NCBI GenBank assembly: GCA_027491455.1
Contig: JAOZFL010000110.1
Coordinates: 1-40,339, forward strand
DNA length: 40,339 nucleotides
Source: Thermoproteota archaeon
GTDB lineage: Archaea > Korarchaeota > JAOZGF01 > JAOZFZ01
Direction of reading: 5' to 3'
Shown: positions 1-40,339 of the stretch, piece after piece
How positions within the stretch are numbered: the stretch's first letter is position 1
Layout of the letters: every line of letters begins with the position of its first letter
Translations under genes and position numbers: made by a program
Notes under the pieces: model-generated
What the model saw: the letters and a program-made list of their open reading frames with translations, nothing else
Database searches by the model: none
What the model was told of the DNA's origin: nothing

Positions 1-291
1 CGCCAATAGTTTCTGTATCGATTTTCACATTGTCAACCGCTACTGAACCCTGTAGAAATCTGTTCCTAGTGATCTCAGCTACGTCTACTGCTTTGCTAAT
101 AGATTTTCCACGAGCCTTGATGATGACTGAGTTCTTCCCCTGATTAAACTGAAGAACAGTCGCTAAAACATAATTCATACCACCCGGCTGAGCGCAGCTG
201 AAATATTGCTTAGTTTAAAGGACTGCACTCAAAACTGGTTTGTGGGTTTTTTTCCTATATAGATTTCTCCTATTTCAGCCTCGCTTGCCAT
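1..291 (-). CDS. alba: Alba (Sac10b-family) chromatin protein, split by a predicted BHB intron; exon 1 = 240..291, exon 2 = 1..177 (truncated by window edge)
   Basis: Minus-strand reading: exon 1 [17 protein letters not shown](A..) and exon 2 (..TG)[58 protein letters not shown]. This is the typical Alba N-terminal half once 178..239 is removed. Not in the ORF track because each piece is short. Confidence 0.88.
178..239 (-). other. Predicted 62-nt BHB-type intron in alba mRNA
   Basis: 4-bp helix CCAC(245..242)/GTGG(183..180); 5' bulge AA|A (241-240|239); 3' bulge TA|T (179-178|177); inner stem includes GAGTGCAG/CTGCGCTC. Removal joins ACA-A + TG-AAT to give ACA ATG AAT in frame. Confidence 0.82.
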
Positions 292-647
292 TTCATTACA
301 CCTCCTTCTTTTTTGTTGTATTTGTTGTTGGCTCTGTTCGTGGTTTTAGTGAACCCTTTTCCTATTTATAAAGGTTGCTTTTTATTTGTCTTGCTTTTGT
401 TTATTTTTCATGATCTATCCTTCACATTTCTATCTTTTACTCCTTTATGACAAGTTTATAGTTTAAAAATATAAGTAATTTTTAATTTTTTGTTACTTGC
501 CTCTGGACCTAGTTTGAGTTTAGTGCATCCATAAAAGTGATGAAATTAGGGTAAGCATAAAACTTAAAAAGAGAAAGGGCAGAGAGGAGATTTAGTTGAT
601 GAGTTTAAAGCTATAAGAAGAAATAAAAAGGCTATTTAAAAGGGTAA

Positions 648-785
648 GGGGCCGTAGTCGAGTATGGTAAGATGCCTGCCTGGGGCTAAACCCTATAGTT
701 AACGGAACGCAGAAGGTATAGCGCCTGCGGAAGTGATCGTGGGTTCAAAAGCAATGTAAATCTGCTGGGAGTCCCACCGGCCCCA
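648..785 (+). tRNA. tRNA-Pro(GGG) with three introns (686-707, 713-732, 750-771)
   Basis: Acceptor GGGGCCG/CGGCCCC, D-arm GTCG..AGAT, anticodon stem CCTGC/GCAGG with loop CTGGGGC, T-stem GTGGG/CCCAC. 138 nt reduces to a 74-nt mature tRNA after removing 22+20+22 nt. Confidence 0.88.
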
Positions 786-811
786 TTTCTCTTTACCCTT
801 GGTTTCTTTTT

Positions 812-1876
812 TTAACCCCACCCTTTTCTTTTCTTCCATGCTATTAAAAAAACTATGGAGATGCCTGTTACGCCTATTAAGAAGTACATGAGAAGATAGA
901 AAAGTGTTTCTATCGTGAATTCAACGAGAAACAACTTTGTTGCCCATAGAAGTAAAGGATACATAGCGATAAGTATCGCCAGCAACACTAGTCTATCCCA
1001 GAAAACCTTAAGTTTCTTTATGTAACCCTCTATTACTCCTCCTGAAAACCACACTGCCAGCCCCAATATTGTTATCCACATATAGCGTATGATGGATTCT
1101 GCCAACAAATAGGAAAGTGAATAAACAGTCGTTGTAATTATGAAACTATAAATAAGGTATATGCTAGATACTATTATGAGCATGCCTGAGAGCATCGTGA
1201 AGATTTCTATTTTGCCCGTAACAATGTAATGTGAAAACCCTTCTATTTTAAACCCCTTAAATATTAATGTGAAACCCATTATAAAAAGGAAAGCAACTGA
1301 TATGTAGCGAAGCATGTTTAGAAGATAAAGAATAGCTGCTACAACAAAGAAAACCCCGGGGATACCTAGGAAGATCCTTGTGAAGGATGGATCGCTAAGG
1401 TACCTCTTAAGATACCTTAACAGTATTATATAGGTTGTCTCTATTTCTTTGCTCTGCTGCACGATTACCCGTTCAACTGAGATTATTGGGAACCTTGACT
1501 GGATTATCGGGATTATGTATTCATCGTCAGCTCCATCTGAGACAAATATCGCTCCTTTAACACTGATCTTCTTTTGTATTTCATCCAGCTGTCTATTTAT
1601 TTCTTTATCTGCTTTAAAACCCTTGCTCTTATGCCCTGTGACAGTCACAATTTCCAGTTTCTCTCCCTTAACCATAAGCTCATTATATATTTTTATTGCG
1701 CCGAAAACGGCATTTGCATCTGATTCCTCAGGATCCTCTAAGAGAAGCCTCTCGGCTACTTTCAAGTTTTCTTCTTTGCCTATTACTGGGCCCTTGTAGC
1801 CTGTCTTCTGGCCTATATCGTCGTCTCTGTCCACACAGAGCACCAATATTTTTCCATTTAGCTCTTCGGTGGTCAT
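812..1876 (-). CDS. DUF373-family membrane protein
   Basis: N-terminal ILVLCVDRDDDIGQKTGYKGPVIG..NAVFGAIKIYNEL...FVSDGADDEYIIPIIQSR followed by multiple TM helices; DUF373-like. Confidence 0.8.
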   Translation of the reverse strand: MTTEELNGKILVLCVDRDDDIGQKTGYKGPVIGKEENLKVAERLLLEDPEESDANAVFGAIKIYNELMVKGEKLEIVTVTGHKSKGFKADKEINRQLDEIQKKISVKGAIFVSDGADDEYIIPIIQSRFPIISVERVIVQQSKEIETTYIILLRYLKRYLSDPSFTRIFLGIPGVFFVVAAILYLLNMLRYISVAFLFIMGFTLIFKGFKIEGFSHYIVTGKIEIFTMLSGMLIIVSSIYLIYSFIITTTVYSLSYLLAESIIRYMWITILGLAVWFSGGVIEGYIKKLKVFWDRLVLLAILIAMYPLLLWATKLFLVEFTIETLFYLLMYFLIGVTGISIVFLIAWKKRKGWG

Positions 1877-2769
1877 ATGTATCCTTCTTTAACTAGAAGT
1901 AAAAATTCATCCATTGAAAGTTTCTCTTTTTTACTCAGTTTTTCTAGAGCATTTTTAATTTTTTGCTTTTTCACTTCCTCCATTTCCTCAAGCATCTTCT
2001 GTTTTTCTTTCCTTTTCTCCTCTAAAATCGTGTTTTTAACTTTATTTATTTCACTCTTTACTTTCACCACTTTCCTATGTATTTGATCAGCTTTTTCCTT
2101 GAATGGTTGCATTTCCTTATTTATTTTCTCGATTTTAACCCTTAATTCATCGACATGTTCAAAGTACTTTTTCATCTTTTCATGATGATCCTGAGCTAAC
2201 TTAGCATAAGTTAGGACTTGCTTGTGACATTGGTCATCTTGGAATTTAAGTTTGCCAACTTCTATGTATGCCTCTAACATTTTCTCCCTTATGGTATTTG
2301 TTTCTCTGTGTTTTTGGTATTCTCTCTGCAGCTTAGCCAGCTGGTCAATGAGCTTCTTCTCCTGATCAGGCGACATAGGGTTTGTTTGTATGCTCCACTC
2401 AAGTTTCTCTATTCTGCCTCTAAGTGACTTAGCCGAGGCTTTAAGCTGCAACTTGGATTCTTTATATTTTTCTCTGTATTTCCTTGCTTTTTTAAGTGCC
2501 TCTAACATTTCCTCCCTTATTCTCTGCCTTTCTTTCTTTGCTTTCCTAGCCATTTCATTGTATTTGTCCCTTTCTCTCTTCATTTCCATGGCTTTTTGAA
2601 GAAGCTCCCTGTACTTAGCTTTTAACTTTCTTTTCTCCGCTGTATGCTCTTTAACAGCCTTATTATATTTATCTCTCTCTTCTCTCAACTCTAGAAGTTT
2701 TTCCTGCAATAAATCTAATTTCCTCGGTAAATCTTTGTTCATTGTGCTCCCATGGATATTTTTTGTCAA
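1873..2769 (-). CDS. Long coiled-coil protein, archaeal coiled-coil/'phosphoserine phosphatase-like' annotation class
   Basis: 298 aa, charged heptad-like sequence throughout; overlaps start of DUF373 gene. Confidence 0.75.
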   Translation of the reverse strand: MTKNIHGSTMNKDLPRKLDLLQEKLLELREERDKYNKAVKEHTAEKRKLKAKYRELLQKAMEMKRERDKYNEMARKAKKERQRIREEMLEALKKARKYREKYKESKLQLKASAKSLRGRIEKLEWSIQTNPMSPDQEKKLIDQLAKLQREYQKHRETNTIREKMLEAYIEVGKLKFQDDQCHKQVLTYAKLAQDHHEKMKKYFEHVDELRVKIEKINKEMQPFKEKADQIHRKVVKVKSEINKVKNTILEEKRKEKQKMLEEMEEVKKQKIKNALEKLSKKEKLSMDEFLLLVKEGYI

Positions 2770-2775
2770 TGTTGT

Positions 2776-3003
2776 TCAACGACCAACAGATTTTAAGATT
2801 ATTATATCCTTTACATGAGCTACAAGGTGGAAAGGAACATTAACCTTTCTACCATCCCTTGTTACAATTTCAAAGGCTGATATCTTGCCTTGGGCCGTAT
2901 CAAATATTAATTCATCGACCACGCCGACAAACCTTGCATCCGACGTGTATATTTCTTTATCGTATAGAGATGAAGCTTTTATAGGCAAAGATCTCATCCT
3001 CAT
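2776..3003 (-). CDS. PRC-barrel domain protein
   Basis: ASSLYDKEIYTSDARFVGVVDELIFDTAQGKISAFEIVTRDGRKVNVPFHLVAHVKDIIIL. Confidence 0.8.
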   Translation of the reverse strand: MRMRSLPIKASSLYDKEIYTSDARFVGVVDELIFDTAQGKISAFEIVTRDGRKVNVPFHLVAHVKDIIILKSVGR

Positions 3004-3725
3004 TTAAGTATTATCCTCGCATCTACAACAATTGCATCATTAGAGTATAACTTAATTGGATTTAAATCCATTTCTTTTATGTCATTAGACTCAAGTATAA
3101 GGCTAGAAGCTCTGGAGATTATCTTTTTCAAGGACTCAAAGTTAACTGGTTTCTCCCCTCTAAACCCTTTAAGTACTTTGTATCCCTTTATCTCCTTTAT
3201 CATTTCATCTATATCTAAATCGGTGATGGGAAGAACTCTAAAAGCTACATCGTTGTATACTTCAACGAAAACCCCTCCTAACCCAAACATTATCGTTGGA
3301 CCAAACTGAGGATCCACAGTTGCTCCAACTATGACTTCTCTCCCCCTTGGATAGTACCTTTGGACTAATACACCACTTACCCTGGCCCCTGGGCAGAGTT
3401 TTTTTACATTAGCCATTATTTCATCGTAAGCCTTAAAAAGCTCTTTATCGTCTCTAATATCTAGTTTCACTCCTTTAACATCTGATTTATGAAGTATCTG
3501 TGGTGAAAGGACTTTGAGTACAATTGGGTACCCGATTTCTTTAGCTATTTCTGCTACCTCCGTTCTTCTCTTAGCAACCTTTGTTTCGGCTACTGGTATC
3601 CCAGCTAACTTCAGCACCTCGTTACATTCGGGTTCCAAAAGAAACTTTCTGCCTTCCCCTCTGGCGACATCAATTATCTTTAAAATTGCCTTTGTTTTCT
3701 CTTTCAGTATCATCTGCAACCCCAT
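3000..3725 (-). CDS. ATP-grasp domain protein, acetyl-CoA synthetase (ADP-forming) beta-subunit-like
   Basis: GIPVAETKVAKRRTEVAEIAKEIGYPIVLKVLSPQILHKSDVKGVKLD...MFGLGGVFVEVYNDVAFRVLPI. Confidence 0.88.
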   Translation of the reverse strand: MGLQMILKEKTKAILKIIDVARGEGRKFLLEPECNEVLKLAGIPVAETKVAKRRTEVAEIAKEIGYPIVLKVLSPQILHKSDVKGVKLDIRDDKELFKAYDEIMANVKKLCPGARVSGVLVQRYYPRGREVIVGATVDPQFGPTIMFGLGGVFVEVYNDVAFRVLPITDLDIDEMIKEIKGYKVLKGFRGEKPVNFESLKKIISRASSLILESNDIKEMDLNPIKLYSNDAIVVDARIILK

Positions 3726-3729
3726 ACAA

Positions 3730-5931
3730 TTAAAGGGTATCCATATACTCTTCAGCCCTTGGAATCTCAGGTTTCTTTCCTTTTCTTTTCCTTATATTAA
3801 TGGCTATTTCATTTGAAAGCTTTTCAGGAACTATTTCCCAATGTGAAAAAGTGTTTTGCCAAAAAGCTTTTCCACTTGAAGCCTTTCTCATTATGCTTGC
3901 AAATCCTATTGTTTCAGCTACTGGAATATATCCGTAAACAATTGACAAGTGCTGCCTCTCCTCCATTCTCTCAATCCTTCCCCTTTTACTGGTTATCACC
4001 CCGATGACTTTGCCTAACGTGTCTGTGGGCACTGTTACTTGTATTTTATATATTGGCTCCATTAAAATTGGCTCCGCTGAAAGCACAGACCCGTAAACTG
4101 CTCTCCTTATTGCTGGCATGACCTGAGCAGGCCCTCTATGAACAGGGTCCTCATGGATCTGAACATCGGTTAGCGCTATTTTAACCCCTCTCAAAGGCTC
4201 ACCGCAAAGCGGACCTTCCTTTGTCGACCATCTGAAGGCACTGATTATCATTTCTCTTACTTCATCTAAGTACTGAACACCTGAAGTTCTGTTAACGAAT
4301 ATATTCATGTAATCGTCTATGACCCATATGTTCCTTGCATCTGAAGCATTCCATCTGGCCTCTTCTCTGAGAATCCTTGCTCTCTCTCTCCAAGGCATAT
4401 CACTTGTCACTTTCCCATCTTCAAGAAGCTTCATCGTTTCATCATTTAAGGGCTCAGCTACAAGCCAAAATCTATTATGTTTATTGGGTGACTTTGCTAG
4501 TACAGGTTGAGAGGAGGAACCTCTAACTGTTTCCCTGTAAACTACAACAGGTGGTGAAGTGACTATTTCTATTCCCGTCTCTCTTATATTGTTTATAACT
4601 ATTTCGATGTGAAGTTCACCCATCCCTGAAATCAATGTTTCCCCTGTTTCCTCGTTAATCGTGTAGACCAGGTTAGGGTCCTCGATTGATGTTTTCCTAA
4701 TGTACTCTATAAGCTTAGGTAAGTCTTGAGGTCTCTTCGGCTCAATAGCCATGGTTACAACAGGCTCTGTTACATATTTTATCTTTTCAAATGGGGGGAA
4801 ATTAATGTATTCAGGAGTAACTATTGTTTCACCTGCCCTGGCCGAGGGTAAACCCAGTAGAGCCACAATATTGCCCGCGGGGAGTTCTTTGATAATTTCT
4901 CTGTCAGCCCCCATGTAAAGTGAAACTTGTTGGATTCTATGCATACTTCTAGCCATTAACAAGAAAACTTCGTCTCCCTCATGTATCGTACCGGAAAGTA
5001 TTCTTCCAGTTGTGACGGCCCCTGCATGAGGATCTATGTTAATTTTGTTTACAGAGATAACCAGAGGGCCATTTTCATCACATTTAACCATGGATTTTCC
5101 GATTTCACTATTTAAATCCCCTTTCCACAGGGCAGGAATCCTGTATTTCTGGGCTTCAAGGGGGCTTGGTGTGTTCTTGATGACCATGCCAAGAATTGCT
5201 TCGTGAAGAGGAATTTCTCTTTGCAACTCCTCGACTCTGTTTTCCAAGTATGCATCAATGACATCAGAAAACATAAACCCTCTTTTCTTAGCCATTTCAA
5301 ACGTTAGACCCCATTTGTCAATGGCTGAACCAAAAGCTACATTTCCTTTAGCAAAGCTAACTTGCCATTTATCCCTGTATTCAGGCTCAGCGTATATATT
5401 TATTAAGCGATTGTAATCTCTAATTATCCTTTCAAGTTTCTTTTGAATACCGGGGGGCTTTAACCTCAGCTCTGTGATCAACCTGTCAACCTTGTTTATG
5501 AAAAGAACAGGTTTAACCCTCATCTCAAGGGCTTGCCTAGTGACGGTTTCTGTTTGAACCATTACTTCCTCTACAGCGTCTACTACACATATAGCTCCGT
5601 CTATGACCCTTAAAGCTCTTGTAACATGGCCAGTGAAATCTACATGACCAGGAGTGTCAACCAAGTTAATAACATATCTATCACCCCCAAACCTGTGCAG
5701 AAGAGAAATGTTGGCACTTTTGATAGTGATGCCCCTTTTCTGTTCAACCTCTAAATAATCAAGTTTTCTTGCTTGACCTGCCGTCTTCGGTGAAAGAATA
5801 CCTGCTGCAGCTAGGAGACTATCTGACATCGTCGTCTTACCATGGTCAATATGGGCTATAATCCCTACATTCCTTATCCTTTCCTTTTGATGCATAAGGC
5901 TTATCAGTGACTCCATCTCTATTTTCGGCAT
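3730..5931 (-). CDS. fusA: Translation elongation factor aEF-2
   Basis: NVGIIAHIDHGKTTMSDSLLAAAG, DTPGHVDFTGHV, FINKVDRL; 733 aa. Confidence 0.98.
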   Translation of the reverse strand: MPKIEMESLISLMHQKERIRNVGIIAHIDHGKTTMSDSLLAAAGILSPKTAGQARKLDYLEVEQKRGITIKSANISLLHRFGGDRYVINLVDTPGHVDFTGHVTRALRVIDGAICVVDAVEEVMVQTETVTRQALEMRVKPVLFINKVDRLITELRLKPPGIQKKLERIIRDYNRLINIYAEPEYRDKWQVSFAKGNVAFGSAIDKWGLTFEMAKKRGFMFSDVIDAYLENRVEELQREIPLHEAILGMVIKNTPSPLEAQKYRIPALWKGDLNSEIGKSMVKCDENGPLVISVNKINIDPHAGAVTTGRILSGTIHEGDEVFLLMARSMHRIQQVSLYMGADREIIKELPAGNIVALLGLPSARAGETIVTPEYINFPPFEKIKYVTEPVVTMAIEPKRPQDLPKLIEYIRKTSIEDPNLVYTINEETGETLISGMGELHIEIVINNIRETGIEIVTSPPVVVYRETVRGSSSQPVLAKSPNKHNRFWLVAEPLNDETMKLLEDGKVTSDMPWRERARILREEARWNASDARNIWVIDDYMNIFVNRTSGVQYLDEVREMIISAFRWSTKEGPLCGEPLRGVKIALTDVQIHEDPVHRGPAQVMPAIRRAVYGSVLSAEPILMEPIYKIQVTVPTDTLGKVIGVITSKRGRIERMEERQHLSIVYGYIPVAETIGFASIMRKASSGKAFWQNTFSHWEIVPEKLSNEIAINIRKRKGKKPEIPRAEEYMDTL

Positions 5932-6236
5932 ATTTAATCATCCTTTCAGTTTAAGTAACTGTCATTAACAGAGATCCCTTTTAAACTCGAACACCTTTCA
6001 GTTTCTGGGGAGGGTCAAGGTACTTTTATGTAGGTTATGTCTTTAAAAATCCCGTGGTTAACCGTCTAGGCCTTAAAACCGAAAGTCTTTACTCAGCCAA
6101 TGTTTATATCTTCAATGAACATCGGAGTTTTAGCTTTGCATAAATGGCCTTTACCTTTAAATTTGTTTAGAGTTCCCTATGAATTCACTAAATCAGAGCC
6201 CTTTTCTCCCTAACGATAAATCCATTCTTAAATCAT

Positions 6237-6425
6237 TTAAATATTCTCGAGCAAGTGGGGGAACCTAGAGGAGAGGAGGTTCCTTATAGCCTCCCTTACT
6301 AGGTCACTCCTTGAGTAATATATTTTCCTCTTAACAAGGACGTCGATAGCTTCAACGTAGTTCATGGGTAAAGATATTGATATAACGGTTGTTTCACCGC
6401 CTTTTCTTTTCACTCTCCTTGACAT
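6237..6425 (-). CDS. Ribbon-helix-helix (CopG/Arc-type) transcriptional regulator
   Basis: TTVISISLPMNYVEAIDVLVKRKIYYSRSDLVREAIRNLLSS. Confidence 0.88.
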   Translation of the reverse strand: MSRRVKRKGGETTVISISLPMNYVEAIDVLVKRKIYYSRSDLVREAIRNLLSSRFPHLLENI

Positions 6426-6727
6426 GTTAACCTACACCTATTTTAACTCCCAATTTTTTAAGGAGTACAGAGTTAAATCGTTCATTTAACCAGTAGTAAA
6501 GTTAATTTTCCATTAAATCAACTTACAAAGGTATTTAACGCCTTAGAAGTACCGGGTTTATGTAATCAAAGGGAGTTGAAATGTTTTATTTCACATATAA
6601 CTTTACCTAAAAAGGACATAAATAAAAACCCTTTTAAAAGGTTTGGAATATATAAGGTAACCTCGGGTTCATAAATAAAGAGGGATAAGGAAGCCCAAAT
6701 AGGCTCGGTTGGTGCTTAAATCAATTT

Positions 6728-6753
6728 TTTGTTCCATTTTAACCTGGAACAAA
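6728..6753. repeat. Inverted repeat TTTGTTCCA-8nt-TGGAACAAA upstream of AAA ATPase gene
   Basis: Perfect 9-bp arms, read directly; 83 nt upstream of ATG at 6836. Confidence 0.75.
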
Positions 6754-6835
6754 TATTACACTATGGAAAAAACGAGAGGGGGGTCCTCTTAAACAAGGAC
6801 TGTTTTAAGCCTCTATACTGTGTAAGTGATTAAAA

Positions 6836-7993
6836 ATGTCCATTGCAGATTTGGGTTTAAGAAACAATCCTTTTGAGGAATTAACGAGCCTATGGATCTT
6901 AGATGAGGAAAAATTTTTTGTTAAACAGAGAGAAGACTTTGTAATAGATGAAATTACAAATGAAGCTATGGCAGCAGAAGGCTCAGGGTTGGTCTTCTTA
7001 GTTGGGGAACTTGGATATGGAAAAACAATCAGATTATCAAGGATAAGAAAAAGGTTTTTAAGGAAAGGAGCCTTCTGTTCATTTGTCACAGTTGAACCAG
7101 GGATTATAAGTAGCTCTATCAGGAAGATGCTCATAGATTCAATTAATAACCGCAGAGGAATATTAATGTCCCTAAAAAGGAAACTGAGGTTCCCCATGTA
7201 CACCGAAATAGAAAAGTTGCACAATGGCAGCCTGTCGCCTACAAAAGCAGCAGATATCATCATTGATTCAATGCTGACCAACACCCCATCTTCAATCTTA
7301 ATCGATGACCTGCAGAACATATATTTCTCCTCCGCTGAATGGCGTTTCTACTTGATAGAGATGCTTAGACACCTTGTGAGCAGCATGCCTGAAGGTTTAC
7401 TTTTCCTTGTCTCAGTTACTCCACAGGCATATGAGCTTCTTGAAAGAGATTTCTCGGCTTTCACTTCCAGGGTTCACGCTGTGACAAGGATATCTCCTTT
7501 AAGTAACGAGGAAGCCATTGCTTTTACACAGAAGAGACTTTCAAGGTTTAGGTTGCAGCCTGTGGGTGACGCTTTGTTTCCGTTTTCGGAGGAGGTAATT
7601 GAAAGAGCCAATGAACATGCAAAAGGTGTACCCTCGGAGCTGATCAGGATACTTGACCTTTGCATCAAGATAGGTGTTAGGAAAAGAGTTGAAAGGATAA
7701 CAGATGAAATATTTGATCTTTATCTGTACCTAGAGACCCCTGTTCAAAAGGCCTTGGTAAACGCTCCATTTACCCTGAAAAGAGAATTTAGGATAATGCT
7801 TGAAACATTTCAAGATGAGCCCTTCACTCTTGATCAGGTAGCAATTGAAATGGGTATACCACTCGAAAAAGAATTTTTCAGGGTAGAGGAGTTAGCAGAT
7901 TTAAATGTGGTGAAGAGAACCGGTAAGAATTACATTGTAAACCAAGGATTACTAAAGGAAGTTAGGAAGAGGAAAATAGAGATACTAGGGTAA
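6836..7993 (+). CDS. AAA family ATPase with C-terminal winged-helix-like region (ExeA/Orc-like architecture)
   Basis: LGLRNNPFEELTSLWI, Walker A GELGYGKT, Walker B SILIDDLQ; C-terminal PFTLDQVAIEMGIPLEKEFFRVEELADLNVVKRTGKNYIV. Confidence 0.75.
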   Translation: MSIADLGLRNNPFEELTSLWILDEEKFFVKQREDFVIDEITNEAMAAEGSGLVFLVGELGYGKTIRLSRIRKRFLRKGAFCSFVTVEPGIISSSIRKMLIDSINNRRGILMSLKRKLRFPMYTEIEKLHNGSLSPTKAADIIIDSMLTNTPSSILIDDLQNIYFSSAEWRFYLIEMLRHLVSSMPEGLLFLVSVTPQAYELLERDFSAFTSRVHAVTRISPLSNEEAIAFTQKRLSRFRLQPVGDALFPFSEEVIERANEHAKGVPSELIRILDLCIKIGVRKRVERITDEIFDLYLYLETPVQKALVNAPFTLKREFRIMLETFQDEPFTLDQVAIEMGIPLEKEFFRVEELADLNVVKRTGKNYIVNQGLLKEVRKRKIEILG

Positions 7994-8057
7994 AAGAATC
8001 TAGAAAAAGGTAAGAATTAAAAATTTTGCAGGTTAGTACCAAAAGATGGTGTAAATA

Positions 8058-9014
8058 ATGGAACAGGAAACAGAGAAGGTAAGCGAAATTGAGAAAATCA
8101 AAGGAGTTGGACCTGCAATAGCTAGTAAACTAAGAGAAAACGGTTACACAACAATTGAATCTGTAGCTGTGGCAACAGCTACAGAGCTTGCATCAGCGAT
8201 AGACATAAGTGAGACAACAGCCAACAAAATAATTAAAGCAGCACAGTCTTTATTAAAAATAAAGTTTATGACAGCAAAAGAACTTTTTGATAAGATAAAA
8301 GAGATTTCAAAAATAACCACAGGCTCAAGAGAACTTGACAGGATACTTGGTGGGGGCATAGAGACAAAGGGGATAACCGAGTTCTTCGGGGAATACGCAA
8401 CAGGTAAAACTCAAATATGTCATCAGTTATCTGTGAACGTGCAATTAGAAAGAGAAAGGGGGGGGCTTGAGGGAGGAGTTATATACATCGACACAGAGGG
8501 TACATTTAGACCTGATAGAATAGAACATATGGCTAAAGCTCTTGATCTGGATCCAGATCGGGTCCTATCAAACATAATATATGGCAGGGCTTATAGCACG
8601 GATCATCAACTCTTCTTGGTGAAGAAACTGGATGAAATTATTGTTAAAAACAATGTGAAGTTGATAGTAGTCGACTCTGTTGTTTCACATTTTAGAAGCG
8701 AGTTTCCAGGCAGGGAAAGCCTTGTTAAAAGACAGCAAAAACTCAATAAACACTTACATGACCTTCTCAGGATAAGCGATATCTACAACTGTGCAGTTGT
8801 CGTCACGAACCAAGTAATAGCCAGACCTGATGTCTTTTATGGTAACCCGATAATCGCTGCTGGAGGAAACATAGTTGCCCACACAGTTACAACAAGGGTT
8901 TTTCTGAAAAGAGGGAAAAACAACATAAGGAATGCCAAAATAGTCGACAGCCCCTGTTTGCCCAGCGACGAAGCAGAGTTTAGGATAACAGAGGATGGAA
9001 TACAGGACTCTTAG
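8058..9014 (+). CDS. radA: DNA repair and recombination protein RadA
   Basis: HhH EKIKGVGPAIASKLRENGYTTIES; GEYATGKTQICHQL; LIVVDSVVSHFRSEFPGRESLVKRQQKL. Confidence 0.98.
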   Translation: MEQETEKVSEIEKIKGVGPAIASKLRENGYTTIESVAVATATELASAIDISETTANKIIKAAQSLLKIKFMTAKELFDKIKEISKITTGSRELDRILGGGIETKGITEFFGEYATGKTQICHQLSVNVQLERERGGLEGGVIYIDTEGTFRPDRIEHMAKALDLDPDRVLSNIIYGRAYSTDHQLFLVKKLDEIIVKNNVKLIVVDSVVSHFRSEFPGRESLVKRQQKLNKHLHDLLRISDIYNCAVVVTNQVIARPDVFYGNPIIAAGGNIVAHTVTTRVFLKRGKNNIRNAKIVDSPCLPSDEAEFRITEDGIQDS

Positions 9015-9023
9015 AGGAGTTAT

Positions 9024-9101
9024 ATGAAAAACCCGTTTTTAAAAAATGTTCAGGCCAATTTGGATGATGTAATTCAACTGGTTGAGGTAAATAAGAGTTG
9101 A
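9024..9101 (+). CDS. Micro-ORF (25 aa) between radA and the Lsm gene
   Basis: ATG..TGA: MKNPFLKNVQANLDDVIQLVEVNKS; its stop overlaps the TTG start of the next ORF (TTGA). Confidence 0.4.
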   Translation: MKNPFLKNVQANLDDVIQLVEVNKS

Positions 9102-9520
9102 GCACACTATCTGATAGAAGATTTAACACGGAGTTGATTAAGTTGCTCGACAACGTTGTAACAGTAAAGACAAAGTCAGGAGAAACCTTTACAGGTGTGC
9201 TAATAGGTTATGACCGTGGGACACTTAGTTTATGTCTAAGCGATGTAAAAATAAATAAGAAGAAGTATCACAGGGTATTTATTTCAGGTAACAATGTGTT
9301 AGAGATATTGAAGGAAGAAAGCATTATAGACCTTAAAAAAATAGCTGAGGAATTAAACAAAGTGTTTCCAAACATGGTTGAGTATTATGAGGACGCAGGT
9401 ATGATAATGGTCGTTAAGCAGGTTAAGGTTACAAGGGAAGGAGTAGAGGGTAAAGGACCCATAGCAGAAAGAGTGAAAACCATATACGAAAGACTTGTCA
9501 AAGAAAGCACAGTTAGATAA
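9098..9520 (+). CDS. Sm-like (Lsm) protein with C-terminal extension domain
   Basis: LIKLLDNVVTVKTKSGETFTGVLIGYDRGTLSLCLSDVKI...HRVFISGNNVLEI; TTG start. Confidence 0.85.
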   Translation: MSTLSDRRFNTELIKLLDNVVTVKTKSGETFTGVLIGYDRGTLSLCLSDVKINKKKYHRVFISGNNVLEILKEESIIDLKKIAEELNKVFPNMVEYYEDAGMIMVVKQVKVTREGVEGKGPIAERVKTIYERLVKESTVR

Positions 9521-10274
9521 CCTCCAATGATCTGCTCGGTTTCTCCTTAACCTTTTTCTTAAGAATTTTAGAAAACATTTTATCTATATCTTCAGCCCTT
9601 TTACTTAGCTCTTTAATCTCCTGTAAATCCACTTCTATGTTTAACAGTTGAGACAACACATCTAATATTTTTTCAGATGCAGTTAAACTATTTCGCGATG
9701 GATATTTAGATATTAAAACTATGTTATTGAATCCCCTTTTCCTTAGAAAAGCAGACAGGTAACCTTCAATTCCGTAAAAACGACCTTTATATGGTTTGAC
9801 TCCAAATTTTTTCAGTTTAGTAACTAGCTTCCAATCTTCAGAGGCCCCATAAACCTCTAATCTCTCATTCCGTGACTTTAACCCGTTAACTAAAATGGTA
9901 AGATTAGGCCTTATTAAATCAATGAAATCAGAGAAAACCTTTGCAAACCCATAGTAGTCCTTTTGTTCGACCACAGAGTTCCCAAGGAGCAAGTATATAC
10001 TCTGTCCCTCACAATTGACATAGTAAAGCTTTAAATGAGGCATGAGAATAGTTCCATCTGGCATGATCGACACAAAACTTGAAAAACCGTGGAAGTAGAA
10101 CTCAGCAGCTTCATTAGCTTTTAGGGAATTAACCAGGTATCTCACTGCGTTAAACCCTGTTGAATCAGGGTTAGGGCACTCTCCTATAAAGATAGAGTTT
10201 TTATGCAATTTTTCCTTCCTAAATTTAATGACTGCACCGTCGAAAACAATTTTTTCCATCACGTCTAGCCTCAC
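9513..10274 (-). CDS. PAC2 (proteasome assembly chaperone)-family protein
   Basis: IGECPNPDSTGFNAVRYLVNSLKANEAAEFYFHGF...YGIEGYLSAFLRKRGFNNIVLISKYPS. Confidence 0.75.
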   Translation of the reverse strand: MRLDVMEKIVFDGAVIKFRKEKLHKNSIFIGECPNPDSTGFNAVRYLVNSLKANEAAEFYFHGFSSFVSIMPDGTILMPHLKLYYVNCEGQSIYLLLGNSVVEQKDYYGFAKVFSDFIDLIRPNLTILVNGLKSRNERLEVYGASEDWKLVTKLKKFGVKPYKGRFYGIEGYLSAFLRKRGFNNIVLISKYPSRNSLTASEKILDVLSQLLNIEVDLQEIKELSKRAEDIDKMFSKILKKKVKEKPSRSLEVI

Positions 10275-10567
10275 ATCTTTTTGCTCTGCTTCATAATGAA
10301 TATCTTCAGTAACCTGTCCTCGGCAACTGCAACAGTGCCTATGCTTTTGACAGTGCTCGAGGGAACCAGTAAAAGACCGCCTTTGCTCTTTGGGAGATTT
10401 TTAACCGTTTCTGGAAGTTCAGGGGGGCTCTTATCCGGCAATGCACATAGATAAAACAAAACCTTGCCTGTTTTCTCGTCGATGATTAAGTCTCTTATGT
10501 AGCCTATTTCGTATCCTAAATCGCTAAGCATAGGTTTATCTTTCAATTTGTATGCGTAAATTTTCAT
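10271..10567 (-). CDS. PRC-barrel domain protein
   Basis: MLSDLGYEIGYIRDLIIDEKTGKVLFYLCA...GGLLLVPSSTVKSIG. Confidence 0.7.
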   Translation of the reverse strand: MKIYAYKLKDKPMLSDLGYEIGYIRDLIIDEKTGKVLFYLCALPDKSPPELPETVKNLPKSKGGLLLVPSSTVKSIGTVAVAEDRLLKIFIMKQSKKM

Positions 10568-10661
10568 GCTTCATCAACCATGACTCCCATATATGAGGCA
10601 CTGAAAAATTTAATAACACATATGGCTAATTTAAATTGGTATCAAAAAATAACGAATAAAT

Positions 10662-10778
10662 GGGCCGGTGGTCTAGAGACCAGTGATAAAGGCTGAAGGT
10701 ATGACGCCACCTTCACGTTAACTGGAAAAGGTGGAGGTCGTGGGTTCGAAAGAAAAACAGAAAGTCCCACCCGGCCCA
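10662..10778 (+). tRNA. tRNA-Val(CAC) with 11-nt anticodon-loop intron (10718-10728), 14-nt T-loop intron (10751-10764) and a D-loop insertion/intron of about 17-18 nt within 10675-10701
   Basis: GGGCCGG/CCGGCCC acceptor; CCACC TTCACG|..|A GGTGG; AGGTC; GTGGG TTCGAA|..|T CCCAC. D-loop intron boundaries not resolved. Confidence 0.86.
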
Positions 10779-11034
10779 TCCAATCCAGTCGAGACTTAAT
10801 TAATCCTCTTGCAGATTAAATGTTTCCTTCTGTCTTATTTTATGTTATTTTCAAGGTAACTGCTCAGCATCGATGGCAAGTTATAACTTTTAACGCTGAT
10901 TTATTTTATAATTTTTAAAGATTTTAGAGATTCTTAACCACAGTATCTGCCGCTATGCCGATGGTTACCGGATTTTCGAGAAAAAACTTTATTTTACAGA
11001 CTGCCAGAGTAAATGAAGACCATTAATGCATATT

Positions 11035-11220
11035 TCATTTTTTAATAGTTCCTTTTTTCTTTGCCCTTAGGTTTTTTCCTCTACAGCGACGACACTTTAT
11101 TGCTTTTAAAGGATTTTTGGCCCCACAGTCCCTACAAACCTTGTAGTGCAACCTGTGTCTGTAAGCTATTTCTAAATCTTCTAAATCAATGTGAGACATA
11201 GATACATCCCTACTAATCAA
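11035..11220 (-). CDS. rpl40e: Ribosomal protein L40e
   Basis: LEIAYRHRLHYKVCRDCGAKNPLKAIKCRRCRGKNLRAKKK; true start probably the internal MSHIDLED. Confidence 0.93.
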   Translation of the reverse strand: MISRDVSMSHIDLEDLEIAYRHRLHYKVCRDCGAKNPLKAIKCRRCRGKNLRAKKKGTIKK

Positions 11221-11388
11221 CTAATTTTTGCTGTTCTTTTTTTTAGTTAATCCCTTCTTTCATGTTGGTACAGATATATAAATGGCTTAGTTATATTGTG
11301 TCTTTAAGCTAAAATTTTACTCTATATGACCCTTTGCACGAGGAAATTTATGTTTTTTAATAGCTTTTTTTCATGCGGGGCTGTTAAA

Positions 11389-11661
11389 ATGTCTCGAGAG
11401 GGTTTAGAGAAAAGACTTTTTTCTTTTATAAAGAAAAAGAAAGTTGTCCACTTACGTAAGATAATAACAAGTTTCCCTGAGGATTTAAAAGAAATCTTAG
11501 AGACATTAAATAAGATGAAGGAAAAAAATATAATAGAAGAAGACTTCCACGGAGGTTATAGATTCTTTTATGTAATTAAAGAGGAGAATGTCGATTTAGA
11601 AAGAGAGGAAAGGGGAGGAACAAATGAAGAGGAATCTACCGAGAGAACAGTTGCTACATGA
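11389..11661 (+). CDS. Small winged-helix-like hypothetical protein (ORF track start 11326; MSREGLEK start preferred)
   Basis: REGLEKRLFSFIKKKKVVHLRKIITSFPEDLKEILETLNKMKEKNIIEEDFHGGYRFFYV. Confidence 0.65.
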   Translation: MSREGLEKRLFSFIKKKKVVHLRKIITSFPEDLKEILETLNKMKEKNIIEEDFHGGYRFFYVIKEENVDLEREERGGTNEEESTERTVAT

Positions 11662-11779
11662 CGTTTATTTTTAAATGAAGAAGTAAATTATATTTTCGTG
11701 AAAATCTAACATAGGGATGACTATGGGTCTCCCTCAATTGAAATTAGTCTCTGTAAGAATCTTTAGCTAATAGTTTTGG

Positions 11780-12343
11780 ATGTACATTTTTGTTTCCATA
11801 GCGTCTTTTCCAAAAAGAGGAGACTTAACTGTGAAAATGATTAAGCTACCTTTCTGTAAGATATGTTTAAAAACAGGCCTCCTCTGTTCAGCGTGCCAGG
11901 AAAAGATAAAGAAAGGTTTATACAAGGAAAAGGATTTAGAGATCAGCAGAAGGATATTAGAGTTTGCTGAAAAAGAAAAAGGCCTGGCTGAAATGGAATA
12001 CAAAAAATCAATCGAGAGAAATGGGGTGCTAGTACTCGTGTTCGGAAGAGGAAGCTTAAATAAACTTATGTCTTCAAGAGGGATAAAGCTGATAAAAATT
12101 CTTGAAAAAGAATTTAAACAAGAAATAAGGGTTATAGAAGAAGGTAACCGGCAGGAAATAATCAGAAACTTGATACCTGCAACCATTAAAAGCTATAACA
12201 CTATTTATTATCCTGGTGAACTTACAGTCCTAAATATAAAGATTGACCCACAAGGCTATAAAAGGATAAAATCCAAGAAAGACGCTTATGAAAGCTTAAT
12301 AAGGGAAATTATAGGAATAAACTATGTTCAGATTTCAGCTTAG
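11780..12343 (+). CDS. Archaeal NusA-like protein with zinc finger and KH-type region
   Basis: FCKICLKTGLLCSACQEKIKKGLY...RNLIPATIKSYNTIYYPGELTVLNIKI. Confidence 0.65.
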   Translation: MYIFVSIASFPKRGDLTVKMIKLPFCKICLKTGLLCSACQEKIKKGLYKEKDLEISRRILEFAEKEKGLAEMEYKKSIERNGVLVLVFGRGSLNKLMSSRGIKLIKILEKEFKQEIRVIEEGNRQEIIRNLIPATIKSYNTIYYPGELTVLNIKIDPQGYKRIKSKKDAYESLIREIIGINYVQISA

Positions 12344-13551
12344 TCTTTCCGATTTTGAAGGGAGGCCTTCATGAGTTCACCTAGCAGAACCGTAGCGTAG
12401 CTTCCTTTTGGTAATAAGAAAAATAGGCTTACATCTCTATCTCTAACCTTAAAGGAGAAGTGAACAGGTTCCATGTATATTCTCCTAAGACCCCCTGGGG
12501 CGCTGACCCCTGGTATTTCGTCTATATAGAAATCCTCTGATTTCACTCCTTCCCTTGATAACACATAATCGATGATCTGCTTAACCTCGCCCTGAAAGAA
12601 AAGAGTTCTGTATCCGATAATGGGAAGATAAACATCATATTCACTTAGCTTTAACCCTTCAATTTTTTTAGCTGTTCTCTGGTTAAATACGAGCATCATC
12701 TTCTTTTTCTTTAGCCAGATTAACTCTCCTTCGATGGGTTCTACAAATGAAGGATTTCTCTTTAACCTTTCAGAAAGCATTAAGTTGAATAGATACGATT
12801 GATAGCTTGAAACAAATATTTTAAGGTATTGATAGGGAAGTCTTCTAAGCCGATTCACATGATCATTTTGAGCCTTTTCATGAGCAATGTAAAAAGATTT
12901 TACGTAAAGAAGTGTTTTTTGTTTTAAAATGAGCCTTAACGCTTCTTTAAAGTTTCTTTTCACCAACGCCTTTCCAATTTGATAATTGAAGGGTTCACTA
13001 TAACCGAATCTTTGTAATCCATAGAAATTTGGGATTGATTTTTTCCCCGCGGCTTCACAAAGACAATTTAATTTTTCATTCAAAGGAGAGACAGACTCTT
13101 TCAACCTTCTAATCTTCACATGAAAAGAGTTTCCAATATGGCACCCTAAATAAACTTTTAAACCCGACCATCCTAGAGGGAAAATCTTTAATCGTCCATA
13201 CGCCATGTAAATTGTTTTTTTGACACTTTTATTTGCTGGTAAACTTATCCTTTGATATGAAACAGCATCCTTGTCCTTTATGCCTGCGTAGCCCACTGCG
13301 TTTAAAGGTATCCCTAACTTTTTTGACAATATGTGTAGGGCTCTGAACATATCTATTCCTCTTTTTATAAGTAACAAATGAAAGTGCCCTCTTTTTTCAT
13401 ACCAAACGGTTTTACTGTAACTTCTAGGCATTACCTCGGCTACTACAAAATCCTCAGGTCTATCTTTTATTGTTCCACCGACTCCCTCAAAATCTGTTGA
13501 GTAGATTTCGATGCCTATTTTCCTTGAAAGCTCATCGACATCAGTCCTCAA
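12340..13551 (-). CDS. truD: tRNA pseudouridine synthase TruD
   Basis: IKDRPEDFVVAEV, GYAGIKDKDAVSYQRIS, NFYGLQRFGYSEPFNYQIGKALVKRNF. Confidence 0.95.
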   Translation of the reverse strand: MRTDVDELSRKIGIEIYSTDFEGVGGTIKDRPEDFVVAEVMPRSYSKTVWYEKRGHFHLLLIKRGIDMFRALHILSKKLGIPLNAVGYAGIKDKDAVSYQRISLPANKSVKKTIYMAYGRLKIFPLGWSGLKVYLGCHIGNSFHVKIRRLKESVSPLNEKLNCLCEAAGKKSIPNFYGLQRFGYSEPFNYQIGKALVKRNFKEALRLILKQKTLLYVKSFYIAHEKAQNDHVNRLRRLPYQYLKIFVSSYQSYLFNLMLSERLKRNPSFVEPIEGELIWLKKKKMMLVFNQRTAKKIEGLKLSEYDVYLPIIGYRTLFFQGEVKQIIDYVLSREGVKSEDFYIDEIPGVSAPGGLRRIYMEPVHFSFKVRDRDVSLFFLLPKGSYATVLLGELMKASLQNRKD

Positions 13552-13918
13552 ACCTTAATTCACCCTTTAAAAGAGGTAAAGAGCCTGTCAACTTGTCTAT
13601 TATAGACGACTCCCAAGGACCAAGTCCAAGAGCAGTTACAGTGCCTGGTTCTAGTTCTGTGAGACCTGCGTTCCTCACCAATGAACATGGAATGCCCAGA
13701 GACCTAGCTTTTTCATATAAATTCAGAAGCTTTCCTTTACTTTTCACGTAAACAACGACTTTCTTTGCGCCTTCAGCATTCCATTTCTTAAGCATCTGTG
13801 AATCTTTGACGCTTAACATCGATAAACAAGATGCATGGCATGCTTGAACACATAGTTTGCCAATGCTTATATTTAAGTCGGTTCTTAAAACGATAACTTG
13901 TTTTACTTCATGATTCAA
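13541..13918 (-). CDS. pth2: Peptidyl-tRNA hydrolase Pth2
   Basis: QVIVLRTDLNISIGKLCVQACHASCLSM...GLTELEPGTVTALGLGPWESSIIDKLTGSLPLL. Confidence 0.95.
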   Translation of the reverse strand: MNHEVKQVIVLRTDLNISIGKLCVQACHASCLSMLSVKDSQMLKKWNAEGAKKVVVYVKSKGKLLNLYEKARSLGIPCSLVRNAGLTELEPGTVTALGLGPWESSIIDKLTGSLPLLKGELRFED

Positions 13919-15035
13919 GGCCTATTGCCTCTTTGAAAACCTTTAAAGTTTCAAGGGCTGTTTTTCTCCAAGAGAAATCCCTCACGTGCTCTAAGCACTT
14001 CAGGGAAATTTTAATTCGAAGCGAATCATTTGCAAGAAGTTCTGCACATGCGTGATAGATCGCCTCCACATCTCCAGAGGGAACTAGGAATGGATAATTT
14101 CTCCCCATCAGCTCTCTTACTAATTCAGGTATACCTCCAACGTTAGAAGCCACAAATGGAACCCCAGATGAAGCTGCTTCTAGCAGTGAAAGACCGAAGC
14201 TTTCGAAAAGTGAAGGGAGAACAAAGATGTCTGCACAGCGCATCACAAACGGCATTTTGATGTATGGCTGAACCCCTAAGTTAATAATTCTGTCAGCTAT
14301 TTCTTTATCTAACCCTTTATACAAATCTTTTTGAGGAATTCTTCCGGCGATGAGCAAATAAAGGTCTCTAAAAGTGTTGCTTAGCTTTTTAAAGGCCTCT
14401 AAAAGATAAATAAGTCCCTTTATCTTACCTGAGCTGCCCACAAAAAGGATGTACTTTCTGTTTCTCTTCAGGTTAAGAATCTCTCTAGCTTTATCCTTAG
14501 GAATAGAGGTATTGAAGAGAACTGTGTTTACTCCCCCTCTGACAACAGACACCTTCCCGCTTGAAACCCCGAGTTTCGATATTTCCCTTTTAAGGAAAGA
14601 ACTAACGGCTATTACCTTTTCTGAATTATTTGCTGAGAAAGTAAAAATTCCCCTGTAAAAAAGGTTTTTTGAAGCATTGAGAACATCTGAGCCATGACAA
14701 GTGACCACTAAAGGAAAATCTCTAACTTTTTTAGCTAAAGAAGCTGAAAAACCTGAAATAGTTGCAAAGTGAGCATTTACAATAGTTTTTTCATTTAAAT
14801 CCTCTTTTAAAAGATGTAGCATACTTAGAAGCGTGAACGAGGCTCCCCTTATAAAGGGGGCGTTCAGCGTTCTCACGGACACAACTTTTTCATCTAAGTA
14901 GGGTTTACCGTAGCTGTAAGTTACAACTTTAACTTTCAGCCCTAATTTGATTAATTCTTGTACTAGCTCCCCAGAATAAATTTCCGCGCCGGCTGGTTTT
15001 GGATAATAGCTCCCTAAAATGTAAACTCTATACAT
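13908..15035 (-). CDS. Glycosyltransferase, GT4-like
   Basis: YYPKPAGAEIYSGELVQEL...VRGGVNTVLFN...FVGSSGKIKGLIYLLEAFKKL...VLPSLFESFGLSLLEAASSGVPFVASNVGGIPEL. Confidence 0.95.
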   Translation of the reverse strand: MYRVYILGSYYPKPAGAEIYSGELVQELIKLGLKVKVVTYSYGKPYLDEKVVSVRTLNAPFIRGASFTLLSMLHLLKEDLNEKTIVNAHFATISGFSASLAKKVRDFPLVVTCHGSDVLNASKNLFYRGIFTFSANNSEKVIAVSSFLKREISKLGVSSGKVSVVRGGVNTVLFNTSIPKDKAREILNLKRNRKYILFVGSSGKIKGLIYLLEAFKKLSNTFRDLYLLIAGRIPQKDLYKGLDKEIADRIINLGVQPYIKMPFVMRCADIFVLPSLFESFGLSLLEAASSGVPFVASNVGGIPELVRELMGRNYPFLVPSGDVEAIYHACAELLANDSLRIKISLKCLEHVRDFSWRKTALETLKVFKEAIGLES

Positions 15036-15193
15036 AAAGACCCCTTTGAAAAAAGCCTTGAAGCTTTGTGAAACTATATTTTCTATGCTTCATTAAGAGA
15101 ATAAATTATAATATTTAGGAAATAAATGTTCTTATAGAATTGAAAAATAGGGGTAAAACAATTAGTTACCTTAACTGTGTAAAATATAATTAA

Positions 15194-15312
15194 TGGGCCC
15201 GGCGGGACTTCCAGATACTCCTTTGAACCCGCGATCTCCGGCTTTCCACCCAACCGCAGGCCGACGCGTTCTCCGTCTGCAAATATGCATATCCGGGCTG
15301 CGCCACGGGCCC
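15194..15312 (-). tRNA. tRNA-Arg(GCG) with three predicted introns: D-loop (~15271-15291), anticodon loop (15244-15253, 10 nt), T-loop (15208-15221, 14 nt)
   Basis: Minus strand: GGGCCCG/CGGGCCC; TCGGC CTGCGG|TTGGGTGGAA|A GCCGG; AGATC; GCGGG TTCAAA|GGAGTATCTGGAAG|T CCCGC. 119 nt reduces to ~74-75 nt. Confidence 0.87.
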
Positions 15313-15434
15313 TTCTCATTTTGTAGAGTTCAGCTTCGAATATATCTAAAATATAAATTTCACCTATCTCTTATAAAGGAAACTGTAATTTTCAAAACTA
15401 TTATTAGGCTATAAGTTCTAGCAGATGAAAATAA

Positions 15435-16484
15435 GTGATCAAATATTTACATTTATTCTCAAAGAAAAGAAAATTTTTGACATTGATATATGTTTTGCTG
15501 ATCAGTTTTCCAATTCTTCAGGCTAATTTTGCAAATGGACAAGCTAAGAGGTATGATGCAATAATTGTAAGAGGGGACCTTCCCGTTGAGTGGATAATAG
15601 CCCAGTCCTATGCAAACAAGAGAGGAATCCCTGTCCTTCAACTTACTAATCCTCGGAGATTAGACGAAAATACAACCGCTCTTTTAAAGGGGCTGCTGCT
15701 TTTCGGTGGGAGAAACATACTGATACTGGGAGATGTAATTCCGAAAGGAGTCGAGGAGGAGATAAGAAAAATGGGTTTCTCGGTTGACAGGATTAAAGGT
15801 GTTACGAGAGTTGACACAGCTGCAGCTGCAGCTGTGGAGTTATGGGGAATGAATGCAACCGCTGCAGTGTTAGTTGATGGTTGGAGGGATGATTTTTACA
15901 TGCTTTCTCTATCTATTTCCCTGAAAGAGAACGCTCCCATCCTTTTCATCAGACCTGATGAGGTTCCTTACACAGTTAAGAGTGTTTTAACTGAAAAATT
16001 ATTAAATGTTAAAGTGGTTTACTTAATTAACTCTAAATTTAATGAGAAAATAATTAAAGACTTGAAAGGACAAAGGTTTAAACTTGAAATATTAACTCCT
16101 AACAATCTAAGCTATAAGCCCAGAGAAAAAAGTTTTATGGAACTCTTAAAAGAATATTTACTTTATCTCGCAGACTTAAGGCTTTTTATAGGTTTAGTGA
16201 TCGGAGTAATCGTTTTTTTGTCTCTTGCAATTAGATTCAGGGGATCTAGAGCCAGGAGAGTGGAAGACTTTGTCGATAAGTTCCTGACATATGACGAACG
16301 GAGGATCTTTGAAGAGGTGCTTAAAAAAGGCAGAGTCAAGCAGGAGGACTTACCCAAGCTAACAGATCTATCAAAGCCAACAGTTAGCAGAATACTTACA
16401 GAGTTAACCATGAGAAACATCTTAAAAAGGGAAAGAGCAGGAAAAACATACATAATTACCGTGTCAGATGAATTAAGGTGTTAA
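15435..16484 (+). CDS. Membrane-tethered winged-helix regulator: signal/TM, cell-wall-binding-2-like extracytoplasmic region, TM, cytoplasmic wHTH
   Basis: YDAIIVRGDLPVEWIIAQSYANKRGIPVLQL..ILILGDVIPKGVEEEIRKMGFSVDRIKGVTRVDTAAAAAVELWG; TM LRLFIGLVIGVIVFLSLAI; wHTH LPKLTDLSKPTVSRILTELTMRNILKRERAGKTYIITV. Start codon is GTG (15435). Confidence 0.75.
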   Translation: MIKYLHLFSKKRKFLTLIYVLLISFPILQANFANGQAKRYDAIIVRGDLPVEWIIAQSYANKRGIPVLQLTNPRRLDENTTALLKGLLLFGGRNILILGDVIPKGVEEEIRKMGFSVDRIKGVTRVDTAAAAAVELWGMNATAAVLVDGWRDDFYMLSLSISLKENAPILFIRPDEVPYTVKSVLTEKLLNVKVVYLINSKFNEKIIKDLKGQRFKLEILTPNNLSYKPREKSFMELLKEYLLYLADLRLFIGLVIGVIVFLSLAIRFRGSRARRVEDFVDKFLTYDERRIFEEVLKKGRVKQEDLPKLTDLSKPTVSRILTELTMRNILKRERAGKTYIITVSDELRC

Positions 16485-16802
16485 GATCCACTTATCAGCA
16501 TTCACAACAGGAAAATGCCTAAACCATTTTATGAAAAAAGAATTTTAAGGGAGTAAATTGATGAGAAATAATGAGTAGATCCTCTGTATAACTAATGGAA
16601 TTTAACCGAAAAACAAATAATATTAAAAAGGGTAATTCAACTATCCTCAATATAACTAAAAAAAGTTAAGCAGTTTAAAGAAGAAATAAAGGTTTTCATT
16701 AAGAGTGCACCTAAAACCTATGTTTTTAAATCAAGAGGGAACCTGGGCCATGGATGAGTTACTATATAATCATAGAGAAGCATAACAGTTATCAGAGCCG
16801 AG

Positions 16803-16988
16803 ATGATGCGAATGAAGGAATTAGTTCTTCATTTATGTATAAGTTGTGGGAAAAAAATTTACCCTGGAAGTAAATCAATATCTTTTAAATGCCCAAGCTG
16901 TGAAAAGGTAGAAATCCATAGATGTGAAACCTGCAGAAAGTTTGGCAATGAATATATTTGCCCTAGCTGCGGCTTTGTTGGCCCTTAA
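16803..16988 (+). CDS. Small zinc-ribbon RNA-binding-type protein
   Basis: CISCGKKIYPGSKSISFKCPSCEKVEIHRCETCRKFGNEYICPSCGFVGP. Confidence 0.88.
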   Translation: MMRMKELVLHLCISCGKKIYPGSKSISFKCPSCEKVEIHRCETCRKFGNEYICPSCGFVGP

Positions 16989-17003
16989 AAAGAGAGGATC
17001 ATC

Positions 17004-17270
17004 ATGAGCATGTTAGTTTTATTAACGATTTCCCCTGAGTCAGTTGATACTGACATTGGCGATTTAGAGAAAAGGGTAAGACTGGAAGTAGAGAAAAAAG
17101 GGTCCCTCATAAAGATTGAGAGGGAACCGGTCGCATTTGGTTTATTTAGCCTCAAAGTTACAGCCTTACTCGAAGAAAACCCTGATCTTTTAAATAAGTT
17201 AGAAGACTCACTAAGCAACATTGGAGGAGTTAAATCTGTCCAAGTTAAGAGTGTTTCCAGGTCGTTTTAA
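17004..17270 (+). CDS. ef1b: Translation elongation factor aEF-1 beta
   Basis: LLTISPESVDTDIGDLEKRVRLEV...EPVAFGLFSLKVTALLEENPDLLNKLEDSLSNIGGVKSVQVKSVSR. Confidence 0.93.
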   Translation: MSMLVLLTISPESVDTDIGDLEKRVRLEVEKKGSLIKIEREPVAFGLFSLKVTALLEENPDLLNKLEDSLSNIGGVKSVQVKSVSRSF

Positions 17271-17326
17271 CACTCAAAACCAATTTAATTTTTCCTTTCT
17301 TTTCTCAATAAAAGAGGGATGAGTCC

Positions 17327-19501
17327 TTGAATGTTTCCCTTAGAGTTGCAAATGCGAAAATCGAGGATGTAGGTAAAGGAATCGTCAGGATAGATACTGA
17401 GACAAGAAGAAAACTGAATCTTAACATAGGCGATGTCGTGAAGATAACAGGTGGGAAGACAACGGCTGCTATTGTCTGGAGAGCTTATCCTGAAGATGAA
17501 ACCCTCAGTTTAATAAGAATGGATGGTATAACGAGGAAAAATGCTGATGCAAGTTTAGGAGACAAGGTTACAGTAGAAAAAGCTGATGCAAGAGAAGCTG
17601 AGAAAGTGATCTTGGCCCCACTAGAGGCTAAAATAAGTGGAAACATCAAAAGAATAGTTAAAAAGGTGTTACTTGGTACACCAGTTGTAAAAGGAGATTT
17701 AAAACCCGTCACTATTTATAGACACACTGTTAATTTTAAGGTGATAGGCACAAAGCCTAAGGACCTAGTTTTAATCCTCACCGACAACACAGAAATTATC
17801 GTAAAGGAGAAAACAATACCCAGTGAGCTTAATGTTCCATATGTAACCTATGAGGACATAGGGGGTTTGAAAGAAGAAACTCAAAGAATACGGGAAATGA
17901 TCGAGCTTCCCCTCAAACACCCTGAATTGTTCAGGAAGCTGGGGGTTGAACCACCTAGTGGCGTCTTACTTTACGGTCCACCTGGTTGTGGAAAAACACT
18001 TTTGGCAAAAGCCGTTGCAAACGAGACAGAGGCAAACTTCATAGCAATAAACGGACCAGAAATAATGAGCAAGTTCTACGGGGAATCCGAAAGAAAACTT
18101 AGAGTGATATTCGAGGAAGCTAAGAAAAAGGCTCCAAGCATAATTTTCATCGATGAATTAGATGCAATAGCCCCAAAAAGGGAAACAGTTGCAGGAGAGG
18201 TTGAAAGAAGAGTGGTTGCTCAATTACTTGCTCTAATGGATGGATTAGGATCGAGGGGTAAAGTGGTAGTTATAGGGGCCACTAATAGGCCAAATGCCTT
18301 GGAACCTGCGTTAAGACGCCCAGGTAGATTTGACCGTGAAATAGAGATAAAAGTTCCAGATAGACACAGTAGATTAGAGATATTAAAAATCCACACAAGA
18401 AACATGCCCCTTAGCAAAGATGCAGATCTAGAGGAGATAGCTGGTTTAACCAATGGCTTTGTAGGCGCAGATTTAGCCGCCCTTACTAGGGAGGCGGCTT
18501 TAATCGCGTTAAGAAGATACATACCCAAAATAGACCTTGAGAAAGGGATAATACCACCAGAAGTACTTGAAAAAATAGAGATAAAAATGAAGGATCTCAG
18601 AGAAGCCCTTAAAAGAGTCCAGCCGAGCGCTCTTAGAGAAGTAATCTTCGAACCTGTGAATGTAACATGGAAAGATGTAGGTGGGCTTAGAGAAGTGAAA
18701 AACAGGCTCAGAGAAGCAGTTGAATGGCCTTTAAAGTACCCAGAGGAAATAAGGGAGATGGGGGTTGAACCACCTAGTGGCGTCTTACTTTACGGTCCAC
18801 CTGGTTGTGGAAAAACACTTTTGGCAAAAGCCGTTGCAAACGAGACAGAGGCAAACTTCATAGCAATAAACGGACCAGAAATAATGAGCATGTGGGTTGG
18901 TGAAACAGAGAGGGCATTAAGGGAGATTTTCAGGAAAGCCAGGCTTTCAGCCCCAGCTATAATTTTCTTCGACGAAATAGATTCTATAGCGCCAAGGAGA
19001 ACAGGTTTCAGTGGAAACGGCGGTGTAACTGACAGAACTGTGAGCCAACTGCTAACGGAAATAGGTGGAATAAAGAAAACAGATAGCATCGTGGTTATAG
19101 CAGCCACTAATAGACCTGACATGGTAGATCTTGCCCTTCTGAGACCCGGAAGACTTGAAAAAATCCTATATGTTGAGCCACCTGACTTCTATTCAAGGAT
19201 AGAGATATTAAAGATTTACACCAAGAAAATGAAGCTGAGGAAAGATGTAGACTTTGAGAAGTTATCTGAGAAGATGGAAGGGTATAGTGGTGCAGACATA
19301 AAAGCTGTTTGTAGGGAAGCTGCCTTTCTTAAGCTAAGAAAAAACAGTATGAAGCCTGCTGAAGTTGGAATGCAGGAGTTTGAGGAAGCACTACTCTACA
19401 TTTCACCCTCATTGACACCTGAGATAATAAATTGGTATAGAAAATTTGAGGAGAGATATAAGAAAGCGATAACGAAGGAGCTTTCAATGGAAACAATGTA
19501 A
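17327..19501 (+). CDS. cdc48: CDC48/VCP-type AAA ATPase with two AAA domains
   Basis: Two [17 protein letters not shown] Walker A motifs, VFIDE/FFDEID Walker B, N-terminal CDC48-N; TTG start. Confidence 0.97.
17940..18071 (+). repeat. 132-bp perfect direct repeat, copy 1 (D1 Walker A region)
   Basis: tgggggttgaaccacctagtgg...ccagaaataatgagca identical to 18759-18890 by direct reading. Confidence 0.95.
18759..18890 (+). repeat. 132-bp perfect direct repeat, copy 2 (D2 Walker A region)
   Basis: Identical to 17940-18071. Confidence 0.95.
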
Positions 19502-19514
19502 GTGTTGAAGTTTT

Positions 19515-19745
19515 ATGGTTTGGAGAGAAAAACCTTTAAAGAGCGTAATTTTAGAAATACTAAACAAACGTAAAGTAATATTAAGCAATAAACTAATCGA
19601 ATTAGTCGAGCAGAGGATCCCTGATGTTTCCGAAAGCATGGTTTTTAAAGTGCTCATGTCATTAGAAATCAACAGAGTTATATCTGTTACACCTGTAAAT
19701 AAGAAGCAAAAGAAAATAGAGTTAATTATGAATCAATACTTTTAA
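19515..19745 (+). CDS. Small winged-helix hypothetical protein
   Basis: LKSVILEILNKRKVILSNKLIELVEQRIPDVSESMVFKVLMSLEINRVISV; sits between cdc48 and fen1. Confidence 0.6.
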   Translation: MVWREKPLKSVILEILNKRKVILSNKLIELVEQRIPDVSESMVFKVLMSLEINRVISVTPVNKKQKKIELIMNQYF

Positions 19746-19769
19746 AGCTTCTCCTGCTAAGGGATAAAT

Positions 19770-20798
19770 ATGGGCGTTAAATTAAAGGATATAGTGAATG
19801 AACAACCAATAGACCTTAAAGACCTCTCAGGAAAAGTTGTATGTATAGATGCACTTAACACACTTTATCAGTTCATAGCCAGGATAAGGCAACCGGATGG
19901 ATCCCCACTACGAGACCACAAAGGGAGAATGACAAGTCATCTCTCAGGCTTATTCTACAGAACAATCAACTTGCTCGAGGAAAAAATAAAACCCGTATAC
20001 GTCTTTGACGGTAAACCTCCAATGTTAAAAGAAAAAGAGATAGTTAGAAGGAAAGAAATAAGGAAAGGGGCAGAGGAAAAATGGAAAGAGGCTCTTAGGA
20101 GAGGCGACCTTGAAGAAGCCAGGAAGTATGCTCAGGCGGCTGGTCAAATAACAGATAAAATGATCGAGCAGACTAAGAAACTGCTCAACTTCATGGGAAT
20201 ACCTTACATAGTTGCCTTGGAGGAAGGAGAAGCCCAAGCGGCTTACATCGTTAGAAAAGGAGATGCATGGGCTGCAGCATCACAGGACTTTGATTCGCTT
20301 GTTTTCGGTTCACCTATACTTATCAGAAACCTAACAATAAGCGGAAAAAGGAAATTGCCAGGCAGAAAAGAGTACATACAGGTTAAACCCAGCGTCATCC
20401 ATCTCAGTGACGTGTTAAGGGAAAACCAGATAACGAGAAGAGAACTTGTACTTGTAGCCGTGCTTATAGGAACCGATTTCAATAAGGGAATAAAAGGAGT
20501 GGGGCCTAAAACAGCGATAAAACTAATCAAGAAATATGAAGGTGATATATTTGAAATCTATAAAGCAAAAAACACTAATCCTCCTGAAAACCTGGAAGAA
20601 ATAATCGATTTATTCATGGATCCAAAAGTTAAAAAAGAGTATCAAATGAAATGGAAACAGCCGAAAGAAGAAGAAATAGTCAGTTTCCTATGTGATGAAC
20701 ATGATTTCTCTTATAAAAGAGTTAAAAAAGCCTCTAAGAGACTTATTGAAACATATAATTCCTTGTTTGCTGTTACAGGTCTGGAAAAATGGCTGTAA
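19770..20798 (+). CDS. fen: Flap endonuclease 1
   Basis: VCIDALNTLYQFIARIRQPDGSPLRDHKGRMTSHLSGLFYRT, YVFDGKPP, YIVALEEGEAQAAYIV, LIGTDFNKGIKGVGPKTAIKLI. Confidence 0.98.
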   Translation: MGVKLKDIVNEQPIDLKDLSGKVVCIDALNTLYQFIARIRQPDGSPLRDHKGRMTSHLSGLFYRTINLLEEKIKPVYVFDGKPPMLKEKEIVRRKEIRKGAEEKWKEALRRGDLEEARKYAQAAGQITDKMIEQTKKLLNFMGIPYIVALEEGEAQAAYIVRKGDAWAAASQDFDSLVFGSPILIRNLTISGKRKLPGRKEYIQVKPSVIHLSDVLRENQITRRELVLVAVLIGTDFNKGIKGVGPKTAIKLIKKYEGDIFEIYKAKNTNPPENLEEIIDLFMDPKVKKEYQMKWKQPKEEEIVSFLCDEHDFSYKRVKKASKRLIETYNSLFAVTGLEKWL

Positions 20799-21013
20799 CT
20801 AGCTGCTTTGATTCTTACCAACCTAGGGCATTTAATTTTTGTTTGTAAAGATAAAGATATTCCCCAGACCTCACAGGGGGCTTTTGGTAAAGCTGTTACA
20901 TCTTTTTATGAACTCTAACCTAGTACCCTACACCTCAATAACATCTTTATACTCTTCTAAATCGTGTTTATTTTGTCGAGTAGTAGAAAGATGTAGCTAG
21001 AGACGCCTCCCGT

Positions 21014-21706
21014 CTATGTCATAGTCCATCCATACTTTCCCTTCAAGGGAACAAAGGCGACTGAGCTTAACTCATCTCTTACGATCTCTCTCTTAACCTT
21101 TTTAACAAGTACTAGGCGTTGAAAAAAGGAGGAACCTAGAGGGATTAAAAGGGCACCTTTATCAGAAAGTTGCTCGATTAAAGGAGGAGGAATATTAGGT
21201 GCAGCTGCAGTTATAGCTATCCTATCAAATGGAGCCTTCTCAGGAAACCCTAAGCCACCATCTCTACAAATAACTGTCACTCGATCATCGTAACCTGCAC
21301 GTCTCAAATTCACCCTTGCAAACTCGCATAGCTCAGGCACTATCTCTAAACTATATACATGCCCCCATTTCTCTCTGGGTAGATGAGAAGGAGAAACCAT
21401 TTCCGCCATGACTGCTGCATTGTAACCTGATCCTGCACCTATTTCAAGAACTTTTAAACCAGGCTTTAAACGAAGATACTCAGCATACATGCAAACCATG
21501 TGAGGAGCAGAAATCGTCTGGCCATAACCTATCGGAAGAGGAACATCACTATAAGCTTGGTTAATATATTCAGGTAAAACAAAAACTTCTCTTGGAACTT
21601 TTTTAAAAGCTTTTATAACTTCTTCGGATTTTAGAATACCAGATCTAATATAATATTTGATAAGCCTTTCTTTAGCCTCAACTAATTTATCCATGGTCTC
21701 AACCAA
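21014..21706 (-). CDS. pcm: Protein-L-isoaspartate O-methyltransferase
   Basis: FVLPEYINQAYSDVPLPIGYGQTISAPHMVCMYAEYLRLKPGLKVLEIGAGSGYNAAVMAEMV. Confidence 0.96.
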   Translation of the reverse strand: MVETMDKLVEAKERLIKYYIRSGILKSEEVIKAFKKVPREVFVLPEYINQAYSDVPLPIGYGQTISAPHMVCMYAEYLRLKPGLKVLEIGAGSGYNAAVMAEMVSPSHLPREKWGHVYSLEIVPELCEFARVNLRRAGYDDRVTVICRDGGLGFPEKAPFDRIAITAAAPNIPPPLIEQLSDKGALLIPLGSSFFQRLVLVKKVKREIVRDELSSVAFVPLKGKYGWTMT

Positions 21707-21892
21707 AACAATAAATTAATGGGAAAATAAAACTTAACCAGGTTTCTCTACAACTGTTAATTATTATACATATATTTTATTGAAAAAGTTAGTTGAAAGA
21801 TTTTATTAAAAAAGCTTGCAGTTAAGCATTTGAAACCAAGAACAAACGATACTTCAGAGTTAAATAAACTTCAACGACTTTCTACCTTCTAG

Positions 21893-22318
21893 TTATTTTA
21901 AAGCTTTAAGCCATCTTTTTGGCTTAGAGCCCTTCAAGGTATTTCTTTAACAAGAAATCATTTATTTCCTTTTCTTTACCAGCATGCTTCCGCATAGTAC
22001 TGATGTGTTTTAAGAATACACTTACCACTTCATTCGGCTCAATATCTTCAGGGCTCTCCAGGTCTTTTAGTTTTTCGATGATGTTTTTATGTTCCTTTTT
22101 CAGTTCCTCGATCAGTTTAGCTTCACTAGGACGTAGCTTTAAGTAGAGAGGGAAAATTATTCTCTCTTCTATGCCAAGGTGATTTTTGTAAAAGCTTTAC
22201 AGATCTGAAACACATCTGATTTCCCTTTAAGCTTTACTTTCCATTCATCCCATTTCTTATGGAAAATTTTATGTTCAAGGGATATTTCCTTAAATGTTTC
22301 ACGCCATTTCTCTTCCAT
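21893..22318 (-). pseudogene. Hemerythrin-like (HHE) protein, reading frame disrupted near the middle
   Basis: Frame 1: MEEKWRETFKEISLEHKIFHKKWDEWKVKLKGKSDVFQICKAF then stop; frame shift to YKNHLGIEERIIFPLYLKLRPSEAKLIEELKKEHKNIIEKLKDLESPEDIEPNEVVSVFLKHISTMRKHAGKEKEINDFLLKKYLEGSKPKRWLKALK*. Confidence 0.72.
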
Positions 22319-22551
22319 TGATATACAACACCTATCCTATGTTTATGACTCTCTTTTCCTCTTTTTTGGAGGACATAGTTTTTATAGAAATAGAGAAACA
22401 TTCTAACTTTTTATATATAACGCTACATACCCCTCTAATTTTCTCAAATCCTCTTTTAGAGCCCCAATTCTTATATAATCTCTCTAACTTCATCTAACCA
22501 GAATAAACTTTAGTATTTCTTTTGTTTCTAGATATCTCCTAAAACTGAATT

Positions 22552-22839
22552 CTAGATCAAGAATAGAAACTTGACTTCTCTGCCTTGTTTATAGGCCAAA
22601 ACTGCTTTTCCATCTATTTCTAAGGCTTTCCTAATTAACATGTTTCTCTCCGCCCTTGTAAACTTCTCCTTTTCCCTACAGGAAATAAGCAGTTTTTCAT
22701 GTCTACTCAAAGCGACTAAGTCAGCTACTCCCTTACTTCCAGCGCTCCTAATCACAAAATATCCCTGATCCTCCAAGACTCTTTTTACCCTCCTTTCGAA
22801 GTCTAACCCCTTCTTCTTAACCCTTTTTCCACCCACCAT
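22552..22839 (-). CDS. Hjc-like Holliday junction resolvase-fold protein with altered active-site motif
   Basis: KKKGLDFERRVKRVLEDQGYFVIRSAGSKGVADLVALSRHEKLLISCREKEKFTRAE. Confidence 0.8.
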   Translation of the reverse strand: MVGGKRVKKKGLDFERRVKRVLEDQGYFVIRSAGSKGVADLVALSRHEKLLISCREKEKFTRAERNMLIRKALEIDGKAVLAYKQGREVKFLFLI

Positions 22840-22914
22840 GGATTAATCACATATTTAAAGCTTAATAAAATAAGTAAATTTCATCTAAAAAAATAAAGCA
22901 GCTGAGAAAATGAA

Positions 22915-23037
22915 TGGGCCCGGCGGGACTTCCAGATACTCCTTTGAACCCGCGACACCCGGGTTGCTCCTGTTAAGGCTTAAGAGCCCGGTGCTCTACC
23001 TAACAGTCCCCAGCAACTCTTGCTGAGCTACGGGCCC
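22915..23037 (-). tRNA. tRNA-Lys(CUU) with three predicted introns: D-loop (~23000-23018), anticodon loop 37/38 (22965-22980), T-loop 59/60 (22929-22942)
   Basis: GGGCCCG/CGGGCCC; GCTC AGCAAG|..|GTA GAGC; CCGGG CTCTTA|..|A CCCGG; GTGTC; GCGGG TTCAAA|..|T CCCGC. 123 nt minus 19+16+14 = 74 nt. Confidence 0.9.
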
Positions 23038-23665
23038 AGTTGCTCCTTATTTGAAGTTGAGCTATATCTGCCTAATTATTAAATCGTCTTTGCCTTTGTA
23101 ACCTTATATTAAAATGTATTTATAAAGATTAATATGTCAAAGAGGAGGTTTTGTTTTTCCCTTTAATTTCAGTTTTAAATATACTGAGGAACATCGGATA
23201 TACACGGACACGCCTAGTATTCTAATGCTTCCAATAAAGAATGGATCAGTTAATAAGACTATACATGAAGCTACAGATTATCCACCAATACTTGAAATAA
23301 AGGTGTGTCTGGGTAAGCAAAAATAAGCAGCTACCCTATGTAATGGATTACTATTATTCTCGCAGTGTATACTCTTAAGACACACCCCTAGTTTTCAACT
23401 AATAATTATGCTAAGCTTATTTAGTGAAATTTTCTGGCGCTGTATTATGTTCACATATGTTTTCATAAGTTATGCAAGTGAATTTGTCCTTGGTTTTCTT
23501 ATGTTGAGTTCTTATGTTGTCTTTTGATTTTTATTTGAAAGGGTTTCTCTTCAAGTAAAAGTTTTTATTAGCATTACACTAGTTCTGTATTTTTAGTTCA
23601 CATATTGTTTACCTTTGTTAACAGTGTTATTAACATGTTAGTATTTAGTGGAAGGTTTGTGATAC

Positions 23666-24109
23666 ATGTCTGGTGTAGAAGCTAGTAAGGAGAAAGCGAA
23701 GAAACCTAAACTAACATTCATCGTTTACGAAGACGGTGAGTTTAGACTTGTCGTTAAGGGTAATCTAAGCGTAGCTGAACGAGTTCATTTATCTGACTTT
23801 CTGAAGGGTTTCACGCTTTCCTCCGGGAATCTGGGTAGCCAAGAGGTTTCTTCGTTTTCTTTTACAAGTATTTCATCTGTTTCTGCCCGAGTTTGGAGCT
23901 TAATAGCATCTAGATTTAGGGGATCCTGGTTTTCTAGCTCCGAGTTAAGGCATATCTACTCCGAAGTTTACGGTGAGAAATTACCTAAAAACGTTGCGTC
24001 CACTTATCTGTATAGACTTAGCAAGAGTGGTAAGTTGGAGAGGAAGAAAGAGGGAAGGGGTTACCGATATTTTTATAAGGAGAACCCGGAATTCATTTAT
24101 AAGCCTTAA
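23666..24109 (+). CDS. Hypothetical protein with C-terminal winged-helix-like region
   Basis: SRFRGSWFSSSELRHIYSEVYGEKLPKNVASTYLYRLSKSGKLERKKEGRGYRYFYKENPEF. Confidence 0.65.
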   Translation: MSGVEASKEKAKKPKLTFIVYEDGEFRLVVKGNLSVAERVHLSDFLKGFTLSSGNLGSQEVSSFSFTSISSVSARVWSLIASRFRGSWFSSSELRHIYSEVYGEKLPKNVASTYLYRLSKSGKLERKKEGRGYRYFYKENPEFIYKP

Positions 24110-24306
24110 TCACATGAAAATGGATTTTTCTCTTTCCAAGTTTTTAAGTTCAGATGTTTACGGTAACTTGGAACTCGGTACTACAATATCTAAAGAAGTA
24201 AAAAGGCGCATGTTTCCTGTATTATATCGCTTAGCATATCGTCCAAATTTAAATCTAGAACACTAAAGTATAATTATACAAAATTATATCCAGGGGCTGG
24301 TCATGG

Positions 24307-25326
24307 ATGGGGTGTGTAGCTAGTAACCTTTTAGAGTTGATAGGTGATACTCCTATTGTAAGACTCTCGAGAATAGACAGAGATTACCCCTTTGAACTAT
24401 GGGGGAAATGCGAGTTTTTAAACCCAACTGGAAGCGTAAAAGACCGAATGGCATATTACATGATTAAAGAAGCTGAGAAGCAAGGGAGATTAAAGCCTGG
24501 CATGACCTTAGTTATAGCAACTACGGGGAATACCGGCATATCTTTCTCGGCAATAGGTTCCTATCTCGGTTACAAAGTGTTGATCGTAATGCCTGAAGAG
24601 ATGAGCTATGAAAGAAAACTACTGGACATTCTTTTTGGAGCTGAACTCATACACACACCTGGCGGCGAAAGCGATGCAGCAAAAGCTTTGGAGTATTCAA
24701 AGGAACTTGAATGTAGAAATCCAAGGAAATACATTTCCTTGGATCAATGGGATGATGAATCAAATGTTAAAGCACATTACGAAACCACAGGAAAAGAAAT
24801 CGTTGAGCAACTGGGTGCGGAGAACATAAAAGCTTTTGTGGCAGGTGTTGGTTCGGGTGGGACATTGGCTGGCATTGCTAAAAGGCTGAAGGAAGTGAAT
24901 TCAAAGGTGATAGTTGTTGGTGTTGAGCCTGCAGAGTGTCCAGTGGCGGAGAAATGGTTCAAAACAGGTGAACTAGGACCATGGGGTAGACATGAGGTTG
25001 AAGGGATAGGAGACGGGTTTGTACCCAGCATTATAAAGAGGTACAGAGGGTATATTGACGACTGGGTCACGGTAAGCAGTGAAGAATCAGTCGAGATGGC
25101 TAGGGAAATAGCAAGGAAAGAGGGACTGCCTGTAGGGATATCTTCAGGAGCTAATGTTGCGGCGGCTACAAAGGCTGGGGTGAAATATAGATTAAGGGAA
25201 GGGGAAAGAATTGTTACTATACTTCCGGATTATGCAGCAAGGTACTTTAGTACGAGACTGTTCCTTAGGAGAAGATTGACGATAGAAGAGCATGAAAAAA
25301 TGCTTGAATTATCAAAAACAGATTGA
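24307..25326 (+). CDS. cysK: Cysteine synthase (CysK/CysM, PLP-dependent)
   Basis: LLELIGDTPIVRLSRI..NPTGSVKDRMAYYMI..LVIATTGNTGISFSAIGSYLGYKVLIVMPEEMS..VGSGGTLAGIAKRLKE. Confidence 0.95.
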   Translation: MGCVASNLLELIGDTPIVRLSRIDRDYPFELWGKCEFLNPTGSVKDRMAYYMIKEAEKQGRLKPGMTLVIATTGNTGISFSAIGSYLGYKVLIVMPEEMSYERKLLDILFGAELIHTPGGESDAAKALEYSKELECRNPRKYISLDQWDDESNVKAHYETTGKEIVEQLGAENIKAFVAGVGSGGTLAGIAKRLKEVNSKVIVVGVEPAECPVAEKWFKTGELGPWGRHEVEGIGDGFVPSIIKRYRGYIDDWVTVSSEESVEMAREIARKEGLPVGISSGANVAAATKAGVKYRLREGERIVTILPDYAARYFSTRLFLRRRLTIEEHEKMLELSKTD

Positions 25327-25460
25327 ACTCTCTAAAAAAGGGTTGTAAGTTGCACATGAGCAACCATGGATGAGTCATCTCTTTGTTATCTTTAAAGGTT
25401 CGTTTTCAACTTGAATAATTGGTTTTCCTTATATTCATTAAAAAGGTATCGTGTTCACTC

Positions 25461-26849
25461 TTAGAGAGAGTTCTCCTTTATTTTTCTAACTATTCCCTCA
25501 GCAGCGATTATACCTGTAGCTGCTGCTATAACTATCCCTCTTGATAGGCCAACCCCATCCCCAGCCACAAAAAGGTTTTCGGCTGTCTCTAATTCTTTAT
25601 TTGTCAGGATTCGATGGGCTGAGAACTTTACTTCTGGGGCATATAGAAGAGTCGAATTGCTCTTTATTCCCGGTATTACCCTGTTAAGTGCCTCCAGCGC
25701 CTCTTTAATGTCTGTAAGTATCCTGTGTGGGAGTACAAGGGCCAAGTCTCCCGGTGTTACATCTGTGAGAGTAGGTTTTATCATGGCTTCCTTTATTCTT
25801 TTCCAAGTGGATCTTCTTCCTCTTTCTAAATCCCCTAGTTTCTGCACTATGGGTTTTCCACCGCCAAGTATATTGGTTTGTTTAGCTATTTGCCTTCCAA
25901 ACTCTGTTGTGTTTTCAACAGGCTCAGTTAGCTTTATCCTTATCAAGAGAGCGAAATTTGTGTTTTCAGACCTCTTTGAGTACATTGCATGGCCATTAAC
26001 AAGTATAAGGTCTTCATAAACTTCTTTAACAACAAATCCTCTTTCATTCACGCAAAAAGTTCTCGCAAAGTCATCATAGGTTTTTGTGTAGACATGGAAT
26101 TTCGGGTCAAGGCTTACCTTTGTCACAGAGTCCATAACAATGGCTGGGACCTCTACTCTTATGCCTATATCGATTGGGGTGTAAACCTTCTTGATTCCAA
26201 GTTTTTCCGCTTGTTCAGCAAACCATTTGGCACCATATCTCCCAGGAGCGACGAGTAAAAACTTGGTTTTTATTTCCCCTTTATTCGTTTTAAGCAGGTA
26301 TCCCCCTTCTGTTTTCGATATTTGCTTGACTTTTGTCCTTAAAAGAAATTTGACTCCCTTTTCCTTTAGGTGTTTATAGAAGCGGTTTATTACTTCAACT
26401 GAGTTATCACTTCCTATAAACCTTTGCTTTATTTGTATAAATTTTACGCCTGCTGAGGCTGCTTTTTTCTCTAGTTCTCGTATTTCATCGTTTAAACCGT
26501 AAATTTTCCTTGGAGCACCAAACTCCAGGAAGATTTCATCAACTTTGTTAATCAACTCCCAGGCTTTTTTCTCGGATCCAGTTATCCCCCCTAAATCTCC
26601 TCCTATATCCGGCCTCAGATTTAACCTGCCAGCCGATATAAGACCTGCCCCCCCAACTCCAGTTAAAATTTTACAGGGATTACAGAGGGCGCAGATGCTT
26701 GTCAACTCCAAAGGACATTTTCTTTTTCGAGGTTCTTCTCCATAATCTATTATTGTTACATCTTCTATTTTTTCTTCAGCTAGTTTATATGCTGCACAAA
26801 GCCCTGCAGGCCCTGAACCGATAATTGTAACTTTGTTCATCTTGTGCAC
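25461..26849 (-). CDS. FAD-dependent dehydrogenase/oxidoreductase
   Basis: VTIIGSGPAGLCAAYKLAEEKIEDVTIIDYGEEPRKRKCPLE...CALCNPCKILTGVGGAG...LFVAGDGVGLSRGIVIAAATG. Confidence 0.92.
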   Translation of the reverse strand: MHKMNKVTIIGSGPAGLCAAYKLAEEKIEDVTIIDYGEEPRKRKCPLELTSICALCNPCKILTGVGGAGLISAGRLNLRPDIGGDLGGITGSEKKAWELINKVDEIFLEFGAPRKIYGLNDEIRELEKKAASAGVKFIQIKQRFIGSDNSVEVINRFYKHLKEKGVKFLLRTKVKQISKTEGGYLLKTNKGEIKTKFLLVAPGRYGAKWFAEQAEKLGIKKVYTPIDIGIRVEVPAIVMDSVTKVSLDPKFHVYTKTYDDFARTFCVNERGFVVKEVYEDLILVNGHAMYSKRSENTNFALLIRIKLTEPVENTTEFGRQIAKQTNILGGGKPIVQKLGDLERGRRSTWKRIKEAMIKPTLTDVTPGDLALVLPHRILTDIKEALEALNRVIPGIKSNSTLLYAPEVKFSAHRILTNKELETAENLFVAGDGVGLSRGIVIAAATGIIAAEGIVRKIKENSL

Positions 26850-27503
26850 CGGCCTCTATTTATTTCATTTTCGCCCGTAAAATTTTTTGTGGCTCGAATT
26901 TTATAAAGTTTTCCATAAGAAAACCCCTGTTTTCAACTGGTGGATGAATTGCAGTTTCCGCCAGTGTTTCTTTACTATAAGGTTTGAAAGATGTTTTCTT
27001 TGCAGGACGAGAGATAGCTAGATGAATGAAGCCTGATAGAGGACTCGTAGAATCTATACCAGCAGGGAAAAATCAAAAGGTAAAGGTAACTTTAAATGTA
27101 CTGAAAGAGGTGTCTCTGAGGTCTACATAAGGAATACATATACAAGTCCGAGAACGCTGGAAGCATAATTTTAGATGTCCTTCTAAGTGAACTAAACCTC
27201 CCAAGGAGCCCAAACCTGAAGACTTCAAGTTAGAGTTAACCGAGATCCTTTTGTTAGCCGTGTTCTAGTGATAACCCTCCTAACAATCTTAGTGGCAAAG
27301 AAACACCTATAAATAAAAGAACCCCTCCGTTTCTCTTTTTTAAGAATAGTTTTCCACTAAAACTTTTTTTGTATCACTACTTACCCTGTTCTCTTTAAAA
27401 TAGAGAAGATTTAAAACATGTCCTATAATCTTATCTAGTCTCAGACAATAGATGTATCATCTAATTGTTTCCCTGTTTTTTTACATAGAAGGTCGTTTTC
27501 GGT

Positions 27504-27941
27504 TTGAATCACCTTGGTGGTCTTTTGCTTACTAAAGGGGAGGGAATTAGCATTAAAGGGTTGAAAGCAAGACTTCACAGAGAGAAGAGGCTAACCCCAG
27601 AGTTAAGGGAAAAATTCCGAAAAGTTTATGGGTTAAGGTTTGAAAGAGCTATTAAAGCGGTTGCTCAGCATAATGTTTATAAATATGTTTTCAGGCCTAG
27701 TGGAAGGGTTTTATGGATTGTTGTAGGTAGACAGAAGGATTATTTGATTTACCCTGACATGTATTGTTCATGCTCGGATTTCTATTTGAACAGTGTTGTT
27801 AGGAAAAAGGTTGATGCATGTTATCATATTCTAGCTAGGATCCTGGCTGAGTTTCTCGGTTTTTACGATGTTTTATACGCCAGCGATGACGAGTACGTTT
27901 CTTTGTTTAATGAGTTAGGTGAAGTTTTAAAGGCAGATTGA
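27504..27941 (+). CDS. SWIM zinc-finger protein
   Basis: DYLIYPDMYCSCSDFYLNSVVRKKVDACYHILARILAEF (CxC..CxH). Confidence 0.85.
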   Translation: MNHLGGLLLTKGEGISIKGLKARLHREKRLTPELREKFRKVYGLRFERAIKAVAQHNVYKYVFRPSGRVLWIVVGRQKDYLIYPDMYCSCSDFYLNSVVRKKVDACYHILARILAEFLGFYDVLYASDDEYVSLFNELGEVLKAD

Positions 27942-28076
27942 AATTGAGGGTTCACCTGTTTAAATCCTGTAAAGCCTAAAATGACTAGAAGAGCGTTTTC
28001 AATAGAGCCGAGAATAAATGTTAAGGGAGCTTCTCTTAGCTAAAGGAAAAAGTTGTAGAGATGAGGAGCTTCTGGT

Positions 28077-29675
28077 GTGATTGAAATGCCTCATATAAAC
28101 TCTTTAGATGAAGAAATGAAGCAACTCATGGAATTAATCAAGGAGAAAACAGGTTTAACGGAGAAGGAGATATGGAAAAAAATAGGGGAGGATAGGATTC
28201 TTTCGGGGCCGCTGCTCTCCAGAAAAGGAGCATTAATTTTGCTTGCATCTGAACTTGGAGTTAAAGTCAGAAGAGGAAAAACGTACAGGGTTCCCTTCCT
28301 TAACATTAAGGATTTAGTCGCGGGTATGCAGAGAGTTAGGTTAGTCGGAAGGATCAAGAAAATCTATCCGGTCATATGGTTTGAAAGGAAGAATGGAAAC
28401 AGGGGAAAGGTGCAAAGGCTAAAGGTAATTGATAAAACAGGAGAAGTGATCTTCGTCCTATGGGGTGACTCTATTAAGGGAGTTGAAAGGGCAAAAATAG
28501 GTGATGCGATTAGAATTGATGGGGGAAGAGTTAAAGAAGATCAAAAAGGAAAATTAGAGATTCATCTGGATCCATCAGTTAAAATAGAGCTAAATCCTCC
28601 AGAGCTAGATAAAAAAAGGCTTCCATCGGTTAGAGAGAAGCTCCTAGGGCCCAGTGAAATAGGAATAGAAACTGAGGAAATAAATCTTATGGGTGTCATA
28701 ACCTACAAATCAAAGATAAGGAGCTTCAGGAGAGGGGGAGAAAAAGGCGAAATGGGTTTCTTGGAATTAGCTGACAGCCATGGTAGCAAGAGAGTTGTTT
28801 TTTGGGAGCATTTAGATACTTTTAGAAAAGCAGATGTAGGCGATTTTATAAAGATATATAATTGTAAAGTTGTTAAAAGGCCTAGTGGAGGACTGGAAGT
28901 CCATGTTGCAAAATCTTCCTTCCCAATTATTAATCCTCAGGACATTTTTTCGTCTATAAGAGGACATAGTATTTTTAAAGTTAAGGATCTGAGAGAAGGA
29001 ATCAGTAGAGCGAATTTAATTGTGAGGGTTTTATGTAAACCAAGAGAAGATAAGGTGAGGATGAATAAACCTTTGTTATGTTATGATGCAACGGGTTGCA
29101 TTTCCATAGGGGCTTCATCAGCATTTACAGGTTTAATGTTCTTTAATAGTGATGAGTGTTTAACTCTTTCAAACGTTGCTGTTAAATTCGTTAATGGAAA
29201 GGGAAGAATTGTGCTAGATGAAAAAGCAGTCGTTAATGTTTCTGAGAGGCTAAACAGGTTTTTTCCACGGCTGAAAGTTCTTCATCCAAGGGTTTCCATT
29301 GAGAATATGGAAAGATGCTTGGAAGCAGAAAGATGTGAAGTTAGAGGTACAATTGTTGGATTGAAACCCTCAGCTATAAATAAAAATCTTTACGTAAATC
29401 TCTTAGTTGATGACGGAACAGGGCAGCTGGCAGTTAACGTTAAAAAAGATGAATTGCAAGGTCTTCTAGATACACTGGGTTTAAACATGGATGTAGGAAG
29501 TGGGTTAGTTTCTCTGTCAGAGAAACTGATAGGTAGAGAGCTTGTTTTCTATGGAAAAACCAGGTTTGACAGGTTCAGAGGATTCTATGAATTTCTAAAC
29601 CAAAGAGTAGTAGAAGCTGATCCATTAATGGAGGCCTTGCTCATTTTAATGGATGAAATCTGGTTCTCTATTTAA
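28077..29675 (+). CDS. Multi-OB-fold replication protein A-like ssDNA-binding protein
   Basis: VRLVGRIKKIYPVIWFERKNGNRGKVQRLKVIDKTGEVIFVLWGDSI..; further OB-like segments NLMGVITYK and CEVRGTIVGLKPSAINKNLYVNLLVDDGTGQLAV. Confidence 0.85.
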   Translation: MIEMPHINSLDEEMKQLMELIKEKTGLTEKEIWKKIGEDRILSGPLLSRKGALILLASELGVKVRRGKTYRVPFLNIKDLVAGMQRVRLVGRIKKIYPVIWFERKNGNRGKVQRLKVIDKTGEVIFVLWGDSIKGVERAKIGDAIRIDGGRVKEDQKGKLEIHLDPSVKIELNPPELDKKRLPSVREKLLGPSEIGIETEEINLMGVITYKSKIRSFRRGGEKGEMGFLELADSHGSKRVVFWEHLDTFRKADVGDFIKIYNCKVVKRPSGGLEVHVAKSSFPIINPQDIFSSIRGHSIFKVKDLREGISRANLIVRVLCKPREDKVRMNKPLLCYDATGCISIGASSAFTGLMFFNSDECLTLSNVAVKFVNGKGRIVLDEKAVVNVSERLNRFFPRLKVLHPRVSIENMERCLEAERCEVRGTIVGLKPSAINKNLYVNLLVDDGTGQLAVNVKKDELQGLLDTLGLNMDVGSGLVSLSEKLIGRELVFYGKTRFDRFRGFYEFLNQRVVEADPLMEALLILMDEIWFSI

Positions 29676-30585
29676 TTTTTAGGTCTTCAAAGGCTGAAAT
29701 TGCTGAAACTGCGCCTTGAGCAGCTGCTGTGATGATTTGTCCAGGTCCCCCTGTAACGTCGCCAGCTGCGTATACCCTTAACATGTTTGTTCTCTGATGT
29801 TTATCTGTCAATATATAACCTTTCTGGTCTGTTTTTACCCCTAGCTTTTTAGCTAAATCACTTTGAGGAGCCAAACCAGCGTATATGAATACTCCATCTA
29901 CATCTAAAGATGAGGCTTTCCCAGTTTTTCTATCTCTATATATCAATCCCTGAACTTTGTTCCTCCCAAAAATCTCTGTGATCTCCGAGTTTAAAATATA
30001 TTCTATGCCGCTTTCCTTTATTTTAGACTGATAAGCTGTTTCGCACATCATAGTAGGCATCAGCTCTATTACCGTAACCTTTTCACATATTCCACTTAAA
30101 TATAAGGCTGCCACTGCACCTGAGTTTCCCCCTCCAATAACAGCTACTCTTTTCCCTTTAAAGAAAAAACCATCACACGTTGCACAATAAGATACGCCTC
30201 TGCCTAGAAATTCTTCTTCCCCTTTAACCCCTAATCGTCTATGAGTTGTCCCAGTTGCAAAGACAAGGCCTCTGCAAACATATTCCTTATTATTCGTTAA
30301 AACCTTGTATAGAAGTCCTATTCTTCCTAGATTCTTTACCTCCTCTAGCTCCTTTACTTCTACATATAACAAGGCATGTTCTTTCATTTTCTGTGCTAAA
30401 TCTTTCCCCTTTATCTGTTTAAAGCCTGGATAATTCTCTATGAGAGGAGCATCCAGCAATAGACCACCTGTTATGCCTTTCTCAAGGATTATTGTTTTTA
30501 GCCCTAGTCTCGATGAATATACTCCGGCTGTTAAGCCGGCGGGTCCACCGCCAATGATAACTAAATCATATATTGTTTCCTCCAT
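29668..30585 (-). CDS. trxB: Thioredoxin reductase
   Basis: YDLVIIGGGPAGLTAGVYSSRLGLKTIILEKG, GVSYCATCDGFFFKGKRVAVIGGGNSG, VYAAGDVTGGPGQI. Confidence 0.96.
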   Translation of the reverse strand: MEETIYDLVIIGGGPAGLTAGVYSSRLGLKTIILEKGITGGLLLDAPLIENYPGFKQIKGKDLAQKMKEHALLYVEVKELEEVKNLGRIGLLYKVLTNNKEYVCRGLVFATGTTHRRLGVKGEEEFLGRGVSYCATCDGFFFKGKRVAVIGGGNSGAVAALYLSGICEKVTVIELMPTMMCETAYQSKIKESGIEYILNSEITEIFGRNKVQGLIYRDRKTGKASSLDVDGVFIYAGLAPQSDLAKKLGVKTDQKGYILTDKHQRTNMLRVYAAGDVTGGPGQIITAAAQGAVSAISAFEDLKIK

Positions 30586-30710
30586 GTTTTTCTCCTCCTT
30601 CCCTAAGACATTAAAACGTTACTTTTTTAAGTGTTAAACAAGTACACTAAGGTTTTATAAATGTCCAAATTTTCCTTTTAAGCAGCTAAGCTGTTTTAGA
30701 GGCGGTTGGG

Positions 30711-30974
30711 TTGGGTAGAAAAAAGAAGAGGAGGGTAATTAAAAGAGTTAAACCCAGGCTTCCATCACTTTTCCTTTGCCCTGCCTGCGGCGTCCAGAGT
30801 GTGATGGTTGTTTTAAAGAGAAAGGAAAGAGAAGCTTTAATTAAATGCGGAAGCTGTGGCTTAGATGAATTCGTTAAAATAAGTGAGGAAGCCGAGCCAG
30901 TGGATGCATATGCTAAGTTCATAGATAAATACTCAGGGTCTAAGAGTGCTTCCCCCGAGAAATCTTTATCTTGA
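30711..30974 (+). CDS. Elf1-like zinc-binding transcription elongation factor
   Basis: GRKKKRRVIKRVKPRLPSLFLCPACGVQSVMVVLKRKEREALIKCGSCGLDEFV; TTG start. Confidence 0.85.
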   Translation: MGRKKKRRVIKRVKPRLPSLFLCPACGVQSVMVVLKRKEREALIKCGSCGLDEFVKISEEAEPVDAYAKFIDKYSGSKSASPEKSLS

Positions 30975-31677
30975 AGTTTGAAATTAATTGTTTTATAATT
31001 ATGTTAAAAATGAAACTTAAAGTGTCTTTCATAGGTTTTATCTTTGATTTTTCGCCTCCATAAATAGCCGGTATACTTATTTCCATTATATTCATTTTCT
31101 CTCTTGCCGCTTTAATCAGGATCTCGCTTTCAGCCACATATCCATTGCATTGAAAAGTTATTTTCCTGAACACACCAGATTTAAATGCTCTATATCCAGA
31201 CTGTGAATCTGTTGTCTTAACCCCGAAAAAGTTCCTCAAGATGAAAGTCGTAGTTTTGTTAGACAAGACCCTGAGGAAAGGCATTTTTTCACTCCTTTCC
31301 TTATCCAAGAATCTTGATCCAAGAACTATGTCAACGTTTTCGTTAAGAACTTTAGAGATGAACATAGGTATAAGAGAGGGGTTATGCTGTCCATCGCCAT
31401 CCATTGTTATTATCACATCTGGGCTTCTTTTTAAGGCTTCTTTTATCCCTGATCTTAAAGCAGCTCCTTTTCCCATGTTTCTAATATGTTTAATGACCGT
31501 TGCTCCCGCCTCCTTTGCCTGAGTGTATGTTTCATCTTTGGATCCATCATCAATAACTATTACTTCATCCACATATTTTTTGGCACTTAAAACCAGGTGC
31601 TTGATAGTTTTTTCTTCGTTATAAGCAGGGACAATGCATATGGTTCTCATATCTCTTTCACTATAGTTCAGTGTCAA
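30940..31677 (-). CDS. Family 2 glycosyltransferase (dolichyl-phosphate mannose/glucose synthase-like)
   Basis: TICIVPAYNEEKTIKHLVLSAKKYVDEVIVIDDGSKDETYTQAKEAGATVIKHIRNMGKGAALRSGI...DGDGQHNP. Confidence 0.95.
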   Translation of the reverse strand: MTLNYSERDMRTICIVPAYNEEKTIKHLVLSAKKYVDEVIVIDDGSKDETYTQAKEAGATVIKHIRNMGKGAALRSGIKEALKRSPDVIITMDGDGQHNPSLIPMFISKVLNENVDIVLGSRFLDKERSEKMPFLRVLSNKTTTFILRNFFGVKTTDSQSGYRAFKSGVFRKITFQCNGYVAESEILIKAAREKMNIMEISIPAIYGGEKSKIKPMKDTLSFIFNIIIKQLISNFKIKISRGKHS

Positions 31678-31725
31678 TTAACCTTTAGGGAATAATAAAT
31701 TTATTAATCATCATGTTATCATTTC

Positions 31726-34700
31726 ATGTGTGAGGTTAAAATGGCTGGTGAGAAATATTACTCTGTTCTGCTCCTTGAAATCAACAAGTTAATAAAGGTA
31801 GCCTCAGAAGCTAGAGCAAAAGGCTTCGATCCAGAAGAAAAAATAGAGATGATAAGGGCTGAGAAAACATCGGAAAGGGTTGAAGAAGTAACTCAGATTA
31901 AAGGGATAGGTGAAAGAATAGATTTCTTGTTTGAAGAGGGGAAAGATAAGATTGAAGTTGCCTTTTTAATAGGCAAAGAACTTGTAATGGGTGAATTCGG
32001 CGAGTACGGTGTTGAAACAGCTACTGAACTTGCCTTAAAAACAGGTTTAGCAATCATGACTGATTGCGTTACATCATCTCCACTAGAAGGCATTTCAAAT
32101 GTTAAAGTGAAGAACAACTACGATGGGACCAAGTATTTAGCGATTTATTACCTTGGCCCTATAAGAACAGCGGGTGGAACTGAAGCCGGCCTATCAGTTG
32201 TCCTAGCAGATTATCTAAGGCAGCTTTTACACTTAGACAGATATAAGCCGACCCAGGAAGAGATATACAGGTACGTTGAAGAATCTTCGGTTTACAAAAG
32301 AGCTAAAGGACGGCTTCAGTATAGTGTTTCACAAGAAGAACTGGAGAAACTTATTAGTTACCTTCCAGTTGAAGTCACAGGTCCCCCGGTGGAGGAAAAA
32401 TTGGAAGTAACCTTTTACAGGGACCTAGAAAGAGTTGAAACGAACGGTATAAGAGGAGGGGCTCTGATAGTTCTAAATGAGGGGATATTGTTAAAGGCAA
32501 GAAAGTTACTTGGGATAATCAGCGATTTAAAACCCAAGTTCTTCTTAAAAGGATGGGATTGGCTTGAAGAATTCATTAAAAAGGAAACTAACTCGTTGCA
32601 GACAGATGAATTCGAGCCTAGATACCTAGAGAAATTACCTGGTGGCAGACCAGTTTTCGCTCTTCCAAACAGGGTGGGAGGATTCAGATTAAGGTATGGA
32701 AGGGCCAGAAACACGGGTTTCGCAAGCGTTGGACTGAATCCGGCCACGATGTATCTACTTGAGGGATTTATAGCTACTGGGACACAAATAAAAACCGAGA
32801 AACCTGGAAAAGCAGCTATAGTTACCCCTGTCTCCTCGATTGAAGGTCCAGTTGTCCTACTCAACAATGGGTCAGTTAAACAAGTAAATACGCTTCAAGA
32901 GGCAAAACTTATAAAGGGAGAGGTTCGTAGGATCCTTTCCCTTGGCGACATTTTAATATCAGTAGGTGATTTCCTAGAGAATAAACACCCTTTTTTACCA
33001 TCTGGCTTATGTGAGGAATGGTGGGTTCAAGAACTGGAGAAGTCATTAAAGTTCAGAGAAACCAAAGATTTATCTATAAGTGAAAAGAGGATAAAATCAT
33101 TCACTGATAAACCTTTAGAATGTTTTCCCACACCAGAAGAGGCATGGGAACTGTCTAACAAGTTGGAAATACCTCTACATCCAAGATATCTTTTTAACTG
33201 GGAAAACGTAACCCTTAATGAGGTTTCAAGACTCATTAGTTACTATAAAGGATCCGGCGTTATGGAAAGTGGTAAGTTAAAATTGAAGAAGAACCTTGAC
33301 CTAATAAATATTCTGCAGAAGCTAAGGACACCCTACTCAGAAAATGAAGAGCAAATTTTAATTGAAGATAAATACTCATTCATTCTTTCCTTGATCCTTG
33401 ACGAAATGTTTAAAAAGGCAAAACAACTCAAGGAAATAATCAAGAAGAAAGAAGACACCCTTATTTTTCTTTCAAGTACTCTCGGTTTCCCCTTTTACGC
33501 CAAGGCCTCTACTTACATAGGGGCAAGAATGGGTAGACCGGAGAAATCAAGAGAGAGAAAGCTGAAACCTCCCATTCACATATTGTTTCCATTGGAAAGA
33601 TATGGCGACAGATATAGAAGCTTAAATAAAGCCTATAGACACGGTGTTTGTAGGTTAGAGCTCCATACACGTAAATGCCCTACATGTGGGTTAATTACTC
33701 CTTACTTGAGGTGTGATGCATGCGGCTCTAAGACATATCCCTTATACTGGTGTCCAAAATGCGGTGAACAGTTGAGTACAGAGCTCTGTGAAAGGTGCAG
33801 GGTTAAAGCGGTAACCGTTAAAAAAATTAGCGTGAACTTAAGCGAATTGGTAGATTTAGCCTTAAATAAAATAGGGATACAGTCCTTGGATTTAATAGGA
33901 CAAATTAAAGGTGTCAAAGGCTTAATGAACGAAGAAAAAACACCTGAACACCTTATTAAGGGGATATTGAGGACAAAACACGGGGTTTATGTCAATAAAG
34001 ATGGAACATCTCGTTTCGATGCCGTTAACGCTCCTTTAACACATTTTAAACCCAGAGAAATAGGTCTAACACTTGAGAAAGCCCGTGAACTAGGATACAA
34101 ACTTGACTGCAAAGGTAAGCCATTAGAAAACGATGAACAAGTGTGTGAAATCTTTTATCAAGACCTTATCTTATCCAAGGAGGCAGCAAAATATCTTTTA
34201 AAGGTTTCAAGATACATCGATGAACTACTAGAAAAACTGTATGGGCTTGAACCCTACTATAAAGCGAAAAATGAACAAGATTTAATAGGACATGTAGTTT
34301 TCGGCATATCTCCCCATACCTTTGTAGCCGTAGCTGGTAGAATAATAGGTTTCACAGATGCTAATGTTCAATATGCTCACCCAGTTTTCCACGCAGCGAA
34401 AAGAAGAAACTGTGATGGAGATGAAGACTCAATTATACTTGGTTTAGATGCTCTAATTAATTTCTCCAGGAAATATGTGCCAAGTAAAGTAGGGGGTATG
34501 GAAGATATCCCTCTTCTCTTCATAACCAAGATTAATCTGGCAAACGTCGACGATGAAGTTTACAACATGGAAATAACCAGTAAGTTACCTCTTAACTTTT
34601 ACTATGAATGCCTCAAGGGCAAAATTTCAAAGGAAACTCTAGGCAAAGTGGAAAGGGTGTCAGACTTGGTTAATGGAGAAAGGAAATCTATATTGTATAC

Positions 34701-35160
34701 CCATGAAACAAGGTCTATTGGCGATGCACCGGCTGTTTCGAGCTATAAGAAATATAAAACAATGTTTGACAAAGTTGTAGCTCAGATGAGACTTGCAGAA
34801 AAAATAGAAGCAGTTTCACCAGATTTAGTGGCTTCGCTTGTGATAGAAAATCATTTCATCCCTGATATAGTAGGAAACCTGAGGAATTTCACCTATCAGG
34901 GCTTCAGATGTGTGAAATGCAACAGCAAGTATAGAAGGCCTCCCTTACAGGGTAGATGCATCTGTGGAGGAGAATTAATACCTAACGTTCCAAAGGGGGG
35001 TGTGGTTAAATATGTTGCAATAGTCCAGTATTTAACATCACACTACAAAGTTCCGAGATATCTTAAGCAGAGATTTAAATTGCTGCTAAAAGAATTAGAC
35101 ATGCTCTTCCAGGGCGAAGAAGTCCAAGTTTCACAGATGGATCTCAGTAAATTTCTGTGA
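31726..35160 (+). CDS. polC: DNA polymerase II (PolD) large subunit DP2, no intein
   Basis: 1144 aa; IRTAGGTEAGLSVVLADYLR, HPVFHAAKRRNCDGDEDSIILGLDALINFSRKYVPSKVGGMEDIPL, C-terminal zinc motifs. Confidence 0.98.
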   Translation: MCEVKMAGEKYYSVLLLEINKLIKVASEARAKGFDPEEKIEMIRAEKTSERVEEVTQIKGIGERIDFLFEEGKDKIEVAFLIGKELVMGEFGEYGVETATELALKTGLAIMTDCVTSSPLEGISNVKVKNNYDGTKYLAIYYLGPIRTAGGTEAGLSVVLADYLRQLLHLDRYKPTQEEIYRYVEESSVYKRAKGRLQYSVSQEELEKLISYLPVEVTGPPVEEKLEVTFYRDLERVETNGIRGGALIVLNEGILLKARKLLGIISDLKPKFFLKGWDWLEEFIKKETNSLQTDEFEPRYLEKLPGGRPVFALPNRVGGFRLRYGRARNTGFASVGLNPATMYLLEGFIATGTQIKTEKPGKAAIVTPVSSIEGPVVLLNNGSVKQVNTLQEAKLIKGEVRRILSLGDILISVGDFLENKHPFLPSGLCEEWWVQELEKSLKFRETKDLSISEKRIKSFTDKPLECFPTPEEAWELSNKLEIPLHPRYLFNWENVTLNEVSRLISYYKGSGVMESGKLKLKKNLDLINILQKLRTPYSENEEQILIEDKYSFILSLILDEMFKKAKQLKEIIKKKEDTLIFLSSTLGFPFYAKASTYIGARMGRPEKSRERKLKPPIHILFPLERYGDRYRSLNKAYRHGVCRLELHTRKCPTCGLITPYLRCDACGSKTYPLYWCPKCGEQLSTELCERCRVKAVTVKKISVNLSELVDLALNKIGIQSLDLIGQIKGVKGLMNEEKTPEHLIKGILRTKHGVYVNKDGTSRFDAVNAPLTHFKPREIGLTLEKARELGYKLDCKGKPLENDEQVCEIFYQDLILSKEAAKYLLKVSRYIDELLEKLYGLEPYYKAKNEQDLIGHVVFGISPHTFVAVAGRIIGFTDANVQYAHPVFHAAKRRNCDGDEDSIILGLDALINFSRKYVPSKVGGMEDIPLLFITKINLANVDDEVYNMEITSKLPLNFYYECLKGKISKETLGKVERVSDLVNGERKSILYTHETRSIGDAPAVSSYKKYKTMFDKVVAQMRLAEKIEAVSPDLVASLVIENHFIPDIVGNLRNFTYQGFRCVKCNSKYRRPPLQGRCICGGELIPNVPKGGVVKYVAIVQYLTSHYKVPRYLKQRFKLLLKELDMLFQGEEVQVSQMDLSKFL

Positions 35161-35211
35161 GTATTTTTAAAATATTTCATCAGGGTTCATAAAGAAGAGG
35201 TATAAGAACAA

Positions 35212-35400
35212 TCAGATTATCCTTAAAATTATCTCTGCTAGAATAACGATTATTGATAAAGCAACGACATAGAGGGGTTTAACCTTTATTCCTTCCTTTT
35301 CTTCTTGGTAGAAGCTCATTAAACCAGCTGTTGTTGCAGGCATATAAGTTTTTTCTCTTTTCTTCTTTGACACGAAACCACCTTCTATTTTTTCGTGCAT
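35212..35400 (-). CDS. secG: Preprotein translocase Sec61-beta (archaeal SecG)
   Basis: MPATTAGLMSFYQEEKEGIKVKPLYVVALSIIVILAEIILRII. Confidence 0.93.
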   Translation of the reverse strand: MHEKIEGGFVSKKKREKTYMPATTAGLMSFYQEEKEGIKVKPLYVVALSIIVILAEIILRII

Positions 35401-35442
35401 ATACTTGAATTAGCTAAATAATTAACATTAATTGTAACACTT

Positions 35443-35988
35443 TTATTTTTTACCTAATTCAGATCTAAGTATTTGACTCAACCCGCTGGGGTCCTTTATT
35501 ATAAGTGTCAATTTCGTCTCTCCATTTCTAATCATCTTTAACTCTTTAATTACTTCGCTTACATTTCTCCTAGAGCTGTAAAGGATTTCAGCCTTCCTTA
35601 AGATTTCTTCTATCCTGCACAAGAGGCCTTCAACGTTTGTGATGTACCATTCAGCAGCTGGGCCAGGGTTGATTTCGACTCCAAGCTCAGGAATCAAGAT
35701 AGATGCATAGGGGGACCTTAGAATTTTCACATACATGTCTCTTGTACCCTCAACTTTAAAGACTATTTCCTTGGATTTTTTCCTGATCTCAAAGGGGATG
35801 ACACTGTTAGATTTGTAACCACATTTTTCACAGTAAATGGAGACTATCAATAACTTACCAGCCACAGGTACATTATACACTACCTCGGAAAAAATGAGAG
35901 TTTTTCCAGTGCAAACTGGACAAGTTAATTTTTTAAATTCATTTCTTTCTGCGACGTACTCGTCTACTGGTTTTTCATCGGTTAGCAA
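35443..35988 (-). CDS. ZPR1-type zinc-finger protein
   Basis: CPVCTGKTLIFSEVVYNVPVAGKLLIVSIYCEKCGYKSNSVIPFE...VEGLLCRIEEIL. Confidence 0.9.
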   Translation of the reverse strand: MLTDEKPVDEYVAERNEFKKLTCPVCTGKTLIFSEVVYNVPVAGKLLIVSIYCEKCGYKSNSVIPFEIRKKSKEIVFKVEGTRDMYVKILRSPYASILIPELGVEINPGPAAEWYITNVEGLLCRIEEILRKAEILYSSRRNVSEVIKELKMIRNGETKLTLIIKDPSGLSQILRSELGKK

Positions 35989-36108
35989 GAATACCCCCCT
36001 GTTAACACAAAAAAATAAAACTTTTTAAAAAATGATACCTCTTAAGTTTTAAAGTGTACAGCATTTTAAACGAACTCAAAGATACGTACAAGACGGTGAA
36101 AATTAAAC

Positions 36109-36330
36109 ATGGGAAGAATAAAACCTAGGAACATAAAAACCCTTGGGAAAAAACTGATAGCAAGGTATGGCCCCCTGTTTACATTGGAATATGAACACAA
36201 CAAAAGGATACTTGAAAAAATAGCGGTTTTCCCCGGGAAAAACTTCAGGAACAAATTGTCAGGTTACATAACAAGGCTTAAGAAAAGAGAAGCCAAGGGC
36301 CAAATAGTAATAGCGTCTTCAGAGACCTGA
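36109..36330 (+). CDS. rps17e: Ribosomal protein S17e
   Basis: MGRIKPRNIKTLGKKLIARYGPLFTLEYEHNKRILEKIAVFPGKNFRNKLSGYITRLKKREAKG. Confidence 0.93.
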   Translation: MGRIKPRNIKTLGKKLIARYGPLFTLEYEHNKRILEKIAVFPGKNFRNKLSGYITRLKKREAKGQIVIASSET

Positions 36331-36349
36331 AAAACCGGCTAAATGAAAA

Positions 36350-36461
36350 CAGGCCGGGCGGGACTTCCAGATACTCCTTTGAACCCGCGGCCTTGGGCTT
36401 CCTTCCCTAATAATTCTTCGATCCGAAGACCCACGCTCTTGTCCAACTAAGCTACCGGCCC
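36350..36461 (-). tRNA. tRNA-Arg(UCG) with two introns: anticodon loop 37/38 (36400-36422) and T-loop 59/60 (36364-36377)
   Basis: GGGCCGG/CCGGCCT(G); GCTT..GAGC; TGGGT CTTCGG|..|A GCCCA; AGGCC; GCGGG TTCAAA|..|T CCCGC. 112 nt minus 23+14 = 75 nt. Confidence 0.9.
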
Positions 36462-36536
36462 AATTGAATAAAGGTCTTCATTATCTATATAAAGTTATAA
36501 GGAATAGTTGTTTTTGGATAGGCTGAGAACAATGTT

Positions 36537-37163
36537 TTGGAAGTGGGGCCTGTGGACTCAGAAAATTATGGCAAAGGTTTTTTCATAGCCATTGAGGGGA
36601 TAGATGGAGCTGGTTGTACAACAATTTCTAGGTTTCTTGCTAACCAACTAAGAAGGAAGGGATATAACATCATTTTGACGAAGGAACCCACTAAAAACAA
36701 AATAGGGAGACTGATTAGGTTCTTCTTAAAGGAAAAAAACTATAGGCCTGAAATAGATGCATTGCTCTTCGCTGCAGATCGTCTTTGTCATATAGATGAA
36801 GTCATAGGGCCAAGTTTAAGAAAAGGTTTAATAGTTATATCTGATAGATACTTAGAATCAAGTATAGCTTATCAAACTGCTCAAGGGGTAAATCAGGAAT
36901 GGATACAAGAACTAAATAAATTTGCAATTAAACCGAACCTTACAATAGTCCTGGACGCTGATCCTGAGGTGACAAGTAAAAGGAAGAAAGGGTTTGGAGG
37001 AGAGAAATTTGAAGACGTGAGGTTTCTAAGGAAGGTTAAAAGAAAGTTCATAGAGAGAGCAATGCAAGGAAACTACATAATTATAGACGCCAATTCTCCA
37101 TTGAAGGATGTTCAAAGAGAGACATTAAACATAGTTCTTTCTTTCCTCTCCTATAACTTTTAA
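36537..37163 (+). CDS. tmk: Thymidylate kinase
   Basis: FFIAIEGIDGAGCTTISRFLANQLRRKGYNIILTKEPTKN...LIVISDRYLESSIAYQ; TTG start. Confidence 0.94.
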   Translation: MEVGPVDSENYGKGFFIAIEGIDGAGCTTISRFLANQLRRKGYNIILTKEPTKNKIGRLIRFFLKEKNYRPEIDALLFAADRLCHIDEVIGPSLRKGLIVISDRYLESSIAYQTAQGVNQEWIQELNKFAIKPNLTIVLDADPEVTSKRKKGFGGEKFEDVRFLRKVKRKFIERAMQGNYIIIDANSPLKDVQRETLNIVLSFLSYNF

Positions 37164-37176
37164 TAATTCATTTCTC

Positions 37177-37578
37177 TCATCTATATCTAATCTTTTTCCT
37201 GTACCGGGTCGGTTGTTCAAACCTTCTCCTTGAGAGGTTGTTTTCAATATTTACTTCCGTTACTTCTTGATCTGTTTTCTCTATTTTTCCGTATCTCCCT
37301 ATGTTTAATCTAAGTTCACCTTTGAATGTTGAAGTATAGCTGTTAGTTATCAAGTAAGTTTCTCCCTCATCAACTATGTTTATAGCGTCATCCCAGAGTG
37401 TCAGTGTCACAGTGCCTGTTTCATCTCCAACAGTGGCTTCTGACAACATATGTGTTTCACCCGTGGTTCTTGAGATAACTTCCCTGGGCTCTGTTTTCTC
37501 TACTACTTTCGCTACGAGGTTTATACGCCTCATACCAGGGCGCAGCATACTAACCTTTATATTTTCGCTCTCGCTCAA
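37177..37578 (-). CDS. Single-OB-fold ssDNA-binding protein
   Basis: MLRPGMRRINLVAKVVEKTEPREV...LSEATVGDETGTVTLTLWDDAINIVDEGETYLITNSYTSTFKGELRLNIGRYGKI. Confidence 0.88.
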   Translation of the reverse strand: MSESENIKVSMLRPGMRRINLVAKVVEKTEPREVISRTTGETHMLSEATVGDETGTVTLTLWDDAINIVDEGETYLITNSYTSTFKGELRLNIGRYGKIEKTDQEVTEVNIENNLSRRRFEQPTRYRKKIRYR

Positions 37579-37725
37579 GACTTAAAACGCTCCTAAATTG
37601 AATAGTTATACCTTTCCAATTACTTTCCTTAAACTTAAAAAATTTTTCCTTTTTCCCCTTCGACATCTCTAACCTTGCTATTCCTCTCGGAGGTAAATAT
37701 TTCTCTTAAACACTCTTCTAATTTT

Positions 37726-37764
37726 CACATTGCGAAAGCACCTTAAGAATTTCGCAATTATGTG
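37726..37764. repeat. Hairpin-forming inverted repeat CACAT-TGCGAAA ... TTTCGCA-(ATT)-ATGTG
   Basis: Arms read directly; 7-bp perfect inner stem with 12-nt loop plus 5-bp outer stem across a 3-nt bulge. Confidence 0.8.
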
Positions 37765-37818
37765 CGCTTAACGTTCTACTCTTTATAACTTTCAGCGAAG
37801 AAGAGAGTTTAAGGTTTG

Positions 37819-38922
37819 TTAATTTTTTGAGTGTTTCGACTTTATTAAGCACTCTAATGAACTCTGAATTAAACATGGCGTTTTATAGGAAAAAACGATA
37901 TATACTTCCCTCCCCCTCCGAATTTCACCGCTGTACACCTTCTGAGGGTTTTCGAAGGAAACTATGTTACCGATTTTTGACTTAACAATTACTTCAAAAA
38001 AGTTTTCTGCACACGAAACTTCAATTACTTTACCATCAAAGAAATTCTTTCCTTTAACATCTTTGACTACTTCTTTAACCTCTATTTCTTCAGGCGGTAA
38101 ACCAATAGTTACCCTTTGTCCTTCTTTTATATCCTTAATTTCAGGTGGGTCTACTCTGATCCTCACCCCCCTACAGTTAACTATTAGGAAGCCATCCCTT
38201 ATCTTCTCTGTTACGCATGTAAAGATATTCCTTAAACCAACTATTTTTGCTACCTCTATATTTCCAGGTTTTTTCTTGATAAGGTCGGCTTTTCCTTCCC
38301 AGATGATTTCCCCATTATGTATGACGGCTATCCTATCTGATAGATAAATGGCTTCCTCGTAGTTTTTAGTTGCGATGACCACCGGAACATTTAACCAGGA
38401 AAAAAGAAGTCTTAATCTCGGCAAGTAATCCTTCTTCAGGTAGGTAGGGAAACCCTTAAAGGGTTCATCCAATAGCAAAGCAGAAGGCCTAGAAATAAAA
38501 GCTCTTGCTAGGGCAAGCCTTAACTTATCGTCTAAATTTAGTTCTCTTACCCTTGCACTTAATAGATCCTTCAGGTTAAATATTTCAACAGCTCTTAGAA
38601 ACTCCTCTTTAACCTTCTCCTCTCTTTTTGACAGAAACTTTAAGGTAAGAAATAGGTTCTCTTCAACTGTCAAGTCACGTAAAAGACCATAACCCTCAGG
38701 TATGTAGATTATCCTTCTCTGTGAGATGGGGACAGATTCTGCATCCTTATAATCAATTAAAATATTCCCCTCTGTGGGCTTTAAAAGTCCTGCCATGATT
38801 CTTAGAAGAGTTGACTTACCAGTTTTCTCTTTTCCAAGCAAGGCTAAGACTTCATTGTTTAGGGAAAGATCAACCCTGGACAGTGTTTTCTTATATTTAA
38901 TGCTCATCAATTGTATCTTCAA
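37819..38922 (-). CDS. ABC transporter ATP-binding protein, degenerate motifs, C-terminal TOBE-like region
   Basis: Walker A LLGKEKTGKSTLLR, Walker B ALLLDEPF; signature replaced by LNLDD. Confidence 0.85.
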   Translation of the reverse strand: MKIQLMSIKYKKTLSRVDLSLNNEVLALLGKEKTGKSTLLRIMAGLLKPTEGNILIDYKDAESVPISQRRIIYIPEGYGLLRDLTVEENLFLTLKFLSKREEKVKEEFLRAVEIFNLKDLLSARVRELNLDDKLRLALARAFISRPSALLLDEPFKGFPTYLKKDYLPRLRLLFSWLNVPVVIATKNYEEAIYLSDRIAVIHNGEIIWEGKADLIKKKPGNIEVAKIVGLRNIFTCVTEKIRDGFLIVNCRGVRIRVDPPEIKDIKEGQRVTIGLPPEEIEVKEVVKDVKGKNFFDGKVIEVSCAENFFEVIVKSKIGNIVSFENPQKVYSGEIRRGREVYIVFSYKTPCLIQSSLECLIKSKHSKN

Positions 38923-39610
38923 TTTCTTGTCTCCTCAAACGTTTGATTAGGTTTAAAGAGTAAAAAATGCTCAAAATAAAATACACTGATTCGACTAAGT
39001 AGATTAAAGATAAGGGTAGAAATGTTAAGTCGGGATTAAAAACAACTATAGGAGAAAGTAAAATTGTTATGATGTCTATAGCAAAACGGATAGCAGAGAA
39101 GAAAAACCCTCTTTTTAAGGTTGGCATCAGTAGCGGAAGCACTAAATTCCTTAGAATCTCTTTTCTAGAGGGTTTTATACTGTAAAAAGCCTCAATGATC
39201 TCTTCATCTATATTTCTATATTTTTCAACGGTTAGGTAAACACTGTAGGGATGAATAATATAGAAAAAGTTCAGAAAGAAAAGGCCTTCGCTTCTAAAGT
39301 TGAAAGAGTTGTTGAGCGACAACGTAAAGATGTGATAAATGGGAGGCAAGAGCCATGGATGTAAAAAGAAGAAATAAACATATTTTTCTCTGTCAGCTGC
39401 TTGAATATTACATAATTGGAGCCCTGTTAAAAAACCTGTTAAAGTAGAGATAAAAGCAGCTGCACCTCCTGTTAGGACACATTTCACTTCAAAAAATGCG
39501 GAAAAAGTAAATTGACGTTTGGTTAATAAAAAAAACAGTGAAGCTGTAGTGATAGAGAAGAGTAAAATTGTAATTGGTATAGTGTAACGTTTCATGGTAA
39601 TTATTTCCAA
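38897..39610 (-). CDS. ABC transporter permease
   Basis: Multiple TM helices and EAA-like loop EAFYSIKPSRKEILRNLVLPLLMPTLKRGFFFS. Confidence 0.75.
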   Translation of the reverse strand: MEIITMKRYTIPITILLFSITTASLFFLLTKRQFTFSAFFEVKCVLTGGAAAFISTLTGFLTGLQLCNIQAADREKYVYFFFLHPWLLPPIYHIFTLSLNNSFNFRSEGLFFLNFFYIIHPYSVYLTVEKYRNIDEEIIEAFYSIKPSRKEILRNLVLPLLMPTLKRGFFFSAIRFAIDIITILLSPIVVFNPDLTFLPLSLIYLVESVYFILSIFYSLNLIKRLRRQEIEDTIDEH

Positions 39611-39939
39611 TTAAACCCCCCAATTAAAGAACACTTCTTAAAAAAAGGCTTTGTAATTCAGTTATAACTTTTCCTATTTCAATAAAAGACTTTACTATTA
39701 AGGGCTTGTAAGAACAAATTTTTCGCCTTCAGGGTTTTACCACCTAAAGGATTTTCTCCAGATATTTTGAAAGGGGGTTCATCCGAACTTTCTCTTGACG
39801 AGTCAAGTTATTGGGTTTAACTTTGTCAATTATCTTCATGGAAAGAAGATGTTTTTTGGACATCCTTTAAAGGCTTTTAACTTATCGAAGGGCAGTAACA
39901 GAGGTCTTAATGTTTTAAACCGGGCTTCATTGATGGTGC

Positions 39940-39976
39940 TAGTGAAGACGTGTTCTCGCTAAGAACACCTTCACTA
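39940..39976. repeat. Strong hairpin TAGTGAAG-AC-GTGTTCT / AGAACAC-CTTCACTA, 15 bp with 2-nt bulge
   Basis: Read directly; loop CGCTA; followed by AT-rich atatttatat. Confidence 0.88.
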
Positions 39977-40035
39977 ATATTTATATCTCAGTCGGAATAG
40001 AAGCCAAAATGAAATATTAGGCATACTACGTGTCG

Positions 40036-40339
40036 TTAACCTAGAAGATGTCTACCCAGAGTCCTGCTTTGCATAGGCCATAACTGTACTATAAGGACTC
40101 CTATAAAAACCATCGATATCCCCAAAATCCTGTGTAGAGTTAACGTTTCCGCCAAGAAAATATTTGCCAATATTGCTACTTGGATTAACATCGTGTATTT
40201 TAGTCTTGACTGTTCATATGCCTTAAGAGTCTTAAGAATAACGCCTACAAATTGGCCTAAAAAAGAAGTATCTCTTAGAAAAAAGACACTTAGAAGTAAC
40301 ACACAAATAGGCATTAGTCTCAGAATAAATGTTAATGTA
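40036..40339 (-). CDS. DMT/EamA-like transporter fragment, open at window edge
   Basis: Frame continues upstream to window end (TLTFILRLMPICVLLLSVFFLRD...); C-terminal LTLHRILGISMVFIGVLIVQL. Confidence 0.5.
   Translation of the reverse strand, partial: TLTFILRLMPICVLLLSVFFLRDTSFLGQFVGVILKTLKAYEQSRLKYTMLIQVAILANIFLAETLTLHRILGISMVFIGVLIVQLWPMQSRTLGRHLLG

Follow-up and report, generated by a model that had tools for sequence, protein, structure and literature searches.

Archaeal tRNAs interrupted by three introns are known, a tRNA-Pro among them (PMC4090602, PMC4390854), and three is the stated maximum per archaeal tRNA (PMC4033280). The tRNA-Pro(UGG) of Pyrobaculum islandicum, for instance, carries introns at 25/26, 37/38, and 56/57 (Sugahara et al. 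2007, as cited in PMC4090602). Three BHB introns are also present in the tRNA-Ile(UAU) of the eukaryotic alga Cyanidioschyzon merolae, where they lie at 12/13, 37/38, and 53/54 and where RT-PCR evidence places removal of the anticodon-loop intron last (PMC9602550). The general principle that, of two close-lying introns, one may be unable to form its BHB until the other is gone is stated for the iterative search of tRNAscan-SE 2.0 (PMC8450103). On the enzyme side, the Crenarchaea-specific loop (CSL) gives the splicing endonuclease EndA broad specificity (PMC6379350), and a korarchaeal α2 EndA bearing this loop, along with its tie to non-canonical introns, has already been described (Fujishima et al. 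2011, via PMC4033280).

Here we describe a tRNA-Pro(GGG) gene from a 2.2-Mb Korarchaeota MAG (223 contigs, estimated 94% complete) whose host archaeon is probably heat-loving. The gene lies in a 40,339-nt stretch of DNA, contig JAOZFL010000110.1 of assembly GCA_027491455.1, which is referred to below as the window. Very probably it is a functional archaeal gene, present in one copy, that BHB-type introns interrupt at three sites: 37/38, 42/43, and 59/60 (Table 1). Like the P. islandicum gene it encodes a proline tRNA with three short BHB-type introns including one at 37/38; it differs from that gene in phylum, in isoacceptor, and in its two non-canonical sites, and the P. islandicum host group possesses (αβ)2 endonucleases. 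The C. merolae tRNA likewise has three BHB introns but distributes them over three separate arms, whereas two of the introns described here fall in the anticodon arm. The 37/38 and 42/43 pair is a specific case of the general statement accompanying tRNAscan-SE 2.0. Three-intron tRNAs and ordered intron removal are thus already known; the combination of intron positions is unusual. No earlier case of an intron at 42/43 was found in the part of the literature covered, and the site is missing from the list in PMC4090602, which itself ends in "etc."

Table 1. Exons and introns of the tRNA-Pro(GGG) gene (window coordinates; tRNA positions in the first column)
Feature	Coordinates	Strand	Description	Evidence
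tRNA-Pro(GGG) gene	648-785	+	exons 648-685, 708-712, 733-749, 772-785	
Exon 1, positions 1-37	648-685	+	acceptor 5′ strand, D-arm, anticodon 5′ strand CCTGC, loop CTGGGG with anticodon GGG	sequence; end-to-end alignment with intronless orthologues
Intron 1, 37/38, 22 nt, CTAAACCCTATAGTTAACGGAA	686-707	+	central helix CTG/CGG (plus G-A mismatch), inner helix TAA/TTA	parser; shuffles; same-site intron in family orthologue L076 sharing 3′ end CGGAA
Exon 2, positions 38-42 (CGCAG)	708-712	+	last loop base and four bases of 3′ anticodon strand	sequence; parser; contiguous CGCAGG in L076
Intron 2, 42/43, 20 nt, AAGGTATAGCGCCTGCGGAA	713-732	+	central helix CGC/GCG, inner helix AGG/CCT; 3′-side outer helix weak or absent (relaxed BHB)	parser; shuffles; absent from family and phylum orthologues inspected
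Exon 3, positions 43-59	733-749	+	G43, variable loop TGATC, T-stem GTGGG, TTCAAA	sequence; orthologues
Intron 3, 59/60, 22 nt, AGCAATGTAAATCTGCTGGGAG	750-771	+	full BHB on T-stem, central helix TTCA/TGGG, inner helix GCA/TGC	shuffles; contiguous TTCAAAT in orthologues
Exon 4, positions 60-73	772-785	+	T60, CCCAC, acceptor CGGCCCC, discriminator A	sequence; orthologues

Joining the four exons yields a 74-nt cloverleaf, GGGGCCGTAGTCGAGTATGGTAAGATGCCTGCCTGGGGCGCAGGTGATCGTGGGTTCAAATCCCACCGGCCCCA, in which every stem is paired except for a G13-A22 mismatch in the D-stem, which also contains a G10-U25 pair; CCA is not encoded at the 3′ end. The spliced 74-mer aligns end to end with intronless genes of relatives, the best of which show 83.8-85.5% identity (E values of 1e-17 to 3e-19), an example being GGGGCCGTAGTCTAGCTAGGTAGGATGCCAGCCTGGGGCGCTGGTGGTCCCGGGTTCAAATCCCGGCGGCCCCA in L002. 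A BLAST search of 101 genomes with the unspliced gene matched mainly the 5′ halves of orthologues. Such comparisons give the gene its strongest support, and they include the orthologue of a member of the same family, INS_M20_B145 (G001; L076:1501-1619). EF-2 encoded in the window is 80% identical to that of INS_M20_B145, as against <63% for the other named matches, and the window most likely stems from a deep korarchaeal lineage. The tRNA-Pro(GGG) gene of INS_M20_B145 contains two introns, one of ~34 nt in the D-loop and one of 13 nt at 37/38 that ends in CCGGAA, with CGCAGG and TTCAAAT uninterrupted. Because GCAGG and TTCAAAT are intact there, the 42/43 and 59/60 boundaries are fixed to the base. 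The registers 41/42 and 43/44 were considered for intron 2 and rejected, as conserved pairs would break, and a split or permuted gene was dismissed given that all parts are collinear. Of the two family members, both possess the 37/38 intron and only the window's lineage has those at 42/43 and 59/60; with few relatives compared, gain of the latter two in this lineage (G000) is probably the better account than two losses in INS_M20_B145.

Statistical support for the introns was obtained with an intron-aware parser, which was blind to the answer and allowed each cloverleaf to contain as many as three introns. Given the stretch up to the T-stem, its best solution placed introns at 37/38 (22 nt) and 42/43 (20 nt) at a cost of 7.2, a value reached by none of 300 shuffles (best shuffle, 9.4). 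Since the parser input ended at the T-stem, intron 3 was assessed separately. All three junctions were scored in a fixed BHB register, in which four exon bases ending two before the 5′ site face intron bases -6 to -3 and intron bases 2-4 face -9 to -7. In this register introns 1, 2, and 3 form 3+3, 3+3, and 4+3 pairs (central + inner), which shuffled introns attained in 0.46%, 0.2-0.3%, and 0.17% of cases, respectively. A BHB or relaxed BHB motif is accordingly present at every junction. Intron 3 displays a complete motif, and that of intron 1 is canonical, combining the anticodon stem with its CTG/CGG and TAA/TTA helices; the motif of intron 2 is relaxed, with a good 5′ side (central helix, bulge, inner helix) and a nearly missing outer helix. 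The central helices of introns 1 and 2 comprise just three pairs and a mismatch each, which counts against the three-intron reading.

These results largely bear out the preliminary description of the locus, which was made from the letters of the DNA. Its reading of the sequence at 648-785 was confirmed in the window, its identification of a tRNA-Pro(GGG) agrees with the spliced cloverleaf and the full-length orthologue alignment, and its three introns are recovered by the parser (the first two), the BHB register, and the orthologues, with the register of the proposed BHB elements kept at each junction. Two details required amendment: the product is a 74-nt cloverleaf as claimed but not a "perfect" one, given the D-stem irregularities, and the second intron, placed at "about" 42/43, sits exactly there, since a one-base shift breaks the conserved anticodon stem. 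We infer from the sequence that the precursor would be transcribed and cleaved.

One could instead see in the locus a tRNA pseudogene in decay that has accumulated insertions, with Pro(GGG) decoding left to another gene or to wobble. Standard gene finders do make no call here (neither ARAGORN nor Rfam reported a gene at 648-785 of the window, even at a loose threshold), a miss that is expected because the gene holds three inserts. A further copy could also be missing from a MAG in 223 contigs, and a similarity search of the same genome (G000) found neither a Pro(TGG) nor a Pro(CGG) gene; these may be absent from the assembly or heavily interrupted. Against decay stand the preservation after excision of all stem pairs but one, the identity to orthologues over the whole length, the BHB register of every insertion, and the lack of a second copy in a largely complete assembly; together they leave a pseudogene very improbable. 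Still less probable is the proposal that only two true introns exist, with the 42/43 insert being either an assembly error or excised with intron 1 as a composite intron. The shared CGGAA terminus would let the anticodon loop CTG pair with either intron, and exon 2 would drop out if cuts fell at 685/686 and 732/733. Such skipping, however, deletes the 3′ anticodon strand (GCAGG in the family orthologue, GCTGG or similar elsewhere), so that a composite 37-to-43 intron was rejected for destroying the anticodon stem, and the 42/43 insert has a BHB register of its own that is rare among shuffles. The reading retained is that of a functional gene with three separate introns.

Such a gene raises the matter of splicing order, as introns 1 and 2 would compete for bases 38-42. 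Their motifs exclude each other because both need nucleotides 38-40. In the proposed mechanism, the fused, CSL-bearing EndA would cut each motif and RtcB would join the exons; intron 3 could be removed at any time, since the T-stem is intact, whereas removal of the local 42/43 hairpin would come before that of intron 1, allowing the full anticodon stem to form and to present the canonical 37/38 motif. Folding energies were computed at 37 °C for a transcript lacking intron 3, with the acceptor, D, and T stems imposed as constraints. In the precursor, forming the motif of intron 1 costs 5.8 kcal/mol and that of intron 2 costs 4.2 kcal/mol. Taking out intron 2 lowers the cost of the anticodon stem together with the intron-1 motif to 0.7 kcal/mol. 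Taking out intron 1 instead leaves the intron-2 motif at 5.6 kcal/mol, because a GGCGC/GCGCC hairpin forms. The asymmetry of these modeled costs would favor excision of the 42/43 intron first. Against the proposed mechanism, the intron-1 motif is missing from an unconstrained fold of the full precursor, and the intron-2 motif has a competitor in an unbroken CGCAG/CTGCG hairpin.

How far this ordering can be pressed is limited by a control in which the anticodon stem had p <=0.10 at 37 °C in 9 of 22 ordinary 37/38-intron precursors. Because the folding model fails on these, a strong claim about order was downgraded. We lean slightly toward the hypothesis, drawn from the energy model, that the 42/43 intron leaves before the 37/38 intron. 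That the motifs impose an obligatory order, the first excision acting as a folding switch that creates the second substrate, seems rather unlikely. A gene as described from which the 37/38 intron departs first, or for which no order is preferred, is a serious prospect, if somewhat short of an even chance. Intron 2 still leaves room for four of the five pairs of the anticodon stem (28-31 with 39-42), EndA may remodel the RNA, and folding models are unreliable for such precursors; in every model tried, however, the GGCGC/GCGCC hairpin masks the intron-2 motif once intron 1 is gone. The preliminary description had gone further, holding that neither intron sits on a correct helix until the other has been processed. 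The conflict over 38-40 upholds part of that statement, but the four remaining pairs render it overstated.

The genome encodes machinery that may carry out such processing. A single splicing endonuclease gene is present, with a 368-aa frame containing two PF01974 repeats (fused EndA), and two repeats are found in 28 of 29 genomes of the phylum. Among PDB entries the protein most closely matches catalytic α subunits from Crenarchaeota, that of Aeropyrum included; 3p1y, 5x89, and A. fulgidus EndA align with it across most of its length, and on the basis of PMC6379350 and the aligned loop sequence we read 3p1y as an engineered A. fulgidus enzyme given the CSL. In alignment, the loop GHPIGIRKPK corresponds to the A. 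pernix CSL (GIRKPK versus DVEKPR); its lysine, equivalent to A. pernix K44, lies in the catalytic repeat and does not vary among six genomes of the phylum. A host enzyme with this loop and lysine may be able to process relaxed motifs such as that of intron 2, a type cleaved by loop-bearing enzymes. RtcB ligase is likewise encoded (PF01139 match, E value 2e-116), its gene being truncated by a contig end. Two other classifications of the endonuclease were discarded. It is not a new enzyme type, as fused loop-bearing EndA has been described for Korarchaeota (PMC4033280), nor is it the ε2 EndA of ARMAN with its three-unit αN-α-βC protomer, as it has two repeats with the catalytic one C-terminal; against 4fz2, the best common stretch is just residues 232-357. 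The window's genome thus shares the fused two-repeat enzyme, loop, and lysine with other Korarchaeota, in line with the account of Fujishima et al. In that account, as relayed in PMC4033280, K. cryptofilum is the sole such archaeon noted to have non-canonical introns; the present host belongs to a separate order and has a three-intron tRNA and several two-intron tRNAs.

A census of tRNA introns in the window's genome and INS_M20_B145, covering genes with an intact T-arm and parsing class II tRNAs roughly, identified many tRNAs with a 37/38 intron and several with two introns, one of them often in the D-loop. In INS_M20_B145, Pro(CGG) and Pro(TGG) (L150, reverse strand, 275-365; L153:271-361) contain an identical intron of ~16 nt, best placed by hand at 45/46, which suggests gene duplication or conversion between isoacceptors. 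Within the same 1.9-Mb genome, 38 of 42 T-arm motif hits fall on one 666-kb contig (C9, JAOZFT010000004.1) at about 30-448 kb, reflecting either strong tRNA clustering or something about the bin. Elsewhere in the phylum, two loci of genus g9 (L100, + strand, from 1501; L101, reverse strand, from 1501) harbor a tRNA-Pro(GGG) seemingly interrupted inside the anticodon, by an intron placed by hand at 34/35 (BHB register AGCC/GGCT). A tRNA-Pro(CGG) from the Korarchaeum family (L104, + strand, from 1501, genome G009) has a T-loop intron, likewise placed by hand, at 59/60, the site used in the window; it is of probably independent origin. Within the window gene itself, introns 1 and 2 (686-732) both terminate in CGGAA at the 3′ side, and a GCCTGC within intron 2 recurs at the 5′ anticodon strand. 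A local duplication may have given rise to intron 2.

With this gene, a korarchaeal order that has been poorly sampled joins the lineages carrying multi-intron tRNAs and is tied to a loop-bearing fused EndA, an association that would fit co-evolution of the enzyme with introns. Because ARAGORN and Rfam overlook this gene, such genomes may wrongly appear to lack a tRNA. The paired introns of the anticodon arm make splicing order testable in vitro. Across species of a single phylum, introns of tRNA-Pro(GGG) occur in the D-loop, at 34/35 inside the anticodon, and at 37/38, 42/43, and 59/60, so that this tRNA constitutes a compact system in which to study intron gain and loss.

Follow-up and report, generated by a model that had tools for sequence, protein, structure and literature searches.

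The tRNA-Arg(UCG) gene of an archaeal contig, whose T-loop is interrupted at position 59/60, raises the question of what such an insertion is, how many tRNAs of the same genome share it, which enzyme would remove it and by what route it has been gained. The window, that is, the whole stretch of 40,339 nucleotides analysed here (contig JAOZFL010000110.1, assembly GCA_027491455.1), contains five tRNA genes, all with an insertion at this site. Taken together, the evidence makes it very probable that these are genuine introns with a bulge-helix-bulge (BHB) splice motif at 59/60, spliced by a fused endonuclease (EndA), and that they have spread between tRNA genes in a deep sister lineage of the Korarchaeaceae.

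T-loop insertions in the window and their boundaries

None of the five window tRNAs is detected by ARAGORN or by the Rfam tRNA model (at the gathering threshold and at E <= 10), which is the outcome that T-loop insertions would cause, and for this reason a custom stem-based finder was written for the window. All five T-loops proved to be enlarged, with 21-29 nt between perfect T-stems. In tRNA-Arg(UCG) the loop has 21 nt as opposed to the usual 7 and reads TTCAAA-GGAGTATCTGGAAG-T within a GCGGG/CCCGC T-stem. When the 14 nt (22 in tRNA-Pro) that follow TTCRAA are taken out, TTCRAAT is restored in the window tRNAs. The intron GGAGTATCTGGAAG is identical in the Arg-UCG, Arg-GCG and Lys-CUU genes (Table 1). 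The pre-tRNAs also hold introns that had not been described in the initial annotation, namely at 37/38 in all five and in the D-loop in three, together with an extra insertion in Pro-GGG. The failure of both standard tools carries a practical warning, as completeness and codon-decoding inferences based on tRNAs may err in such genomes. A gene for a TruD-type tRNA pseudouridine synthase lies at 12340-13551 (-), between tRNA-Val and tRNA-Arg(GCG).

Table 1. Features of the window, in window coordinates
Feature	Position	Strand	Remarks
tRNA-Pro(GGG) gene	648..785	+	37/38 and 59/60 introns, plus an extra anticodon-arm/variable-region insertion (placed visually, by comparison with G001 Pro-GGG)
59/60 T-loop intron AGCAATGTAAATCTGCTGGGAG of tRNA-Pro(GGG), 22 nt	750..771	+	
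Elongation factor 2 (EF-2) gene	3730..5931	-	Used for lineage placement
tRNA-Val(CAC) gene	10662..10778	+	Three introns: D-loop, 37/38, 59/60
59/60 T-loop intron AGAAAAACAGAAAG of tRNA-Val(CAC)	10751..10764	+	Syntenic G001:C9:150502 is an empty site
tRNA-Arg(GCG) gene	15194..15312	-	Three introns: D-loop, 37/38, 59/60
59/60 T-loop intron GGAGTATCTGGAAG of tRNA-Arg(GCG)	15208..15221	-	Syntenic G001:C9:146368 is an empty site
tRNA-Lys(CUU) gene	22915..23037	-	Three introns: D-loop, 37/38, 59/60
59/60 T-loop intron GGAGTATCTGGAAG of tRNA-Lys(CUU)	22929..22942	-	Syntenic G001:C9:139285 is an empty site
DNA polymerase D large subunit (DP2)	31726..35160	+	Argues against a crenarchaeal contaminant
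tRNA-Arg(UCG) gene	36350..36461	-	112 nt before splicing, spanning positions 1-73; introns at 59/60 and 37/38
59/60 T-loop intron GGAGTATCTGGAAG of tRNA-Arg(UCG), 14 nt	36364..36377	-	Between A59 and T60
37/38 anticodon-loop intron of tRNA-Arg(UCG), 23 nt	36400..36422	-	Structural parse

The genome of isolate INS_M20_B145 (G001), a member of the same family whose EF-2 is 80% identical, shows gene-by-gene synteny with the window; window positions 812-21706 have their counterpart at G001:C9:159999-140140, and those of 23666-38922 mostly at 203-231 kb. The syntenic Lys(CUU), Arg(GCG) and Val(CAC) genes of G001 have 7-nt T-loops and constitute exact empty sites, in which 14 nt are absent at 59/60; these 14 nt are the sole difference in length between their T-arms and those of the window orthologues. 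The syntenic Arg-UCG of G001 is itself occupied at 59/60, by another intron sequence. The position of GGAGTATCTGGAAG does not allow a one-base shift. Taken over the two genomes, 17 of the 29 introns could be shifted by one base on sequence alone, and for these the geometry of the BHB motif fixes the position at 59/60. This site is listed among the noncanonical intron positions of archaeal tRNAs (PMC4090602). As read from the sequence, the insertions are archaeal BHB tRNA introns at T-loop position 59/60, and the initial claim that all five window tRNAs have one agrees with both the T-stem parse and the empty sites in the syntenic Lys, Arg-GCG and Val genes.

Lineage and intron load of the genome

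In an EF-2 tree, the window groups with G001 and with a genome of the same order (G002) as sister to the Korarchaeaceae (family f3), with support of 99/98, and the kinship table assigns that family to the same phylum as the window's genome. The lineage is, by this placement, a deep sister of the Korarchaeaceae within the phylum Korarchaeota. The presence of PolD had earlier been taken to point outside the Crenarchaeota, a reading borne out by both the DP2 gene and the tree; a crenarchaeal contaminant is made unlikely by these and by the gene-by-gene synteny with G001. Family f3 is represented by G004, a single contig of 1,590,757 bp, which we take to be the genome of Korarchaeum cryptofilum OPF8. 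A tRNA-Ile(UAU) occurs in the window's genome, in whose tRNA inventory Ile(CAU) was not found, and the same trait has been reported for K. cryptofilum (PMC8450103).

The window's genome (G000) consists of 2.2 Mb in 223 contigs and is 94% complete, with 3.6% estimated contamination. Its tRNA inventory combines the results of pattern searches and of the Rfam model with the reading of sequence stretches. Raw pattern matches per genome were too noisy, a control with reversed patterns giving equal numbers, and the count was restricted to matches that formed part of a complete cloverleaf. Because a covariance model built on tRNAs with T-loop introns also matches ordinary tRNAs, its use was confined to listing tRNA genes. 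The inventory comprises 44 of the 46 tRNA genes of the usual archaeal set, in essentially one copy each, with Leu-UAA and Leu-GAG not found in this 94% complete genome. Since they are single genes that make up nearly the full usual set, these tRNAs must be functional. An intron at 59/60 is present in 21 of the 44 genes and absent from 23. A 59/60 intron in every tRNA, from which genome-wide colonisation had been proposed, is hence true of the window alone (the chance of five out of five at a rate of 21/44 is 0.019), and the strong form of the proposal fails on the 23 genes that lack the intron, while preferential colonisation of this one site stands. The seven Leu and Ser genes of G000 have none (p = 0.009); Ser-UGA of G001 does have one.

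When one insertion per arm is counted, G000 holds 79 introns in its 44 genes (22 in the D-arm, 36 in the anticodon arm and 21 in the T-loop); a manual count gives 81, where the 'D-arm' calls of Pro-GGG and His are read as second anticodon-arm introns. This corresponds to a density of about 1.8 per tRNA gene (about 79-81 in 44). In G001, 45 insertions occur in 45 tRNA genes, eight of them at 59/60. The published maximum that was found is that of Pyrobaculum calidifontis, with 71 introns in 46 tRNA genes, and the Thermoproteales have a mean of 0.84 per gene (PMC8450103). The intron density of G000 is thus above the highest archaeal value that we have found reported.

The splice motif and its putative endonuclease

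The initial annotation had proposed that the motif reuses the T-stem as outer helix and U54-R57 of the T-loop as the central helix (H), and this proposal is upheld by pairing far above that of shuffled introns and by covariation with residue 57. In H, T54, T55, C56 and R57 pair with the 3' part of the intron, typically YGRA or YGRG. The introns end in roughly YGRA-NN, and the 3-nt bulges are A58 A59 N and N N T60. Four base pairs form in four of the five window tRNAs (three in Val), in 17 of the 21 introns of the window's genome and in 24 of the 29 introns of the two genomes, with at least three in all 29; H is limited to three in Val, Phe, Pro-TGG and Asn. Across 20,000 trials with shuffled introns, four base pairs were reached by 0.87 introns on average and never by more than 6, against the 24/29 observed. 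Among distinct introns, a C opposite residue 57 occurs in five of nine with G57 and in none of 18 with A57 (p = 0.0016), and the residue-57 pair has changed on both sides in four of 11 aligned tRNAs with T-loop introns. In the isolated T-arm of Arg-UCG, H is absent from the minimum-energy fold, which indicates that it is marginal without protein, and the 59/60 motif probably needs an enzyme to hold H.

For this enzyme, a heterotetrameric (alpha-beta)2 endonuclease had initially been anticipated. A PF01974 search of the 94% complete genome found no separate gene for an EndA beta subunit, and instead revealed one fused alpha'2-type gene with a loop of crenarchaeal type, a single 371-aa ORF with two PF01974 repeats (G000:C209). 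An EndA of one ORF and two repeats also occurs in G001, G002, G004 and almost every other searched genome of the phylum. The C-terminal, catalytic repeat matches the catalytic subunit of Aeropyrum pernix EndA (3p1z) with E = 2.5e-35, and the specific loop aligns to it gap-free (GQPLDVEKPRGADFEGP versus GHPIGIRKPKTFDFNVP in A. pernix); the Lys-Pro (KP) of the loop is aligned in all korarchaeal EndA sequences compared. For the catalytic half, 3p1y, an A. fulgidus-like chain with the loop, scores above the wild-type 1r0v. From its sequence, 3p1y is presumably the A. fulgidus alpha'2 EndA with an inserted Crenarchaea-specific loop. The Lys of this loop is described as carrying broad specificity, which the loop confers when inserted into the A. 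fulgidus alpha'2 enzyme (Hirata 2011, via PMC6379350). The EndA described here shares the two repeats and the loop Lys and is predicted to form a homodimer. The A. fulgidus loop enzyme was made in the laboratory; in the korarchaeal genome the two features occur together naturally, and the intron diversity that would be expected is there as well.

On these grounds, the fused alpha'2-type EndA with its Crenarchaea-type loop is the putative enzyme cutting the 59/60 introns. An alpha2 EndA with the specific loop has been proposed for Korarchaeota from K. cryptofilum (Fujishima 2011, via PMC4033280), the only alpha2 archaeon known with noncanonical introns (PMC4033280). The same features, a single fused two-repeat EndA, a crenarchaeal-type loop and noncanonical introns, are found together in the window's genome, and G000 and its relatives would represent a far stronger case than K. 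cryptofilum for this association. The putative K. cryptofilum genome, G004, has the same EndA loop but few introns, and no T-loop (59/60) intron was found in it, in contrast to the very high load in the window's lineage; this indicates that the loop permits intron gain and does not drive it.

In the mechanism proposed, the fused endonuclease would cut both bulges, after A59 and before T60, and the exons would then be ligated. The T-loop, and with it the elbow and T-loop modification, would be formable only after the intron has been excised. What makes 59/60 a permissive site is that tRNAs hardly vary at T54-C56, at A58 and at the stem end formed by G53-C61. A YGRA intron with the right spacing would consequently fit every tRNA, so that one type of intron could suit all.

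Probable spread between T-loops and alternative readings

Arg-UCG, Arg-GCG and Lys-CUU share GGAGTATCTGGAAG despite differing variable regions and flanks, and in Arg-UCG the acceptor stem differs as well. Gln-CUG and Trp have 13 nt of their T-loop introns in common. Ten pairs of introns share at least 9 nt, against a mean of 3.3 and a maximum of 10 among shuffled introns, an excess that is modest beyond the identical set. By tRNA identity, six 59/60 introns (Arg-UCG, Arg-CCG, Lys-UUU, Met, Thr-UGU and Gly-UCC) are common to G000 and G001, 15 occur in G000 only and two (Gly-GCC and Ser-UGA) in G001 only. Given that Arg-UCG is occupied in G001 and that Lys-CUU and Arg-GCG are empty there, Arg-UCG is the likely donor. 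It is likely that the intron was copied from Arg-UCG to Lys-CUU and Arg-GCG, a direction that depends on one outgroup species. Copying from Arg-UCG into other T-loops would take place by DNA-level transposition or by short gene conversion.

The site is also occupied in other lineages. At least one clear 59/60 intron, in Ser-UGA, is present in G002, and at least four short ones (Thr-GGU, Met, Asn and Ala-UGC) in G017, a genome of family f4 of the same phylum with the same type of EndA. The EF-2 of G017 is in fragments, with an identity of only about 42%, and the placement of this genome is provisional. At least four T-loop introns occur in the Guaymas genome B15_G2 (Thermoprotei archaeon, G042), which belongs to a different lineage; its Glu-UUC and Glu-CUC genes, on different contigs, have an identical 30-nt T-loop intron and differing 37/38 introns. 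By these occurrences, the 59/60 site is used repeatedly. We suggest tentatively, and at somewhat less than even confidence, that 59/60 is the target of an ongoing site-specific mobility, where YGRA introns copy between T-loops, aided by a natural one-gene alpha'2 EndA with the specific loop and independently of the Thermoproteales burst.

Short gene conversion between the T-arms of neighbouring tRNAs, rather than transposition, could account for the identical introns and is a possibility to be taken seriously, though a doubtful one. No more than about 21 kb separates the three GGAGTATCTGGAAG copies, and what they share is limited to the intron and the T-stem strands on either side of it, whose GCGGG/CCCGC sequence recurs in many other tRNAs of G000. 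The flanks outside these tRNAs are unrelated, and local conversion of T-arms would leave the same trace as transposition. Nevertheless, at about 31 bp the tract would be a short one for gene conversion, and Arg-UCG departs from the others in the acceptor stem and variable region immediately adjoining it. The tRNA-Gln and tRNA-Trp genes that share 13 nt are on separate contigs and have different T-stems, and the two Glu introns of B15_G2 are likewise separated. The six tRNAs occupied in both G000 and G001 might also suggest that the family's ancestor already had the 59/60 introns, with loss in G001 in place of gain in the window's lineage. We regard this as unlikely, since it would require 15 independent exact losses in G001, the identical copies at three sites require recent spread, and no T-loop intron was found in the putative K. 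cryptofilum genome.

A selective explanation has a similar, slightly lower standing. Archaeal integrases use the 3' halves of tRNA genes as attachment sites, and T-loop introns might be kept because they disrupt these known sites of integration and so shield the genes from mobile elements; this would leave the equally many D-loop and 37/38 introns unexplained and seems improbable. That the genes are broken or chimeric, or the product of assembly or binning, is hardly credible, even for a draft of 223 contigs with 3.6% estimated contamination, in view of the 44 distinct tRNA genes at about one each, which make up nearly the whole usual set, the exact removable boundaries, the conserved BHB motif, the synteny with G001 and the 80% identity of EF-2. 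In the preferred reading, spliced introns have spread between tRNA genes, which would represent an independent, site-biased intron burst in a phylum other than that of the Thermoproteales.

Intron transposition among tRNAs has been described for the Thermoproteales (PMC4033280, PMC4090602). According to these sources, Pyrobaculum and its relatives have BHB introns of the same noncanonical kind, up to three per tRNA, and similar introns across tRNAs (Sugahara 2008; Fujishima 2010, via PMC4033280, PMC4090602); similar introns in non-orthologous tRNAs are present in G000 too. The differences lie in the host, which the EF-2 tree and DP2 place outside the Thermoproteales and in another phylum, in the enzyme, with one fused alpha'2-type EndA gene found here and none of the (alpha-beta)2 form of the Thermoproteales, and in the density of about 1.8 introns per gene, as compared with 71 in 46 genes in P. 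calidifontis (PMC8450103). In G000, 59/60 is a dominant site (21/44), in comparison with the Thermoproteales as described in these sources. As far as can be told, the new elements are a burst in the Korarchaeota whose intron density is the highest found reported, a dominant 59/60 site, a one-gene EndA, syntenic empty sites and a plausible donor. Both the co-evolution of the EndA loop with intron diversity and the transposition of archaeal tRNA introns are ideas that have rested on few lineages. For both, the korarchaeal lineage would serve as a replicate that is independent and lies in another phylum; its one-gene enzyme is simpler, has hitherto been hypothetical and has a laboratory-made counterpart. 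The presence of syntenic occupied and empty T-loop sites and of an identifiable donor makes the route of intron gain testable.

Additional aspects of the tRNA genes in these genomes were observed. Besides the 37/38 intron, an apparent second anticodon-arm intron is seen in Pro(UGG) (G000:C199:1607-1756), Arg(UCU) (G000:C174:18583-18696) and His(GUG) (G000:C199:722-826), positioned in the 5' stem or ahead of the anticodon, and Pro(UGG) may have four introns in total. In euryarchaea, the tRNA-Trp intron acts as a guide RNA; the 37/38 introns of tRNA-Trp(CCA) in G000 (C119:11299-11487, GATGA ... CTGA) and G001 (C9:222772-222899) resemble it, with motifs similar to box C/D. The tRNA genes are also regionally clustered: 44 of the 45 found in the 1.9 Mb G001 genome lie within C9:139-459 kb, and in G004 (G004:C1) all 34 of the listed tRNA matches fall at 1.005-1.589 Mb or 0-75 kb, with none in the other 58%.
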